Shown piece by piece: positions 1 to 64,000 of a stretch of 64,000 nucleotides of DNA (position 1 is the first letter of the stretch; each line of letters starts with the position of its first letter). Origin of the DNA: Pedomonas mirosovicensis (GTDB lineage Bacteria; Pseudomonadota; Alphaproteobacteria; Sphingomonadales; Sphingomonadaceae). The position numbers and the translations under genes are program-made. The DNA is taken from NCBI RefSeq assembly GCF_022569295.1, contig NZ_JAKFIA010000001.1:201001-265000 (forward strand). Reading direction: 5' to 3'. Below the pieces are notes generated by a model. It was not told the origin of the DNA and ran no database searches. It worked only from the letters and a program-made list of their open reading frames with translations.

Positions 1-4
1 CCGC

Positions 5-235
5 ATGGATGCGGCCAGTGACGCCATGTTGCGCGAGCCAGCTTACACGCCCGCAGGCATTGCGGCAAAGCTGTGGGTTGGCGTGCATCACACTTGGCAT
101 GAGCCGATGATTGACGCAGCCATTCTCGGCGAGCGCGAATTGACTGCGGATGACATCGATGCGCTCGACTACTACCAGAAATTGATCTGGTCAGCCCTGA
201 CCGACGCGCGGCGGCTTGCCAAGGCAACGCATTGA
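5..235 (+). CDS. Small hypothetical protein at left window edge (possibly truncated 5')
   Basis: A 76-residue reading frame starting at the ATG at 5, but the frame stays open to the edge of the window, so the true start may lie outside. It is rich in Ala and Asp and shows no signal peptide, membrane segment or motif I recognise. It precedes the regulatory and replication genes of the satellite-like element and is probably part of that element. I cannot assign a function. Confidence 0.45.
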   Translation: MDAASDAMLREPAYTPAGIAAKLWVGVHHTWHEPMIDAAILGERELTADDIDALDYYQKLIWSALTDARRLAKATH

Positions 236-461
236 GGGGGCTGCACCGGGCGGGGATGTCAATTCAACTGACACCCCTGCCTGTAATTCGGCAGTCACCG
301 AAAAACGGCGTCGGCTCAGGCGGCATCCTTAGCCGAATACCCCCCCTTAAAACCCCCGTCGGAACCCCCGTCCAATGGGCGTTCTTCGGCCAGTAGGAGC
401 AGGCAAGTGGATCAGGGCTACGGCTGGCTTGCAAAAAAAGCGCGGTGCATACAACGCTCTA

Positions 462-496
462 TTGACACGCCAACAAGCGTGGGAGATAACACGCTT
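462..496 (+). promoter_or_regulatory. Strong sigma-70 promoter with overlapping palindromic operator; leaderless start
   Basis: A perfect -35 box TTGACA at 462-467 is followed after 17 nt by GATAAC at 485-490. The expected transcription start falls about 7 nt downstream, on or next to the ATG at 497, so the mRNA should be leaderless. An inverted repeat AAGCGTG (475-481) / CACGCTT (490-496) with an 8-nt spacer covers the -10 box and start site. This is a good candidate for autoregulation by the MerR-like protein encoded immediately downstream. Boxes and repeat are read directly; the regulator assignment is inference. Confidence 0.7.
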
Positions 497-1060
497 ATGA
501 CCGATACGATCCGAATCCCTGAATTCCGTCACGCCAGCTTCCTCCCTATGGAGGTTGAGGCGATCACCAACATTAAGCCCGCGACCATTCGCGATTGGCG
601 GCGGCGCGGATTCATCCCGCCTCGCGAAGGCCAGGGCTGGCAGCGCTTCACTCTGTTTGAGGTGGCCGAGTTACTAATTCTTCGGACCCTGTCCGATCAA
701 GGAGTTGGCCCCCAGCGGGTTGGAGCTTGGCTGTCAGCAATGGCATCGCACGTCACCCAGCACGCGATGGCCAATGAGGCCGCTTGGGAAACCATCGAAG
801 GATACCAAGCTTGGTGTGAAGACATTGCTGATCGAGAAAGCCGGCCGCTTGCATTCACGACCAAACGGTTCGGCATCATCCTGCCCGCGCCGGGCGGCAT
901 CCATGCGGTCGATGATCTGAATAGCTTTTATCAGCAACTGAGCCCAGAGGCTTCTGCCGTCACTATCGTTCTCGACCTGATGGCACTTGGCAATAATCTG
1001 CGAAGCCGCGCCCAGAAGCCCATCGCTACGGTTGAATGGTGGGAAGGCCAAGAAATTTGA
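497..1060 (+). CDS. MerR-family-like DNA-binding regulator of the satellite element
   Basis: 187 residues from the ATG at 497. The frame opens further upstream, but the strong promoter reaches to 490 and makes the upstream start at 407 unlikely. Residues about 8-50 look like a MerR-type winged helix: a segment matching 'ATIRDWRRRGFIPP', then an aromatic/charged wing and a helix 'FEVAELLILRTLSDQGV'. The C-terminal ~110 residues have no recognised effector domain. It heads the element's regulatory block and may repress or switch its own promoter and the AlpA gene. It is followed by a small hairpin at 1135-1152. Confidence 0.7.
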   Translation: MTDTIRIPEFRHASFLPMEVEAITNIKPATIRDWRRRGFIPPREGQGWQRFTLFEVAELLILRTLSDQGVGPQRVGAWLSAMASHVTQHAMANEAAWETIEGYQAWCEDIADRESRPLAFTTKRFGIILPAPGGIHAVDDLNSFYQQLSPEASAVTIVLDLMALGNNLRSRAQKPIATVEWWEGQEI

Positions 1061-1134
1061 GATTTCCCCGCCCCCTGCTCCGAGAGGCTGACGCGGCGCA
1101 GCCAACAACGAAAAGCTTTCCTCCCTGGGGGCGG

Positions 1135-1152
1135 CCCGCTCGAAAGAGCGGG
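1135..1152 (+). terminator. Short hairpin after the MerR-like gene
   Basis: CCCGCTC (1135-1141), a GAAA tetraloop, and GAGCGGG (1146-1152). There is no clear T-run after it, so it could be a weak terminator or an RNA structural element. Otherwise the 216-base gap 1061-1276 contains only a ribosome binding site (AGGAG at 1264-1268) for the next gene. Confidence 0.4.
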
Positions 1153-1276
1153 GCATATCAAGGGTCAAGGAAGGCAACGCCGCAACAATTCATGGGGGAA
1201 CCGGAACATGACGAGCAACACGGGGCACGCATCGGGATAACCGGCAGCCCACTGCTCCTTTAGCAGGAGACCAAAC

Positions 1277-1555
1277 ATGGGTGAGATCACCAAGCCCGCT
1301 TCGGCGGGAACGGCCGCACTTTGCCTGCCGCCAGCCCTTCGCAAGCCGCGCCTCCGCCGCTGGGAGGCCTCGGAGTATCTGCGCCTGGTGCATGGCATCG
1401 AGGTAGCCCCCGCAACCCTGAGCAAGTGGGCGTCGGTGGGCGGCGGCCCAAGGTACAGCCGGATCAATCGCACCCCCCTCTACCCGGTTGAAGAACTGGA
1501 CCGCTGGGTGGCGTCCAAGATTTCCGCCCCGGTCAGCAGCACTTCGGAGGAGTGA
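1277..1555 (+). CDS. AlpA/excisionase-like HTH regulator
   Basis: 92 residues. A central HTH of the AlpA/HTH_17 type is visible: 'RRWEASEYLR' for the first helix, 'PATLSKWASVGGGP' for the recognition helix, then 'PLYPVEELDRWVASKI', the usual wing and closing helix. AlpA-type proteins activate or direct excision of P4-like satellites and PICIs. It starts a tight run of small genes (2-nt gap to the next) leading into the primase, so it is probably co-transcribed with the replication module. The ATG at 1277 has AGGAG about 9 nt upstream. Confidence 0.75.
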   Translation: MGEITKPASAGTAALCLPPALRKPRLRRWEASEYLRLVHGIEVAPATLSKWASVGGGPRYSRINRTPLYPVEELDRWVASKISAPVSSTSEE

Positions 1556-1557
1556 GC

Positions 1558-1920
1558 ATGAGCCTTGAAGCCGTGGCCCCGAAATTGACCAAGCTGCTGC
1601 CCCTGCTCGGCACCAATCACGACGGCGAGGCGCTGGCGGCGGTGCGTGCCATCGAGCGCACGCTGAAAAGCGCCGGCCTGGACTTCCACGATCTGGCCTC
1701 ATCCTTGGAAGCCATTGCCGCACTTAGCCGCGATCCTCAAACGTGGGAGGAAGTGGCTATCTGGTGCCGGGACAACGACCACGGCCGCCTTGCGCCGCGG
1801 GAGAGGGAGTTCGTCACAAGCGTGGCCGCCCACCTTGTTTGTGGCCGCCAGCCGACCGAAGCACAGGAAGCATGGCTCCGCGCCATCTATGTCCGGATGC
1901 GGCGGGAGGCGACACACTGA
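1558..1920 (+). CDS. Conserved phage/satellite hypothetical protein
   Basis: 120 residues from the ATG at 1558, chosen over the GTG at 1552 because GGAGG at 1546-1550 is optimally spaced. The N-terminus (KLLPLLGTNHDGEALAAVRA, then a helix ending in 'GLDFHDLA') resembles a conserved N-terminal region seen in many prophage and satellite hypothetical proteins. The C-terminal half contains 'EREFVTSVAAHL' and 'EAQEAWLRAIYVRM', suggesting a helical DNA-replication accessory protein. It overlaps the next gene by a TGATG junction. Function unknown; placement suggests replication. Confidence 0.65.
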   Translation: MSLEAVAPKLTKLLPLLGTNHDGEALAAVRAIERTLKSAGLDFHDLASSLEAIAALSRDPQTWEEVAIWCRDNDHGRLAPREREFVTSVAAHLVCGRQPTEAQEAWLRAIYVRMRREATH

Positions 1921-2201
1921 TGGATTACGCCCGCATCAACGCTGCGGCTCTAGCCGTGCTGCCGTCTCTGGTGGCGCGCTGGCTGCCGGATGGCCGGTGC
2001 GTCGGCAATGAATGGACCGCCCGCAACCCAAGGCGCGCTGACCGCACCCCCGGCAGCTTCCGGGTGAACATGCGAACAGGAAAGTGGGCGGATTTTGCAA
2101 CCGGAGACAGGGGCGGCGATCCGATCAGCCTGGCCGCTTATCTGGCCGGTGTGAGCCAGGCCGAGGCCGCCCGCTCCCTTGCCTCCATGCTAGGTGTATG
2201 A
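1920..2201 (+). CDS. Primase N-terminal (CHC2-type-like) small protein
   Basis: 93 residues. The segment with 'NPRRADRTPGSFRVN' followed by 'GKWADFATGDRGGD' is the pattern found at the N-terminus of phage/plasmid primases, where it helps recognise single-stranded template. Here it is a separate small protein, coupled by ATGA-type overlaps to the gene before (TGA 1918-1920) and the primase/helicase after (ATG 2198). This split arrangement suggests the two proteins act together as the element's primase. Zinc-binding cysteines of a classical CHC2 finger are not obvious. Confidence 0.65.
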   Translation: MDYARINAAALAVLPSLVARWLPDGRCVGNEWTARNPRRADRTPGSFRVNMRTGKWADFATGDRGGDPISLAAYLAGVSQAEAARSLASMLGV

Positions 2202-4759
2202 ATATGAACATGTTTTCTCCTCTGACGCCAGAGGAAATCGCATCTTTGCAGGGAGCCTCCGCCCGGAGCGATAATCGGCGGCCAATCCTGCCGGTGCCGG
2301 ATGATGCCCCCGAGGTGAAGTTCCGCCACCCGGAGTTCGGCATTCCCACCAAGAGGTGGTCCTACCACAATGCCGAAGGGCAGCTCCTCTTCTACATCGC
2401 CCGCTTCGACTACCAGAACGTAGAGGGTGTTCCGTCGAAGGTGTATCTGCCCCTCACCTTCTGCGACCTCGGCAACGGCCGACGGCAGTGGCGCGCCAAG
2501 GGCATCGAGGGCCAGCGCCCCCTTTATCGGCTGCACGAAATCTTGGCCCGCCCTGACGCGCCCGTGATCGTCACGGAGGGGGAGAAGGCGGCGGACGCGG
2601 CGACGGTTCTCTTTCCTGAGATGATTGCAACAACCCCGCCCAACGGTGCCCAATCCCCTCACAGGGCCGACTGGACGCCACTGGCCGGGCGGCAGGTCAT
2701 CATTGCGACGGACAACGACGAACCCGGCACCCGGTTTGGCGACAACGTGGCCTCGCTGCTGCGTGAGGCTGGCGCTGCCGAAATCCTGCATCTTGCGCCG
2801 CATCAACTGGCGGACTGGATCTGGCGCAACGGTGAAAGGTTGCCCCGAGGCGCTGATATTCCCAAGGGCTGGGATCTGGCCGACGCCCTAGAAGAGGGCT
2901 GGACCGCCGAGGCGGTAGCGGAGGCGCAGGCCAGCCACCCCCACTTCTTCTCGCCCTACCCTTATGATGATGAAGAAGACACTGCTGAAGCCTCGTCCGG
3001 TTGGCGCTGGCCGTTTCGCCTGACCGAACTTGGCGTCGAGAAGCGCATCGAGAAAGTGGACAAGGAGACCGGACAAACCACCGTCGAGTGGCGCTGGTTC
3101 TGTTCGTCCCTCGAAGTGGTGGCTGACACCCGCAACGACGATGGCGAGGACTGGGGGCGGCTGCTCAGGGTCACGGATCGCGACGCACGAAGCAAGGAGT
3201 GGGCAATGCCCATGTCCATGTTGGCAGGCGACGGCAGCGCATACCGGGAGCGGCTGCTCAGCCTCGGCCTCATTCTCGCGCCGGGCCGCTTCGCACGCGA
3301 GGCTCTGCACGAGATGATTTCAACTGCCCGCCCCACCGAGAAGGCGCGGTGTGTCAGCCACCTTGGCTGGAGCAGCCAGGCCTTTGTGCTGCCCCGTCAA
3401 ACCATAACCCTCGGCAATGATGGCGAGCGGGTGCTGTATCAGAGTGATGCCTATGCAACCGATCCTTACCGGGTGGGCGGCACGCTGGATGGCTGGCAGA
3501 GCAGCGTTGCGGCGTTGGCGGTCGGAAACTCCCGCCTCGTCTTCGCGATCAGCGCAGCCTTGGCCGGCCCGCTTTTGAAACTCGTAGAGACGGAATCGGG
3601 CGGCTTCCACTTCCGGGGCGGGTCATCCATTGGCAAGACCACGGCGCTGCAAGTGGCTGGCTCCGTCTGGGGTGGCAGGGATTTCATCCGCTCATGGCGG
3701 GCCACCTCGAACGGCCTTGAGTCCATTGCGGCGATGCACTGCGACACCGTGCTTCTGCTGGACGAGATGGGCCAGTGCGATAGCCGGGAGGTTGGACAGA
3801 GTGCCTACATGCTGGCCAACGGCCAGGGGAAAACCCGCGCCGGCCGGAATGGAGAGGCACGCCGGGCGCTGCGGTGGCGCACACTGTTCCTTTCAACCGG
3901 GGAAATCAGCCTGGCTGACAAGATGGCGGAGGACGGGCGCGGCGGCCGCGCTGCTGCCGGTCAGGAAGTCCGTGTCACCGACATTCCGGCCGATGCCGGC
4001 GCGGGCCTTGGCATCTTCGAGAATCTGCATGGCTTCCCGTCTGCCGACGAGCTCGCCCGCCATCTGAAGGCAGCGGTCAGCGAACACTTCGGGCATGCCT
4101 CCCTTACCTTTCTGCACGCCCTGGTGCGAGGCCGCGATGAAATTCCAGGCGAGGTGAAGAACATCCAGCAGCAATTCATTGAGGCGCATTGCCCTCCCTT
4201 TGCGGATGGACAGGTGCGGCGGGTGCTGGCCCGCTTTGGCCTTGTCGCGGCAGCCGGCGAGCTTGCCATCCAATTCGGCATTGTCGGTTGGCAGCCACTT
4301 GAGGCCGCCCATGCGGCAGCAAAGTGCTTCTCCGACTGGCTGGAGGCGCGAGGCGGGGCCGAACCCGCAGAAGAGCGGGAGGCGCTGGCGGCGGTGCGGC
4401 GCTTCATCGAGTTGCACGGATCCTCCCGGTTCGAGCCGATGGGGGAATTGGCTCCCAAGGATGGCTTCGGCAACCCGATTGAAACCCGTATTGTGGATCG
4501 CGCCGGTTTTCGCCGTCGGGATAAGGCTGGGGGCACCGAATATATCGTGCTGCCAGAGGTGTGGCGGTCGGAAATCTGCAAGGGCTTTGACCCGTCGCTT
4601 GTGGCACGCACGCTGCTGAAGCACGGCATCCTGAAGGCTGGCGAGCAAGGCAAGCCCCAGCGGAACGTGCGATTGCCGATGTCGTCAAAAACATACCGCT
4701 GCTACGTCATCGCTTCCCACATCCTTGGCGACAGCCAAGGGGAGGAAGAGCATGATTGA
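2198..4759 (+). CDS. DUF927-type primase/helicase for element replication
   Basis: 853 residues from the ATG at 2198, which overlaps the upstream stop. Residues about 130-250 look like a Toprim-like region ('VIVTEGEKAADA', then 'IIATDNDEPG'). The middle and C-terminal part is a DUF927-type ATPase: Walker A 'RGGSSIGKTTALQVAG' near residue 475 and Walker B 'TVLLLDEMGQCD' about 40 residues later. Such proteins prime and unwind DNA for autonomous replication of phage satellites and plasmids. It is the largest gene of the element and closes the replication module before a terminator at about 5014. Confidence 0.85.
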   Translation: MNMNMFSPLTPEEIASLQGASARSDNRRPILPVPDDAPEVKFRHPEFGIPTKRWSYHNAEGQLLFYIARFDYQNVEGVPSKVYLPLTFCDLGNGRRQWRAKGIEGQRPLYRLHEILARPDAPVIVTEGEKAADAATVLFPEMIATTPPNGAQSPHRADWTPLAGRQVIIATDNDEPGTRFGDNVASLLREAGAAEILHLAPHQLADWIWRNGERLPRGADIPKGWDLADALEEGWTAEAVAEAQASHPHFFSPYPYDDEEDTAEASSGWRWPFRLTELGVEKRIEKVDKETGQTTVEWRWFCSSLEVVADTRNDDGEDWGRLLRVTDRDARSKEWAMPMSMLAGDGSAYRERLLSLGLILAPGRFAREALHEMISTARPTEKARCVSHLGWSSQAFVLPRQTITLGNDGERVLYQSDAYATDPYRVGGTLDGWQSSVAALAVGNSRLVFAISAALAGPLLKLVETESGGFHFRGGSSIGKTTALQVAGSVWGGRDFIRSWRATSNGLESIAAMHCDTVLLLDEMGQCDSREVGQSAYMLANGQGKTRAGRNGEARRALRWRTLFLSTGEISLADKMAEDGRGGRAAAGQEVRVTDIPADAGAGLGIFENLHGFPSADELARHLKAAVSEHFGHASLTFLHALVRGRDEIPGEVKNIQQQFIEAHCPPFADGQVRRVLARFGLVAAAGELAIQFGIVGWQPLEAAHAAAKCFSDWLEARGGAEPAEEREALAAVRRFIELHGSSRFEPMGELAPKDGFGNPIETRIVDRAGFRRRDKAGGTEYIVLPEVWRSEICKGFDPSLVARTLLKHGILKAGEQGKPQRNVRLPMSSKTYRCYVIASHILGDSQGEEEHD

Positions 4760-4979
4760 CCTGAGCGGAGCTGCTGCGCTCGCCCGGCGGCTGGGCCTGA
4801 CCCCGCTGACGCCTGCGCCGCAGGGCGTAGGCATAGGTGACGCAGACCTACTGGACGATTACGAGGAGCGAGCCGCCATCATGGAATTTGACGGCGGCCT
4901 TCCGCGCCAGGAAGCGGAGGCTCGCGCATGGCAGGAAGTGTTCGGCTCCGAGCAATACGGACAGAGTGACCAAGAATAA
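4752..4979 (+). CDS. Small hypothetical protein after primase
   Basis: 75 residues, starting at the ATG at 4752 inside the last codons of the primase gene. An excellent ribosome binding site GGAGGAAGAG lies at 4741-4750. The protein is acidic in the middle ('DADLLDDYEERAAIMEFD') and has no recognisable domain. Its overlap with the primase and the terminator after it mark it as the last gene of the replication operon. Confidence 0.65.
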   Translation: MIDLSGAAALARRLGLTPLTPAPQGVGIGDADLLDDYEERAAIMEFDGGLPRQEAEARAWQEVFGSEQYGQSDQE

Positions 4980-5013
4980 TCGGGAATGTTCTGGAATACT
5001 CCGGAAAATCTAA

Positions 5014-5036
5014 GGCGGCCTTCGTGGCCGTTTTTC
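5014..5036 (+). terminator. Intrinsic terminator between replication and packaging modules
   Basis: Stem CGGCC (5016-5020), loop TTCGT, GGCCG (5026-5030), then TTTTTCC. It separates the leftward replication operon from the portal/capsid/terminase block, which must have its own promoter in about 5037-5093. Confidence 0.7.
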
Positions 5037-5093
5037 CTTTAGATCGCAACGATAATGGCAAATCTAGTTCACAGCAACTGCTTGTGAACGGAA

Positions 5094-6314
5094 ATGATTG
5101 ATCGCCTCAAGAAGCTTCTTAGACTGGAAGAGAAGGGAACACTGGCCAATCCCTCTTCCGAACTTCTCGCCTTGTTCGGAAGCAGTCCAGCGGCCTCTGG
5201 TGTTGCAGTAACACCGGAGACGGCCATGCGCTGCCCAGCGGTCTATGCGGCCGTGAAGGTCATCTCCGAATCCGTCGCCCAGTTGCCCCTGCACCTGTTC
5301 CAGCGCCTTCCCGGCGGCGGCAAGGAGCGGGCGAGCAACCACCCGCTTGAAGAACTGCTGAGCGGCCAGGCCAACGACTGGACTTCGGCTTTCGAGTTCA
5401 AGCTGTACCTGCAAACGGCCCTCTGCCTGCACGGCAACGCCTACGCCTATATCAACCGCGTCGATGGACAGATTGCCGAGCTGATTCCCCTGCCTTCTCC
5501 GTGCGTCACTGTGGAGATCGACACGGCGACGCTCGAACCCTTCTACCGCGTGACGGCAGCAGACGGCAGCCAGCGCGTCTATGACCGCGCCGAGATCTTC
5601 CACCTGCGGACCCTCGGCACCGCTCCGCATGTTGGCCTGTCTCCCATCATGCAGGCCAAGGAAGCGATCGGGCTGGCCCTTGTCATGGAGGAGTACGGAG
5701 CGCGGCTGTTCGGCTCCGGTGCGCGGCCTAGCGGCGTGTTCAAATATGCCAAGACCCTGGGTCCGGAGGCGCTTCGCCGCCTCAAGGACAGTTTCAACGC
5801 CGCTCACTCCGGTGGAGCCAATGCGGGCAAGACGCTGATCCTCGAAGATGGGATGGACTTCCAGGCGCTCCAGTTCAACTCCGTGGATCTTCAGTTTCTG
5901 GAAATGCGCCGGCACCAGTTGGCGGAGATTGCCCGCGTCTTTCGCATCCCGCTCCATCTGCTTCAGGAACTGGAGCGCACGACTCACAACAATGCCGAAC
6001 ACATGGGCCAGCAGTTCCTGTCCCTGACTCTGCTGCCGTGGCTCAAGTGCTGGGAAGGGGCAATCCGTCGCTCTCTCCTGACGCAAGATGAGCGAGCACA
6101 GTACTACGCAGAGTTCCTGACCGACGATCTTGCCCGTGCCGATCTGGCCGCCCGGTTCGATGCCTATGCGAAGGCCGTCACCAACGGCCTGCTTTCCCCG
6201 AACGAAGTACGCGCCGCTGAGAACCGCCCGCCCTACGCTGGCGGCGATCAGTTCCGCCTGCCGATGAACACCGAAGACGCCCGCAAGCCGGAGGCCCGCG
6301 ATGGATCGCTTTGA
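5094..6314 (+). CDS. HK97-family phage portal protein
   Basis: 406 residues, the usual length for HK97-type portals. Recognisable features are the N-terminal 'ETAMRCPAVYAAVKVISESV', the 'LYLQTALCLHGNAYAYI' core, 'EIFHLRTL', 'GLSPIMQAKEAIGLAL' and the late 'IPLHLLQELERTTHNNAEHM'. The portal forms the dodecameric ring through which DNA enters the capsid. Its end overlaps the start of the protease-capsid gene by 14 nt. No head-tail connector genes are found nearby, which is unusual for a complete phage. Confidence 0.92.
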   Translation: MIDRLKKLLRLEEKGTLANPSSELLALFGSSPAASGVAVTPETAMRCPAVYAAVKVISESVAQLPLHLFQRLPGGGKERASNHPLEELLSGQANDWTSAFEFKLYLQTALCLHGNAYAYINRVDGQIAELIPLPSPCVTVEIDTATLEPFYRVTAADGSQRVYDRAEIFHLRTLGTAPHVGLSPIMQAKEAIGLALVMEEYGARLFGSGARPSGVFKYAKTLGPEALRRLKDSFNAAHSGGANAGKTLILEDGMDFQALQFNSVDLQFLEMRRHQLAEIARVFRIPLHLLQELERTTHNNAEHMGQQFLSLTLLPWLKCWEGAIRRSLLTQDERAQYYAEFLTDDLARADLAARFDAYAKAVTNGLLSPNEVRAAENRPPYAGGDQFRLPMNTEDARKPEARDGSL

Positions 6315-7938
6315 CCTTGAAGTGAAGCTGTCCACCAGCGAGGCCGGGGTTTTGACCGGCTATGCCTCCTTGTTCAACGATGAGCCGGACAGCTACGGCG
6401 ACGTGATCGCTAAGGGCGCGTTCGCCCGAAGCCTCGCCCAGCACAAGGCGGCGGGAACCGTGCCCCTGATGCTGTGGCATCATGATCTGGCCGAACCCAT
6501 CGGCATCTGGCTGGACGTGCGGGAGGACAGCGCGGGCCTTGTCGTGACTGGCCGCCTGATCCTTGAAACCCGCCGGGGGCAGGAAGCCTATGCCCTGCTG
6601 AAGGCCGGGGCGCTGAATGGCCTTTCCATTGGCTACCGCACGCGGGCGTCTGACCCCCGCCCTGGCGGCGGCCGAATCCTGAAAGACGTGGACCTCTACG
6701 AAATCTCGTTGGTGACGATCCCTGCCGCGACACGGGCACGGATCACCAGCGTGAAGAATGCCGCGATGGGCGCGGCGCATGAACGGAGAAACAGCATGGA
6801 TCGCAATGAACAGAACCCCGCGCCCGAAGCGGGCGACACCGATATTGAAGAGCGCGTCACCGCCATTGAAGAAAGCGTGGCCGGTATCGACACCCGCCTG
6901 AAGGCGGTGGAGGCCAGCATCACGGATGTTGCCAAATCCGCTTCGCGCATCGAGCAGAAGCTGAACCGCCCCGGCGGCATCGCCCCCGAAGTGAAGTCGG
7001 CACCGGCCGAACTTGAGGGCAAGGCCTTCGGTTCGTTCCTGCGCCGCGGCCTCGAGCGCATGGACCCGCTGGAAGCCAAGGCGCTGACCGTCTCTGCCGA
7101 CACCGCCGGAGGCTATCTAGTCCCTGACCAATTCCAGCGCGAGCTTATCAAGAACCTGGTGCTGTTCAGCCCCATGCGGCAACTCGCCCGGATCAGCCAG
7201 GCTTCGAGCAGCTCGATTCTGCTCCCCAAGCGCACCGGCACGCTCACCGCCAAGTGGGAAGGCGAGACAGATGACCGTGACAGCACCCAGCCCAGCTACG
7301 GTCAGCAGACCCTGACCGTCTATGAGCTGGGCTGCTATGTGGACATCTCCAACCAGTTGCTGGAAGACAGCGCCTTCAACATGGAGGCTGAGCTTTCCTC
7401 GGACTTTGCCGAAGAGTTCGGCCGGGCCGAGGGCGCGGCATTCATCAACGGCACCGGCGCCGGGCAGCCGAGCGGCCTCCTCAACACGGCTGGCATTACT
7501 GCCCTTGAGGCGGCAGCGGCCAACGCGATCACGGCTGATGAGCTGATTGACCTGTTCCATGCCTTGCCGGGCTTCTACGCGGCCAACGGAACGTGGATTA
7601 TGAACCGCAGCACCATCGGCGTGGTTCGCAAGCTGAAGAACGCATCCGGCGATTACCTGTGGCGGGACTCCCTTGCCGAAGGCAATCCCCCGACCATCCT
7701 TGGCCGCCCGGTTGTCGAGATGCCTGACATGCCGGACCTTGGCGCAGGCACGGTTCCCGTTGCTTTCGGCGACTTCCGGCAGGGCTTCCGCATCTTTGAC
7801 CGCGTGTCCCTGTCCGTGCTGCGGGATCCCTACTCAATCCAGACGAAGGGCCAGGTGCGCTTCCATGCCCGCCGCCGCGTGGCCGGTGGCGTGGTGAAGG
7901 CGGAAGCCATCAAGTTCCTTCGCATGGCGGCTGCCTGA
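6301..7938 (+). CDS. Fused HK97 prohead protease - major capsid protein
   Basis: 545 residues in one uninterrupted frame. Residues about 1-160 are an HK97 (U35) prohead protease: catalytic His in 'LMLWHHDLAEPIG' and Ser in 'ALNGLSIGYR', followed by 'DLYEISLVTIPA'. Residues about 170-230 are a charged coiled-coil-like scaffold (delta) region. Residues about 240-545 are an HK97 capsid fold ('SADTAGGYLVPDQFQRELI', 'FINGTGAGQPSGLLN', 'TWIMNRSTIGVVRKLK'). Protease and capsid are usually separate genes. An internal ATG at 6796 (residue 166) with GGAG at 6785-6788 could start a separate capsid protein of 380 residues. Confidence 0.93.
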   Translation: MDRFDLEVKLSTSEAGVLTGYASLFNDEPDSYGDVIAKGAFARSLAQHKAAGTVPLMLWHHDLAEPIGIWLDVREDSAGLVVTGRLILETRRGQEAYALLKAGALNGLSIGYRTRASDPRPGGGRILKDVDLYEISLVTIPAATRARITSVKNAAMGAAHERRNSMDRNEQNPAPEAGDTDIEERVTAIEESVAGIDTRLKAVEASITDVAKSASRIEQKLNRPGGIAPEVKSAPAELEGKAFGSFLRRGLERMDPLEAKALTVSADTAGGYLVPDQFQRELIKNLVLFSPMRQLARISQASSSSILLPKRTGTLTAKWEGETDDRDSTQPSYGQQTLTVYELGCYVDISNQLLEDSAFNMEAELSSDFAEEFGRAEGAAFINGTGAGQPSGLLNTAGITALEAAAANAITADELIDLFHALPGFYAANGTWIMNRSTIGVVRKLKNASGDYLWRDSLAEGNPPTILGRPVVEMPDMPDLGAGTVPVAFGDFRQGFRIFDRVSLSVLRDPYSIQTKGQVRFHARRRVAGGVVKAEAIKFLRMAAA

Positions 7939-7944
7939 TCGGCT

Positions 7945-8014
7945 GGGCGCGGGTCTTGGCCCGCGCCCTGACCCACCTGAAGCAAAGGATACCCTCGACA
8001 TTACCGAGGGTATC
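7945..8014 (+). other. Two strong hairpins between capsid gene and HNH gene
   Basis: First hairpin: GGGCGCGGG (7945-7953) / CCCGCGCCC (7960-7968). Second: GATACCCTCG (7988-7997) / CGAGGGTATC (8005-8014) with a 7-nt loop. Neither is followed by a T-run, so they may attenuate transcription or protect the capsid mRNA rather than terminate it. Confidence 0.5.
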
Positions 8015-8049
8015 GCCTCTGAAGCACAGAGTTCTGAGAGGATGACGCG

Positions 8050-8418
8050 ATGCCTTGGGCACCACCCAAGCACTGCCCGAGGGGGCACCCACCCTACACC
8101 GGCAACCGTTGCCCTCAATGCAAGGCCATGACCGAGGCTTTGCGTCCTTCCGCGCGGGCACGCGGCTATGACCGGAAGTGGCAGCGGGAAAGCAAGGCGT
8201 GGCTCGCCCTGCCTCGCAACCGCCTGTGCATCTGTGGGTGCGGCCAGGTGGCTGACGTTGTGGATCACAGGATACCCCACAAGGGAGACATGGGCCTCTT
8301 CTGGGACCGAGCCAACTGGCAGCCCATGAACCGCCGGTGCCACAGCCGCAAGACGGCCCAGCATGATGGCGGCTTCGGCCGGCCGGTCACAGAAGGAGGG
8401 GGCAGCTTCGAATTTTGA
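8050..8418 (+). CDS. HNH endonuclease
   Basis: 122 residues with AGAGGA at 8037-8042 as ribosome binding site. Two zinc-binding pairs are visible ('CPQC' near the N-terminus, 'CICGCG' in the middle), followed by the HNH core: 'VVDHRIPH', 'NWQPMNRRCHSRK'. HNH proteins encoded beside terminase genes in HK97-type phages and satellites act with the terminase to cut DNA for packaging. Its place directly before TerS-TerL supports that role. Confidence 0.88.
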   Translation: MPWAPPKHCPRGHPPYTGNRCPQCKAMTEALRPSARARGYDRKWQRESKAWLALPRNRLCICGCGQVADVVDHRIPHKGDMGLFWDRANWQPMNRRCHSRKTAQHDGGFGRPVTEGGGSFEF

Positions 8419-8484
8419 GCGAGTTGGCCAGGGACCGCCACCCAATCTTGCGCGCAATCTTTCGGAAATTGGGAGTTTTCTAAA

Positions 8485-8892
8485 ATGAAGGGCAGGAAGC
8501 CGAAGCTCACCGTCATCGATGGCGGGACCGTGCGCGGCAAATGCCCGTCCGCACCAGCCTGGCTGACGCCGCAGGCCAAGGCTGAATGGAAGCGGGCTGC
8601 CCCGGAACTGCACGGCCGAAATCTGCTGTCCTCGGACACGCTGGCAACGCTGGAAAGCTACTGCGTAGCCGTCGGCGTGGTGCGTGAATGCGAGGAGATC
8701 ATGGGCCGCGATGGGCGGCTGATCGATACCGAAGACGGCCCCAAACCCCATCCAGCCTTCAAAATGCAGAGCGCCGCCATGCGGGAAGCCCGCCTGCTTG
8801 CGGCTGAACTCGGCCTCACCCCGCACCGCCGCGGCTCGAAAGGAAAGGACGAAGGACGCAAAAATGACGACTGGGCCGATCTTCTCGCCTGA
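8485..8892 (+). CDS. Small terminase subunit, P27 family
   Basis: 135 residues. It has the P27-type pattern: basic start 'MKGRKPKLTVIDGG', then 'PAWLTPQAKAEWKR', 'LATLESYCVAV' and a C-terminal helical stretch ending in a charged tail. TerS binds the packaging site and recruits TerL. The gene overlaps the TerL start by 29 nt, so translation is probably coupled. Confidence 0.88.
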   Translation: MKGRKPKLTVIDGGTVRGKCPSAPAWLTPQAKAEWKRAAPELHGRNLLSSDTLATLESYCVAVGVVRECEEIMGRDGRLIDTEDGPKPHPAFKMQSAAMREARLLAAELGLTPHRRGSKGKDEGRKNDDWADLLA

Positions 8893-10474
8893 TCCAGCAC
8901 TCTATCCTGACCCGACAGGCCGAGCAGACCGGATTTGCCGTTTCGTCCGACGCCTGCGCCTGTGGGAAGGAGACTTTGCCGGTCGCCCCTTCCACCTGCA
9001 CAGTTTTCAGGAGGCCGTGATCCGCCGCATCTATGGTCCGTCCAACGAAGACGGGAGCCGCAAGGTACGGTTGGCTTGCATCTGGATTCCTCGCGGCAAC
9101 GCCAAGACAACCTTGGCCAGTGCGCTCGCCCTCGCCCATTTCATGGGGCCGGAGGCGGAGGCTGGCGGACAGGTCGTCATGGCCGCCGCTGACCGCGAAA
9201 ACGCCAGCATCGCCTTCAACTCCTCCCACCAGTTTGTTCTGCAGGACGATACCCTGTCCAGCCTGGTCCGCCCGGTTGAGAGCCGGAAGACGCTTATCCA
9301 TCCTCGCACCAAAAGCACGCTGAAGGCCATCTCGTCGGAAGCCTACTCGAAACACGGCCTGAACGTGTCCTTCTTCCTGGCCGATGAAATCCATGCCTGG
9401 CCCTTGGGAGAGGGCCGCAAGCTGTTCAAGACCGTCACCGACTCTATGGTGAAGCGGTCAAACCCGCTCACGGTTGTCATTTCCACCGCAGGCGAGGGGC
9501 AAGGCGGTCTTGCGTGGGATCTGTGGCAGTACTCCCAGAAGGTGGCCTCTGGCGAAGTGGAGGACCCAAGCTTCGCCCCGATCATCTTTGCCGCTGACCC
9601 GGCGGCCGACTGGCGAGATGAAGCCGCCTGGCACGCTGCCAACCCTGCCATCGAGGCCGGTTTCTGTTCGCTTGAGGAACTGCGGATCAAGGCCCGCAGG
9701 ATCGAACATTTCCCGGCTGAGATTGCCGACTTCCGCCGCTTCCACCTCAACCAGTGGCAGGAGGGTGCGGCAAACCCCTGGCTGGCGCTGGATGTGTATG
9801 ACACAGCCGAGGCAATGACGCCGATCGACCAGCTCATGGGGCGGCCGTGCTGGATCGGTGTGGACCTGTCCAGCGTCGAGGATCTGACGGCGGTTGTAGC
9901 CGTGTTTCCGGACGGCGATGGCGAGGCCCGGCGGTATGACGTGCTGCCCATGTTCTTTCTGCCAGAGGCGGGCATCGCCAAGAAGGGAGAGCGCGACCAG
10001 GCCGACTATCTGCGCTGGGCAGAAGAAGGACATCTCACCCTCACGCCCGGCAACGTCGTGGATCACTCCGCCATCGTGGATCACATCACCGCCCTCGGCG
10101 AACGGTATGCTGTTCAGGAAATCGCCATTGATCGCTGGAACTCCACGGCTGTCAGCACAGCCCTTCAGGCAGAGGGGTTTACGATCAACCAGTTCGGCCA
10201 AGGCTTTGCCAGCATGGCCGCCCCTGTGAAGGAACTGAAGCGGGCAATCCTCAGCGGTCACTTTCGCCACGGCGGGAACCCGCTCTTGCGGATGTGCTTC
10301 GCCAACGTGGTGGCTGACAAGGATGCGGCTGAAAACGAGAAGTTCACCAAGGACCGAGCGCGGGGACGCATTGACGGCGCGGTGGCAGCAGCAATGGCTA
10401 TCGGGCGAGTGCTGGCCAATGAATCGGCCCCCTCGCCCTACGAGCAGCGCGAAGAAGGCTTCCTGTTCATCTGA
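8864..10474 (+). CDS. Large terminase subunit (phage terminase-like ATPase/nuclease)
   Basis: 536 residues from the ATG at 8864, chosen because a purine-rich Shine-Dalgarno region (GGAAAGGA..GAAGGA) precedes it and the upstream frame lies entirely inside TerS. Motor domain: Walker A-like 'CIWIPRGNAKTTLAS', Walker B 'FFLADEIHAW', motif III 'TVVISTAGEG'. Nuclease domain: 'IGVDLSSVEDLTAVVAVF' supplies the first acidic residue. The protein pumps DNA into the capsid. It is the last gene before the tRNA; no tail or lysis gene follows. Confidence 0.93.
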   Translation: MTTGPIFSPDPALYPDPTGRADRICRFVRRLRLWEGDFAGRPFHLHSFQEAVIRRIYGPSNEDGSRKVRLACIWIPRGNAKTTLASALALAHFMGPEAEAGGQVVMAAADRENASIAFNSSHQFVLQDDTLSSLVRPVESRKTLIHPRTKSTLKAISSEAYSKHGLNVSFFLADEIHAWPLGEGRKLFKTVTDSMVKRSNPLTVVISTAGEGQGGLAWDLWQYSQKVASGEVEDPSFAPIIFAADPAADWRDEAAWHAANPAIEAGFCSLEELRIKARRIEHFPAEIADFRRFHLNQWQEGAANPWLALDVYDTAEAMTPIDQLMGRPCWIGVDLSSVEDLTAVVAVFPDGDGEARRYDVLPMFFLPEAGIAKKGERDQADYLRWAEEGHLTLTPGNVVDHSAIVDHITALGERYAVQEIAIDRWNSTAVSTALQAEGFTINQFGQGFASMAAPVKELKRAILSGHFRHGGNPLLRMCFANVVADKDAAENEKFTKDRARGRIDGAVAAAMAIGRVLANESAPSPYEQREEGFLFI

Positions 10475-10486
10475 TTCGCCCGGCTG

Positions 10487-10595
10487 TTCCCTGCGTTCCC
10501 CTCACATTGCGGGGCGGGGGAACAGCCCAGATCGAAGCATTAGTTCTGTAAAATCAGACGCTTGCGCGTCTTGTTCCCCATGTTCCCCGCGTTCC
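10487..10595 (+). repeat. Cluster of GTTCCC repeats and hairpins at the element end
   Basis: Five GTTCC/GTTCCCC motifs are spread over about 110 bp in the gap between terL and the tRNA, in two groups (TGTTCCCTGCGTTCCCC and TGTTCCCCATGTTCCCC plus GCGTTCC). The first group pairs with a downstream GGGGGAACAGCC to give a long stem. A second hairpin, GACGC-TTGC-GCGTC, lies near 10558-10571. The pattern could be a packaging, replication or recombination site of the element. The rest of the gap 10475-10764 holds nothing I recognise. Confidence 0.45.
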
Positions 10596-10764
10596 ATGCG
10601 AAAAACATCAAGGTTGAACTGGGAGATAATGGCGGCGGAGGCGCACAATCAGGGCGGAAATCCTTGGCGGTTCGCCCGGCAGGCATTTGCTCTCGCCTGC
10701 TTCCTATATGATTCCTGCGCCGATCCAAGCGGGGCAGTTGTTCGCTCTAAGTCCTTGAAAAAGG

Positions 10765-10841
10765 TGGCGCACCCGACACGATTCGAACGTGTGGCCTTTG
10801 CCTTCGGAGGGCAACGCTCTATCCAGCTGAGCTACGGGTGC
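10765..10841 (-). tRNA. tRNA-Arg (anticodon CCG)
   Basis: Read on the minus strand it folds as a complete cloverleaf: acceptor GCACCCG / CGGGTGC, D stem GCTC / GAGC, anticodon stem TTGCC / GGCAA with loop CTCCGAA (anticodon CCG), T stem ACACG / CGTGT with TTCGAAT, discriminator G and encoded CCA at 10767-10765. Its 3' end faces the satellite element, the usual geometry for integration into a tRNA gene with the tRNA kept intact. Confidence 0.95.
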
Positions 10842-10955
10842 ATCGCCTAAGCGAACGGCCCTTCCGTTATCAGAAGAAGGGCCCTTCGGCCAAGCAGAAA
10901 TTTGCGCCTGCCGCCACTTGGGCGGCCGGCAGAGCCCGTTTGGCGGGCGAACCTG

Positions 10956-11414
10956 CTAGCGGCTTTCGCCCTCGGGCTTGGCCGCATCGCCCTTCTCACC
11001 CTTCGGCGGCGGAGTGTAGGCCTCGAACTCGCCAAGGCCGCAGGTCGCGCCGGGCATCCGCGCCGTGGTGTTGAGCACGGTGATGGTGTCGATGCTGCAC
11101 AGGCGGCTGATGGTGGTCTTGTGGCTGAACGCCTTCTCGAATCCGAGCTGCGGGCACTTGTAGGGCAGACGGTTGCGCCAGATCTTACCGCCCTTCATGT
11201 GGAAGAGGATGGTCTGGTCATCCAGCACCTCGGTGCGGTCGATGCGGATGAGGTCAATGCAGTCCACCGTCTGGGGACCGCCTGCCTGCTTTGCCGCGGT
11301 TTGGGCGGCCGGCGCATTCGCGCTTTGCGCCCCCGTGTTGCCGGCAGAGGCGGCGCAGCCGCCCACCAGCGCCAGTGGAACGGCCAGCAGAAAACCAAGA
11401 TACGGCTTTGCCAT
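10956..11414 (-). CDS. Putative lipoprotein, DUF6491-like
   Basis: 152 residues from the ATG at 11414, preceded by GGGGAG. The N-terminus is a lipoprotein signal ('FLLAVPLALVGGCAAS', lipobox Cys near residue 20). An Ala/Gln-rich linker follows, then a domain containing 'DCIDLIRIDRTEVLDDQTIL', 'IWRNRLPYKCPQLGF' and paired cysteines. The pattern resembles the DUF6491 family of proteobacterial lipoproteins of unknown function. It is a single gene between the tRNA and nth. Confidence 0.75.
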   Translation of the reverse strand: MAKPYLGFLLAVPLALVGGCAASAGNTGAQSANAPAAQTAAKQAGGPQTVDCIDLIRIDRTEVLDDQTILFHMKGGKIWRNRLPYKCPQLGFEKAFSHKTTISRLCSIDTITVLNTTARMPGATCGLGEFEAYTPPPKGEKGDAAKPEGESR

Positions 11415-11522
11415 GTGAACTCCCCTTACGCGAACATTCCTGTCCATCGTTCGGCAAAAGCTACGCCCCTGCAACTGAACGCGGACTGAACGCTGAACCG
11501 TGGATGAACAGGCTTAACAAGT

Positions 11523-12224
11523 CTAATGAACCGCTGCCTTGGCCTTGGCGCCCGCCCGCACCCTGGACGACGCAGGCAATGCCGGACCGCCGAAGGCCGG
11601 TTTTTCCGGCCACTCACAGATGTCGCTGATGGGGCAGGCCCCGCACAGGGGGCCGCGCGCCTTGCAGGTGTAGCGGCCGTGCAGAATGAGCCAATGATGG
11701 GCGTGCCGCCGGTAGGTCTTCGGCAGCACCTTCATCAGCCCCTGCTCCACCGCCAGCGGCGTCTTGCCCGGCGCAAGGCCGGTGCGGTTGCACACCCGGA
11801 AGATGTGGGTATCGACCGCGCAGGTCTCCTCTCCGAAGGCGACGTTCAGCACCACATTGGCGGTCTTGCGCCCCACGCCCGGCAGCGCCTCCAGCGCCGC
11901 CAGGTCGCGCGGAACCTCGCCGCCATGCTCGCGTACCAGAATCTCGGACATGGCGATCACATTGGCCGCCTTGGTGTTGAACAGGCCGATGGTCTTGATG
12001 TGTTGCTTCAAGCCCTCCAACCCCAGATCCAGCATCTGCTGGGGGGTGGAGACCTTGGCGAACAGCGCCCTTGTTGCCTTGTTGACGCCAACGTCCGTGG
12101 CCTGCGCCGACAGGGCAACGGCCACCAGCAGCGTATAGGGGTTGGTGTATTCCAGCTCGGTCCTGGGCTCGGGGTTCGCGGCCGACAGACGGCGGAACAT
12201 CTCTTCGATATCAGAGGGTTTCAT
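11523..12224 (-). CDS. nth: Endonuclease III
   Basis: 233 residues. This bifunctional DNA glycosylase/AP lyase removes oxidised pyrimidines in base excision repair. The helix-hairpin-helix 'LEALPGVGRKTANVVL' carries the catalytic Lys, 'AVDTHIFRVCNRTGL' the catalytic Asp, and the C-terminus has the [4Fe-4S] pattern C-x6-C-x2-C-x5-C. The C-terminal ~20 residues are an Ala/Lys-rich tail. It is a separate unit from dapB, which lies on the same strand upstream beyond the DUF2244 gene. Confidence 0.96.
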   Translation of the reverse strand: MKPSDIEEMFRRLSAANPEPRTELEYTNPYTLLVAVALSAQATDVGVNKATRALFAKVSTPQQMLDLGLEGLKQHIKTIGLFNTKAANVIAMSEILVREHGGEVPRDLAALEALPGVGRKTANVVLNVAFGEETCAVDTHIFRVCNRTGLAPGKTPLAVEQGLMKVLPKTYRRHAHHWLILHGRYTCKARGPLCGACPISDICEWPEKPAFGGPALPASSRVRAGAKAKAAVH

Positions 12225-12299
12225 TGTGACGATCAGCTACCCTAGGTTTGACGCCCTGTCCGGTTTGAAGCCCCGGCGCCGCGCGCTATCGTGAGGCAT

Positions 12300-12782
12300 A
12301 TGATGGGTCATACCTTCTTCCTCAACCTACGGCTATACCCGCACCGGTCGCTGACGGTGCGGCAGTTCAAGCGCATGATGGTTATTGTGGCGATCATTTC
12401 CGCCTTCAGCGCCCTGCGTTTCCTGATGATCGGCGCCTGGCCGGTGGCCTTCTTCTTCGTGCTGGACGCCGCGCTGCTCTACGGCGCCTTCCGCCTCAAC
12501 TACGCCTCGGGCAAGGAATACGAGGAAGTGCAGCTGGACGAAGACGCCCTCGTCATCCGCCGCGTCTCCTCCGGAGGCCGCGAGGAAGAAGTGAGCTTCC
12601 AGCCCTACTGGGTGCGGCTGGAACTCGAGACCTTCGGCGAGGACGAAAACAAGCTGTGGCTGCGCTCCCACGGGCGCAAGCTGGCGCTGGGCGGCTTCCT
12701 GACGCCCGAGGAGCGCCGCGAGATCAAGGCCGTCATCGAGGATGGTCTCGCCCGCCGCGACCAGGCCCTGCGCTACGCGTGA
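12300..12782 (+). CDS. DUF2244 membrane protein
   Basis: 160 residues from the ATG at 12300; a GTG at 12291 and an ATG at 12303 are alternatives, and GAGG at 12292-12295 favours the ATGs. The sequence has the DUF2244 pattern: an N-terminal segment 'NLRLYPHRSLTVRQFKRMM', two hydrophobic helices at about residues 28-65, and a cytoplasmic half including 'NKLWLRSHGRKLALGGFLTPEER'. The family is common next to nth in alphaproteobacteria, as here. Its function is unknown. Confidence 0.85.
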   Translation: MMGHTFFLNLRLYPHRSLTVRQFKRMMVIVAIISAFSALRFLMIGAWPVAFFFVLDAALLYGAFRLNYASGKEYEEVQLDEDALVIRRVSSGGREEEVSFQPYWVRLELETFGEDENKLWLRSHGRKLALGGFLTPEERREIKAVIEDGLARRDQALRYA

Positions 12783-12804
12783 GGGAATCTCGGGATGATT
12801 CTCT

Positions 12805-12995
12805 TTTCGCAGGAGGGGCTTGCCCCTCCTGCACCTCCCGGTCCTTTTTGGGCGGTGCAAACCGGAACGCTGCGCCAGCCCTGACGAACACGTCCCAATC
12901 CAACCCTTTCAAAGACAAGGGCCGCGCCCTCCATGAAGGACACGGCCCTCCTGACGAAAGGGGGCGCGGGGGTTAAGACCCCCGCAAAAACCTTG
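12805..12995. repeat. Extragenic composite repeat, copy A (left half + core + right half)
   Basis: Left hairpin GCAGGAGGGG / CCCCTCCTGC at 12809-12832 followed by CACCTCCC. A core palindrome GGGCCG...CATGAAGG...CGGCCC lies at about 12920-12948. Right hairpin GCGGGGG / CCCCCGC at 12966-12985 is followed by AAAAACCTTGAA. It belongs to a family of at least ten extragenic loci in this window. Left and right ends are inverted relative to each other. Confidence 0.75.
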
Positions 12996-13011
12996 AAAAC
13001 CAATCAGATAA

Positions 13012-13788
13012 TCACAGATCCAGCACGTCGTTCATCGAATAGCGCCCCGGCTTTTGCCCGGTGAGCCATAGCGCCGCGCGCACCGCGCCGCGGGCGAAGA
13101 TGGCGCGGGACTGGGCGTGGTGGGAGAGTTCGATGACCTCGTTCTCGGCGGCGAACATGACCGTGTGGTCACCAGGCACCGAGCCGCCGCGCAGGGTCGC
13201 AAAGCCGATGTCGCCTGCCCGGCGCGCGCCGGTGATGCCATCGCGCACGCGCACGGACTTCTCTTCGAGGTCAACGCCGCGCCCTTCGGCGGCGGCGCGG
13301 CCCAAGAGCAGCGCGGTGCCGGAGGGGGCATCCACCTTGTGGCGGTGGTGCATCTCAAGGATTTCGATATCCCAATCATCGCCCAGACGCGCGGCGGCCT
13401 GTTTCACCAGCGCCGCCAGCAGGTTGACGCCGAGGCTCATGTTGGCGGACTGGAGCACGGCCTGTCCCTTCGCCGCTGCGTCAATGGCGGCGTGGTGGCT
13501 GGCCTCGAGCCCGGTGGTGCCGACGACCAGCGGCTTGCCCAAAGCCAGCGAGGCGGCCAGCGCCACGGGGGCGGAGAAATCGATGAGCACGTCGCATTCG
13601 GCTGCCACCGCCGCCGCGTCGTCGCGAATCAGAATATCGGAGCCCGGCAAGATCGGCTGGCCATTGGCAGGGTGGCCTGGCCGCTCGATGGCCCCGGCGA
13701 GCACCGCGCCATCCTGCGCCAGCGCCGCCTCGGCCAGGGCATGGCCCATGCGCCCCGCTGCCCCGATGATGCCGATTCGTACCGCCAT
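13012..13788 (-). CDS. dapB: 4-hydroxy-tetrahydrodipicolinate reductase
   Basis: 258 residues, taking the ATG at 13788 (GGAGAG about 7 nt upstream) rather than 13794. It reduces the dihydrodipicolinate precursor in lysine/diaminopimelate synthesis. The NAD(P)H-binding motif 'IGIIGAAGRMGHAL' is at the N-terminus, 'VGTTGL' and 'SANMSLGVNLL' in the middle, and the catalytic signature 'EMHHRHKVDAPSGTAL' is intact. It is convergent with DUF2244 and divergent from the sirtuin gene. Confidence 0.96.
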   Translation of the reverse strand: MAVRIGIIGAAGRMGHALAEAALAQDGAVLAGAIERPGHPANGQPILPGSDILIRDDAAAVAAECDVLIDFSAPVALAASLALGKPLVVGTTGLEASHHAAIDAAAKGQAVLQSANMSLGVNLLAALVKQAAARLGDDWDIEILEMHHRHKVDAPSGTALLLGRAAAEGRGVDLEEKSVRVRDGITGARRAGDIGFATLRGGSVPGDHTVMFAAENEVIELSHHAQSRAIFARGAVRAALWLTGQKPGRYSMNDVLDL

Positions 13789-13837
13789 GCCCATCTCTCC
13801 TGTTTGAAGCCTTGCCCGGCAGGGTTAAAAGCAAGCC

Positions 13838-14545
13838 ATGGCAAAGTACAGATCGATCGTTGTGCTGACCGGCGCGGGCATCTCGGCGGAATCGGGCATT
13901 CCGACCTTTCGCGGCTCCGACGGCCTGTGGGAAGGGCATCGCGTGGAGGACGTGGCAACGCCTGAAGCCTTCGCGCGGGACCCCGAACTGGTGCTCCAGT
14001 TCTACAACATGCGCCGCGCGGCGCTTAAAACCGTGGAGCCCAACCCCGCCCACCAGGCCTTAGCAAAGCTGGAAGACGCGTTCGATGGCGACCTGCTCAT
14101 CGTCACGCAAAACGTCGATGATCTCCACGAGCGCGCGGGCTCGAAGAACGTGCTCCACATGCACGGCGAGCTGAAAAAGGCCTGGTGCCTGGGCTGCGAC
14201 GGCCGCGCCCTCTGGGAAGACGACATTCTTGAGACCAGCCGCTGCCCCCATTGCGCCCGGGAAGGCAGACTGCGGCCGGACATCGTGTGGTTCGGCGAAA
14301 TGCCCTACCAGATGGAGCGCATCGACGCAGCGCTCAGCGCCTGCGACCTGTTCGTCTCCATCGGCACCTCGGGCAACGTCTACCCCGCCGCCGGATTCGT
14401 CGCCCTCGTCCGCCATTATGGGCGCGCCCACACGCTGGAGCTGAACCTAGACCCCTCCGAAGGCAGCCGCCTGTTCGCTGAGACCCGCCACGGCCCGGCC
14501 TCAAAGCTGGTGCCCGCGTTCGTGGACGAGGTGCTGGGCGGGTAA
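13838..14545 (+). CDS. cobB: NAD-dependent protein deacylase (class III sirtuin)
   Basis: 235 residues. Sirtuin motifs are present: 'LTGAGISAESGIPTFRG' for NAD binding, 'TQNVDDLHERAG', the catalytic His in 'VLHMHGEL', four zinc cysteines (C-x2-C and C-x2-C) and 'DLFVSIGTSGNVYPA'. The 'FYNMRR' segment gives the Tyr-x-x-Arg pair that in SIRT5/CobB-type enzymes accepts succinyl-lysine, so desuccinylation is as likely as deacetylation. It is divergent from dapB with a 49-nt spacer. Confidence 0.93.
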   Translation: MAKYRSIVVLTGAGISAESGIPTFRGSDGLWEGHRVEDVATPEAFARDPELVLQFYNMRRAALKTVEPNPAHQALAKLEDAFDGDLLIVTQNVDDLHERAGSKNVLHMHGELKKAWCLGCDGRALWEDDILETSRCPHCAREGRLRPDIVWFGEMPYQMERIDAALSACDLFVSIGTSGNVYPAAGFVALVRHYGRAHTLELNLDPSEGSRLFAETRHGPASKLVPAFVDEVLGG

Positions 14546-14571
14546 CGCTTTCCGCTACGCGGTTTTCCTTG

Positions 14572-14605
14572 CAGGGAGTCTATAACCTCCTGCGAAAAAC
14601 AAAAC
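14572..14605 (+). repeat. Degenerate single unit of the extragenic repeat family
   Basis: GCAGGGAG (14573-14580) and CTCCTGC (about 14589-14595) followed by GAAAAAC, in the right-half orientation. It lies between the convergent sirtuin and zincin genes. Confidence 0.4.
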
Positions 14606-14610
14606 CAAAC

Positions 14611-15009
14611 TCACTCCACCGAAGCTTCGATGCGTTCCATGTCCTCGTCGGACAGGCCGAAGTGGTGCCCGGCTTCGTGGACCAGCACGTGGACGACGAT
14701 ATCCTCCAGCGACTCGCCGGTTTCGGCCCAGTAGTCGAGAATCGGGCGGCGGTAGAGGAAGATAATGTCCGGCAGCGCGCCCGAATGGCTCACCGACTTC
14801 TCCCCGATGGGAAAGCCCTGGTAGAGGCCGAGGATATCGAAGGGCGTCTCCAGCCCCATCGAGTCCATCACATCCTCGTCGGGGAAATCTTCCACCCGCA
14901 GCACCACATCCGCCAGCCAGGTCTGGAACGGCTCGGGCAGGCGCTCCAGCGCCGCGCGGGCCATCGCTTCGATATCGGCCAGAGCCGGAGGGAGTGTTGA
15001 GCGTTGCAT
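14611..15009 (-). CDS. Metallopeptidase family protein (minimal zincin)
   Basis: 132 residues from the ATG at 15009; an upstream ATG at 15045 is possible. The zinc motif '[18 protein letters not shown]' near the C-terminus gives HExxH plus a downstream acidic residue, typical of the small zincin-like family found across Proteobacteria. '[14 protein letters not shown]' marks the conserved N-terminus. Substrate unknown. It is divergent from the pterin dehydratase gene. Confidence 0.85.
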
Positions 15010-15083
15010 CACGGGGCAGATATGGTGCCGGAACCGTTTCGGCAATGCCTGTTTATCGACAGGGCGCGATGGAGAATGACGCC

Positions 15084-15395
15084 ATGAAGGAAAAGCTGAC
15101 GGAGGCCGAGCGGCAGGAAGCCTTGAGCGCCCTTGCGGGCTGGACCCATGACGCCGTGCGGGACGGCATTGCCAAGAGCTTCCGCTTCAAGTCGTTCAAC
15201 GCCGCCTTCGGCTTCATGGCCCGGGTGGCGCTGGCGGCCGAGAAGCGGGACCATCACCCGGAGTGGTTCAATGTTTATAACCGGGTCGATATCTTCCTCA
15301 CCTCGCACGACGTGAAAGGCCTCTCGGGGCGGGATGTGGATCTCGCCAAGGCCATCGACCGCATCGCGGGTGCGGAAGGGGCGACTGGCGCATAA
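15084..15395 (+). CDS. phhB: Pterin-4a-carbinolamine dehydratase
   Basis: 103 residues, the family's usual size, starting at the ATG at 15084 with GGAG at 15071-15074. The conserved core '[20 protein letters not shown]' followed by '[20 protein letters not shown]' contains the active-site His residues. The enzyme recycles the hydroxylated pterin of aromatic amino acid hydroxylases. No phenylalanine hydroxylase is visible in the window. Confidence 0.93.
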
Positions 15396-15401
15396 CGGCA
15401 A

Positions 15402-15436
15402 AGCGCCGGCCGGAGGGGGGTCCGGCCGGCGCTGTT
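15402..15436. terminator. Bidirectional terminator between phhB and fasciclin gene
   Basis: GCGCCGGCCGGA (15403-15414), loop GGGGGG, TCCGGCCGGCGC (15421-15432), then TGTTT on the plus strand and TTTGCC on the minus strand. It serves two convergent genes. Confidence 0.75.
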
Positions 15437-15457
15437 TCGCCTGCGACGGGTAACCGC

Positions 15458-16009
15458 CTAGCCGGCCTGCGGCAGCTTCAGCGGCGCGCCCACCACATGC
15501 ACGACGCCGTTGGCGGCGCGAATGTCCTTCGCCATCACCGGGGCATTGTTGACCCGCTCCTGCTGGCCACCAACGTAGGCCAGAGGATTGCCGCCCAAAG
15601 TAATGCCGAGGTGGGTGCTGGCGCCCCATTGGTTGGAGGAGATCAGCCCCGGCAGGATGTGCGCGGTCACCAGTTCCGCGAGCCGGGCCTTATTCTGGGG
15701 CTGGAGCAGCCAGTCAACGGTGCCGGCCGGCAGGTTGGCAAAGGCCTCGTTCGACGGCACGAAAACCGTGAACGGCCCCCGACCGGCGAGCACGCCCGCC
15801 AGACCTGACTTCTGAAGCAGGTTGGCAAAGACACTGTAGTTGGCCGATCCGTTGATGATGTCGAGCACATTGGCCTGCTCAGCAGCAGCCGATGCCGCCG
15901 ACACGGCCCCGGCCTGCTGGTCCGTCTCCTGCGCCACGGCAGCGGGAGCAGCAAGCGCTGAGGCCGCCGTCAGACCGACGATCCCGAATCGGATTAAAGC
16001 GTTCAGCAT
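15458..16009 (-). CDS. Secreted fasciclin-domain protein
   Basis: 183 residues. A signal peptide covers about residues 1-26 ('GIVGLTAASALAAPAAVAQE'). One fasciclin domain follows: 'NVLDIINGSANYSVFANLLQ', the H1-like motif 'GPFTVFVPSNEAFANLP', 'ELVTAHILPG' and the H2-like end 'ANGVVHVVGAPLKLP'. Such proteins mediate surface or matrix adhesion. The 290-bp region upstream, shared divergently with pldA, contains a TGCAAGGGG / CCCCTTGCA hairpin at 16043-16067. Confidence 0.9.
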   Translation of the reverse strand: MLNALIRFGIVGLTAASALAAPAAVAQETDQQAGAVSAASAAAEQANVLDIINGSANYSVFANLLQKSGLAGVLAGRGPFTVFVPSNEAFANLPAGTVDWLLQPQNKARLAELVTAHILPGLISSNQWGASTHLGITLGGNPLAYVGGQQERVNNAPVMAKDIRAANGVVHVVGAPLKLPQAG

Positions 16010-16299
16010 GGAAAGAACCTAAAGCTACGTATGGTTGTGCACTGCAAGGGGAAGTTCTCCCCTTGCACGGCCAGGCCGACCCTGGCCATGTTTATGACAC
16101 CCCTATAACGAATTAAGTTGCTGTCAGCTGAATTAATGGCGACCAGCAGAAAGAATTACCGGATGTTGCGCCGTCACTCCTCGTCTGCTGCCAAGCACCT
16201 GCTGGCCAGTCGCCAATTGACGTGCGGAGCCGGAGGGGTTCTTACCCATTCCTGTCGTGTCCGCGACACTGCCCCCTTGCGGAATAAGGACAAGAATCG

Positions 16300-17629
16300 A
16301 TGAAAGCCCTGAGCCTGAGCTGGCTTGCCGCGCTGACGATGGCCTCCGCCGCTTTGGCCACACCGATGGCGGCCTCCGCCGCTTTGGTCACACCGATGGC
16401 GGCCTCCGCCGCTTTGGCCATACCGATGGCGGCCTCCGCCGCCTTGGCCGCCAAGGCACGCATGCTGGTGAGCGCCGTAGAGCCCGCGCCGGCGGCAGGC
16501 ACCCTTGTGGTGGAGATTACCGTGCTGAACACGGGGGCGACCACCGGGCGGCAGGACTTTCCCGCGCGGATGGCCGCCACGCTGGAGGTGGAAGGCCGGC
16601 GCATTCCGGTTGAACTGATCCGCACCAAGGAAACGCCGGAAACCCTTGCCATTGCCCCCGGCGGCTTCGCCCAGGCGCGCTATACCCTGCCCCTGCCGGA
16701 AGGCGCTTCCCAAGGCGGGACCGCGCTGCTGCGCCTGAGGGAACAGGACACGCCCGGCCTGGCCTTCGCGCTTCCCACCATTGAGGCCGGCACGGCGCTT
16801 GCCATGCAGCAGGGGACGGAAGCGCAAGCAACAGCGCAGGCGCCAGCCGCACCGAACGTTGCGCCCCCGCTGGCTCCCCGTTCCCTCCGCCAAGCCGGAA
16901 ACGGGCAATGCCTACATCGGCAACCTGTCAGCCTATGCGCCCATTTACGCCGCCTACGGGCCGGGCACCAACACGGAGATCCGGCTTCAGTTCAGCTTCA
17001 AGTACCAGCTGTTCGGCAATCCCGGCGCGGTCGGCCCCGGCCACTCCCTGCTGAACGGCATTCACTTCGGCTACACCCAGCGCATGTTCTGGGACTGGAG
17101 CGCCAACTCCTCCCCCTTCCGCAACATCGATTTCATGCCGGAGCTGTTCTACCTCATCCCCGCGCAGCAGGTGGCGGACGGGCTTTCGCTCGGCGGCCAG
17201 TTCGGCATCCGCCACGCCTCCAACGGACGCGACGGCGCGGACTCCCGCAGCATCAACACCCTCTACGTGCAGCCGGTGGCCACCCTGCCGGTGGGCGACG
17301 ACTACAGCCTCTCCATCGGCCCGCTGGTGGAGGTTTATGTGGGCAGCCTCAAGGACAACCCGGACATCAAGCGCTACCGGGGCAACACCGGCCTGCTGGT
17401 CGAGGTCGGCGACGACGATGGCCTGCGCCTCTCCACCAACACGAGGTTCAGCTTCCAGTCCGGCCGGGCATCGATCAACGCCGAGCTGTCCTACCCGTTC
17501 GACCGCATCATCGACACCAGCCTCAACCTCTACCTCTTCGGCCAGGCCTTCACCGGCTACGGCGAGAACCTGCTGGACTATAACCGGCGCGACACCCGCT
17601 TCCGGATCGGCTTCGCCATCGTGCGGTAA
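16300..17629 (+). pseudogene. pldA: Outer membrane phospholipase A (OMPLA), frameshifted
   Basis: The first reading frame (from the ATG at 16300) gives a repeat-expanded signal peptide and an N-terminal beta-rich domain to about residue 190. The barrel continues in the +1 frame to the stop at 17629. The barrel has the OMPLA catalytic signature: 'RHASNGRDG' with His and Ser two residues apart, and Asn 14 residues after the His in 'SRSIN', as in E. coli His142/Ser144/Asn156. The switch of frame falls near a run of five C at 16864-16868; four C would join the frames. Either a real mutation or a sequencing error is possible. Confidence 0.85.
16338..16454 (+). repeat. 30-bp in-frame tandem repeat in the phospholipase signal peptide
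   Basis: Four head-to-tail units starting at 16338 (27 bp), 16365, 16395 and 16425, each encoding a version of MAASAALATP. The repeats lie in the hydrophobic part of the signal peptide, lengthening it in steps of ten residues. Confidence 0.85.
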
Positions 17630-17644
17630 GGCGGCTCGGTTTTG

Positions 17645-17692
17645 TTCGATTGCAGGGGGCCAAGACCCCCTGCAACAAGGCCTTGAACGCTT
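17645..17692 (+). repeat. Extragenic repeat, single right-type unit (copy B)
   Basis: TGCAGGGGG (17651-17659) / CCCCCTGCA (17666-17674) followed by ACAAGGCCTTGAA, matching the right-end consensus of the family. It lies between the convergent pldA and a hypothetical gene. Confidence 0.65.
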
Positions 17693-17700
17693 GAGAAAGC

Positions 17701-18102
17701 TCAGCCCCCAGGCCGCCGCCAGACGGTGACAAGCCCTGCAGGCACGGTTTCCGGCGCTACGCCTGCCAGCACCCGGTCGAACGTCGCCGTATCGCAGGCG
17801 GGCAGGCCGCGCACAAAACCCAGCAGCGCCTGCCTGTTGTCCGCCGACGGGGGAATGACCAGACGCTCCCGCCCCGCCACCACGTAGACGAACAGCCCCT
17901 CCGGCCCCGCTGCGCCCTCCATCCGCCGCAGCGCGATGTGGCTGATGGCATCCCACGCCACCGCTTCCTCGCCCCGCTGGGGCCAGACCAGTACCAGATG
18001 ATCCTCGGTGAACAGCACCGTCTCGCGCCTGGGGCGGCGGCGCAGCAGCGGGCCGAGGCGGCGGGCAAGGAATGCGAGGGGGCCCAATCTCATCGATTTC
18101 AT
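17701..18102 (-). CDS. Hypothetical protein with basic N-terminus
   Basis: 133 residues from the ATG at 18102 (an ATG at 18093 is an alternative); the frame opens further upstream but overlaps the divergent DUF1232 gene. The N-terminus is strongly basic ('LARRLGPLLRRRPRRE') and the rest looks like a small beta-rich domain ('VLFTEDHLVLVWPQRGEEAV', 'GLFVYVVAGRERLVIPP'), possibly PH-like. No confident family. Confidence 0.6.
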   Translation of the reverse strand: MKSMRLGPLAFLARRLGPLLRRRPRRETVLFTEDHLVLVWPQRGEEAVAWDAISHIALRRMEGAAGPEGLFVYVVAGRERLVIPPSADNRQALLGFVRGLPACDTATFDRVLAGVAPETVPAGLVTVWRRPGG

Positions 18103-18172
18103 ATCCGGCGAGGCGTTCCTACATAAGGGTTGTAGGGCGCACATGCCTGTCAGGCCAGGAGGAACAAAGCCC

Positions 18173-18625
18173 ATGCCGAAAGACCGGGCGAGCGAACCGC
18201 CCCTGACGCCTATCCCCGTCATCGACGTGAAGGATGAGGCGCGCAACGCCGAAACCGTGGACGCCGGCTTCTGGGACAAGATCCGCCGCCTTGCCGGCCG
18301 CCTGCCCTTTGCCGACACGCTGGTCGCCGCGTGGTTCTGCGCCCGCGACCCCGACACGCCGCCCAGGGTGCGGGCCATGCTGTTGGGCGCGCTGGCCTAC
18401 TTCGTGGTGCCGACCGACGTCATCCCCGATTTCCTTCTTCACCTCGGCGGATTTACGGACGATGCCGCCGTGCTCGCAGCCGTCATCGGCATCGTCGGGT
18501 CCAACATCAAGCCAAGCCACCGGGCTGCGGCCCGCCAGGCCCTCGGCCTGCCGCCCTCCCCAGAAGATGAACCCGCCCCCGTCGCCGAGGAGCCGACGAA
18601 GAAAAAGCGCTTCTGGTTGTTTTGA
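18173..18625 (+). CDS. DUF1232 (YkvA-like) membrane protein
   Basis: 150 residues from the ATG at 18173, chosen for AGGAGGA at 18157-18163. The YkvA/DUF1232 core is present: '[20 protein letters not shown]', '[20 protein letters not shown]', then '[14 protein letters not shown]'. One or two hydrophobic segments suggest membrane association. The C-terminus is acidic then basic ('TKKKRFWLF'). Function unknown in this family. Confidence 0.88.
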
Positions 18626-18642
18626 TATCCGGCGAGAAAGGG

Positions 18643-18838
18643 TTTTGCAGGAGGGACGTGTCCCTCCTGCACCTCCCATTTGTTTTTCGGGCCGCGCGTG
18701 TGATGAAGGTCGCGTCCCAGCAAGGTCTTCTAAAACGGACGTGTTTCCAGAAGGCACCTGAAACGCCTCCGGCAAACGAAGGGGAGTGCAGAGGGGCGAA
18801 GCCACTGGCTGAGCGACCCTCTGCAAAAAGACCTTCAG
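18643..18838. repeat. Extragenic composite repeat, copy C
   Basis: Left hairpin GCAGGAGGGA / TCCCTCCTGC at 18647-18670 followed by ACCTCCCATTTGTTT, then the core with GGGCCGCGCG and GATGAAGGTCGCG. A second stem has CGTGTTTCCAG and CCTGAAAC. The right end is TGCAGAGGG / CCCTCTGCA to about 18824 followed by AAAAGACCTTCA. It lies between DUF1232 and dnaA, which are convergent. Confidence 0.75.
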
Positions 18839-18860
18839 AAAAATCTCGAAAGAGAAAGAA

Positions 18861-20249
18861 TCAGCCGTCGATCAGGCGGGACAGGCGGTCGAGATCCGCT
18901 TCCAGTTCGCTATCGGTGGTGCGGAGTTCCTCGATGCGCTTGACCGCGTGCATGACGGTGGTGTGGTCGCGCCCGCCGAACTTGCGGCCGATTTCCGGCA
19001 GTGAGCGGGGCGTCAGGCGCTTGGCCAGGTACATGGCGACTTGGCGCGGGCGAGCAATGTCGCGCGCGCGGCGGGCGGAGAGCAGGTCCGCCAGCTTCAC
19101 CTTGTAGTAATCGGCCACCTTGCGCTGGATATCGTCGATGGTGATCTTGCGGTCGTTGGCGCGCAGCACGTCGGCCAGCACCTGCCGGGCGAAGTCCAGC
19201 GTGATCGGGTGGCCGATGAGCGAGGCGTGGGCGGCGACTCGGTTGAGCGCCCCTTCCAGTTCGCGCACGTTGGAGACGATCTTGCGGGCCAGAAAATCGA
19301 GCACGTCGTGGGAGACCATGACGCCCGGCATGGCTTCCGCCTTGGCATGCAGGATGTTGAGGCGCAGCTCGTAGTCGGTGGGGTTGATGTCCGCCACCAG
19401 GCCCCACTGGAGGCGCGAGCGCACCCGCTCCTCGATGCCCTCCAGATCATAGGGGCTGCGGTCCGCCGAGATGACGAGGCGTTTGCCGTCATCGATCAGC
19501 GCATTCATGGTGTGGAAGAATTCTTCCTGAGTCGATTCCTTGCCCGCGATGAATTGCACGTCGTCAATCATCAGCACGTCGACGCTGCGGAAGCGCTGCT
19601 TGAAGGAGATGGTGTCCTTGTGGCGCAGGGCGGCGAGGAACGCGACCATGAACTTCTCGGCCGAAAGGTAGACCACCTTGGCATCGGCCTTCTGCTGGCG
19701 CACGGCCCAGCCGATGGCGTGCATGAGGTGGGTTTTGCCGAGGCCGACGCCGCCGTGCAGGAACAGCGGGTTGAAGTTGATCGGCCCGCCTTCGGCCACG
19801 CGGCGCGCGGCGTTGTAGGCGAACTCGTTGGATTTGCCGATGACGAACCGCTCGAACGTGAAGCGCTCTTCAAGGCGCGCGCCAAGTTCCGGCTCCTCGA
19901 CGGTCGGATCGACCGACACCGTATCGTTGGCGTGCGAATCGTTGGCGGGGAAAACGGGCGAGGCTTCGCCGCGCATGGCCGGGGCGACCACCAGGCGCAC
20001 GGAGCGGATGCCCGGCACATAGAACGACCACAGGGCGCGCAGGCGCTCGGCGAAATGGCTCTTCACCCAATCGCACATGAAGTGGGTCGGCAGGCTGAGG
20101 AGAACGTCGCTGCCCTCAACGCCCACATAGGTGATGGGCTTCAGCCAGCTCTCGAAGGTGCGCTCGCCGTACTCCGCGCGCAGAACGTCCCGAATCGTCT
20201 GCCACGGATCGCCGGTATGAGCCGCCTGCCCTCCTAGATCCCCGTTCAT
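18861..20249 (-). CDS. dnaA: Chromosomal replication initiator protein DnaA
   Basis: 462 residues from the ATG at 20249, preceded by GAGGGG; longer frames upstream lack family similarity. Domain I is at about residues 10-90, a linker to about 130, then AAA+ domain III with Walker A '[20 protein letters not shown]', Walker B '[11 protein letters not shown]' and sensor motifs. Domain IV at the C-terminus has the DNA-binding signature '[20 protein letters not shown]'. It recruits helicase to oriC. Upstream is a 567-bp AT-richer gap, then rpsT on the same strand. Confidence 0.98.
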
Positions 20250-20718
20250 TTGCCCCTCGTAATGCTCAGCACGCGCCTGCGGGTCCCCGACGCAGCGGAT
20301 CGCTGCCCCCTGCGATCCCCGCCGCAATCCCGCTCCAAAAGGATGAAGACTCCTCGCTCCAAAATGTTCCGGAACGAAAAAGAACCTGCGGCAGAATGGA
20401 ATGCTCTGTACGTCGAAGTACCCATAGCCAAGATATCGAAGCAAACTGAACGGTTGCCGAAAGTAATATCGACAACAAGATTTAGAACAAGTTACCTGCC
20501 CTAAACCCGTTCTTCTTCGGTTTTACGAAGAATAGGTGCTGCCCCGAATCTCGTTAGGCGGACTGTAGCCAGCCGTCCCAGGCTTCACAAGGCCACGCTC
20601 AAACCCATCGCACAAATAAATTCATTGACAGGCTAAGCTCTTCAAACATCTGCGATATCTAAAGTGCTGAAATTATTACGCTACCGCCATGTCTCGATTC
20701 GCCTGGAATGCGGCAGGT
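20250..20718. other. AT-richer intergenic region upstream of dnaA
   Basis: About 470 bases noticeably richer in A+T than the surroundings, and presumably the dnaA promoter region. It contains an inverted repeat TTCTTCG / CGAAGAA around 20512-20531. I see no clear cluster of TTATNCACA DnaA boxes, so I do not call it an origin. Confidence 0.45.
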
Positions 20719-20758
20719 TCAAAACGCACAAAGCCCCGAGCCGTTGCCGGCCGGGGCC
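20719..20758 (-). terminator. Terminator of rpsT
   Basis: On the minus strand a GC-rich hairpin between GCCCCG (20733-20738) and CGGGGC (20752-20757) is followed by TTTGTGCGTTTT. A second hairpin GGAGCC-TTTC-GGCTCC lies at about 20789-20804, nearer the gene. Confidence 0.65.
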
Positions 20759-20817
20759 ATGATTGACGCTCTCGCGAGACATGCGCCGGAGCCTTTCGGC
20801 TCCGAATCGGGGCTGGA

Positions 20818-21081
20818 TTAGCCCAGGGCGCGAACGCGATGCGTGAGGCGCGAAATGCGGCGCGCAACCGTGTTCTTGTGCAGGACGCCCTTGGTGACGC
20901 CGCGCTGCAGTTCCGGCTGAGCAGCCTGCAGAGCCACTTCGGCGGCAGACTTGTCGCCGCTGGCAATGGCGAGCTCAACCTTCTTCACGAACGTACGGAT
21001 GCGGCTGACGCGCGCCTTGTTGATCTCCGCGCGACGAGCGTTGCGGCGGATGCGCTTACGCGCCTGCGGTGTGTTGGCCAT
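20818..21081 (-). CDS. rpsT: 30S ribosomal protein S20
   Basis: 87 residues. It has the S20 signature: '[19 protein letters not shown]' at the start, basic helices, and '[19 protein letters not shown]' at the C-terminus. It binds 16S rRNA early in small-subunit assembly. It lies upstream of dnaA on the same strand, an arrangement common in Sphingomonadales. Confidence 0.98.
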
Positions 21082-21198
21082 CTCTCGTCCTCAGCCAATA
21101 GAATATTAAATGCGCCGGGCCCTGCCCGACACGAGCGGGCGGCTTATGGCAGAGTCGCGCCCCCCGGTCAACAGGAGGGGCGCGAGTCCGCTCAAATT

Positions 21199-21975
21199 TT
21201 ACCGATTCTTGAAGGCGGGCTTCCGTTTCTCAAGGAAAGCGGCCATGCCTTCCTTGCTGTCTTCGGTGCTGAACAGGCCGTGGAACAGCCGGCGTTCGAA
21301 TCGCATGCCCTCGGAGAGAGTGGTCTCGTAGGCGCGGTTGACCATCTCCTTGACCGCCAGCACCGTCGGCCGCGAATAGGCCGCGATCTCGGCGGCGATC
21401 TTCAGCACCTCAGCCACCAGCGATTCGGTCGGGAAGATGCGGGCGACCAGCCCCATCTCCAGCGCCTCTTTGGCATCGATCATGCGGCCCGTCAGGCACA
21501 TGTCCATGGCGCGGGCCTTGCCGACGAAGCGGGCGAGCCGCTGCGTGCCGCCCGCGCCGGGGCTGACGCCGAGCTTGATCTCGGGCTGGGAGAACTTGGC
21601 GTTCTCCCCCGCATAGGCGATGTCGCACATCATGGCGAACTCGCAGCCGCCCCCCAGCGCGAAGCCGTTCACCGCCGCCAGAACCGGCTTGCGGCAGCGG
21701 GTGATCTCCTCCCACGTGGCGGTGATGAAGTCCTCAAGGTAGACGTCGGAGAAATTCTTGCCCGCCATCTCCTTGATATCCGCGCCGGCCGCGAACGCCT
21801 TTTCCGAACCGGTCAGCACCATGCAGCCGATGGCGTCATCCGCCTCGAGGGCCCGCAGCGCCTGGGTCAGCTCGCTGGTGAGCTTGAGGGAGAGGGCATT
21901 CAGCGCCTCCGGCCGGTTGAGGCGGATGAGGCCAACCGCGCCGTGGGTCTCAACGATCAGGGTTTCGTAACTCAA
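21199..21975 (-). CDS. Enoyl-CoA hydratase
   Basis: 258 residues of the crotonase fold, hydrating trans-2-enoyl-CoA in beta-oxidation or related pathways. The oxyanion-hole segments are 'AFAAGADIKEM' and 'ALGGGCEFAMMCDIAYAGEN'; the two catalytic Glu residues of hydratases fall in 'KFSQPEIKLGVSPGAGGTQR'. C-terminal 'FSTEDSKEGMAAFLEKRKPAF' is typical. Substrate chain length cannot be told from sequence. Confidence 0.95.
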   Translation of the reverse strand: MSYETLIVETHGAVGLIRLNRPEALNALSLKLTSELTQALRALEADDAIGCMVLTGSEKAFAAGADIKEMAGKNFSDVYLEDFITATWEEITRCRKPVLAAVNGFALGGGCEFAMMCDIAYAGENAKFSQPEIKLGVSPGAGGTQRLARFVGKARAMDMCLTGRMIDAKEALEMGLVARIFPTESLVAEVLKIAAEIAAYSRPTVLAVKEMVNRAYETTLSEGMRFERRLFHGLFSTEDSKEGMAAFLEKRKPAFKNR

Positions 21976-22112
21976 GGGACGACTCCTCGATTGTTCGGAA
22001 TTTCAGGCGCCATGCGCGTCTGTACAGGAGATGACATGCCCCACCCCCGGCCCTGGGGCCAGAGGCGATAAGGCACAGCCTTCCTGCAAAAATCCCAATG
22101 CAGGCCGAGATC

Positions 22113-22460
22113 TTAAGGCCGGGGCTCCACCGGCTCCAGCAGCAGCCGCATCCGGGTGGTGTCGCCTTCGCCCGCGTAGTCGATGATGAGCTGGTCGCCG
22201 CCCCGGCGATAGACCTGGCGGCTGCCCTGCGAGTCGGCGAGCGTCCAGCCCAGCCCGGCAAGAGCCTTGGCGTAATAGTCCCGCACCTGGTCCCTCGGCA
22301 CCGCGCCTTCCAGCACGGTCTCAACGATGCTGCCCTCCTCCTTATCGAAGGTGAGGCGCGAGTCGGCCTGCTCGGCCAGGCCCGGCATCAGCGGCACGTC
22401 GAAGCCTTCGAGCAGCGGCGCGCCCGCCAGGAATGCCAGAACCGCAAGCACCATCTTCAT
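22113..22460 (-). CDS. Small exported hypothetical protein
   Basis: 115 residues from the ATG at 22460. The N-terminus 'MKMVLAVLAFLAGAPLLEG' is a likely signal peptide. The mature part contains 'DSRLTFDKEEGSIVETVLEG' and 'VRDYYAKALAGLGWTL', a pattern seen in small periplasmic proteins that I cannot name. It sits 13 nt after the mutM stop on the same strand, so is probably co-transcribed with mutM. Confidence 0.75.
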   Translation of the reverse strand: MKMVLAVLAFLAGAPLLEGFDVPLMPGLAEQADSRLTFDKEEGSIVETVLEGAVPRDQVRDYYAKALAGLGWTLADSQGSRQVYRRGGDQLIIDYAGEGDTTRMRLLLEPVEPRP

Positions 22461-22473
22461 TCCGAATCGCCTT

Positions 22474-23289
22474 TCACCGCTGGCAATGGGCGCAATAGAA
22501 GGTCGAGCGCCCGCTTTGCACAATACGGGAAATGGGCCGGGCGCATACCCGGCACGCTTCCGCCTCGCGCCCGTAAACCTGCCAGCTGTGCTGGAAATAG
22601 CCAAGCTCGCCATCCACCTGCACATAGTCACGCAAGGATGACCCGCCCGCCTCGATGGCGCGCGCCAGCACGGCGCGGATCTCCGCCACCAGCTTCTCCA
22701 GCTGTTCGGGCGACAGGTGGCCTGCCGGGCAGCAGGGGTCTATCCCCGCCCCGAACAGCGCCTCGCATACGTAGATGTTGCCAAGCCCCGCCACCACGCG
22801 CTGGTCGAGCAGCGCCAGCTTGATGGGTGTGCCCTTGCCCGTCAGCGCCCTGGCCAGGCTTTCCGCATTGAATTCGTTACCCAGCGGCTCGGGGCCGAGG
22901 TGGATGAACAGCGGGTGCTCGTGCAGCCGCTCCTCCCGCTCGATGTCGAGGCTGCCGAAGCGGCGGGCATCGTTCAGCACCAGCACATGGCCGTCGTCGG
23001 TTGCCCACAGCACATGGTCGTGCTTTTCGGGAGCCTCCGGGTCCACCCGCACCCGGCCGGACATGCCGAGATGAAGCACCACCACGTCCCCCCGGTCGGT
23101 GTGGATGAGCGCATACTTGGCGCGCCGGGTGATGCGGGTAACGGTGCTGCCCGTCAGCCGCTCCGCCAGGTCGAGAGGGATCGGGCGGCGCAGGTCCGGG
23201 CGGCGGACCTCGACACGGGCGATGCGGCGGCCTGTCAGCACCCGCGCCATGCCGCGGCAGACGGTCTCGACTTCAGGTAATTCGGGCAT
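22474..23289 (-). CDS. mutM: Formamidopyrimidine-DNA glycosylase
   Basis: 271 residues. It removes 8-oxoguanine and formamidopyrimidines. The N-terminal 'PELPEVETVCRGM' supplies the catalytic Pro2 and Glu3, a Lys in the 'RRAKY' region follows, and 'GLGNIYVCEALFGAGIDP' forms the helix-two-turn-helix. The zinc finger has two C-x2-C pairs at the C-terminus ('CRVC', 'CAHC'). Divergent from ubiE with a 77-nt intergenic region. Confidence 0.97.
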   Translation of the reverse strand: MPELPEVETVCRGMARVLTGRRIARVEVRRPDLRRPIPLDLAERLTGSTVTRITRRAKYALIHTDRGDVVVLHLGMSGRVRVDPEAPEKHDHVLWATDDGHVLVLNDARRFGSLDIEREERLHEHPLFIHLGPEPLGNEFNAESLARALTGKGTPIKLALLDQRVVAGLGNIYVCEALFGAGIDPCCPAGHLSPEQLEKLVAEIRAVLARAIEAGGSSLRDYVQVDGELGYFQHSWQVYGREAEACRVCARPISRIVQSGRSTFYCAHCQR

Positions 23290-23366
23290 GGGTCCTCACT
23301 TGTCTTGCCCCTGCCTTAGTCGCGTGCAATTGCACCCACCGCAAGCCTCCTTTAGAGACGGTCACC

Positions 23367-24095
23367 ATGAGCGAGAAAGTTTCCTACGGCTTCCAGTGGG
23401 TGGACCCCGCCGAGAAGACCGAGCGCGTCACCGACGTGTTCCGGCGCGTCGCCCGCAACTACGATATCATGAATGACGTGATGTCGGGCGGCCTGCACCG
23501 CATGTGGAAGGACCACTTCGTCGATAAGGTGCGCCCGCGCCCCGGCGAGCCCATCCTCGACATGGCGGGCGGCACCGGCGACATCGCCTTCCGCATGGCC
23601 CGCAAGGGCGCGGATGTGACCGTCTCCGACATCAACCCGGCCATGCTGGAAGTGGGCAAGGAGCGCGCCGCCAAGCGCGGGTTTGAGCTCAAGTGGAGCG
23701 AGCAGAACGCCGAGAAGCTGACGTTCGATGACGCCAGCTTCACCGCCTACACCATCTCCTTCGGCATCCGGAACGTGACCGACATTCCGGCCGCCCTGCG
23801 GGAAGCCTATCGCGTGCTCAAGATCGGCGGGCGCTTCTTCTGCATGGAGTTCAGCAAGGTCGAGCTGCCGCTGATGGCCGGCGCCTATGACTGGTACTCC
23901 TTCAACCTCTTGCCGAAGATGGGCGAGATCGTGGCGAAAGACCGGGAAGCCTATCAGTATCTGGCCGAGAGCATCCGCCGCTTCCCCGACGCCAAAACCT
24001 TCGAGCAGATGATCAGGGACGCGGGCTTCTCCAACGTGCGCTCCCAGCTGATTCTGGGCGGCGTCGTTGCCATCCACTCCGGCTGGAAGGTCTAA
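23367..24095 (+). CDS. ubiE: Ubiquinone/menaquinone C-methyltransferase UbiE
   Basis: 242 residues. Class I SAM-dependent methyltransferase of ubiquinone synthesis. 'YDIMNDVMSGGLHRMWKD' is the UbiE signature; SAM motif I is 'ILDMAGGTGDIAF'; 'YTISFGIRNVTDIPAALRE' is the second family signature. First gene of a run ubiE-ubiB-coaBC-dut with gaps of a few nucleotides, likely one operon. Confidence 0.97.
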   Translation: MSEKVSYGFQWVDPAEKTERVTDVFRRVARNYDIMNDVMSGGLHRMWKDHFVDKVRPRPGEPILDMAGGTGDIAFRMARKGADVTVSDINPAMLEVGKERAAKRGFELKWSEQNAEKLTFDDASFTAYTISFGIRNVTDIPAALREAYRVLKIGGRFFCMEFSKVELPLMAGAYDWYSFNLLPKMGEIVAKDREAYQYLAESIRRFPDAKTFEQMIRDAGFSNVRSQLILGGVVAIHSGWKV

Positions 24096-24099
24096 AAGC

Positions 24100-25623
24100 G
24101 TGGCCGGAACGCTCGTTCATGCCTGGCGCATGATTAAGTGGGGGCGCATCCTTGCCCGCCACGGCGTGCTGCGCCCGTTTGAGGACATTCAGGACATCCC
24201 CGCCAGCGCGCGGATGCTGGCCCGCCTTGCCCGCATCGGCCTCAGCGTGCCCAAGCAGCCCGAATACGCCCACGCGTTCGAGGCCATCGGCCCCGCGGCG
24301 ATCAAGCTGGGGCAGGCGCTCGCCACCCGGCCGGACCTGATCGGCCAGGACGCCGCCCGCGACCTGCAACGGTTGCAGGACAAGCTGCCCGCCTTCCCCT
24401 TCGCGCAGGTGAAGGCGACGGTGGAGCGGGAGCTGGGCGGGCCGATCGGGCAGTTCTACACCGCATTCGACGAGACGCCCATCGGCGCGGCCTCCATCGC
24501 GCAGGTGCACCGGGCGATGACGACGGACGGCCGCACGGTTGCCGTCAAGGTGCTGCGCCCGCATATCGAGGAAATCTTCGCCGAGGCCATTTCCACCTAC
24601 AACTGGGCGGCGTGGCATCTGGAGCGGTTGGGCGGCGAGGCCGAGCGCCTGCGCCCGCGCATCGTCATCGACACCTTCCGCCAGTGGGTGGACCGGGAGC
24701 TGGACTTCCGCCTGGAAGCCGCCAACGCGGCGGAGCTGGGCGCGCGGCTCGAGTCGTTCGAGAACTTCCACGTTCCCTCCATCGACTGGGAGCGCACCAC
24801 CAAGCGTGTGCTGACCATGGAGTGGATCAACGGCATTCCGCTCACCGACCGCAAGCGACTGGTGGAGAGCGGCGCGGACCTGAAGGCGCTGGCCGCCACC
24901 GCCGTGCGCGTGTTCCTCCAGCAGGCGATCGGGGACGGCTATTTCCATGCCGACTTCCACCACGGCAACCTGCTGCTGGACGACAAGGGCCGGCTGGTGG
25001 CGGTGGATTTCGGCATCATGGGCCGCCTCGACCGGCTGGGCCGCCGTTACTTGGCCGAAATCCTCTACGGCCTTCTCACCCGCAACTATAGCCGCGTCGC
25101 CGAAATCCACTTCGAGGCGGGCTACGTGCCGCCCTACCATTCGGTGGAGGAATTCGCGACGGCGCTGCGCGCGGTGGGCGATCCCATCCTCGGCCGCCCG
25201 GTCAGGGACATTTCGGTTGGCCGCCTGCTCGAACAGCTGTTCGCCATCACCCGCATCTTCGAGATGCAAACCCAGCCGCACCTGCTGCTGCTGCAAAAGA
25301 CCATGGTGATGGTGGAGGGGCTTGCCGCCTCGCTCGACCCCGACGCCAACATGTGGGAGATCGCCCAGCCCTATATCGAGAGCTGGATGCGCGACGAGCT
25401 TTCCCCTGAGTCGCGCGCGGCGGACGAGATCATCCAGTTCGTGCGGGACGTACGCGCCCTTCCAAGCGTCGCCCGCCGCCTGATGGAGCTGGTGCCGCCG
25501 AAGGGCGCGGCGCCGCCGCTGCCGCCGCTGCCGGAAGACATCACCGTGCATGGCCCCAACTGGTGGCTCATCGGCCTGACAACCGCCTTCCTTGCCGGGC
25601 TGGCCGCGGGCTGGCTACTCTAG
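24100..25623 (+). CDS. ubiB: UbiB-family atypical kinase for ubiquinone synthesis
   Basis: 507 residues from the GTG at 24100, with GGAAGG at 24085-24090 and only 4 nt after the ubiE stop. Kinase-like motifs: the KxGQ motif 'IKLGQALATRPDLIG', the Ala-rich loop 'PIGAASIAQVHRA' and the catalytic region 'FHADFHHGNLLLDDKGRLVAVDFGIMG' (given in two parts: FHADFHHGN and DFGIMG). A C-terminal hydrophobic segment anchors it to the membrane. It supports early-to-late coenzyme Q synthesis. Confidence 0.95.
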   Translation: MAGTLVHAWRMIKWGRILARHGVLRPFEDIQDIPASARMLARLARIGLSVPKQPEYAHAFEAIGPAAIKLGQALATRPDLIGQDAARDLQRLQDKLPAFPFAQVKATVERELGGPIGQFYTAFDETPIGAASIAQVHRAMTTDGRTVAVKVLRPHIEEIFAEAISTYNWAAWHLERLGGEAERLRPRIVIDTFRQWVDRELDFRLEAANAAELGARLESFENFHVPSIDWERTTKRVLTMEWINGIPLTDRKRLVESGADLKALAATAVRVFLQQAIGDGYFHADFHHGNLLLDDKGRLVAVDFGIMGRLDRLGRRYLAEILYGLLTRNYSRVAEIHFEAGYVPPYHSVEEFATALRAVGDPILGRPVRDISVGRLLEQLFAITRIFEMQTQPHLLLLQKTMVMVEGLAASLDPDANMWEIAQPYIESWMRDELSPESRAADEIIQFVRDVRALPSVARRLMELVPPKGAAPPLPPLPEDITVHGPNWWLIGLTTAFLAGLAAGWLL

Positions 25624-25648
25624 GCGCGGCAACTCGGGAACACGCGGC

Positions 25649-26863
25649 ATGAACGGCAAGCGCATCCTTCTCATCATCGGCGGCGGTATCGCGGCCTACA
25701 AGGCGCTGGAGTTGATCCGCCGCCTGCGGGACCGGGGCGCGAGCGTGCGCTGCGTGCTCACCGAAGGGGGCGCGCAGTTCGTCACCCCGCTGTCCGTCGC
25801 GGCGCTCAGCGAGCAGCCGGTCTACACGGACCTGTTCAGCCTGAAGGACGAGACCGAGATGGGCCACATCCAGCTCAGCCGCGAGGCGGACCTGCTGCTG
25901 GTGTGCCCAGCGACCGCAGACCTTATCGCCAAGATGGCGGTGGGGTTGGCGGGGGATCTGGCGTCGACCGTCCTGCTCGCCACCGATAAGCCAGTCGCAA
26001 TCGTCCCCGCCATGAACGTGCGGATGTGGCAGCACCCGGCCACCCGCCGCAACGTCGCTTGCTTGCGCGCCGATGGCGTCGCCGTGATGGAGCCAACCGA
26101 GGGGCCCATGGCCTGCGGCGAATACGGACCCGGCCGCCTGCCGGACGTGCCGGATATCGTCAACTGGGTGGCCGCCCAGCTTGAGGATGCACCAAGGCCG
26201 CTTGCGGGCCACAAGATCCTCGTGACCGCCGGGCCGACCCACGAGCCCATCGACCCCGTGCGCTACATCGCCAACCGCTCGTCGGGCAAGCAGGGCTATG
26301 CGGTGGCGGAAGCGCTGGCGAAACTCGGCGCGCAGGTCACGCTCGTCTCCGGCCCCACCAGCCTGCCGACGCCCGCAGGCGTGACGCGGGTGGACGTGGA
26401 GACCGCCCGCGAGATGGCCGCCGCCTGCCAGAGCGCTCTGCCGGTCGATGCCGCCGTGTGCGTTGCCGCCGTTGCCGACTGGCGGGTGGAGGAAAGCCCG
26501 CAGAAGATCAAGAAGGACGCCAGCGGCACGCCCGCGCTCACCTTCATCGAGAACCCGGACATTCTCGCCGCCCTGTCGCGGCCCGGCGAGAACCGCCCGC
26601 GCCTCGTCGTCGGCTTCGCGGCGGAGACGGAAAACGTCATCCAGCACGCCAAGGCCAAGATCGCCCGCAAGGGCTGCGACTGGATCGTCGCCAACGACGT
26701 CTCGCCGGCATCCGGCGTTGCGGGCGGCGTGATGGGCGGCGACCGCAACGCGGTGCACATCATCACTCCCACCCAAGTCGAGTCGTGGCCGGAAGCGGCC
26801 AAGGCCGACGTTGCCACCCTCCTTGCAGAACGGATTGCCCATGCTCTCGCCCAACCACGCTGA
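25649..26863 (+). CDS. coaBC: Bifunctional phosphopantothenoylcysteine decarboxylase / synthetase
   Basis: 404 residues from the ATG at 25649. The N-terminal CoaC flavoprotein half has '[20 protein letters not shown]', '[17 protein letters not shown]' and the '[13 protein letters not shown]' substrate clasp. The C-terminal CoaB half begins at about residue 185 with '[20 protein letters not shown]' and includes '[12 protein letters not shown]'. It makes 4'-phosphopantetheine on the way to coenzyme A. Its end overlaps dut by 23 nt. Confidence 0.96.
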
Positions 26864-27305
26864 AATTGAAGTCATCCGCTTTCCCCACGGCGAAGGCCTG
26901 CCCCTGCCGGGCTACGAAACCCCCGGCGCTGCGGGCATGGACCTGCTGGCCGCCGTCGGCGAAACCGAGGAACTGGTGATCGAGCCGGGCAAGCGCTTCG
27001 CCGTGCCGACCGGCCTTGGCATCGCCCTGCCGGAAGGCTTCGAGGCGCAGGTGCGCCCGCGCTCAGGGCTCGCCCTCAAGCAGGGCCTCACCGTCGCCAA
27101 CGCGCCGGGCACGGTGGACGCCGACTATCGCGGCGAAGTGAAGGTCATCCTCATCAACCTGGGCGATGCTCCCGTCACCATCACCCGCGGCATGCGGATC
27201 GCGCAGATGGTCATTGCCCCGGTCACCCGCGGCGTGTGGAAGGAAGTCAAAACCCTCTCCGAGACCAGCCGCGGCGCGGGCGGCTTCGGCTCGACGGGCG
27301 TATGA
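26841..27305 (+). CDS. dut: dUTP diphosphatase
   Basis: 154 residues from the ATG at 26841 inside the coaBC end. The five dUTPase motifs are visible: '[11 protein letters not shown]', '[12 protein letters not shown]', '[14 protein letters not shown]', '[10 protein letters not shown]' and the C-terminal '[11 protein letters not shown]' that closes over the nucleotide. Removes dUTP and supplies dUMP. Last gene of the ubiE operon, followed by an extragenic repeat. Confidence 0.97.
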
Positions 27306-27310
27306 TTTGT

Positions 27311-27487
27311 TATTTCGCAGGAGGGGCTTACCCCTCCTGCACCTCCCATTTGTTTCATCGGGCCGTGCGCGGCATGAAGGGCGCGGCCCTCTAATCTAAA
27401 GCTCGTGTATCCAGCAAGCGCCTGAAACACGGCCGGATAAAACGAATGGGGGTCAAGGGGGACAAGTCCCCCTTGAAAAATCCTGAA
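27311..27487. repeat. Extragenic composite repeat, copy D (best preserved)
   Basis: Left hairpin GCAGGAGGGG / CCCCTCCTGC at 27317-27340 followed by ACCTCCCATTTGTTT. Core palindrome from GGGCCGTGCGCGGCATGAAG to GGGCGCGGCCC. A second stem follows with CGTGTATCCAGC and GCGCCTGAAACACG. The right end reads AAACGAATGGGGGT, then CAAGGGGGAC / GTCCCCCTTG and AAAAATCCTGAAG. Length about 177 bp, between dut and the thiF-like gene. Confidence 0.8.
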
Positions 27488-27510
27488 GTTCTAAGCCCGG
27501 AGCCAGAGCC

Positions 27511-28266
27511 ATGGACCTGACCGACGAGCAGCTGGACCGTTATGCCCGCCACATCGTGCTGCGCGATGTGGGCGGTGCGGGGCAGGTGAAGATCCTGCAG
27601 GCGAGGGTGCTGGTCATCGGCGCGGGCGGGCTGGGCAGCCCGTGCCTGCAATATCTGGCGGCAGCGGGCGTCGGCACGCTCGGCATCGTGGACGATGACG
27701 TGGTGGATTTGTCCAACCTGCAACGGCAGGTGCTGCACGGCACGCCCGATATCGGCCGGTTGAAGACCGAGAGCGCGCAGGAAGCCATTGCGCGCCTCAA
27801 CCCGGACGTGAAGGTGGTGGCCCATGCCCTGCGCCTGACGACGGAGAATGCAGCCGAGATCATTAGCGGCTATGATATCGTCGCGGATGGTTCTGATTCG
27901 TTCGAGACGCGGTTTGCCGTGGCGGATGCCTGCTTACAGCTGAAAAAGCCGCTGGTTTCGGCAGCGGTGGGACCGTTTGAGGGGCAGGTTTCAGTTTTTA
28001 AGGGATATGAGGAAACCCTTCCCTGTTATCGCTGCTTTGTACCTGAAACCCCCGGCGGCCAGCAGCGTACATGCGCGGACGTTGGTGTCCTTGGCGCGCT
28101 GACAGGCGTTATAGGGTCCTTGCAAGCTCTCGAAGTGCTGCGTGAGATCGTAGGCTTTGGACAAACGCTGGCCGGCCGCCTGCTGATTTATGACGGTCTC
28201 AGCAATCGGATACGCACGTTGAGTTTGCCGAAGGACCCTGGTTGCCCGGCGTGCCGCGGGAGGTAA
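27511..28266 (+). CDS. ThiF/MoeB/HesA-family adenylyltransferase
   Basis: 251 residues. E1-like enzyme that adenylates the C-terminal Gly-Gly of a sulfur-carrier protein (ThiS, MoaD or similar). 'RYARHIVLRDVGGAGQ', the nucleotide-binding 'VLVIGAGGLGSPCLQYLAAA', 'DDDVVDLSNLQRQVLH' and Arg/Lys downstream are all present. A zinc-type C-x2-C pair is seen at the C-terminus only ('CPAC'), with 'CYRCF' upstream forming the other pair. Moe or Thi specificity cannot be resolved. The next gene, 3 nt on, is a frameshifted DsrE protein. Confidence 0.9.
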   Translation: MDLTDEQLDRYARHIVLRDVGGAGQVKILQARVLVIGAGGLGSPCLQYLAAAGVGTLGIVDDDVVDLSNLQRQVLHGTPDIGRLKTESAQEAIARLNPDVKVVAHALRLTTENAAEIISGYDIVADGSDSFETRFAVADACLQLKKPLVSAAVGPFEGQVSVFKGYEETLPCYRCFVPETPGGQQRTCADVGVLGALTGVIGSLQALEVLREIVGFGQTLAGRLLIYDGLSNRIRTLSLPKDPGCPACRGR

Positions 28267-28269
28267 TCG

Positions 28270-28643
28270 ATGGGCAAGACGCGCCAAGGCTTGGCGATCA
28301 TCTTCAGTGATTCCAATCACGGCCGCATTCATGCCGGCCTCAGCCTCGCCTGCGCCTCGGCGGCCATGGGCCGCCCGGTGCGGATCTTTTTCACAGCGAG
28401 TCGGTCGCGGCGCTTGACCCTCACCGAAAATGGAAAGGCGATGACACCTTCGCCAGCGCAGGCATTCCCTCGATCTGCGAAATGCTGACGACGGCGCGCG
28501 AACTGGGCATCGTCATGACGGCGTGCACCACGGGCTTGCACCTGTGCGGCCTCACCGCCAACCAGTTGCCCGAAGGCGTGGAAGCGGCGGGCATGGTGGC
28601 CTTCCTTGCCGACGCGAAAGACAGCGAGCTTCTTTTCGTGTGA
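28270..28643 (+). pseudogene. DsrE-family protein, frameshifted
   Basis: The N-terminal ~40 residues ('GLAIIFSDSNHGRIHAGLSL', 'RPVRIFFTA') read in the frame of the ATG at 28270. The C-terminal ~70 ('GIPSICEMLTTARELGIV', 'TACTTGLHLCGL', ending in 'SELLFV') read in the -1 frame to the TGA at 28641-28643. Together they make one DsrE/peroxiredoxin-like protein with the Cys in 'TACTTG'. The break lies at a run of five T (28387-28391); one more T would restore the frame. Likely co-transcribed with the thiF-like gene, suggesting a sulfur-transfer role when intact. Confidence 0.8.
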
Positions 28644-28701
28644 GCCGGCTGGCTTTTCCGTACCGCAAGTTTGCCTTCAGGTTTCAAAAAGGCAGGGCCT
28701 G

Positions 28702-28742
28702 AAAACAAGGAAGGCCGGGCGATGCCCGGCCTTCCTTGTTCT
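28702..28742. terminator. Strong bidirectional terminator between DsrE gene and infC
   Basis: A perfect 17-bp inverted repeat, AACAAGGAAGGCCGGGC (28704-28720) and its complement at 28724-28740, with a 3-nt centre. On the minus strand it is followed by TTTTC, so it mainly ends infC. Confidence 0.85.
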
Positions 28743-28765
28743 CGATTACGGATCGACGCCGCCGC

Positions 28766-29302
28766 TTACTTCGGCGCGATGACCATAAGCATCTGACGGC
28801 CTTCCATGCGGGCGGACTGCTCGACCTTGGCGTATTCCGCCGTGTCTGTGGCCACGCGTTCCATGACGCGCATACCCAGCTGGTTGTGAGCCATCTCGCG
28901 GCCACGGAAACGCAGGGTGACCTTGACCTTATCCCCTTCCTCGATGAAGCGCGCGATGGCCTTCAGCTTGGTCTGGTAGTCATGGTCATCGATACCCGGA
29001 CGCATCTTGATTTCCTTGACGTCCTGGGTCTTCTGGTTTTTCCGGGCGGCAGCCGCCTTCTTCTGCGACTCGTACTTGAACTTTCCGAGGTCGAGAATTT
29101 TGCACACTGGCGGATCGGAGTTGGGAGAAATCTCAACCAGGTCGAGGCCGACTTCAGCAGCAATTTCCCGTGCCTCCCGCGTATAGAGAACGCCGAGATT
29201 CTCTCCGTTCTGATCAATGACGCGCACGCGCGGCGCCTTGATGAACTCATTATAGGCGGGACCACTAAGCGGCGGTGGTGGCGCCAGAGGGCGCCGTGAC
29301 AT
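28766..29302 (-). CDS. infC: Translation initiation factor IF-3
   Basis: 178 residues. IF-3 binds the 30S subunit and checks start codons. N-domain '[19 protein letters not shown]', linker '[18 protein letters not shown]', C-domain '[18 protein letters not shown]' and '[19 protein letters not shown]'. The start at 29302 is an ATG, not the rare ATT/ATC used in some species. It is about 3 kb from thrS on the same strand, separated by other genes and an IS. rpmI and rplT do not follow. Confidence 0.97.
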
Positions 29303-29442
29303 AGGCGGGCGGATGGCTCATTCTCCTTTCAGTTAACGCAAACAAGCGCGCCGTCCCCGGCACGCTTGAGCAGGTAATCGCTAACACGAAACCTGCAAGG
29401 CGTAAACGCGCGAATTTCGAATGAGTATCCGCTGCAACCGCG

Positions 29443-30615
29443 TCACTTCTGCGCTGTGGCAGGCACAACACGCAGGACGCGCCCTTCCACATTGTCGGTG
29501 AGCAGATAAAGCGCGCCGTCCGGTCCCTGCACCACATCGCGGATGCGCTCGCCCAGATCCTGCAGCAGCGGTTCCCAGCCGACGACCTTGTTGCCTTCCA
29601 CATCCACGTGAGCGAGCATCTGGCCGGCAAGGCCGCCAACGAACACGTCGCCCTTCCACTCAGGGAACAGGGTGCCGGTGTAGAAGGCCAGCCCCGAGGT
29701 GGCGATGGAGGGATTCCAGTAATGGATCGGCTGCTCCATGCCTTCCTTGTGCGTGCCCTCGCCGATCTTCGCGCCGGAATAATCAACGCCCCAGGTGATG
29801 ACCGGCCAGCCGTAGTTCTTGCCGGGCTCGGGGATGTTGATTTCATCGCCGCCCTTGGCGCCGTGCTCCACGGTCCAGATCTTGCCCGTCGTCGGGTTGA
29901 TGGCCGCGCCCTGAATATTGCGGTGGCCATAGGACCAGATCTCCGGCCTGGCGCCCGGCTTGCCGACGAACGGATTGTCCTTCGGCACCGAGCCGTCCGG
30001 ATTGATTCGCACCAGCTTGCCGAGGAGGTTGTCGAGCGTCTGGGCCTTTTCCTTCTGGCTGTAGCGCTCGCCCAGCGTCACGAACAGCGTGCCGTCGGGA
30101 GCGAACACCACGCGGCCGCCGAAGTGGGCGCTGCTCTTGATGGTCGGCATCTGGCGGAAGATCACCTGCAGCCCCTCCAGCCGGGGCGCGCCGCCCTCTT
30201 CCACCAGCTTGGCGCGCGCAACGGAGGTGCCGTTGCCGGCGTCCCCGCGCGGCTCGGAGAAGGCGAAGTAGATCAACCGGTTTTCGGCAAACTTCGGATC
30301 GAGCGCAATGCCGAGAAGGCCGCCCTGGCGGCGGTCATCCACCTCGGGCACGCTCGCGACCGGCTGGGACAGCTTGCCGTCCTTCGAGACGATGCGGATG
30401 CGGCCCGGCTTTTCGGTGACGATCATCCGGCCATCGGGGAGGAAGGCGAGACCCCACGGCTGCTCCAGCCCCTCGGCCACGGTCTCCACCTTGACGCTGG
30501 TCGCCGCCATGGATGCGCTGCCCGGCACCGCGCCGCCGCAGGCCGCCAGCATCAGCGCCACCATGGCACCCCGCGCCGCCTTCATGTTGAAAAGCCCCGA
30601 TGCCTGCATCGACAT
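29443..30615 (-). CDS. PQQ-dependent sugar dehydrogenase (soluble, lipoprotein)
   Basis: 390 residues from the ATG at 30615 (GGTGGGGG upstream; a TTG at 30642 and an ATG at 30585 are alternatives). A lipoprotein-type N-terminus ('[10 protein letters not shown]') precedes a six-blade beta-propeller of the soluble glucose/aldose dehydrogenase (YliI-like) family: '[20 protein letters not shown]', '[20 protein letters not shown]', '[20 protein letters not shown]', '[19 protein letters not shown]' and '[18 protein letters not shown]'. It oxidises aldose sugars in the periplasm using PQQ. No pqq genes are in the window. Confidence 0.9.
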
Positions 30616-30755
30616 GACTGCACCCCCACCAAACTTCGCCAACGGATCGTTACGTTATAAACGGATGAGCACCTAACCGGCTCCTTTCCGTTCCGTCAAG
30701 AATGGTGGTTTCCGCACAGGCCCTGGCGAGGGGCTGATAATCCGATATTCGCCCC

Positions 30756-31136
30756 TCAGCGGCGCTTGGCGGACCCTGGCGCGGGCGGCGCGCCTTCGGG
30801 CCGCGCCCCGGTCGGCTTGGCCTCATTGCCCTTGGCGCGGCGCCGGGCCGGCGGCATCGGCCCCACATCGCCCCGCGCCACCGACGCGCCAACCGATGCC
30901 GCAGGCGGCGCGGTGTGGCCGTGCGTATCGACCTCGTGCATCCCGTCGCCCTCGCGCAGCGACCACGCCTGCCGGATCAGCCCGCCGGCGCTATGATCGC
31001 CCGGCTCCTCTTCCGGCTCGTCGGCCTGCTCCAGCTCCCGCTCCGGCTCCGTCGGCGCACCCTGCAGCCGGTCCGGCGTCGTCGGCTTGGCAACGGTGGG
31101 TACGGGCTGCTCGTGAATCTTCTTGTCTTCGGCCAT
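30756..31136 (-). CDS. Hypothetical disordered hydrophilic protein
   Basis: 126 residues from the ATG at 31136, preceded by GGGGGAAGGAG. Composition is dominated by Ala, Pro, Glu, Gly and Arg, without hydrophobic segments, so it should be largely disordered ('APTEPERELEQADEPEEEPG'). A less biased middle, 'GGLIRQAWSLREGDGMHEV', may be a short binding motif. No known family. Confidence 0.6.
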   Translation of the reverse strand: MAEDKKIHEQPVPTVAKPTTPDRLQGAPTEPERELEQADEPEEEPGDHSAGGLIRQAWSLREGDGMHEVDTHGHTAPPAASVGASVARGDVGPMPPARRRAKGNEAKPTGARPEGAPPAPGSAKRR

Positions 31137-31426
31137 CACGCTTCTCCTTCCCCCATGCGAAGCGAACGGCCACGCCGTCTCCGGGGTTCCGTATGACGGC
31201 CTTTCAGGAAGAATGCAGGGGGAGCTTGCTCCCCTGCGACCCCCTATTCGTTTTACGGCCGTGTTTCCAGCGACCGCCCGGAACATGGCCCGTCAATTTC
31301 TGTATGAATGGGGCGAGCGCGGCATGAAGGGCGCGGCCCGATAAACGAATGGGGGTGCAGGGGTCCAGGCTGCGGTGACATTTTAGGAGGTGATGCGTTT
31401 CGGGAGGCGTGGTTCACGGCTGGCTG

Positions 31427-31810
31427 ATGGAGGCTGGTGTGGAAGGCGAGGTTCTTCGGGACGATCAGTGGGAGCGGCTGCGCGCGTTTGTGCCCGGCGG
31501 CCGCAAGGGCAAACGCGGTCCGCGCAGCGACGGGCGGCGGTTCTTCGATGCGCTGCTGTGGCTGGCGCGCTCGGGGGCACGCTGGCGCGATCTGCCGGAG
31601 GATCGTTTTGGCCCCTACCAGACGGTCAAGAGGCGCTATTACCGCTGGATCGAGCAGGGCGTATTTGATCGCATCTTCGAGGCGGTGGCCTCGGACCCGG
31701 ACATGGAGTGGCTGGCGATCGACGCCACGGTGGTCCGCGCTCAAGCTCAGGCGGCGGGCGGGCGCCAAAAAGGGGGGACCGCAAGCCCAGGCTCTTGGCC
31801 GCTCCTGTAG
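31427..31810 (+). CDS. IS5-family transposase, N-terminal frame (orfA)
   Basis: The first frame has 'LRDDQWERLRAFVPGGRKGK' (DUF4096-type helix-turn-helix) and 'ALLWLARSGARWRDLPE', and carries the first catalytic Asp in 'LAIDATVV'. The start may be the ATG at 31427 or the GTG at 31409. It ends at 31810 after the AAAAAGGGGGG tract at 31767-31777, where expression must switch to the +1 frame. Confidence 0.8.
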   Translation: MEAGVEGEVLRDDQWERLRAFVPGGRKGKRGPRSDGRRFFDALLWLARSGARWRDLPEDRFGPYQTVKRRYYRWIEQGVFDRIFEAVASDPDMEWLAIDATVVRAQAQAAGGRQKGGTASPGSWPLL

Positions 31811-32201
31811 CGGTTTCGGGACCAAGATCCATGCCGTAGTTGACGCGCTGGGCCTGCCGGTCCGCTTCGCCCTTGGTCCGGGTCAGCAGAGCGACATGAC
31901 CCCGGCCTGCGAGCTGCTGTACGGCCTGCACGCGCTGCTGGTTCTGGGCGACCGCGCCTATGATGCCGACTGCGTCTATGACCTCGTCCGCGAACAGGGC
32001 GGCAGTCCGGTCATCCCGCCGCGCCGGCACCGCAGATGCCAGCATGGCTATGACCGCTTTGCCTACAAACAGCGATGGGGCATCGAGGGCTTCTTCGCCA
32101 AGCTCAAGCAATGGCGGCGCATCGCCACCCGCTACGACAAGCTCGCCGCCACCTTCCTCGGATTCGTAAAGCTTGTCAGCATCATGCTCTGGCTCAAATA
32201 A
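31775..32201 (+). CDS. IS5-family transposase, C-terminal frame (orfB)
   Basis: The frame +1 to orfA continues as 'ALGRSCSGFGTKIHAVVDAL', second Asp in 'LGDRAYDADCVYDLV', and the Y-R-E-K type box in 'RWGIEGFFAKLKQWRRIATR' giving the catalytic Glu. It has no start of its own near the junction, so it depends on frameshifting or slippage at the A5G6 tract, or the copy is mutated: five G instead of six would give one frame. Confidence 0.75.
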
Positions 32202-32250
32202 TTAAAATGTCACCACAGCCCAAGACCCCTGCAAAAAATCCTGAGAAAAC

Positions 32251-32275
32251 AAAAAGGCGGCCCGAAGGCCGCCTT
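32251..32275 (-). terminator. Intrinsic terminator of thrS
   Basis: On the minus strand: GGCGGCC, loop TTCG, GGCCGCC (32273-32256), then TTTTTGTTTTC. It ends thrS before the IS and separates it from infC. Confidence 0.9.
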
Positions 32276-32304
32276 CCTGTGATTTTCCGTCAGAAGGAAA
32301 AACC

Positions 32305-34296
32305 TCACCCACGCAGGTCGGGCGGCGTGCCTTCTTCCTTGAGGCGGGCGATGATCTCGTCGAGGCTGGCCACCTGCTGCTTTTCGTCCGAGCCGAGGCG
32401 ACGGACGGCGACGGTGCGCTCCTCCGCCTCGCGCTTGCCGACGACGAGCAGGTAGGGAACCTTGCCCAGCGAGTGCTCGCGCACCTTGTAGTTGATCTTC
32501 TCGTTGCGGATGTCCGCCTCGGCGCGGATGCCCGCCGCCTTCAGCGCCTTCGTCACCTCGACGGCGTAGTCGTTGGCGTCCGACACGATGGTCGCCACCA
32601 CCACCTGGCGCGGGGCCAGCCACAGCGGGAACTTGCCCGCGTAGCTTTCGATGAGGATGGCGATGAACCGCTCCATCGAGCCGAGGATGGCGCGGTGGAG
32701 CATCACGGGCCGCTGGCGCGAGCCGTCTTCCGCCACGTAGGAGATATCGAACCGCTCCGGCAGCACGAAGTCCAGCTGGATGGTGCCGCACTGCCAGGTG
32801 CGGCCGATGGCATCGCGCAGGTGGAATTCCAGCTTGGGGCCGTAGAACGCGCCTTCGCCGGGGAATACCTGATACTCGTAGCCCGCGGCCTTCACCGCGT
32901 CCTCGAGGCCCTTCTCGGCGCGATCCCACACCTCGTCGGAGCCGGCGCGCAGCTCGGGCCGGGTGGCGAGGTGCACCTTGAACTCGGGGAAGCCGAGGTC
33001 GGCGTAGACCGTCTTCAGCAACTCGCAGAAGCCGATGGTCTCGTCGATGAACTGGTCGTCGCGGCAGAAGATGTGGGCGTCGTCCTGCGTGAACTGGCGC
33101 ACGCGCATCAGGCCGTGCAGCGCGCCGTGCGGCTCGTTGCGGTGGCAGCAACCGAACTCGGTCATGCGGATCGGAAGATCCCGGTAGGACTTGATGCCCT
33201 GGTCGAAGATCTGGATGTGGCCGGGGCAGTTCATCGGCTTCAGCGCGAGGAAGTCGGGCTCCTCGCCCAGCTTCGGCTCCTCGGTGTCGATGTTGGGGAT
33301 CTCGTCCGGCACCAGGAACATGCCCGCGCGGAACTTGGCCCAGTGGCCCGAGGTCTTCCAGAACTTGTTGTGGTAGAGCTGGGGCGTCCGCACCTCAACG
33401 TAGCCCGCGTCGTTCAGGCGGCGGCGCATGTACTGCTCCAGCGCCTGCCACAGCACCCAGCCGTTGGGGTGCCAGAACACCGAGCCGTGGGCCTCTTCCT
33501 GCAGGTGGAACAGGTCCATCTCGCGGCCCAGCTTGCGGTGGTCGCGCTTCTCGGCCTCCTCGATGCGGTGGAGGTAGGCTTCCAGGTCCTTCTTGTTCAG
33601 CCAGGCGGTGCCGTAGATGCGGCTCAGCATGGCGTTGCGGTGGTCGCCGCGCCAGTAGGCGCCGGCCACCTTGGTGAGCTTGAAGGCTTCCGGATTCAGC
33701 TTGCCGGTCGAGGGCAGGTGCGGGCCCCGGCACAGATCCTTCCAGTTGCCCTGGCGGTAGACCGTGATCGGCTCGCCCGGCGCGATGATGTCGTCGATGA
33801 TCTGCGCCTTGTAGACCTCGCCGATCTCGTTGAAGTGCTTGATCGCCTCCTCGCGGTTCCACACCTCGCGGGTGATGGGCTCATCCCGGGCGATGATCTC
33901 GCGCATCTTCTCCTCGATGACCGGCAGGTCATCCTCGGTGAAGGGCCCGCGGCCCGCGGGGGCGAAATCGTAATAGAAGCCGTCCTCGATCGACGGGCCG
34001 ATGGTCACCTGCGTGCCGGGAAACAGCTCCTGCACCGCTTCGGCCAGCACGTGGGCGAAGTCGTGGCGCACGATATCGAGCGCATCGTCCGTGTCCCTGG
34101 AGGTGATGAGGGCGAGCTGGGCGTCGCCCTCCAGCGGGCGGTTGAGGTCCCACAGGTCGCCATTGACGCGCGCCGCCAGCGCCGCCTTGGCCAGCCCCGC
34201 GCCGATAGACGCGGCCACGTCCGCCGGAGTCGTCCCCCGCGCCATTTCGCGTACGGAGCCGTCGGGAAGCGTGATGCGGAGGGATGCGTCGTTCAT
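32305..34296 (-). CDS. thrS: Threonyl-tRNA synthetase
   Basis: 663 residues, taking the ATG at 34296 (34314 is an in-frame alternative) so that the TGS domain begins at once: '[20 protein letters not shown]'. An editing domain with '[17 protein letters not shown]' follows. The class II core has motif 2-like '[20 protein letters not shown]', then '[14 protein letters not shown]', and motif 3 '[17 protein letters not shown]'. The anticodon-binding domain is at the C-terminus. The gene has its own terminator at 32251-32275. Confidence 0.97.
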
Positions 34297-34461
34297 GAGT
34301 CTCTGCTTTACCATAAGGGTCTGGAAGGCTGGCAGACCCTATTCACCGGGGCGGCCAAGTCAAGCGATGCGGTGTCGCTGCGGCCAAGGATTTCGGGGCA
34401 AGGGCCACCCGCCCGGGGGTTCCCCGCCCCATGTGGACGCGGGAGGCCCGTCCCCCGATGC

Positions 34462-35475
34462 TCAGTAGCTGTAAACCACCGTCACGCGCATGGCGGTATC
34501 GGTTTTCTTCAGGCTGTCATCCAGCGGGTCGCTTTCGTGAACCACGTTGTAGGACAGGCGGGCCGAGAGCGAGCCGATCAGCTTTGTCGTCAGCGATGTG
34601 TTGGAAGTGAAGGTGTTGCTGGTGTCCATGATGGCCGAGGCGTCCTGACGGAGCACCAGCGTCGGCAGGATATCCCAGCGGTAAGCCAGCGAGCCGCGAG
34701 CTGCGATGGCATTCTCCGACGTGCCGTCGATGAACTTTACCTGGCGGAACGCCGGGCCCGCGTCCAGCGACAGGCTCATCCGCTGGCTCTGGATCAGCTG
34801 GAAGCCCACACCGAGGGACTGGGTAAAACGGTTTTCGTAACCGGCGAAGCGGTCGCGCTCCCACCCGGCAAGACCGTAGACAGAAATCCAGTCATTGAAC
34901 TTGCGGTTGAGCTGGTAGTTGGCGAGCGAACGGTTGCGGGTCAGCTCGCCATAGGACTTCTGCCGGTCGAGCAGGGCATTGATGCGATGGCGGGTGGTCA
35001 GCCCCTCGCGCTGGGCATCGACCTGGACCAGGATGCCGGTTTCATCGCTGTTGCCGGTGGTCTTGCTGAGGCCCGCCTCGACGGAGCCGTTCCAGCCCTC
35101 GACGAACGACCGCTCGGCCAGTTCGGTGCGACGCTCCTGCTCCAGCCCGTTCTTCAGCTCGGCCACCAGGTGGTCGATCTGGCGGGCGTGCTCGGGATAG
35201 GCGCTCTTGGCCACATCCGCCACGCTGTCGAGCTTGCCCGTGTCGCCGGCCTCGGCCGCCTTGTGCAGCATGGCACCGATCGCCTCGGGCATGGCCGCCG
35301 GTGCGGCTGGCTCCGAAGCGGAGGAGACGCCGGACGAGACTGACGTATCCTGAGAAGCGGCAGATGCCGATGCATCCGGCACGGCGGTCTTGGCCTGTGC
35401 GGCAACAGCGCAAACCTGGCTCGCGGCCACCAGCCCCACTGCCATGACCGGGACCCGCAGAGTCGTAGAAAGCAT
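34462..35475 (-). CDS. DUF481 outer-membrane beta-barrel protein
   Basis: 337 residues. Signal peptide at about 1-28 ('AVGLVAASQVCAVAAQA'). After a Ser/Ala-rich linker, residues about 110-337 show alternating strands typical of the YdiY/DUF481 barrel family: 'WNGSVEAGLSKTTGNSDETG', 'LANYQLNRKFNDWISVYGLA', 'RFTQSLGVGFQLIQSQRMSL', ending 'MRVTVVYSY' with a C-terminal aromatic residue as expected for outer-membrane insertion. Function unknown, sometimes salt-induced. Confidence 0.88.
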   Translation of the reverse strand: MLSTTLRVPVMAVGLVAASQVCAVAAQAKTAVPDASASAASQDTSVSSGVSSASEPAAPAAMPEAIGAMLHKAAEAGDTGKLDSVADVAKSAYPEHARQIDHLVAELKNGLEQERRTELAERSFVEGWNGSVEAGLSKTTGNSDETGILVQVDAQREGLTTRHRINALLDRQKSYGELTRNRSLANYQLNRKFNDWISVYGLAGWERDRFAGYENRFTQSLGVGFQLIQSQRMSLSLDAGPAFRQVKFIDGTSENAIAARGSLAYRWDILPTLVLRQDASAIMDTSNTFTSNTSLTTKLIGSLSARLSYNVVHESDPLDDSLKKTDTAMRVTVVYSY

Positions 35476-35771
35476 ACCCTACCCTTTGTTTTATCATACG
35501 CGCCGGGAAAGGCTGACCCGACAAGATTCGACACCCCGGCCCATACCCTAGGCAAAATGCCAATAGCCGAGCAACGCTTGTGTTTTAATATTTCGAAAAA
35601 GGCTAGGCAAAAGATGCTATTTTGTTGTCTCCCGTTCCCCTCCGGCAAGCAAATGGCATCCACGCCCGCCATCCGGGTTCCTTGTCCTCCCTCTCTGGCG
35701 CAGCCTGTTTTCACCTCGTCCGAAACCTGCTCTAAGGCGGTGCCGTACTATTCTTGAGCAAGGGAGCCCGC

Positions 35772-36545
35772 ATGATCCGCCAATCCGTCAGCCAGCACGG
35801 CCTTGTTGATCGCGGCGACGGCGTTCGCCTCGCCTATGCCCGCCTGGAGGGCAAGGGACCCACGGTCGTGTTCCTCCACGGCTTCATGTCAGACATGGAG
35901 GGCGGCAAGGCGCTGGCGCTGGAGGAGCATTGTCGGAAAGCCGGGCAGGCCTTCCTGCGGTTCGACTGCTCCGGCCACGGCAAGTCCGAGGGCGCGTTTA
36001 CGGACGGCACCATCAGCCGCTGGCGCGACGACGTGCTGGTGCTGCTCGACCAGCGCACGGAAGGCCCGCTGCTGCTGGTGGGCTCCAGCATGGGCGGCTG
36101 GCTGGCGCTGCTGGCGGCGCTGGCGCGCCCCGAGCGCGTAAAGGGGCTCGTGCTGCTCGCCGCCGCGCCGGACTTTACCGACTGGGGCCTTTATGCCGAC
36201 TTCACCCCCGAGCAAAGGGAAGCGCTTAGCCGGGACGGGCAGGTGGCCATTCCCTCCGAGTACGGGCCGGACCCCTACATCTACACCAAGGCGCTCATCG
36301 ACGACGGCGCGAACAACCGCCTGCTGCGTGGCCCGATCGCCTTTACCGGCCCGGTGCGGCTGCTCCACGGCCAGCAGGACCCGGACGTGCCGTGGACGCT
36401 GGCGCTGGAGATTGCCGAGAAGCTGACCACCCAAAGCGTGCGCCTGCATCTGGTGAAGGATGGCGACCATCGCCTCTCCCGGCCGGAGGATCTGGACCTG
36501 CTGTGCTCCGTTGTCGGCGAACTGACGGCGACGATTGGCAACTGA
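35772..36545 (+). CDS. Alpha/beta hydrolase
   Basis: 257 residues from the ATG at 35772 (GGGAG at 35762-35766). Oxyanion region 'VVFLHGFMSDMEGGKA', nucleophile elbow 'LLVGSSMGGWLALL', acid in 'HGQQDPDVPW' and the catalytic His in 'VKDGDHRLSRPEDL'. The closest general pattern is the ABHD10/carboxylesterase group. The substrate is not predictable. It is followed 18 nt later by a TPR protein, probably in one operon. Confidence 0.9.
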   Translation: MIRQSVSQHGLVDRGDGVRLAYARLEGKGPTVVFLHGFMSDMEGGKALALEEHCRKAGQAFLRFDCSGHGKSEGAFTDGTISRWRDDVLVLLDQRTEGPLLLVGSSMGGWLALLAALARPERVKGLVLLAAAPDFTDWGLYADFTPEQREALSRDGQVAIPSEYGPDPYIYTKALIDDGANNRLLRGPIAFTGPVRLLHGQQDPDVPWTLALEIAEKLTTQSVRLHLVKDGDHRLSRPEDLDLLCSVVGELTATIGN

Positions 36546-36563
36546 CCTGCTAATCTCGCCGCC

Positions 36564-37394
36564 ATGCCGAAACCCGCCGTTCTCCTCTCCGCCCTGCTGG
36601 CTGCCGCCACTGTCGCCGCCACCGCCCATGCCGCCGCCACGCCTGCCGAGGAAGCGGCGGCCCGGCATTACCGCGAGTGCGTCTCCGCTGTCAGGGCTGA
36701 CCCGGCCAAGGCGGTGGACCTTGCCTCCCGCTGGCGCGACGAGGGCGGCGGCGTGCCCGCCAAGCACTGCCTGGGGCTGGCGCTGTTCGACAGCGGCAAG
36801 GCCAAGAACGCCGCCGTCGCCTTCGCCCAGGCGGCGTCCGACCTCGAAAGCGGCAAGAACCAGCTGCTGGGCGGGCCGATCCGCGCCATTCCGCAAACCA
36901 TCGCCGCCCTTTACGGGCAGGCGGGCAACGCCGCCCTCGTGGCAGACGACCCGGCGAGCGCCTACCAGCATTTCAGCCGCGCCCTGCAACTGGTGGAGAA
37001 CACCCCCGGCGCGCAGCGCGGCAATCTGCTGATCGACCGGGCGCGGGCGCTGGCCGGCATGAAGGATTACAAGCGCGCCAAGGCCGACCTCGACAAGGCG
37101 GTCGCCGACCTGCCGGGCTCCGTCGATGCCTGGCTGCTGCGCGCCGCCGCCCAGCGGCAGCTTGGCAAGGTGCAGGACGCCCGCGCCGATATTGAAAAGG
37201 CCGTCGCCCTCGCCCCCAAGGAGCCCGAGGTGCTGCTGGAGCGCGCCACCCTCGCGGCGCTGGCCGGAGACATCGCCGCCGCCCGAACCGACTGGCGCGC
37301 CATCATGGACATCGCCCCCGGCTCGGCGCAGGCCAGCACCGCCCGCGCCAACCTGGAACAGGTGCCCGCCACCGAGTCCGCAGAGGCGAATTAA
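36564..37394 (+). CDS. Exported TPR-repeat protein
   Basis: 276 residues with a signal peptide ('LLSALLAAATVAATAHAA'). It contains about five tetratricopeptide units, e.g. 'ALVADDPASAYQHFSRALQL', 'MKDYKRAKADLDKAVADLPG', 'LGKVQDARADIEKAVALAPK'. Such proteins scaffold envelope complexes. No other domain is seen. Confidence 0.88.
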   Translation: MPKPAVLLSALLAAATVAATAHAAATPAEEAAARHYRECVSAVRADPAKAVDLASRWRDEGGGVPAKHCLGLALFDSGKAKNAAVAFAQAASDLESGKNQLLGGPIRAIPQTIAALYGQAGNAALVADDPASAYQHFSRALQLVENTPGAQRGNLLIDRARALAGMKDYKRAKADLDKAVADLPGSVDAWLLRAAAQRQLGKVQDARADIEKAVALAPKEPEVLLERATLAALAGDIAAARTDWRAIMDIAPGSAQASTARANLEQVPATESAEAN

Positions 37395-37885
37395 GGTCAT
37401 GCGAGGGGGCCGCCCCTCGCGCCCCCATTCGTTTGATCGGGCCGTGCGCGGGATGACGGGCGCGCCCTCTGGATAAGTTGTCTGGACAAGCGGGAATTGA
37501 ACGGGCCGCACCCAATGATGGCCCATGGAGCCTCGTCTCAAATCCCGCGCCTCTCTAAACTTGAATGAGTTTAAGGAGCGTTCGCTCAACATTCGGGGTC
37601 AGGCGCGGCCCTTTTCAGCCCACGGGGCAAACGGGACGAGACTTCACGCCCAGATGCCCCGTAAAGCCCCGTAGAGGCCCCTTACAGCGCCAAAACAGAC
37701 CTGCCCGCTACCACCCTAGCCGAGATAGGCAAAAACCTCTCTACGGGCGTTTTAACCCCATTAGCGGCGATTTGCCTGTTTGGATAAAAATCAAACAAAC
37801 TTTTATCCAGAACGCCCCGGAAACGCGGCTCGTTAAAACCACTGGGAGGTGCAGGAGGGGCAAGCCCCTCCTGCAAAAAAAGAAA
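37395..37885. repeat. Extragenic composite repeat, copy F, with a 350-bp internal expansion
   Basis: Left hairpin GCGAGGGG / CCCCTCGC at 37401-37420 followed by GCCCCCATTCGTTT and the core GGGCCGTGCGCGG. The right end is GGGAGGTGCAGGAGGGG / CCCCTCCTGC at about 37845-37874, then AAAAAAAG. The roughly 350 bases between contain no convincing gene and are richer in A+T than the neighbouring genes. This covers the 500-base gap before gloB. Confidence 0.65.
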
Positions 37886-37896
37886 CCCCTGATGAA

Positions 37897-38628
37897 TCAC
37901 CCCCGAAACACGTCTTTCCCCGCGCGGCGGGCGGCGAACTCCTCGACCGACTTGGCGGTGAGGAAGGGGTTGGTCTGCTTGTCGAGGCCGAGGGCAAAGG
38001 GCACGGTGGGCTCGCCCCGGCTGCGGGCGGCGCGCACGTCTTCCATGCGGGCGGCGAGCCGGGCGTTGTCCGGCTCCACGGTCAGCGCGAAGCGGCCGTT
38101 GCTCTCGGTGTATTCATGGGCGCAGTAAACGCGCGTTTCGTCCGGCAGGGCCTTCAGCTTGGCGAGGCTGGTGAACATCTGCTCTGGCGTGCCCTCAAAA
38201 AGCCGCCCGCAGCCCATGGCGAACAGGGTGTCGCCGCAGAACAGCAAGTTATCCTCGGCGAAGTGGTAGGCGATGTGGCCCGCCGTGTGGCCCGGCACAT
38301 CGAACACGCGGGCCATCGCCCCGCCGTCCAGCGTCACCGTATCGCCCTCGCCCACGGCGCGGTCGATACCGGGGATCTTGGCCTCTTCACCCCGTGGCCC
38401 GGTGATCGTGCAGCCGGTGGCGGCCTTGAGGTCCGCGTTGCCGCCCGTGTGGTCCCCGTGCCAGTGGGTGTTGAGGATGTGGGTGATGCGCCAGCCGCGC
38501 CGCTGCGCCTCCGCCAGCACCGGCTCGGCGACGGCGGGATCGACGACGGCGCAGGTTTTGGTGCCCTCGTCACCGATGAGGTAGACGTAGTTGTCGCTCA
38601 GCACCGGAATCTGGACGACCTCAACCAT
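37897..38628 (-). CDS. gloB: Hydroxyacylglutathione hydrolase (glyoxalase II)
   Basis: 243 residues, metallo-beta-lactamase fold. Metal site 'NTHWHGDHTGGN', then 'VPGHTAGHIAYHF', 'FCGDTLFAMGCGRLFEGTPE' and 'YCAHEYTESNGRFALTVEP'. Hydrolyses S-lactoylglutathione to lactate and glutathione. It is 20 nt downstream of gloA on the same strand, so both detoxification steps are in one unit. Confidence 0.95.
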   Translation of the reverse strand: MVEVVQIPVLSDNYVYLIGDEGTKTCAVVDPAVAEPVLAEAQRRGWRITHILNTHWHGDHTGGNADLKAATGCTITGPRGEEAKIPGIDRAVGEGDTVTLDGGAMARVFDVPGHTAGHIAYHFAEDNLLFCGDTLFAMGCGRLFEGTPEQMFTSLAKLKALPDETRVYCAHEYTESNGRFALTVEPDNARLAARMEDVRAARSRGEPTVPFALGLDKQTNPFLTAKSVEEFAARRAGKDVFRG

Positions 38629-38648
38629 GGCGCATCACCCCTTATGAT

Positions 38649-39074
38649 TTACCAGCTGCCGGTGTTCTGCATGGATGCCCACGGCTCGGCGGGGGCCAAC
38701 GCCTCGCCCTTCTGGAGCAGCTCGATCGAGATGCCGTCCGGCGAGCGCACGAACGCCATGTGGCCGTCCCTCGGCGGGCGGTTGATGGTGACGCCGCCAT
38801 CCATCAGGCGCTGGCAGGCTTCGTAGATGTTGTCCACCTCGTAGGCGAGATGGCCGAAGTTGCGCCCGCCCGTGTAGCCCTTCTCGTCCCAGTTGTGGGT
38901 CAGCTCCACCTGCGCGTCCTCGTCGCCGGGGGCCGCGAGGTAAATGAGGGTGAAGCGGCCCTTCTCGTTGTCCCAGCGCTTCACTTCCCGAAGGCCGAGG
39001 AGATCGCAGTAGAACCGGAGGGATTCATCGACATCCGACACGCGGACCATGGTGTGAAGATACTTCAGACCCAT
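38649..39074 (-). CDS. gloA: Lactoylglutathione lyase (glyoxalase I)
   Basis: 141 residues. Single VOC domain: metal His in '[18 protein letters not shown]', Glu in '[17 protein letters not shown]', His in '[13 protein letters not shown]' and Glu in '[13 protein letters not shown]'. Converts the methylglyoxal-glutathione adduct to S-lactoylglutathione. Paired with gloB downstream. Confidence 0.95.
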
Positions 39075-39279
39075 TTTCTCAACTCCAGCTTTATGACGCG
39101 TCCGTGGCTTCTATGCCCGCCCGCCCGAAGGGTCCAGAGGGTGGATGCCGGACGATCCGTCCGTGCGGCCGAAACGTTCATCGGGCAGAAATCTAACAGG
39201 GGTCTTAATGACATAACCGCTGTTCGGCCAGGTTGAAACAATGCCAGGGCCCAAACGGCATGTGAAAAGGGGGATAACC

Positions 39280-40005
39280 ATGACCGACCGCAATGCCATC
39301 CTTCTGGGCGCCGCCGCCCTTGTTGCCCTGGGCGTGGGCGTGGGCGGCTACTTCATCGGCGATGGCTTCAAGAACGCACGAAGAGCCGACCGGGCTGTCA
39401 CCGTGCGCGGGCTGGCCGAGCGCGACGTGGTGGCGGACATCGCCACCTGGAACATCGCCTACGCCGCCAGCGGCCACCAGCTGGAAGCGGTGCAGGGCAA
39501 GATCGACCGGGATACCCAGATCATCCGGGACTTTCTCAAGGGCTTCGGCTTCGCGGACGATGAGATCACCCTCACCGGCGTTTCGGTGAACCAGTATTAC
39601 GATAACTCGGACCGGGTTGCGCCTGGGCTCCGCAACAACATCAACATCCGCCAGACCCTCTTGCTGCGGACGCAAAACATCGATGCCGCCCAGAAGGCCC
39701 GCGCCGCCATGAGCGACCTCGTGCGCCGGGGCGTGCTGCTGGAGGCCAACGGCATCCCCATGGTCTACAGCTTCACCAAGCTGAACAGCATCAAACCCGC
39801 GATGATCGCCGCCGCCACCAAGGATGCCCGCGCCGGGGCCGAGCAGTTCGCCAAGGACAGCGGCTCGAAGGTGGGCGAGATCAAGCGGGCGAGCCAGGGC
39901 TACTTCTCCATCCTGCCGCGCGACGGCGAAGGCGGCCAGGAATCCAGCAGCCCCTACCAGAAGGTGCGCGTGGTCACGACCATCGACTTCTACCTCGAGG
40001 ATTAA
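39280..40005 (+). CDS. SIMPL-domain (DUF541) protein
   Basis: 241 residues from the ATG at 39280 (AAGGGGG upstream). It has one N-terminal membrane anchor ('AILLGAAALVALGVGVGGYF') and then the SIMPL domain: 'RAVTVRGLAERDVVADIATW', 'IIRDFLKGFGFADDEITLTG', 'FTKLNSIKPAMIAAATKDAR'. Likely exposed to the periplasm. Function in bacteria is uncertain (oxidative stress or envelope). Confidence 0.9.
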   Translation: MTDRNAILLGAAALVALGVGVGGYFIGDGFKNARRADRAVTVRGLAERDVVADIATWNIAYAASGHQLEAVQGKIDRDTQIIRDFLKGFGFADDEITLTGVSVNQYYDNSDRVAPGLRNNINIRQTLLLRTQNIDAAQKARAAMSDLVRRGVLLEANGIPMVYSFTKLNSIKPAMIAAATKDARAGAEQFAKDSGSKVGEIKRASQGYFSILPRDGEGGQESSSPYQKVRVVTTIDFYLED

Positions 40006-40110
40006 GGCCCGAGGCCGACTTGCCACCCGGCGGAACAGGCGCTGCCAGCACCCGTTCCGCTGAATAAGCGCGCAAGATTCGCGTCACGTTCAGGCAAGCG
40101 GAGAGTTGTC

Positions 40111-41052
40111 ATGGCGAACACGCCAAAAGACTGGAGCAGCAGCGGCCAGCCCCCGGTCAATACGACGGGGAACGAGCCGGCCGAAAGCAAGGGCCAGAAG
40201 CAGGCAAGGAAGGAGGCCTTCCGCAACCAGGAGGAGGCGCGGGAGTCCGAGGCCAAGTGGTTCGTGCCCGAGCCGCGCGAGGAAGCCTCCACCGATCTTC
40301 CCGAAACGCCGACCCAGCCCTACAGCAACACCAACCTCCAACAGGGCGAGGGGCACCCGTCCGCGCTGGCGGCGGGCGGAGCAAGCGATACCGGCGACAA
40401 GAGCCGCAACATCGAGACCAGCCGCAATGCCGACCGGCTGGAGCCGGGGCAGGAGGCCAACCGCGGCATCGGGGCCGACCCCGACCTCATCCAGAACCGC
40501 CACGCCGAGGCGCGCGACGTCACCCACCTGGGCTCCGCCCCCTATCAGGGCACGGGAGAAGGCAAAACCCCCGGCGCGGGGCTGGAGCCGGGCGAAGGCA
40601 CAGGCACGCAGGCAGGCTTTGGCGGCCAGCCGCGCCAGACCCAGCACGCTGGAGCCCATGAAGGCGAACGCCTGCGCGAAAGCGAGGCGGAGCGCGACGC
40701 CAGCCGCCAGCCAGGCGCAACCAGCGGCATGGCCCCGGCCGATCAGCTGGGCACGCGCGATCAGGGCCACCCTGGCCGCACCGCCAAGGGCGAACGCCCG
40801 CGCGGCACGCAGGACCTGCCCCTGCCCCAGGGCAGCCGCGAGACCGGCAAGGATGCCGCCGAGGCCGGCGGCTACGGCGCGGGCGGCAAGGGCACGCGCC
40901 AGTCCGCCGAGAGCCCCGAGGACATGCGCGACCGCCAGGCCCGCGAAGCCGGCGCGGACACCCGCGGCTTTGAAAAACAGAAAGCCTCCGAAGGCCCCAA
41001 CGCCAAGCAAACCCTCAAGCGCGGCGCCGGCGACGATACATCAAGGCACTAG
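40111..41052 (+). CDS. Large disordered Gly/Glu/Ala/Arg-rich protein
   Basis: 313 residues without a single hydrophobic segment, and very rich in Gly, Glu, Ala, Arg and Gln. GGAGAG lies about 8 nt upstream of the ATG. Repeated phrases such as 'HEGERLRESEAERDASRQ' and 'REAGADTRGFEKQKASEG' recall stress-associated or LEA-like hydrophilic proteins, but no named family is clear. A competing frame is also open, as expected in GC-rich DNA; this frame is preferred for its start site and its acidic/basic balance. Confidence 0.6.
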   Translation: MANTPKDWSSSGQPPVNTTGNEPAESKGQKQARKEAFRNQEEARESEAKWFVPEPREEASTDLPETPTQPYSNTNLQQGEGHPSALAAGGASDTGDKSRNIETSRNADRLEPGQEANRGIGADPDLIQNRHAEARDVTHLGSAPYQGTGEGKTPGAGLEPGEGTGTQAGFGGQPRQTQHAGAHEGERLRESEAERDASRQPGATSGMAPADQLGTRDQGHPGRTAKGERPRGTQDLPLPQGSRETGKDAAEAGGYGAGGKGTRQSAESPEDMRDRQAREAGADTRGFEKQKASEGPNAKQTLKRGAGDDTSRH

Positions 41053-41228
41053 AGCAGCTCTCGAGCAGGGCGGACCGCCCTGCGGCTAGGAAAGTGCGAC
41101 CACAGGAACTTGAGAAGCCCCGGTCTGATGCACTCGGATCGGGGCTCTAATAAGCGCGCTCTGTCAGTTATTTTTACAATAATTTCAATAAATTATCCGC
41201 AAACCATTGAATAAACGGCGAGGCCATT

Positions 41229-41246
41229 TCGGCACGGGATTTGCCT
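41229..41246 (+). promoter_or_regulatory. Sigma-54 type promoter before PEP-CTERM gene
   Basis: CGGCACG-GGAT-TTGC: GG at 41231-41232 and GC at 41243-41244, exactly 12 nt apart, matching the sigma-54 consensus TGGCACG-N4-TTGC except for the first base. It is 56 nt before the GTG start. The 246-base region from 41053 is AT-rich upstream, suitable for an enhancer-binding activator. Confidence 0.75.
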
Positions 41247-41298
41247 GAGGAAGCGGCACGAACCAGCAACGTGTCATTTACAGCCAGGAGATCAGGCC

Positions 41299-42159
41299 GT
41301 GACGAAGTGGAGAAAGGGCGTGCTCGCCGCCTTGGGATGCATGGCGTTCGGCGGGGCGGCGGAGGCGGCCGTGCTGTACGGCGTCACCGGCGACGGCTCG
41401 GCGACGCCGGAAAGCCTGTTCACCATCGACACGTCGAACGCGGCAGCCACCTTCTTCATGGTGCTCGGCAACGGCGGTGACGGGGAGACCATCGCCTACA
41501 ATCCGGCCGATGGCCTGATGTACCACGCCTCCGGCATCAACAACGGCGACCGCTTCTGGGAGGGCATCAATCTCAACACCAAAACCATCGTGTTCTCGAA
41601 CCAGTTCACCGGGCCGAACGTGGACGATGAAACCCTCGCCATGACCTACAACCCCGGCACCGGGCGGTTTCTGGTGACGGACCGGGACGACGAGTTCTTC
41701 GACACCACCCCGGCGGGCGTCGCCACCGATATCGGCGGTGTGGAGAACAATATGAAAGGGCTCGCCTTCGTCGGCGACACGCTCTATGGCGCGGAGGTGG
41801 GCCAGGAGACGGCGACCGACGAATTGCATGTCCTCGACCCGGCGACCGGCGCAACGCTCTCGACCGTTTCGGTTACCCTGCCCGGCTTCGAAGTGTTCGG
41901 CCTCAATGGCCTTGCGACCGATCCGGACACGGGCGAGCTGTGGGGCCTCATCCGCGTTGTGAGCGACGACGGCAGCTTCACCCGCCATCTGGCCCTAATC
42001 GACCCTGTGACCGGCGAGGCAACCTCCTCCGGCCTGCTGGCCGAGAACTTCGCGGGCATCGCCTTCGTCCCCAGCGCCGTTCCCGAGCCCGCCGCCCTCG
42101 GCCTCCTCGGGCTGGGCGTGCTGGGCCTTGCCTCCCTTCGCCGCCGCAGAGCGGCATAG
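41299..42159 (+). CDS. PEP-CTERM protein with DUF4394-like propeller
   Basis: 286 residues from the GTG at 41299 (AGGAG at 41286-41290). Signal peptide at about 1-23 ('VLAALGCMAFGGAAEAA'). The body has beta-propeller-like repeats ('SLFTIDTSNAAATFF', 'GETIAYNPADGLMYH', 'MKGLAFVGDTLYGAEVGQ'). The C-terminus is a full PEP-CTERM sorting signal: 'VPEPAALGLLGLGVLGLASL' then RRRR. Such proteins are sorted by exosortase and usually linked to exopolysaccharide. No exosortase gene is in the window. Confidence 0.9.
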   Translation: MTKWRKGVLAALGCMAFGGAAEAAVLYGVTGDGSATPESLFTIDTSNAAATFFMVLGNGGDGETIAYNPADGLMYHASGINNGDRFWEGINLNTKTIVFSNQFTGPNVDDETLAMTYNPGTGRFLVTDRDDEFFDTTPAGVATDIGGVENNMKGLAFVGDTLYGAEVGQETATDELHVLDPATGATLSTVSVTLPGFEVFGLNGLATDPDTGELWGLIRVVSDDGSFTRHLALIDPVTGEATSSGLLAENFAGIAFVPSAVPEPAALGLLGLGVLGLASLRRRRAA

Positions 42160-42274
42160 GCCGAGGACCATTCCACGCCAGAAACAGGCCATCGCGCCAT
42201 CCCAGGTCTTCGCCCAAGCCTGCCCATGAGATAGGATCAGCCGCCGGTGGAATTGTTTGGCTTGGGAGGCAGAC

Positions 42275-42676
42275 ATGGAGCAGCGCACTGCAACCTGCCG
42301 CTGCGGGCAGCTTCAGGCGACCTGCAAAGGCGAGCCCATCCGCGTTTCGGTCTGCCACTGCCTGGAGTGCCAGAAGCGGAGCGGCAGCAGCTTTGGGGCG
42401 CAAGCGCGATGGCCGGAGGCTCAGGTGACAATCACCGGCCGGGCCAAGACCTGGCAGCGCGCGGCGGACAGCGGCCGGAAAGCCACCTACCGGTTCTGCC
42501 CCGATTGCGGCTCGACGATCGCCTATACCAACGAAGCCTATCCCGGTGTCGTCGCGGTGCCCATCGGCGCGTTCGCAGACCCCCTGTTTCCCTCGCCAAA
42601 GTTTTCGGTCTACGAACACCGCAAGCACCCTTGGGTAGCCATACTGGGCGACGAGGTTGAACGCTCCGCCACGTAG
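42275..42676 (+). CDS. GFA-family (CENP-V/GFA) zinc-binding protein
   Basis: 133 residues from the ATG at 42275 (GGGAGG upstream). Cysteine pattern of the GFA fold: 'CRCGQLQATCKG', 'CHCLECQKRSGSSFG', then 'FCPDCGSTIAY'. Family members include glutathione-dependent formaldehyde-activating enzymes, but most are of unknown role. Single gene. Confidence 0.88.
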   Translation: MEQRTATCRCGQLQATCKGEPIRVSVCHCLECQKRSGSSFGAQARWPEAQVTITGRAKTWQRAADSGRKATYRFCPDCGSTIAYTNEAYPGVVAVPIGAFADPLFPSPKFSVYEHRKHPWVAILGDEVERSAT

Positions 42677-42721
42677 CGGGACCGTACACCCAAGCCCTTA
42701 CCCGCCGTGCGCGGCGGCGGC

Positions 42722-43492
42722 TCAGTTGCGGGCGGCGGCTTGCCGGCGAAAGCAGGCGGGCAGGCCAAGGAGGAAGACCAGCAAGGCCAGCGGCAGCGCG
42801 GCCTGGTTCCCGAATGTGTGGAAGCCGATGGCTCCGGCGGTTGCGCCGCAGAAGAAGGCGAGGAACAATAGGCTCAGGAGGCGCAGTTTGGCGCGGTTGG
42901 CGATGACGGGCGGAGAGACGGCCGTATCGCGGTTCCAGTAGAGCAGCTTGCCCAGTTCGATGCCGATATCGGTGACGATGCCGGTGACGTGGGTCGTGCG
43001 GATGCGCGCGCCGGAGATCTTGGTGATGATGGCGTTCTGCAAGCCCATGAGCAAGCAGAGGAGGGCGATGGTGGACGCGATGCCCCCTTCCGGACCGCTG
43101 CCCCTGCTGCTGAGGGCGAACACCAGCAGAAGGGCGGCCTCGATGAGCAGCGGCAGGGCGTAATAGGTCCGGATGCCTGCGCGACGGCCCCAGTTGACGA
43201 TAAAGGCGCAGGTGGCGGCGCCGGTGACGAACGACGCCAGGGCGGTAAGGCCGATGAGAGCGGCGGAGACGACCCCGAAGGCCACATCCTGCGCCAGGGC
43301 GGAGACGAGGCCGGTCATATGCGAGGTGTAGTGGCCGACCGCCAGAAGCCCGCCCGCGTTGACGGCACCCGCCACGAAGGCCAGCACGCAGCCGAGCTGC
43401 ATGTCGGCCCTGTCGCTGCGTGTCTCGCCGGTCAGGGCGTTGAGCCACCGAAGCCCGGCGGCAAGGGGTGCATTGCGGCTTGCAGAACGCAT
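42722..43492 (-). CDS. YoaK/DUF1275 membrane protein
   Basis: 256 residues from the ATG at 43492; the frame extends upstream without support. Six or so hydrophobic helices. Family motifs: 'CVLAFVAGAVNAGGLLAVGH', 'YTSHMTG', 'LLMGLQNAIITKISGARIRT', 'THVTGIVTDIGIELG'. DUF1275 proteins are predicted transporters; substrate unknown. Confidence 0.88.
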   Translation of the reverse strand: MRSASRNAPLAAGLRWLNALTGETRSDRADMQLGCVLAFVAGAVNAGGLLAVGHYTSHMTGLVSALAQDVAFGVVSAALIGLTALASFVTGAATCAFIVNWGRRAGIRTYYALPLLIEAALLLVFALSSRGSGPEGGIASTIALLCLLMGLQNAIITKISGARIRTTHVTGIVTDIGIELGKLLYWNRDTAVSPPVIANRAKLRLLSLLFLAFFCGATAGAIGFHTFGNQAALPLALLVFLLGLPACFRRQAAARN

Positions 43493-43649
43493 GGGATGCC
43501 TTGCTCGGAAACCTGCAGCGGGAAGATCCGGAACACTGCATGAACACCATAGCAGGACACGGCAGCCGGAGCACCTGCCAACAAGCCGCACCGAACGCAG
43601 CCGTTAAGCGGCACGGCCTTCCCGGCTGGGCGCGTTGGTGAAAGCCTGA

Positions 43650-43735
43650 TTTTCGCCAGGAGAGCCCCGTGCGCGAAGGCGCACAAACGAGTAGCTCCCT
43701 CCTGGCAACCTCCCGTTTTGTTTATTGGGGCGTAT
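43650..43735. repeat. Extragenic repeat, left half (copy G), before the ZnuD-like gene
   Basis: TTTTCGCCAGGAG...CTCCTGGC (about 43650-43707) followed by AACCTCCCGTTTTGTTTATT, the left-half layout of the family. Fragments of the middle stem (TGAAACGCCTGG) follow at about 43764-43776. The matching right half is at about 46385-46450, after the TonB receptor. Confidence 0.6.
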
Positions 43736-43897
43736 GATTCAGGAGGACCGAAGCCTTATCTTTTGAAACGCCTGGTTTGCGCCCAAGTCGGCCGTTCCAG
43801 TCGCGTTCAATCGGCCTCGAAAACTGCCCTAGTTTCCTGCCTGCACCCGCTTTTGGCTCGGAATTTACCCAGTGCCGCTGGCTCCGCGTGAAAGCGG

Positions 43898-43926
43898 TTG
43901 ACTATATGATATATCATCACATAAAC
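43898..43926 (+). promoter_or_regulatory. Promoter with Zur/Fur-like palindrome before TonB receptor
   Basis: TTGACT (43898-43903), 17-nt spacer, ATAAAC (43921-43926). A perfect 12-bp palindrome ATGATATATCAT (43906-43917) fills the spacer, the position of a classical repressor operator. Given the zinc-receptor gene downstream, Zur is the likely repressor; this is inference. Confidence 0.65.
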
Positions 43927-43958
43927 GCTTGGCATTCTACTCAGTAGGGGGGAATACC

Positions 43959-46229
43959 TTGATTGTTGTCAGGACCCGGCGGGCGATCGCCCGCCTATCG
44001 TCGCTCGTCTCCACTCTCGCGTTTATGCCCGCAGTCGCCTGGGCCCAGGAACCCGTTCCCGAGCAGGAAACGCATCAGGCATCCAAGGCCGAGCGCATCA
44101 TCGTAACCGGCCAGTCTCTTTCCGCACCCAAGAAGGTAACGCCGCTACCTGTGGCGGTGCTCAGCGGGGAAGATCTCGCCCATCGTCAGCGCGGCACGCT
44201 CGGCGAAACGCTGGAAGGGATGCCCGGCGTCCATATGGACAATTTTGGCGCGGGAGCCGCGCGCCCGGTCATACGAGGGCAGACGCTGCCGCGCATCGAA
44301 ATCCTCACTGATGGGGCTAATGTATTCGATGCCGCGTCTGTCTCACCCGACCATGCGATCGTCACCGATCCTTTGCTGCTCGATGCAATTGAGGTTCAGC
44401 GTGGCCCGGCTGCAATCCGCTATGGCGGCAGCGCGATGAACGGCGCAATCAACCTGATCGACAGCAAGGTACCCAAGGCCTTGCCCGAGGGCGGCATTAC
44501 GGGGGCGGCGGAGGCCCGCTACGGCACCGGCGATGACGAGAAGACGATCGTCGGCCGGGTGACTGCCGGGATGGGCCAGCTCGCCATTCATGCGGAAGGG
44601 TCGCGCCGTCGCACGGATGACTACGATGTTCCCGATGGCTATGGCAGCGACAAGCTCAAGGACTCCTTCGCCGACGGTTCGAGCTACGGTTTCGGCGCAT
44701 CCTTCATCGTCGACAACGGCTATATCGGCGCAGCCTATACGCGGCAGGATGCCGAATACGGCCTGCCGGGCCACAGCCATCTGAACGGGGTGTGCCATAC
44801 CCATGGGCTCGACCTGCACTGCGAGGCGCACGGCGGCTTCGACGATCCGTTCGGATCGCCAGATAGTCACACCGCCTACATCGATCTTCGCAGCGAGCGT
44901 GTCGATCTCCGCTCGGATTTCACGGATCCGCTGCCAGGCTTCGAGAATGTCAGGATCAGAGGCTCCTACACAGATTATGTGCATTCCGAGATTGACGGGG
45001 AGCTCCTGTTCACACGCTACACCAACGAAGTCTGGGACGGGCGTCTGGAGCTAACCCACAAGCCATTGCTGGGCTTCACCGGCACCTTTGGCGTGCAATA
45101 TACCGATGGAACGTTCAGCGGCATCAATGTCGATGACTTGCATGTGCCGTTTCCCGACAACGCCTATGGCTGGGATGGAGTCCCTTATTACCAGACCGAG
45201 AATATCGGTATCTTCCTGAGCGAGCGCCGCTCGTTCGGGGCGGTCGATCTTGAATTTGCCGCCCGCAAGGACTGGCGCAAGATCGACGTTACTCCGCCTA
45301 CCTTCCGCGTCAGTCTTTCGCCTCAATATGAAGAACTCTTTGCCGAATTCTACGGCCCCGATTGGCGCCAGGTGATCGAAGACGACTACACCGAAAGTTT
45401 CCGCGAGCGGAATCCCGGCGCGAAACACGATCCCTTCTCAGCGTCGTTCGGGGCGACCTGGAACATTGCAGGCGGTTACGCGGCAGCGCTGTCGCTCGGC
45501 CACACCGAACGCGCGCCGAACGTCCGCGAGCTCTATGCTCGGGGGAACAATCTCGCCACCAACAGCTATGAGCTCGGACTTGCCTCGAGCAACCCGCTCC
45601 TCGAGGAAGAAGGTCTCTCTGCCGAGGATGTTCTGGAAGTCACCGACTCGATCAACCTGACCTTCCGCAAGACGGGCGGGCCGCTCGAATTCGAGGTCGG
45701 CCTGTTTTACCAGGATATCGAAGACTATGTTTTCGCCCGGTTGATCGAGACTGAAACAGAGAGCGGGGTCCCGCACAATTTTCTTGTCTACACGGCGGCT
45801 GAGGCGAAATTTGCCGGGATCGACGGTCAGGTGAGTTACCAGTTCACGCCGGAAGGGCGCGTAACCCTCTTTGGCGACTATGTCGACGCTGATCTCGAGA
45901 GCGAAGACGACAATCTGCCGCGCATTCCGCCGGCACGGCTCGGCGCGCGGTTCAATTGGGCGAGTGGACCCGTCTCAGCGGATGTGGAGTATTATCACAC
46001 CTTCGGGCAGGACAAGGTGGCGTCCTACGAAACGGACACCAACGGCTACGACATGCTCAACGCCACCATTGCCTATCGCATCGACATCGGGAGCGGAAAC
46101 GACCTGGAACTCTATGCGCGGGCCACGAACCTCACCAACGAGTTGGCTTACGTGCATACCTCCTTCGTTAAGGACCAATCGCCGCTGCGCGGGCGCAACG
46201 TCGTCTTCGGACTGCGGCACAAGTTCTGA
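43959..46229 (+). CDS. ZnuD-like TonB-dependent receptor (zinc)
   Basis: 756 residues from the TTG at 43959, with AGGGGGG 7 nt upstream; another TTG at 43929 lacks a site. Signal peptide to about residue 32 ('FMPAVAWAQE'). Plug domain with 'MPGVHMDNFGAGAARPVIRG' and 'LDAIEVQRGPAAIRYGGSAM'. A His/Cys-rich loop at residues about 270-288 ('GHSHLNGVCHTHGLDLHC') is the zinc-capturing loop known from ZnuD. The barrel ends 'RGRNVVFGLRHKF' with a terminal Phe. Base composition looks less GC-biased than its neighbours, and half-repeats flank it, suggesting acquisition. Confidence 0.85.
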   Translation: MIVVRTRRAIARLSSLVSTLAFMPAVAWAQEPVPEQETHQASKAERIIVTGQSLSAPKKVTPLPVAVLSGEDLAHRQRGTLGETLEGMPGVHMDNFGAGAARPVIRGQTLPRIEILTDGANVFDAASVSPDHAIVTDPLLLDAIEVQRGPAAIRYGGSAMNGAINLIDSKVPKALPEGGITGAAEARYGTGDDEKTIVGRVTAGMGQLAIHAEGSRRRTDDYDVPDGYGSDKLKDSFADGSSYGFGASFIVDNGYIGAAYTRQDAEYGLPGHSHLNGVCHTHGLDLHCEAHGGFDDPFGSPDSHTAYIDLRSERVDLRSDFTDPLPGFENVRIRGSYTDYVHSEIDGELLFTRYTNEVWDGRLELTHKPLLGFTGTFGVQYTDGTFSGINVDDLHVPFPDNAYGWDGVPYYQTENIGIFLSERRSFGAVDLEFAARKDWRKIDVTPPTFRVSLSPQYEELFAEFYGPDWRQVIEDDYTESFRERNPGAKHDPFSASFGATWNIAGGYAAALSLGHTERAPNVRELYARGNNLATNSYELGLASSNPLLEEEGLSAEDVLEVTDSINLTFRKTGGPLEFEVGLFYQDIEDYVFARLIETETESGVPHNFLVYTAAEAKFAGIDGQVSYQFTPEGRVTLFGDYVDADLESEDDNLPRIPPARLGARFNWASGPVSADVEYYHTFGQDKVASYETDTNGYDMLNATIAYRIDIGSGNDLELYARATNLTNELAYVHTSFVKDQSPLRGRNVVFGLRHKF

Positions 46230-46384
46230 CCTCTGCATGACGGCCGGCGACGTCCGGCCGTCATCTCGTATCCGAGAGCAGATTGAGCATAAGGTTGATG
46301 TCAGATCTCGGCGTCTCCACTCTTAAATCCGCCGTTCCACTCCCAACCACTTCGGGCAGCGCATTGAGGTGCCTCGCCGTGAAC

Positions 46385-46460
46385 AAGCGCGGCCCGAAAA
46401 ACAAATAGGGGTCACAGGGGGATTAAGATCCCCCTGCGTTTAAAAAAACCCCATTAAACC
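46385..46460. repeat. Extragenic repeat, right half (copy H), after the ZnuD-like gene
   Basis: GCGCGGCCCG, AAACAAATAGGGGT, hairpin CAGGGGGAT / ATCCCCCTG (46415-46436), then TTTAAAAAAACCCC. This is the right-half layout, inverted with respect to the half at 43650. The rest of the gap 46230-46478 shows nothing else. Confidence 0.6.
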
Positions 46461-46478
46461 AACCTGGAGGAAAACCCC

Positions 46479-48272
46479 TCACCCGCCGCGATAGAGCGCT
46501 TCCAGCTGCGGGCCGTAGGTGGCTTTGATCTTGTGGCGGCGGATTTTCAGCGTCGGGGTCATCTGCTCATTTTCGACGGTGAAGGGCTCGCTTGCCAACG
46601 AGATGCGGCGCACCTTTTCGGTGACGGAGAGGCGGGCGTTGATGCGATCAACGGCGTCCATCACCGCGCGGCAGAAGCCGGGGTTCTTTTTGAGCGCGGC
46701 GAGGTCGGCGTTCGGTTCGCCGTGGCGGGATGCCCAGCCGTGGGCCCATTCCGGATCGGGCACGATGAGGCCGACGAGGTAGGGCTTGCGGTCGCCGTAG
46801 ACCATAGCCTGGTGAATTTCCGGCTCCAGGCACAGCATGCCTTCCACCCGCTGCGGGCTGACGTTCTCGCCCTTGTCGAGGACGATGATGTCCTTCTTGC
46901 GGTCGGTGATGACGATGTGCCCGTCCGCATCGATGTGGCCGACGTCGCCGGTGTGGAGCCAGCCGTCCTTGATGGTGCGCTCGGTTTCGTCCGGATTGCG
47001 CCAGTAGCCGTGGGTGACGAGCTCGCCGCGCACGAGGATTTCGCCGTCCTCCGCAATTCTCACCTCGGTGTTGGCGAGCGGCGGGCCGACCGTGTGCATC
47101 TTGATCTTCCGGCTCGGCCGGTTGCAGGAGATGATCGGCCCGGCCTCGGTCTGGCCGTAGCCCTGGAGCAGGGTGAAGCCGAGCGCGGCGAAGAACAGCC
47201 CCACCTCCGGGTTGAGCGGCGCGCCGCCCGCCACCATCGCCTTCAGCCGCCCGCCGAAGCGCGCCTGCACCTTGCTCCGCAGGGTGGCGTCCAGCAGCCG
47301 GTCCGCCGGCCAGCCCCACCACGGGAGCTGCCCGGTTTCGGCGCGGGTTTTCTCCAGGTGCAGGGCGAGGTCCAGCATCCGGGTGGCAAAGGCCCCCTGC
47401 TTCTCGATGGTTTTGGTCATGCGGGCGCGCAGCACCTCGAACAGGCGCGGCACCACAACCATGATGGTGGGGTGCACCTCCTCGATGTTGGCCGCCAGCT
47501 TGTCCAGCCCCTCGGCGTAGTAGATCTCCGCCCCCAGCCAGATGGGCAGGAACTGGCCGCCGGTGTGCTCGTAGGCGTGGGACAGCGGCAGGAAGGAGAG
47601 GAACACGTCGTCCGTCTTGGCGAAGTCGTCGCGCACGATATGCCCCGCCCCCGAGACATTGTGCAGGATCGCCCCATGGTGGTGCTTCACCCCGCGCGGC
47701 GCGCCGCCGGTGCCCGAGGTGTAGATGAGGCAGGCCGTGTCCTCCCGCTTGAAGGTGGCCCAGCTGCGCGCCTCGGCAACCGTGGTGGTGCTGGCTGCGA
47801 TCAGCGTCTGCCAGTCGTAGAGGTGCGCCACGGAGGACTGGCCGATTTTCACCGGCTCCATGGCGATGACATGGCAGCAGCACTCGGTCTGGTGCACGGC
47901 GGGCAGAAGCAACCGCGCCAGCTTCGCGCCCGAGACGAACACCGCCACCGCGCCCGAGTTTTCCAGAATGTGCAGGTGGTCCCGCTCGGTGTTGCTGGTA
48001 TAGGCCGGCACGGTGATCGCGCCCGCCGTCATGATGGCGAGGTCCGCGATCAGCCATTCCGGCCGGTTTTCGGAAACAAGGGCGATGCGCTCGCCCGGCT
48101 TGATGCCGATGGCCTTCAGCGCCCCCGCCAGCCGCGCCACCTGCTCCGCCGTCTCGCGCCATGTCAGCGACTGCCAGTGCCCTTCCCGCTTGGTCCACAG
48201 GAAGGGCTTGTCGCCCAGACGTTCCGCCTGGTCGAAGAACATTTCGACCACGCTGTTCCAATCTTCACGCAT
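46479..48272 (-). CDS. Long-chain fatty acyl-CoA synthetase / AMP-binding protein
   Basis: 597 residues from the ATG at 48272 (GTG at 48287 possible). Adenylate-forming enzyme: P-loop 'CLIYTSGTGGAPRGVKHHHG', 'VVPRLFEVLRARM', 'LLQGYGQTEAGPII', 'DGWLHTGDVGHIDADGHIVI', 'DRKKDIIVLDKGENVSPQRV' and C-terminal 'TPTLKIRRHKIKATYG' with the catalytic Lys. Activates fatty acids to acyl-CoA. The P-loop has Gly-Gly where Thr-Gly is usual. Confidence 0.93.
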   Translation of the reverse strand: MREDWNSVVEMFFDQAERLGDKPFLWTKREGHWQSLTWRETAEQVARLAGALKAIGIKPGERIALVSENRPEWLIADLAIMTAGAITVPAYTSNTERDHLHILENSGAVAVFVSGAKLARLLLPAVHQTECCCHVIAMEPVKIGQSSVAHLYDWQTLIAASTTTVAEARSWATFKREDTACLIYTSGTGGAPRGVKHHHGAILHNVSGAGHIVRDDFAKTDDVFLSFLPLSHAYEHTGGQFLPIWLGAEIYYAEGLDKLAANIEEVHPTIMVVVPRLFEVLRARMTKTIEKQGAFATRMLDLALHLEKTRAETGQLPWWGWPADRLLDATLRSKVQARFGGRLKAMVAGGAPLNPEVGLFFAALGFTLLQGYGQTEAGPIISCNRPSRKIKMHTVGPPLANTEVRIAEDGEILVRGELVTHGYWRNPDETERTIKDGWLHTGDVGHIDADGHIVITDRKKDIIVLDKGENVSPQRVEGMLCLEPEIHQAMVYGDRKPYLVGLIVPDPEWAHGWASRHGEPNADLAALKKNPGFCRAVMDAVDRINARLSVTEKVRRISLASEPFTVENEQMTPTLKIRRHKIKATYGPQLEALYRGG

Positions 48273-48403
48273 GTTCACGCCTGCCACTCTCCCCCCGGCT
48301 ACGTTTGCTATTTAAAGCAATATACTCAAACGCATGAGATGAACGCGCGAACAGCGCGAGGGATGACCCCCCGGCTGCTGTCTTATCGTTTTTGGTTGAG
48401 GCC

Positions 48404-50179
48404 TTAATCGCCCAGCGCCACCCCCTCGCGGCGCGGGTCCGCACCGCCCAGCAGCGTGGCCTTGCCCGCCGCGTCATAGACCAGCTGAATGCCCTGAAGG
48501 CCGGAGATGGTGGGGCGGGCCGCCACACGGTGGCCCATCGCCTCCAGCTGCGGGCGCAGGGCCTCAAGGCTGGACCCCGCCTCCACTTCCAAGACGCCGC
48601 CGTCGTCCTGATGGAAGTTGGGGTAGGCAATGGCGGCCTGCACGTCCATGCCCCAATCGAGGCTGGCGATGAGGGTTTTCAGCACGTGGGTGATGATGCG
48701 GCTGCCGCCTGCCGAGCCCACCGCCAACACCAGGCGATCCTGGCCATCGAACACCAGCGTCGGCGACATGGAACTGCGCGGCCGCTTGCCCGCCTCCGCC
48801 CGGTTGGCGACCGGGTAGCCGTTCTTCTCCGGCACGAAGCTGAAATCGGTCAGCTCGTTGTTGAGGATGTAGCCGTCCGTCATCAGGAAGCTGCCGAACG
48901 GGGCCTGGATGGAGCCGGTCCAGGTGGCGGCGTTGCCATCCGCATCCACCGCGACGAAGTGGCTGGTGGAGGGGATGTAGGGCCCCACGTGCGGCGCGAA
49001 GGCCGCTTTTTCGCGCTGCGGCGGCGAGCCGACCGGATAGCGGCCCAGCGCCCGATCCGGGTTGATGAGAGTCGAGCGCTTTGCCAGATACCCCTCGTCG
49101 ATAAGCCCGGCGACCGGCACGTCGACGAACGCCGGGTCGGCAAGGTAATTGCCCCGGTCGGCGTAGGCGAGCGCGGTTGCCTCCGCGATCAGGTGAATAG
49201 CCTTGGGCGACTTGGGGCCGAGCGCCTTGAGGTCGAACGGCTCCAGCATTTTCAGCGTGGCAAGAAGGGTCGTCGCGGCGGAGGACGGCGGGCCCATGCC
49301 GCAGATTTTATAGCTGCGGTAGGTGCCGCACACCGCCTCGCGGGCGATGGCCTTGTAATTGGCGAAGTCCGCCTTCGTCACCTCGACGGGCGCCTTGGGC
49401 GAAGTGGTGATCGCCTTGATGGCGTGCTCGGCCGGTGCGCCGGTGTAATAGTAGTCCGCCCCCTTCTCGGCGATTTTCTTCAGGAGCGCCGCATATTCGG
49501 AGGACTTGTAGATGCTGCCCACGGGCAGGGGCTGGCCGTCCGCGCCGTAGAAGGCCTTCCGCATCTCGGGGAAGTCCCGCACGATGGACGTTGCGTCCGA
49601 CAGCATGGCATGCATGCGCTCGCTGACGGGAAAGCCCTGTTCCGCCAGCCGGATGGCGGGCTCGAACAGCTTCGCCCACTTGAGCTTGCCCTCGCGCTTG
49701 TGGGCCAGTTCCATCAGCCGCAGCGTGCCGGGAATGCCCACCACCCGGCCGCCGGTGAACGCCTGGGCGAAGGGAAGCGGGCGGCCCGCCTCGTCCAGGA
49801 ACAGGGCGGGCGTGGCGGATGCCGGGGCGGTCTCCCGCCCGTCGAAGGCAGTGACCTGCTTCGACTTCGCATCATAGGTGACGAGGAAACCGCCGCCGCC
49901 GACGCCGCTCGATTGCGGCTCGACCAGCGAGAGCACCAGCTGCATGGCGATGGCCGCATCCACCGCCGAGCCGCCCGCGCGCAGGATCTCCCGCCCGGCT
50001 TCCGCGGCGTGGGGGTTGGCGGCGGCGGCCATGAAGCGCTCGGCCCGCACCGCCTCGTGGGAGGCGTATTGCGCGCCGCGCCGCTCGGTGGGGATGGTTT
50101 GTCCGGCAACCGGCAGCACCCAGGAAGCGCAAGATATGGCGGCCATCACCAGGCCCGCCCGGAACATCCTTCGCATCAT
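48404..50179 (-). CDS. ggt: Gamma-glutamyltransferase
   Basis: 591 residues from the ATG at 50179 (AGGAG upstream). Signal peptide at about 1-29. Ntn-hydrolase: large subunit with 'EILRAGGSAVDAAIAMQLVL' and 'GVGGGGFLVTYD'. The autocleavage/catalytic Thr is in 'STSHFVAVDADGNA'; the small subunit has 'RPRSSMSPTLVFDGQDRL' and 'GSAGGSRIITHVL'. Cleaves gamma-glutamyl bonds of glutathione in the periplasm. Confidence 0.96.
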   Translation of the reverse strand: MMRRMFRAGLVMAAISCASWVLPVAGQTIPTERRGAQYASHEAVRAERFMAAAANPHAAEAGREILRAGGSAVDAAIAMQLVLSLVEPQSSGVGGGGFLVTYDAKSKQVTAFDGRETAPASATPALFLDEAGRPLPFAQAFTGGRVVGIPGTLRLMELAHKREGKLKWAKLFEPAIRLAEQGFPVSERMHAMLSDATSIVRDFPEMRKAFYGADGQPLPVGSIYKSSEYAALLKKIAEKGADYYYTGAPAEHAIKAITTSPKAPVEVTKADFANYKAIAREAVCGTYRSYKICGMGPPSSAATTLLATLKMLEPFDLKALGPKSPKAIHLIAEATALAYADRGNYLADPAFVDVPVAGLIDEGYLAKRSTLINPDRALGRYPVGSPPQREKAAFAPHVGPYIPSTSHFVAVDADGNAATWTGSIQAPFGSFLMTDGYILNNELTDFSFVPEKNGYPVANRAEAGKRPRSSMSPTLVFDGQDRLVLAVGSAGGSRIITHVLKTLIASLDWGMDVQAAIAYPNFHQDDGGVLEVEAGSSLEALRPQLEAMGHRVAARPTISGLQGIQLVYDAAGKATLLGGADPRREGVALGD

Positions 50180-50442
50180 CGTCTCCTTTCTGCCTGCCCC
50201 GGCACACGCACACCCCGGCAGTAACGCAACATGCGCCAAGCTGTAGCATATTCGGGGCATACGCAAAGCCGTGCCGCTGGCGAAATCAGGGCCGCGTGAA
50301 ATATTCTTCCACGGCTTGTCGGCCAAATCGCTCGTCTTACCGCACATCCGCCCGGAAACGGCGGCTCGCCACGGCTCGCGACTTGCCAGGGCCAGCCGTG
50401 GCTTTAGGCTCCCGCCATTCCATGTTCGAACGGGGGATTTTT

Positions 50443-52278
50443 ATGCGTTTGACACTCTTACGTTCCGTCGCCATCGCCGCGCTGGCGTTCTCGGCCGCGC
50501 CCGCGCTGGCGCAAGCCCAAGCCGCCGCCCCGGCAGCGGCGCAGAACCAAGACGAGACCACCCGCTTCAAGGCTTTCCTGGAGCAGGTATGGCAGGCTGA
50601 CCTCGCCTCCTCGCCGCAGATGCAGACCTACCTTGGCGTCAAGAAGGACTACGGCAAGTGGGACGACGCCACCGAAGCCGCGCAGATCGACGACTACGCC
50701 CGCGCTCTCAAGGCGCTGGCCACCATGCGCGAGACCTTCGATTACAATAAGCTGTCGCCGGAGGCCCAGCTGTCGTGGCGGGTGTTCGAGTCCGTGGCGC
50801 GCAGCAACGAGAACGCCTTCCGCTTCCGCAACTACGGCTACATCTTCGACCAAATGAACGGTGAGCAGAGCGGCATCCCCGCCTTCCTCATCAACATGCA
50901 CCGGGTCGACACCGTAAGCGATGCAGAGAATTACATCTCGCGCCTGAACGGCGTCGCGCCGCTGATGGACACGCTGATGGCCGAGGCCGTGAAGCGGGAG
51001 AAGCTGGGCATCCTGCCGCCCAAGTGGGTGTTCCCCTACGTGATTTCGGACGCGAAGAACGTCATCACCGGCGCACCGTTCACGCAAGGCGCAGACTCGG
51101 CGCTGATGGCCGACTTCCGCGCCAAGGTGAAGAAGCTGAAGCTCCCCGCCGACCAGGAAAAGGCGCTCATTGGCAAGGCGCAGGCCGCCCTCACCGGCTC
51201 GGTGAAGCCGGCCTATGAGAAGCTGATCGCCCTGATGCAGCAGCAGGAAGCCCGCGCGCCTACGCAAGACGGCGTGTGGCGCCTGCCCAACGGCGACAAG
51301 TACTACGCCGAGCGGCTGGCCTACTACACCACCACCGACATGACGGCCGACGAGATCCACAATTTCGGCCTTTCCGAGATGGACCGCATCCACAAGGAGA
51401 TGGAGGCCATCGCCCGCAAGGTGGGCTTCAAGGGCACGCTGAAGGAGTTCATGCAGGCGGTCCAGAACGACCCGAAGCAGTTCTACCCGAACACCGACGC
51501 GGGCCGCGAGGCCTACATCAAGGAGGCCACCGCCGTCATCGACGCCATGCGCGCCAAGCTGCCGGGCTACTTCGGCGTGCTGCCCAAGGCGGACATGATC
51601 GTGAAGCGGGTGGAACCGTTCCGCGAGAAATCGGCGGGCAAGGCCTTCTACCAGAGCCCCGCGCCGGACGGCTCGCGCCCCGGCACCTACTACGCCAACC
51701 TCTACGACATGAAGGACATGCCCAAGTTCCAGCTTGAAGCGCTGGCCTACCACGAGGGCATTCCGGGCCACCACCTGCAGCGCGCCATCTCCGGCGAGCT
51801 GAAGGGCATTCCCAACTTCCAGAAGTACGGCCGCTTCACCGCCTACACCGAAGGCTGGGGCCTCTACACCGAACTGCTGGCCAAGGAGATGGGAGCCTAT
51901 CAGGACCCCTACGCCGACTTCGGCCGCCTGTCGCAGGAGCTGTGGCGCGCCGCCCGCCTCGTGGTGGACACCGGCATCCACTACAAGAAGTGGAGCCGCG
52001 AGCAGGCGATCCAGTACCTCCTCGACAACACGCCCAACTCCGAGGGCGAGGCCCGCAAGGCCATCGAGCGGTACATCGTCTACCCCGGCCAGGCGACCGC
52101 CTACCTCATCGGCAAGACCGAGATCCTGCGCGCCCGCGAAGCCGCCAAGGCGGAACTGGGCGACAAGTTCGACATCCGCGCCTTCCACGACGTGGTGCTG
52201 GGCTCCGGCCCGGTTCCGCTCGATATCATGAAGGAAAATGTCCAGAACTGGGTGAAGCAGGTGAAGGCGCAGTCGTAA
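50443..52278 (+). CDS. DUF885 family zinc metallopeptidase-like protein, exported
   Basis: 611 residues from the ATG at 50443 (GGGGG at 50432-50436; an ATG at 50422 is possible). Signal peptide 'AIAALAFSAAPALAQAQA'. The zinc site 'ALAYHEGIPGHHLQRAISG' (HExxxH) and downstream 'FTAYTEGWGLYTELLAKEMG' are the DUF885 signature; 'YIVYPGQATAYLIGKTEIL' closes the domain. Probably a periplasmic peptidase. Confidence 0.93.
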   Translation: MRLTLLRSVAIAALAFSAAPALAQAQAAAPAAAQNQDETTRFKAFLEQVWQADLASSPQMQTYLGVKKDYGKWDDATEAAQIDDYARALKALATMRETFDYNKLSPEAQLSWRVFESVARSNENAFRFRNYGYIFDQMNGEQSGIPAFLINMHRVDTVSDAENYISRLNGVAPLMDTLMAEAVKREKLGILPPKWVFPYVISDAKNVITGAPFTQGADSALMADFRAKVKKLKLPADQEKALIGKAQAALTGSVKPAYEKLIALMQQQEARAPTQDGVWRLPNGDKYYAERLAYYTTTDMTADEIHNFGLSEMDRIHKEMEAIARKVGFKGTLKEFMQAVQNDPKQFYPNTDAGREAYIKEATAVIDAMRAKLPGYFGVLPKADMIVKRVEPFREKSAGKAFYQSPAPDGSRPGTYYANLYDMKDMPKFQLEALAYHEGIPGHHLQRAISGELKGIPNFQKYGRFTAYTEGWGLYTELLAKEMGAYQDPYADFGRLSQELWRAARLVVDTGIHYKKWSREQAIQYLLDNTPNSEGEARKAIERYIVYPGQATAYLIGKTEILRAREAAKAELGDKFDIRAFHDVVLGSGPVPLDIMKENVQNWVKQVKAQS

Positions 52279-52308
52279 GGCTGGCCTGCCTCAAGCCTGA
52301 AAGAGAAG

Positions 52309-52338
52309 GGCGCCGGATCACCCCGGCGCCTTTTTTTT
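52309..52338 (+). terminator. Intrinsic terminator after DUF885 gene
   Basis: GGCGCCGG (52309-52316), loop ATCACC, CCGGCGCC (52323-52330), TTTTTTTT (52331-52338). Confidence 0.92.
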
Positions 52339-52345
52339 GCCCGCA

Positions 52346-52373
52346 TGTCACATTCCGCCGGTGCCGCCTCGTC
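52346..52373 (+). promoter_or_regulatory. ECF41-type promoter
   Basis: TGTCACA (52346-52352), 17-nt spacer, CGTC (52370-52373). This matches the -35 and -10 signature described for ECF41 sigma factors, whose gene is the second in the operon downstream. An autoregulatory circuit is likely. Leader of about 30 nt to the ATG at 52408. Confidence 0.75.
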
Positions 52374-52407
52374 ATGTCATCGCAACCAAAGACAAGGAAC
52401 CGATACC

Positions 52408-52869
52408 ATGACCGCCAAGCTTGAACCGTTCACCGCCGCCCCCGCCCTGATGAAAAGCTGGATGGCGACCTCGATCGCCGTTGCCAAGAGCCTGGAGCCC
52501 AGCCTGATCGAGCTGGTGAAGATCCGCTCCTCGCAGATCAACGGCTGCGCCAACTGCATCAACATGCACACCGTTGAGGCCCGGGAAAAGGGCGAGACCG
52601 AGCAGCGCATCTACCTGCTTTCCGCCTGGCGCGAGGCCCCCTGCTACACCGACCGCGAGCGCGCCGCCCTCGCCTGGACGGAGAGCTTGACGCGCCTTTC
52701 CGAAGCGCACACCCATGAAGCGGCCTACGAAACGCTCAAGGCCCACTTCACCGAGGAGGAGCAGGTGAACCTCACCCTGATGATCAACGTCATCAACGGC
52801 TGGAACCGCATCGCCATCGGCTTCGGCCTGTGGATCGACCCCGCCGCGGCCAAGTCGGCCGCCGCCTGA
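52408..52869 (+). CDS. Carboxymuconolactone decarboxylase / AhpD-like protein
   Basis: 153 residues from the ATG at 52408 (AAGGAA upstream). The CxxC motif is in 'SSQINGCANCINMHTVEARE', typical of AhpD-like peroxidases; 'RERAALAWTESLTRLSE' and 'NVINGWNRIAIGFG' complete the fold. A stop/start overlap (TGATG) couples it to the ECF41 sigma gene, the classical partner arrangement (carboxymuconolactone decarboxylase-like, oxidoreductase or epimerase genes). Confidence 0.93.
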   Translation: MTAKLEPFTAAPALMKSWMATSIAVAKSLEPSLIELVKIRSSQINGCANCINMHTVEAREKGETEQRIYLLSAWREAPCYTDRERAALAWTESLTRLSEAHTHEAAYETLKAHFTEEEQVNLTLMINVINGWNRIAIGFGLWIDPAAAKSAAA

Positions 52870-53732
52870 TGCACGGGGCCGAACACCTTGAGGACGCAGC
52901 GGCGAGCTTCGACCCGCTGCGTCCCCGCCTCATCCGCGTCGCCTACCGGATGCTCGGCTCGGTCGCGGACGCCGAGGACGTGGTGCAGGAGGCCTTCATC
53001 CGCTGGATGGGGGCCGACCGCGCCGCGGTTCTCGAGCCCGAAGCCTTCCTGCGCCGCACGGTGACCCGTCTCTGCCTCGACCAGCTGAAGTCTGCCCGCC
53101 GCCAGCGCGAGACCTACGCGGGCCCCTGGCTTCCCGAGCCGATCGTCGAGGAGGCAGAGGAGGCGGACGACGTGACCCTGCCCCTGATGCTGGCGCTGGA
53201 GCGGCTGTCCCCGCTCGAGCGCGCCGCCTTCCTGCTCCACGACATCTTCGGCCTCGGCTTCGAGGAGGTGGCGGCGACGATCGAGCGCGACCCCGCCGCC
53301 TGCCGCCAGCTCGCCAGCCGCGCGCGCACCCACGTGCGCGCCGCGCGCCCGCGCTTCGAGGTGGAGAAGGAACGCGGCCTCGAACTCGCCAACGCCTTCT
53401 TCGCCGCCTCCCGCACCGGGGACATGACCGCGCTCGGCGCGATGCTGGCAAGCGACGTCAGCCTCCACGCCGATGGCGGCGGCAAGCGCTCGGCCGCACC
53501 GCAGCCCATTCTCGGCTATACCCATGTGATGCAGGTGCACAAGGCGATCGGCGCGCTGTTCAGGCTGCACGGCTCGCAGCTGGTGCGCGTCGGCTTCATC
53601 AACGGCCTGCCCGGCTTCGTCACCCGCGAGGCGGACGGCGAGCTGCAAACCACCGCGCTCGACATCGAGGGCGGCAAGATCGCCGCCATCTATGTGGTGC
53701 GCAATCCGGACAAGCTCCGGCACCTGAACTAG
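52869..53732 (+). CDS. ECF41-type RNA polymerase sigma factor with fused SnoaL-like domain
   Basis: 287 residues. Region 2 'DPLRPRLIRVAYRMLGSVAD', 'AEDVVQEAFIRW'; region 4 'LERLSPLERAAFLLHDIFGL' with 'SRARTHVRAARPRF'. The C-terminal ~110 residues form a SnoaL-like extension with the ECF41 hallmark 'DGGGKRSAAPQPILG'. The extension replaces a separate anti-sigma factor and controls activity. No anti-sigma gene is nearby, as expected. Confidence 0.94.
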   Translation: MHGAEHLEDAAASFDPLRPRLIRVAYRMLGSVADAEDVVQEAFIRWMGADRAAVLEPEAFLRRTVTRLCLDQLKSARRQRETYAGPWLPEPIVEEAEEADDVTLPLMLALERLSPLERAAFLLHDIFGLGFEEVAATIERDPAACRQLASRARTHVRAARPRFEVEKERGLELANAFFAASRTGDMTALGAMLASDVSLHADGGGKRSAAPQPILGYTHVMQVHKAIGALFRLHGSQLVRVGFINGLPGFVTREADGELQTTALDIEGGKIAAIYVVRNPDKLRHLN

Positions 53733-53743
53733 AAACCCTGCCG

Positions 53744-53768
53744 GGCGGGGCGGAGGGCCCCGCCGTTT
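53744..53768. terminator. Bidirectional hairpin between ECF41 and antiporter genes
   Basis: GGCGGGGC (53744-53751), loop GGAGG, GCCCCGCC (53757-53764), then GTTTCC. It separates two convergent genes. Confidence 0.65.
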
Positions 53769-53770
53769 CC

Positions 53771-55540
53771 TTATTCCCGCTCCCCAGGCTTCTCCCCGGC
53801 GGGCTCGGTGATGATGCGCTCCCGCGCGGTGCGGATGTCGCCGGATTCAACCTGCGCCTTGAGCCGATGCCGGTCGCTGGCGCGATACAGGGCCTCGGCG
53901 CGGTTGATGCCCTCGGCGGAGACGCCCATTTCCTCCAGCGCCTGCCGTGCCATCACCACGGCGGATTCCAGCACCTCGCGCACGATGCCGTTCATGGGCG
54001 CATCCTTCAGCTGGATGACGGTGCGGCGGTCGAAGGCGCGCACGTAGAGGGCGGCGCGCGGGAAGGCCTGATGGATTTCGTGGATCATCTCCGGGGTTAG
54101 CTGGTCGCCGTCCATGCAGAACAGGATCAGCTCCGCCTCTGCCGCTCCGGCCTGCCGCAGCAGGTCCAGCCGGGTGCCATCGCCGAAGTAGACCTTCGCG
54201 CCGAACTCCCCGGCCACGTCGATCATCTCGATGTCCGTGTCGATGAGCGTGACCGGAATGTTGCTCGCCATCAGCATCTGGGCGACGGTCTGGCCGAAGC
54301 GGCCATAGCCGATGACGATGGCGTTGGCCCCTTCCGCGCGCGGTCCCTCGCGCTCCTCCGCCTTGTGAATTGGCTCCTCGCGCAGCCTGCGGGTCGCCGC
54401 CATCAGGAAGGGCGTGGTCGCCATCGAAAGCGTCACGATCGCGCTGAACAGGCTTGCGGCCTCGGGCGCGATCAGCCACGCGTTCTGCGCCTGGGCGAAC
54501 AGCACGAAGCCGAATTCGCCCCCCTGGCTGAGCAACACGCCCAGCGCCAGCGCCGACCGCCACGTCATGCGACAGGCGAGCCCGATCAGCAGGATCACGA
54601 CCGTCTTCACCGCGATCAGCATGGCGGCCATCCCCGCCACGAACAGCGGGCGCTCGGCGATGGCGCCGAGGTCCAGCATCATGCCGACGGCAAGGAAGAA
54701 CAGGCCGAGGAGGATGGAGCGGAACGGCTCCACGTCCGCCTCCAGTTCGTGGCGGTAGGGCGAGTCCGCCAGCACCACGCCCGCGACGAACGCGCCGAGC
54801 GCGGTCGAGAGGCCCAGCGCCTCCATCAGCGCCGCCGCCGCGATCACCGTGAACAGCGCGGCGACGACGAACATCTCCCGCTCGCCCAGGTTGCCGATCA
54901 GCCGGAACAGCGGGCGGATGAGGAACCGCCCGGCGGCGAACAGCCCCGCCACCGCGCCCACCGTGTAGAGCGCCAGCAGCCAGCCCGGCGGGCCGCCGGC
55001 ATCCGCCGGGTTGCGGCTGAGCGCGGCGACGATGGTGATGAGCGGGATGATGGAGAGATCCTGAAACAGGAGGATGGCGAAGGCCCGCTCGCCAAACGGC
55101 GTCTTGAGGCGGCCGGAGGATTGCAGCATCGGCAGCACCTGCGCGGTGGAGGACAGCGCCAGCGGCAGCCCCAGCGCCAGCGCCGCCGCCGCGGAGAAGC
55201 CGGTGGACAGGGCGATGACGCCCGCCACCGCAAGGCCGCACGCCGCCACCTGCAACAGCCCGAGCCCGAGGATATCCCGGCGCATCCGCCACAGCCGCGC
55301 CGGGCTCAGCTCCAGCCCCACGATGAACAGCAGCAGCGTGATGCCGAGCTCGGCGATGCCCAGCTTGCTTTCCGCATCGCCCACCAGTCCCAGCACCTGC
55401 GGGCCGACCACGGCCCCGGCGACCAGATACCCCAGGGTCGCGCCCAGCCCCAGCCGCCGGAACAGCAGCACGAACACCAACGCGAAGCCGAGCAGCAGGA
55501 AGCCGTCGTGAAGCAGTAGAGTGGGCCCTGTTTCGTGCAT
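53771..55540 (-). CDS. CPA2-type monovalent cation:proton antiporter (KefB/KefC-like)
   Basis: 589 residues from the ATG at 55540; a longer frame lacks similarity. About 12 hydrophobic helices in residues 1-380 ('LGATLGYLVAGAVVGPQVLG', 'LPLALSSTAQVLPML', 'FLAVGMMLDLGAIAERPLFV'). Then a TrkA-N nucleotide-binding domain: 'AIVIGYGRFGQTVAQMLMAS', 'LIDTDIEMIDVAGEFGAKVY'. KefB/C proteins release K+ in exchange for H+ under electrophile stress; here glyoxalase genes are elsewhere, so that link is not shown. Confidence 0.93.
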   Translation of the reverse strand: MHETGPTLLLHDGFLLLGFALVFVLLFRRLGLGATLGYLVAGAVVGPQVLGLVGDAESKLGIAELGITLLLFIVGLELSPARLWRMRRDILGLGLLQVAACGLAVAGVIALSTGFSAAAALALGLPLALSSTAQVLPMLQSSGRLKTPFGERAFAILLFQDLSIIPLITIVAALSRNPADAGGPPGWLLALYTVGAVAGLFAAGRFLIRPLFRLIGNLGEREMFVVAALFTVIAAAALMEALGLSTALGAFVAGVVLADSPYRHELEADVEPFRSILLGLFFLAVGMMLDLGAIAERPLFVAGMAAMLIAVKTVVILLIGLACRMTWRSALALGVLLSQGGEFGFVLFAQAQNAWLIAPEAASLFSAIVTLSMATTPFLMAATRRLREEPIHKAEEREGPRAEGANAIVIGYGRFGQTVAQMLMASNIPVTLIDTDIEMIDVAGEFGAKVYFGDGTRLDLLRQAGAAEAELILFCMDGDQLTPEMIHEIHQAFPRAALYVRAFDRRTVIQLKDAPMNGIVREVLESAVVMARQALEEMGVSAEGINRAEALYRASDRHRLKAQVESGDIRTARERIITEPAGEKPGERE

Positions 55541-55805
55541 CTGGCCAGCCGATCCGGAAGAGAAAAGGTTGTGTTCCCGAGGGTTGGGGCACCGGGCTCC
55601 CAACCCCTTCACGCGATAGCCCGGCGGGTGACGCAAGCCTAGACCCTTTTCACCGCCCGCACCACGCCGGCCGCGCCGACCGATGCCCGAAAGGCGCTGG
55701 AACCAATCCCCCGGCAGGCGGGTTTGTCAGCAAATCTTGACACTTCCGGCCGGGCAGCACCGCCCCCGGTCGGCGATGATGCTGATATTCCACGGAAACC
55801 CATTC

Positions 55806-55821
55806 TGGCGCGGAACGTGCT
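55806..55821 (+). promoter_or_regulatory. Sigma-54-like promoter before the PEP-CTERM GDSL gene
   Basis: TGGCGCG-GAAC-GTGCT: GG at 55807-55808 and GC at 55819-55820, 12 nt apart. Two positions differ from the consensus TGGCACG-N4-TTGCT. Distance to the ATG is 53 nt, close to the 56 nt at the other PEP-CTERM gene. Confidence 0.65.
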
Positions 55822-55872
55822 TGGCCTGTGGCCTGCGACACCATCACCAACCGCTCATTCGGGAGGACGATC

Positions 55873-56877
55873 ATGGCACGGTGGCCGACGATGGAACGAC
55901 TGACCCTTCTTTCCCTGTTCGCCCTGGCTGCGGCGGGGGCGAGCGCGCCCGCGGCCGCCCTGCCCGCCTTCAGCGACATCATCGTCTTCGGCGACAGCCT
56001 CACCGACACGGGCAACGCACATCTGGGCGCACCCCAGCAGGGCATACCGGACCCCGCGCCGCCAGCCCTCGGCTACTTCAACGGCCGCTTCTCCAACGGC
56101 CCCATGTGGACGGACTACCTGAGCCAAAGCCTCGGCTTCGGCCTCCTTGAGCCGCGCCTGGCGGGCGGCACCAACTATTCCGTGGGCGGCGCGCGGGCCG
56201 TGCCCAACGCCGACCCCTCGCTGGACTTCCCCCAGCAGCTTGAGTTCTTCGCCAACGACCTCGGCGGCGGCCCGGCCGACCCCAACGCGCTCTACGTGGT
56301 CAACTTCGGCGGCAACGATGCGCGGGATATCCTCCACGCCGCCGCCGACGCGCCCGACCCCGCCGCCGTCATCCCCACCATCGCGGCGGGCATCGAGGCG
56401 CTGAGCCAGCTTGGGGCCCGCAACATTCTAGTGGGCGGCATTCCCAACATCGGCCTGCAACCCGAGCAGAACGGCGCGGAAGCGGAAGGGCGCGCCCTGT
56501 CGCTGGCCCTCGACGCCGCGCTGGAGGCCGCCCTTGCCGACCTGACGCTGGCGGCGGGCACGGAAATCTTCACCTTCGACTACTTCGCCGTCACCGACGC
56601 CATCGAGCAGAACCCCACCGCCTTCGGCTTCACCCAGCCGCTCGACATCCCCTGCCTCGCCGTGCCCGACGCCTCGCCCGAGTGCCCCGGCTTCCTATTC
56701 TTCGACCCGCTCCACCCCAGCACGGCCGCCCATCGGCTGATCGCCGACGCGGCCCTCGCCGCCCTCAACGACACCACCGACGTGCCCGAACCGGCAACCC
56801 TTGCGCTCCTGGGGCTGGGGGTGGCTGGCATCGGCACCGCCCGCAGGCGCAGCGGCGGCAGCAGGGTGCGGGCGTAA
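55873..56877 (+). CDS. PEP-CTERM GDSL/SGNH-type esterase
   Basis: 334 residues from the ATG at 55873 (GGGAGGA upstream). Signal peptide 'LLSLFALAAAGASAPAAA'. SGNH blocks: 'IIVFGDSLTDTGNAH' (catalytic Ser), Gly in the 'GGTNYSVGGAR' region, 'VNFGGNDARDIL' (Asn), and 'FFDPLHPSTAAHRLIADAAL' (Asp/His). C-terminal sorting signal 'VPEPATLALLGLGVAGIGTA' then RRR. An esterase or lipase displayed or released via exosortase. No exosortase is in the window. Confidence 0.93.
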   Translation: MARWPTMERLTLLSLFALAAAGASAPAAALPAFSDIIVFGDSLTDTGNAHLGAPQQGIPDPAPPALGYFNGRFSNGPMWTDYLSQSLGFGLLEPRLAGGTNYSVGGARAVPNADPSLDFPQQLEFFANDLGGGPADPNALYVVNFGGNDARDILHAAADAPDPAAVIPTIAAGIEALSQLGARNILVGGIPNIGLQPEQNGAEAEGRALSLALDAALEAALADLTLAAGTEIFTFDYFAVTDAIEQNPTAFGFTQPLDIPCLAVPDASPECPGFLFFDPLHPSTAAHRLIADAALAALNDTTDVPEPATLALLGLGVAGIGTARRRSGGSRVRA

Positions 56878-56906
56878 AATCCGCAACCGTCCCAGCCTAC
56901 CAAAAA

Positions 56907-56940
56907 GGGCACCGGCTCATCCGCCGGTGCCCTTTGTTTT
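56907..56940 (+). terminator. Intrinsic terminator after GDSL gene
   Basis: GGGCACCGGC (56907-56916), loop TCATCC, GCCGGTGCCC (56923-56932), TTTGTTTT. Confidence 0.9.
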
Positions 56941-56947
56941 TATTCAA

Positions 56948-56986
56948 GATTTTGCAGGGGGCTCACCCCCTGCACCCCTTCGTCAT
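56948..56986. repeat. Extragenic repeat, left half (copy I)
   Basis: TTTTGCAGGGGG...CCCCCTGC (hairpin 56954-56973) followed by ACCCCTTCGTC, a shortened left-half layout. The opposing right half is at about 58640-58690, beyond the orphan gene and vapBC. Confidence 0.55.
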
Positions 56987-57028
56987 TAGGCTAGGCCTTC
57001 GTAAGCCGAAGCGAGCCATCGCTAACCA

Positions 57029-57778
57029 TTAGACGTCAACTGAAGCCTCATTGAACCGCATCCCCCACAGCCGCTTTTGTATTGCGTCACCTATAGCTTT
57101 CAATTGACTTTCACCCTCTTCCCTCAACTTGTCTACATGACTAACGTGGCGGGAACCCCGCACCGGGTTCCGCTCCTTTAACTCTCGTTCCTGCAGGGCA
57201 TCAAATAGTAAGCCACCAAATTCGTCTAATTTTTGTGCAAGCGAAGCATCTATAAAAATCTTGTTCTTTCGAAAAAAATCTAGAAATTTTCGAAAATCGC
57301 CACGGACTTGGTTATACCTAACCCAAAATTCTTTTTCTTTATAAGCATCCAATTTATTGCTGGCTGTTCTGATCTCGTCTTTTTCCCAATCAGAAAATTC
57401 GCTACGGCGAAGAAAATCTTCCAGTTCCTCAGGACACATCCTATCCAAGTTTGGATATGACTGGAGGGGATGAACAAACCAAAATACCGAAGTGTAGGCG
57501 TCACTGAGCAGAGCCCATACTTCAGGCAATACGCCGAATTCGTACTGATTCAGCTTTACGGTGCGGTCCAGAAGCCCATTGAACCTGAATCGCAGACGCT
57601 CAATTTCCTGCTGCTGTTGGTGTTTAAACGATTCTAGCCGTTCATCGAATTTCGTCTTAAGCCAATTATCGCCGTAGCGCTGGAATAGCCAGTATGCAGT
57701 TCCGGCCAAGGAAACTGTAGTAATTCCAAACCCTCCCAAGCCTGCCAGAAACTGCAACAGCCAATCGGGTTCATTCAT
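57029..57778 (-). CDS. AT-rich orphan protein with N-terminal membrane anchor
   Basis: 249 residues. The gene is much richer in A+T than all its neighbours and uses AT-ending codons, pointing to recent transfer. One hydrophobic helix at about residues 8-32 ('FLAGLGGFGITTVSLAGTAY') is followed by a long charged, probably coiled-coil segment ('KFDERLESFKHQQQQEIERL') and a helical C-terminal domain. No family recognised. Membrane-anchored helical proteins of this kind are found in defence islands, but nothing here proves that role. Confidence 0.75.
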   Translation of the reverse strand: MNEPDWLLQFLAGLGGFGITTVSLAGTAYWLFQRYGDNWLKTKFDERLESFKHQQQQEIERLRFRFNGLLDRTVKLNQYEFGVLPEVWALLSDAYTSVFWFVHPLQSYPNLDRMCPEELEDFLRRSEFSDWEKDEIRTASNKLDAYKEKEFWVRYNQVRGDFRKFLDFFRKNKIFIDASLAQKLDEFGGLLFDALQERELKERNPVRGSRHVSHVDKLREEGESQLKAIGDAIQKRLWGMRFNEASVDV

Positions 57779-57944
57779 TTTTCTGCCCCCAACTTAAACC
57801 CAAAATTTTAACGCAGCCCATCACGTAGAGAATGCCCCCTGCGGGCTCAATCAATTTACCCAATTATAAAATATAATAAATGTGTGTCCGCACATTTGCT
57901 TGATACGTGCTGCCCCCGTTGTTCATTGAGCGCCACTCCGCCTT

Positions 57945-57974
57945 AGTGTATATACGTGTAGATACCTCGACGGA
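57945..57974 (+). promoter_or_regulatory. vapBC operator/promoter region
   Basis: Two near-identical 8-mers GTATATAC (57948-57955) and GTAGATAC (57958-57965), one helical turn apart, the first self-complementary. They lie just before CGGAG (57970-57974) and the vapB ATG. A binding site for the VapB(C) autorepressor is likely. Confidence 0.5.
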
Positions 57975-57981
57975 GTGCGCC

Positions 57982-58221
57982 ATGACGGTTGTGACGAGCC
58001 GGACCTTCCGGGCCGGAAACAGCGAGGCAGTGCGGCTGCCGCGCGAGGTGGCGTTCGGACCGGATACGGAGGTGACGATCGTGCGGCACGGGGATGTGGT
58101 GACCATCTACCCGGCCAAGCCTTCTCCGGCCGATCTGGTGGCAGCGCTGCGGGCGATGCCCAAACCAGATGCCGTGGAGGAGCGGGAGCCGGTGGAGGCT
58201 CCGGAGCGCCCCGGTCTGTAA
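57982..58221 (+). CDS. VapB-type antitoxin
   Basis: 79 residues from the ATG at 57982. The N-terminal swapped-hairpin (AbrB/MazE-like) DNA-binding fold is clear: 'VTSRTFRAGNSEAVRLPREV' then 'TEVTIVRHGDVVTIYP'. The C-terminal tail, rich in Pro and Glu, should wrap the toxin. It ends 3 nt before vapC. Confidence 0.88.
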   Translation: MTVVTSRTFRAGNSEAVRLPREVAFGPDTEVTIVRHGDVVTIYPAKPSPADLVAALRAMPKPDAVEEREPVEAPERPGL

Positions 58222-58224
58222 CCC

Positions 58225-58623
58225 ATGGCGTGGCTGATCGACACCAACGTCGCCATTCACCTGCGCGACGGTAACGACGCCGTGCTGGACCGCGTGGCGC
58301 GGCTGGACAGTATGCCGCTGCTCTCGGTGGTCTCGGCGGTGGAGTTGGAAGGCGGGGTTTACCGCGACCCTCGGCAGGCCGCCATTCGTCGCGCCCGGCT
58401 CGATTTTCTGCTGTCGCGGCTTGCCATTCTTGCGTTTGATGCCGAGACCGCCGCTGCCTACGGCCGCATCGTTTCAGCGACCGGATACTCCCGCACCAAT
58501 GTGCTCGACCGCATGATCGCGGCGCAGGCGATCGTGCACCGTGCCACGTTGATCACCATGAACCCGGCGGACTTCCGCGACATTCCGGGCCTCGCCATGG
58601 AAGCATGGGACGTGCCGCAATAA
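58225..58623 (+). CDS. VapC-type PIN-domain ribonuclease toxin
   Basis: 132 residues. PIN-domain acidic residues: Asp in 'WLIDTNVAIHLRDGN', Glu in 'VVSAVELEGGVYRDP', Asp in 'TNVLDRMIAAQAI' and Asp in 'ITMNPADFRDIPGL'. VapC toxins cut tRNA or rRNA when the antitoxin is lost. The pair sits between left- and right-type repeat halves. Confidence 0.93.
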   Translation: MAWLIDTNVAIHLRDGNDAVLDRVARLDSMPLLSVVSAVELEGGVYRDPRQAAIRRARLDFLLSRLAILAFDAETAAAYGRIVSATGYSRTNVLDRMIAAQAIVHRATLITMNPADFRDIPGLAMEAWDVPQ

Positions 58624-58629
58624 CGCTTA

Positions 58630-58692
58630 CCCCGCGCACGGCCCGGTAAACAAATGGGAGCGCGAGGGGTGAGCCCCTCGCAAATTCCCTCA
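58630..58692. repeat. Extragenic repeat, right half (copy J)
   Basis: GCGCACGGCCCGG, then AAACAAATGGGAG, hairpin GCGAGGGG / CCCCTCGC (58662-58681), AAATTCCCTCAA. Right-half layout, inverted relative to copy I. Confidence 0.6.
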
Positions 58693-58712
58693 ATCACCAA
58701 AAGGCGAAGCCC

Positions 58713-59768
58713 TTACTTCGCGGCCTTCACATCCACACCGACGGCGTCGGCAACCGAGGCGAAGCCGTCGCGGCGGAGCAGGTAGGCGAGGTCGTGCTTG
58801 AGGCGGGCCACCAAGCCGGGGCCTTCGTAGACGAGGCTGCTGTAGAGCTGCACGAGGGACGCGCCGCTGCGGATTTTGGCGTAGGCGTCCGCCCCGCTTG
58901 CCACGCCGCCGACGCCGATGAGCGGCATTCGGTGGCCCACCAAGCCATAGAAGCGGCGGAGCATTTCCGTCGAGGCGTCGAACAGCGGCGCGCCGGAGAG
59001 GCCGCCGGTCTCGCCCTTGTTGGGGCTCTGGAGGGTTTCGGGCCGGGTGATGGTGGTGTTGGAGACGATGAGGCCGTCGATGCCGCTCTCGAGCGCCACG
59101 GCGGCGATGTCGTCGACGTCGGCGTCCGTCAGGTCCGGCGCGACTTTCACCAGCACGGGCGTTTTGTCCTGCCCCCGCGCTTCGAGGCAGCGGCCGATGA
59201 GCTCGGCGAGGGACGCGCGGCTTTGCAGGGCGCGCAGGCCGGGCGTGTTGGGGGAGGAGATGTTGATGGTGATGTAGGAGACCAGCCCGAGGATGCCGCG
59301 GATGGCGGTGACGTAATCGTTGATCCGGTCCTCGCTGTCTTTATTGGCACCAACGTTGCCCCCTAAAATGCCGGGGCGGCCCGCGCGGGCTTGCAGGCGG
59401 GCCTTCACCGCGTCCAGCCCTTCGTTGTTGAAGCCCATGCGGTTGATGACGGCGCGGTCTTCCACGAGGCGGAACAGGCGCGGGCGCGGGTTGCCCGCCT
59501 GCGGGCGCGGCGTCACCGTGCCGACCTCGACGAAGCCGAAGCCCAGCTTGAGGAGGGGATCGGGCACCTCGGCGTTCTTGTCGAAGCCGGGGGCCATGCC
59601 GATGGGGTTGGGAAATTCCAGCCCCCAGAGGTTCACGCGCAGCAGCGCGTCGTCCGGCTTGGCCTTGGGGACAAAGCCGGTTTTCAGCCCGGCGATGGTG
59701 AGGCGGTGGGCGGTTTCCGCATCCAGCGCGAACAGGCCCGGCCGGGCGAGGCGGTAGTAATCAACCAT
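58713..59768 (-). CDS. pyrD: Dihydroorotate dehydrogenase (quinone), class 2
   Basis: 351 residues from the ATG at 59768; the longer frame upstream is the DUF952 gene read through. Pyrimidine synthesis, linked to the membrane quinone pool. An N-terminal amphipathic helix ('YYRLARPGLFALDAETAHRL') marks class 2. FMN/substrate residues lie in 'NPIGMAPGFDKNAEV', 'NRMGFNNEGLDAV', 'NISSPNTPGLR' (with the catalytic Ser) and 'IGVGGVASGADAYAKIRSGA'. Overlaps the DUF952 stop by a TGATG junction. Confidence 0.96.
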   Translation of the reverse strand: MVDYYRLARPGLFALDAETAHRLTIAGLKTGFVPKAKPDDALLRVNLWGLEFPNPIGMAPGFDKNAEVPDPLLKLGFGFVEVGTVTPRPQAGNPRPRLFRLVEDRAVINRMGFNNEGLDAVKARLQARAGRPGILGGNVGANKDSEDRINDYVTAIRGILGLVSYITINISSPNTPGLRALQSRASLAELIGRCLEARGQDKTPVLVKVAPDLTDADVDDIAAVALESGIDGLIVSNTTITRPETLQSPNKGETGGLSGAPLFDASTEMLRRFYGLVGHRMPLIGVGGVASGADAYAKIRSGASLVQLYSSLVYEGPGLVARLKHDLAYLLRRDGFASVADAVGVDVKAAK

Positions 59769-60109
59769 CACTTGAGTCCTTCCGGAAACTTGTGCGCGCC
59801 GTCCACCACAGGCAGCGGCCAGGTGCGGGTGACGCTTGCCAGCGGCAGCACGCCATAAAGGTGGGGGAACAGCTGGCCGTTGCGGGAGGGCTCCCAGCGC
59901 AGGGCGGGGCCCAGCAGGTCCGCCTCCACTTCCGCCAGCACCAGCCCCGCTTCGCCCGCGAAATGCCTGGCCGCCGTGCCTGCCAGCTGTTCGGCCGTCG
60001 AGAAGTGGATGAAGCCGTCCCGCTGGTCGTCGCTCGAGCCCGCGAAGGCGCCGGAGCCTTGCGCCGCTTCCCATTCGGCGGCGCGGAAGATCTTGTAGAT
60101 GGTGGTCAC
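59768..60109 (-). CDS. DUF952 protein
   Basis: 113 residues from the GTG at 60109, where family similarity begins ('TIYKIFRAAEWEAAQGSGAF'). 'RDGFIHFSTAEQLAGTAARH' and 'FPHLYGVLPLASV' are the family signature. DUF952 proteins are often next to pyrD in alphaproteobacteria, as here. Function unknown. Confidence 0.88.
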   Translation of the reverse strand: MTTIYKIFRAAEWEAAQGSGAFAGSSDDQRDGFIHFSTAEQLAGTAARHFAGEAGLVLAEVEADLLGPALRWEPSRNGQLFPHLYGVLPLASVTRTWPLPVVDGAHKFPEGLK

Positions 60110-60346
60110 TGGCTCACCCGCATGGCTGGTTTGATCCCTAACGCTCGCGTGCGAGTCGCACGCCTCGCGCCCTCCCATACGCGCCCGCGCCCCTGCCGGA
60201 CAAGCCATCGCACGCCGGCCATTGCAGCGCCTGCCGAATTTGCAGCCCAAGCCCCACTTCGCCCTTTTCCCTTGTCGTTCGATAGGCTAAGCGACGCAGG
60301 CGCAAGCGAAACGGCGGTTTGGCAGCCTCTTGCTCCCGTTCCGCGC

Positions 60347-60376
60347 TTGACATCGGGATACCCCTCCCCACATAAA
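60347..60376 (+). promoter_or_regulatory. Promoter of the suf operon
   Basis: TTGACA (60347-60352), spacer of 17-18 nt, ACATAA/CATAAA (60370-60376). It lies 45 nt before the sufR start. AT-rich sequence between the -10 box and the start could hold the SufR-type binding site. The remaining part of the 310-base gap 60110-60419 shows nothing else. Confidence 0.6.
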
Positions 60377-60419
60377 CCGGACGAAATTGATCTGATTTAA
60401 CCCGGAGCACGCGCGAGCG

Positions 60420-60887
60420 ATGGTGCGCCTGTCCAACCTGGCGGATTATGCGGTGGTGGTGATGTGCCAGATGGCCATGACCAGCGACACCCGTCCCTCC
60501 GCCGCCAACGTGGCGGCGGCGACCACCATTCCCGTGCCGACGGTCGCCAAGCTGCTGGGCACCCTCTCCCGCGCCGGGCTTCTGGTCTCCTACCGGGGCA
60601 TCAGCGGCGGCTTTGCGCTCGCCCGCCCCGCCGGGGAGATCAGCGTGGCGGAGATCGTGGAGGCGGTGGACGGGCCGATCGCGCTCACCCACTGCACCGA
60701 CCCCGCGCCCGGCCAGTGTTCGCGCGAGGGCATCTGCTCCATCAAGCCGCACTGGCAGATCATCAACCGCACGATCCGCGATGCGCTGGGAACCGTTTCG
60801 CTCGCCGATCTGGTGCAAGGCACGGCAACGCTGCCCGCCCTCGCGGCAGCCGAACCCGCCGCTGAATCCAACGAGTTGAGGCGTTAA
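60420..60887 (+). CDS. Rrf2-family SUF system regulator
   Basis: 155 residues. The Rrf2 winged helix is clear: '[18 protein letters not shown]', '[20 protein letters not shown]', '[14 protein letters not shown]'. Three cysteines that would hold an Fe-S cluster are in '[20 protein letters not shown]'. It is the first gene of the suf operon (1-nt gap to sufB), so it likely senses Fe-S status and controls its own operon. Confidence 0.92.
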
Positions 60888-60888
60888 C

Positions 60889-62358
<1,470 letters not shown>

Positions 62359-62387
62359 TCCGCCAGAGAAAAACAGGAAGTATACCG

Positions 62388-63128
62388 ATGCTTGAGATCA
62401 AAAACCTGCACGCCACGGTGGACGGCAAGGAAATCCTGAAGGGCCTCAACCTCTCCATCAAGCCGGGCGAGGTTCACGCCATCATGGGGCCGAACGGCGC
62501 GGGCAAGTCGACGCTGGGCTACACGCTGGCGGGCCGCGAGGGCTATGAAGTGACGGGCGGCGAGGTGGACTTCGCCGGGCAGGACCTGCTGGCGCTGGAG
62601 CCGCACGAGCGCGCGGCGGCCGGGCTGTTTCTCGGCCTGCAATATCCGGTGGAAATTCCGGGCGTCTCCAACCTCACCTTTCTTCGCACGGCGCTCAACA
62701 GCCAGCGCAAGCTGCGGGGCGAGGAGGAGATTTCCGCCGCCGAATTCCTGCGCCTCATCCGCGAGAAGGCGAAAGACCTGGGGCTGGACCCCGAGATGCT
62801 GAAGCGCGCGGTGAACGTGGGCTTCTCCGGCGGTGAGAAGAAGCGCAACGAAATGGTGCAGATGGCGGTGCTGTCCCCGAAGCTCGCCATTCTGGACGAG
62901 ACGGACTCCGGCCTCGACATCGACGCGCTGAAGGTGGTGGCCCAGGGCATCAACGCCGTGCGCGGGCCGGACCGGGCAATTCTCCTCATCACCCACTACC
63001 AGCGCCTGCTCGACTACGTGGTGCCCGATTACGTGCACGTGCTGGCGGGTGGGCGCATCGTGAAATCGGGCGACAAGTCCCTCGCGCTGGAGCTGGAGCG
63101 CGAAGGCTACGCGACGGTGGCGGCATGA
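62388..63128 (+). CDS. sufC: Fe-S cluster assembly ATPase SufC
   Basis: 246 residues. ABC-type ATPase: Walker A 'IMGPNGAGKSTLGYTLAG', signature 'VGFSGGEKKRNEMVQM', Walker B 'LAILDETDSGLDIDALKVVA' (with the usual Asp/Glu), and H-loop 'LLITHYQRLLDYVVPD'. It drives SufB-SufD rearrangement. Its stop overlaps the sufD start (ATGA). Confidence 0.98.
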   Translation: MLEIKNLHATVDGKEILKGLNLSIKPGEVHAIMGPNGAGKSTLGYTLAGREGYEVTGGEVDFAGQDLLALEPHERAAAGLFLGLQYPVEIPGVSNLTFLRTALNSQRKLRGEEEISAAEFLRLIREKAKDLGLDPEMLKRAVNVGFSGGEKKRNEMVQMAVLSPKLAILDETDSGLDIDALKVVAQGINAVRGPDRAILLITHYQRLLDYVVPDYVHVLAGGRIVKSGDKSLALELEREGYATVAA

Positions 63129-64000
63129 GCGCGCCCTTCACCCTTCCCACCAAGCGCGACGAAGCCTGGCGCTACAGCGACCTGAAAGCGCTGGAAGCCG
63201 CCATGATGCTGCCGGACGCTACGGATGCGCCGGCCTCCGAAGCCCTGTCGTTGCAGGACGGCGAAAGCCTCGCCCTGCCGCTCGAAATCCGCGAAGGCCG
63301 GGCGGACGTGAGCCGCTCCATCGCCGTTGCGCGCGGCGCCACGGCGACGCTCGAGGAAAGCTTCAAGGGCGGCGGCTGGCTGAACCCGCAAACCACCATC
63401 CACGTGGGCGAAGGCGCGGCGCTCTCCCACCACATCGGCCAGATGCGCGACGATGCGGCGCTGACCACCGCCCATTACGACGTGGAAGTGGCCAGGAATG
63501 CGATCTACCGCGTGCACATCCTCAACACCGGCGGCCATCTCGGCCGGGTGGAGCTGGATATCCGAATTCACGAGGGAGCAAAGGTCGACCTCAGCGGCGT
63601 GCTGCTCTCGGCGGGCAGCCGGACCATCGAACTCGTCACCCGCTTCCACCACATCGCGCCCGACGCCACCAGCCGCCAGACGGTGCGCTCGGTGGCGGCG
63701 GACAAGGCGACCGTCACGTACCTCGGCAAGATCGTGATTTCGGAAGGCTCGCAGCGGATCGACGCCGAGCAGTCCTCCAAGGCGCTGCTGCTCAACCGCA
63801 CGGCCACGGCCAACGCCAAGCCGGAGCTGGAGATCTACGCCAACGACGTGAAGTGCGCCCACGGCGCCACCATCGGCGAGCTGGACAAACAGGCGCTGTT
63901 TTACCTCGCCACCCGCGGCGTCGACCCCGCCGAGGCCAAGGCGCTGCTGACGGAAGCCTTCGTTGCCGACGCCATCGAGCCGATCGAGGACGAGACGCTG
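63125..64000 (+). CDS. sufD: Fe-S cluster assembly protein SufD (partial, runs off right edge)
   Basis: 292 codons to the window edge without a stop. SufD-type sequence: N-terminal 'PTKRDEAWRYSDLKAL', beta-helix strands in the middle, and near the C-terminal part 'KALLLNRTATANAKPELEIY', 'ANDVKCAHGATIGELDKQAL' with the conserved Cys-x-His, and 'ARGVDPAEAKALLTEAFV' (the A is T-R-G in context). Partner of SufB; sufS and sufT probably follow outside. Confidence 0.96.
   Translation, partial: MSAPFTLPTKRDEAWRYSDLKALEAAMMLPDATDAPASEALSLQDGESLALPLEIREGRADVSRSIAVARGATATLEESFKGGGWLNPQTTIHVGEGAALSHHIGQMRDDAALTTAHYDVEVARNAIYRVHILNTGGHLGRVELDIRIHEGAKVDLSGVLLSAGSRTIELVTRFHHIAPDATSRQTVRSVAADKATVTYLGKIVISEGSQRIDAEQSSKALLLNRTATANAKPELEIYANDVKCAHGATIGELDKQALFYLATRGVDPAEAKALLTEAFVADAIEPIEDETL

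Follow-up and report, generated by a model that had tools for sequence, protein, structure and literature searches.

Among the described repeats of bacterial genomes, those closest to the family analysed here, named R1, are the REP/BIME/REPIN sequences of enterobacteria and Pseudomonas (families and doublets used for comparison are those presented in parts of PMC3733652 and PMC3116915). They are short GC-rich hairpins, present in high copy at extragenic locations and often directly behind genes; most are arranged as inverted doublets, the singles being more degenerate, and their subfamilies show compensating stem changes. A GTAG or CGTC tag is found beside the stem, and a RAYT gene belongs to the system. 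REPs with the CGTC tag occur in alphaproteobacteria, and families of them are reported in PMC3733652 for two Sphingomonas or Sphingobium species. MITEs and ERIC-like repeats are also short, non-coding and present in many copies, with terminal inverted repeats.

R1 has these shared features of both classes, and works like the REP/BIME/REPIN repeats but without the tag or the RAYT gene. In the 141 halves whose stem was recognised, the 8 nt upstream of it contain neither GTAG nor CGTC. The RAYT domain (Y1_Tnp, PF01797) produced no match in the genome, which is 97.9% complete, while controls matched in 5 of 14 genomes; an identification of R1 as a RAYT-driven REP was therefore discarded. Two further differences from REP sequences are that the R1 half-unit extends beyond its hairpin into a conserved tail and another GC-rich stem on the inner side, and that R1 pairs mostly unlike halves. 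From MITEs and ERIC-like repeats R1 differs by its strong placement behind stop codons. R1 was also rejected as a known RNA family, since a search of the whole window (described below) with Rfam at gathering thresholds matched one tRNA only. No description of R1 was found in the literature on intergenic, palindromic, REP-like or MITE-like repeats of Sphingomonadales and alphaproteobacteria, mostly open-access papers being covered.

The R1 half-unit consists of a hairpin (for example GCAGGAGGG-CTTG-CCCTCCTGC), a tail ACCTCCC, a conserved ATTCGTTTTATC and the start of the second GC-rich stem, GGGCCGCGCCC. Hairpins were stable in the three halves folded (z = -2.5 to -4.9), and no T-run directly follows the hairpin in the sequence. 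The genome (3.63 Mb, two contigs) was scanned with a profile over 1.867 Mb of contig C1 and 0.175 Mb of contig C2; some stretches were chosen (the window and L204-L206), and others were spread, non-randomly, over the gaps on C1. In these 2.04 Mb, 280 matches of at least 9 bits were obtained, versus none in a Markov-shuffled copy. The threshold was set according to the count: 10 bits for pairs, gap classes and permutations, 11 bits for the uniform-placement estimate and 14 bits for distances from stop codons. Gene calls were ORF-based and crude. At 10 bits or better, 275 halves were found, of which 57 are unpaired and the others form 109 inward-facing pairs; 65 of the 275 lack a partner facing them at 900 bp or less. 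The preliminary description of this DNA had presented short copies as two opposed halves about 180 bp apart, and this organization was recovered: the outer span is between 136 and 216 bp, typically about 165 bp, in 75 of the 109 pairs, while 5 are shorter and 29 longer. Among 77 pairs assigned to classes, 44 are AB or BA, 30 BB and 3 AA. Density is 14.5 halves per 100 kb in the sampled part of C1, 23.4 in the window and 2.9 in the sampled part of C2.

A covariance model of the half-unit found R1 in none of 58 relatives and none of 297 other genomes of the family, among the capped number of candidates scored (91 or 18 per genome, under stricter filters; 150 in the model search of its own genome). 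Matched in this genome alone, R1 appears to be a lineage-restricted repeat.

The position of R1 relative to genes was analysed on the 243 halves scoring at least 14 bits. The nearest outer gene edge is a same-strand stop codon for 190 of them and a start codon for the other 53. The half begins within 30 bp past a same-strand stop in 131 cases and within 60 bp in 155, compared with 4% and 8%, respectively, of random intergenic positions. Called ORFs contain 8 of 164 R1 elements; only 3 of the 156 outside ORFs fall in divergent gaps, though these make up 21% of all gaps (P ~1e-12), and a bias towards convergent placement was seen. Because its halves cluster behind stop codons and avoid divergent gaps, R1 is a 3'-end repeat, REP-like. 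Elements in tandem gaps (41 pairs) have a regular geometry, with a stop codon at 100 bp or less in 36 and a start codon at 150 bp or less in 29. Of 63 singles examined, 49 follow a stop codon, and 14 are lone halves facing a start codon.

One of these 14 belongs to a locus contained in the window, the 64,000-nucleotide stretch that was analysed (positions 201001-265000 of contig C1 of the genome, G000). Here a gene for a ZnuD-like zinc receptor had been described as bracketed by opposed halves of the repeat, with only the gene and its promoter between them. The features of the locus, followed by the other R1 pairs of the window referred to in the text, are:

42722..43591, minus strand: DUF1275 gene (Pfam), 5' end towards the left R1 half
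43650..43755, plus strand: left R1 half, degenerate; its hairpin, at about 43655-43706, is long and nested; profile score 22 bits
43898..43921, plus strand: AT-rich imperfect palindrome, TATATGATATATCATCA, overlapped by a promoter-like TTGAC; Zur-box-like in comparison with homologues
43959..46229, plus strand: gene for a ZnuD-like TonB-dependent zinc receptor; start codon TTG (43959), or possibly the TTG further upstream (43929)
46373..46443, minus strand: right R1 half, hairpin at about 46413-46438; profile score 37 bits
46479..48287, minus strand: gene for an AMP-binding ligase, LACS-like (Pfam), 3' end towards the right R1 half
27313..27478, no strand assigned: ordinary R1 element of two opposed halves
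37413..37877, no strand assigned: R1 pair around a second intergenic repeat, R2 (37628-37852)
56951..58684, no strand assigned: widely spaced facing halves of 12 bits (left, weak) and 24 bits around a MazE-type antitoxin gene (57907-58221), a PIN-domain gene (58225-58623) and a 249-aa ORF without Pfam match

The two halves around ZnuD are real, with scores of 22 and 37 bits where shuffled sequence gives no match of 9 bits or more. They face inward, and the interval between them was indeed found to hold only ZnuD and its Zur-like promoter. Both halves are degenerate. In the left one, the tail ACCTCCC stands 3' of the hairpin and is followed by GTTTTGTTTATTGGGGCG, as read from sequence and fold, the stretch after ACCTCCC being T-rich and terminating in GGGGCG; its class depends on the method, A by best profile fit and B by the motif rule. 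In the right one, ACCCCTATTTGTTTTTCGGGCCGCGC follows the hairpin on the minus strand (sequence and fold). The outer end of the right half lies 35-41 bp past the LACS stop codon. The left half lies 59-104 bp from the called DUF1275 start, a distance that could grow by about 100 bp, the start codon being uncertain (an internal ATG is possible). It sits between two start codons, those of DUF1275 and ZnuD, and follows no stop codon.

Profile Smith-Waterman alignment detected no partner half next to either of them, the best scores being 10.1 and 11.0 versus shuffle means of 12.0 and 11.8. Partner-like strings picked by eye, which had suggested a complete but decayed R1 element on each flank of ZnuD, score at the shuffle level and were rejected. 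The outer span of the two halves, 2742 bp, is the largest among the 109 facing pairs. Similarity between the halves of a pair was considered as a test for ZnuD and set aside: within R1 elements it is slightly lower than between halves taken at random (0.675 versus 0.704 in the hairpin), so that the comparison is uninformative.

The product of the enclosed gene contains the Plug and barrel domains of Pfam, and its closest solved structure is Neisseria ZnuD (4rdr, E=7.2e-88). In these features, as well as in the Zur-box-like promoter of its homologues, it is like other ZnuD-type, Zur-regulated TonB-dependent zinc receptors, its sole oddity being the flanking R1 halves. TTGAC with the AT-rich palindrome, read by eye, is common to at least 9 of the 18 homologue loci inspected. 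The palindrome does not exactly reproduce the motif GTTA-N5-TAAC given for Zur in PMC4176598; it is a putative Zur box by comparison with the homologues, and control by Zur is predicted.

The preliminary description had also reported a lower GC content for this gene. This is partly borne out: its GC content of 60.5% lies at the 1.1 percentile of 175 genes of at least 500 aa, whose mean is 66.4%, and GC3 at the 13.7 percentile; codon-usage distance is ordinary (63rd percentile). Homologues with more than 60% identity over nearly the full length were found in 6 of 148 other genomes of the family, 7 candidates being scored per genome, and the closest named relative, 72% identical, is from the gammaproteobacterium Microbulbifer. 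In the tree, gammaproteobacterial and betaproteobacterial homologues are scattered; 5 changes are needed, and well-supported branches force at least 3. Among the best 60 ORFs shared between homologue loci, those seen were ZnuD itself, with no conserved neighbour. By distribution, composition and phylogeny, the gene is patchy, GC-poor and horizontally mobile, and was probably acquired from another bacterium.

In 16 LACS loci of relatives, GGT is near LACS in 10, and ZnuD or DUF1275 in none at the cut-off used. In the relative G007, 14 bp separate LACS from a SIMPL gene, and the block at 40006-46478 of the window is therefore extra relative to that genome. Since this block holds five genes (ZnuD, DUF1275 and three others), the whole of it, rather than ZnuD alone, may have arrived. 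Normal codon usage together with conserved synteny had been named beforehand as evidence against the earlier proposals; codon usage is ordinary but synteny is not conserved, so this objection does not apply. The same had been said of relatives that carry the gene without flanking halves. Such relatives do exist, R1 being matched at 0 of 22 homologue loci and 0 of 19 relative loci, but they are undiagnostic, because R1 was found in none of the relatives searched.

Two explanations had been offered for the bracketing: that the gene inserted into a repeat, or that halves act in pairs to mobilise cargo or recombine it. The best reading is the first, that an R1 element was present before ZnuD, which then inserted between its halves; its probability is put at about an even chance. 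R1, as a REP/BIME-like palindromic repeat settling behind stop codons and normally made of two inward-facing half-units about 165 bp apart, would have had one element in a tandem LACS-DUF1275 gap, placing one half past the stop codon of LACS and its opposite nearer to where DUF1275 starts. ZnuD, a horizontally acquired gene regulated by Zur and bringing its own promoter, would then have inserted between these halves, which would since have been 2.7 kb apart and decaying. We infer both the insertion itself and this order of events. Without ZnuD, LACS and DUF1275 form a tandem pair, and the distances of the two halves from stop and start match the geometry of R1 in tandem gaps. The left half is moreover the only one of 59 singles to lie in a divergent gap. 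This, together with the tandem geometry restored by removing ZnuD, favours an earlier R1 element, later split. In favour of the first explanation, the halves are true singles, occupy the positions of a normal element in the LACS-DUF1275 gap and enclose a gene that looks horizontally acquired.

The distance between the halves by itself does not prove the insertion. In label permutations over the real positions, neighbouring singles facing each other at a span of 900-3000 bp are in excess (4 observed versus 0.72 expected, P=0.0035); the excess fades at 900-5000 bp (4 versus 1.65, P=0.073), and the 2-3 kb class shows 1 versus 0.36 expected (P=0.31). A uniform-placement model puts the number of inward-facing single-single pairs with a span of 0.9-3 kb at 0.99 for the whole genome. 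It is because distance alone is no proof, and because lone halves facing a start codon are as frequent as 14 in 63, that the insertion reading is not rated higher. As to the mode of insertion, the only direct word shared by the flanks of the ZnuD interval is a 9-bp repeat; it is at chance level (P=0.09 to 0.19) and was rejected as a target-site duplication, none being therefore seen.

The same figures leave an appreciable, though less than even, probability to coincidence, the right half being the 3'-end element of LACS and the left half an independent single that has decayed between DUF1275 and ZnuD. R1 is dense on C1 and denser in the window, singles are common and mostly placed after stop codons, uniform placement gives about one facing single-single pair of such size per genome, the 2-3 kb class is without excess, and both flanking halves are degenerate. 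Coincidence has nevertheless to place the only divergent-gap single in a setting nearly avoided by R1, and does not agree with the overall excess in the 900-3000 bp class.

Other wide facing pairs were inspected as well. In the 2.04 Mb scanned, 12 have a span of at least 400 bp, and the gene caller put genes inside only 4 of them. Inspection of 11 (all but C1 623085-623532) assigned an ORF of likely accessory type to 7, R2 to 2 and no clear gene to 2. The seven gene cargoes are ZnuD; the MazE-type antitoxin and PIN genes with the 249-aa ORF; TetR_N with RibD_C; HNH; a stability determinant of PaaA2 type; an ORF of 93 aa that has no Pfam match; and an ORF judged by eye to be acetyltransferase-like. 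Besides the ZnuD pair, the pairs with gene cargo lie at C1 143036-143532, 144935-146435, 257951-259684 (the antitoxin and PIN pair of the window), 687888-688304, 954348-955037 and 2088170-2089315. Three apparent wide facing pairs at C1 1626004-1628394, C2 6020-8683 and C1 2499099-2499917 were rejected, as on inspection they proved to be neighbours of ordinary elements. It seems unlikely, if conceivable, that R1 pairs preferentially receive or capture single accessory genes, amounting to a scattered cassette system without an integron, in which palindromic doublets behind stop codons would have received the zinc receptor, the toxin-antitoxin pair, HNH, TetR with RibD_C, the acetyltransferase and an orphan antitoxin.

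A more active role, in which R1 halves are the ends of a mobile or recombining unit carrying cassettes such as ZnuD, the toxin-antitoxin pair, HNH, TetR with RibD_C and others, is very improbable. It could draw on the accessory character of the ORFs in 7 of the 12 wide pairs, and on R2, which lies at similar positions in four R1 pairs that may be copies of one composite; yet 6 of the 10 strong R2 copies are outside R1 pairs, and no gene cargo was found twice among the seven in the 2.04 Mb scanned, which are part of the genome. Halves that enclose one of the seven cargoes are more degenerate, at a median of 25.1 bits (n=14) versus 34.0 bits (n=176) in narrow pairs (p=0.003), and the PF01797 search found no Y1/RAYT transposase. 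At the TetR/RibD_C site, the outer dehydrogenase lies in G007 34 bp from a second glutathione-transferase-like gene, and the extra block is therefore larger than the interval between the halves there too, as it is at ZnuD. Mobilisation or recombination of cargo by pairs of halves, the second of the earlier explanations, is thus unsupported.

Also very improbable is that selection has placed the half-units as working terminators or 3'-end signals, whose facing layout at ZnuD only mirrors the directions of the outer genes: the strong association with stop codons, the convergent bias and the stable hairpins would fit, but the left half follows no stop codon and the hairpin is not directly followed by a T-run, and such a function is in any case compatible with the insertion reading, being a rival only as to why the halves are where they are found.

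If ZnuD did land inside an R1 element, the locus would be one clear example in which a nutrient receptor gained by horizontal transfer came to lie in a repeat, at a harmless intergenic spot. The repeat itself is a dense REP-like family, matched in a single genome that lacks the transposase to which the spreading of such repeats is attributed, and the spread of REP-like repeats in the absence of RAYT becomes directly testable with R1. The recurrence of accessory genes between wide R1 halves is a lead worth following.

The tail of the half-units of R1, the high-copy hairpin repeat found behind genes and usually made of two inward-facing half-units (each a hairpin of class A or B, followed by a tail), mirrors the 3' arm of the hairpin throughout the genome, as at window 27313-27378. 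The forms, written as 3' arm-TGCA-tail, are CCCTCC-TGCA-CCTCCC, CCCTC-TGCA-CTCCC and CCCC-TGCA-CCCC. The mirror fit was found in 93 of the 136 halves that were parsed, where permutation gave 39.6 on average and 54 at most, and in 37 of 76 distinct R1 types (permutation 18.5, maximum 30); a direct-repeat fit between arm and tail was found in 40/136 halves. The mirror pattern may reflect common ancestry of the classes. A small triplex of the pyrimidine-motif type could form from the purine arm together with the 3' arm and the tail.

Members of one subclass of R1 hairpins, among them the half upstream of the zinc receptor gene ZnuD, have a GTGCGC-GCGCAC stem nested in the loop:
window 43655-43706, hairpin of the left ZnuD half (+)
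locus L014, near 1206
other halves

R2, a second family of intergenic repeats about 190 bp long, is represented at:
window 37628-37852
contig C1 315630-315853
C1 426964-427171
C1 1875773-1875995
six further sites
In a searched set partly picked near R1, 10 strong R2 copies were counted: 4 are enclosed by R1 halves, 2 lie immediately outside R1 pairs, and the other 4 are apart from R1.

GGT (a gene near LACS) is immediately followed by the homologue of 58713-60074 in most of the family relatives examined, whereas in the window about 8 kb (50348-58712) separate the two; this interval is therefore rich in lineage-specific DNA. Elsewhere in the window, at 16341-16447, the 30-bp unit GGCCTCCGCCGCTTTGGCCACACCGATGGC occurs in three head-to-tail copies within a reading frame.

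Both contigs of the genome look terminally redundant, with the same element or gene at either end at near-constant offsets (C1, 20265 and 2725659; C2, 6020 and 885781, 18903 and 898658), and may therefore be circular replicons whose ends overlap and differ slightly.

In most R1 elements the two halves belong to different hairpin classes (77 pairs genome-wide: AB or BA 44, BB 30, AA 3), and the halves of one element are slightly less similar to each other than random halves. By sequence, R1 thus looks as if it were an element with a distinct left and right end.
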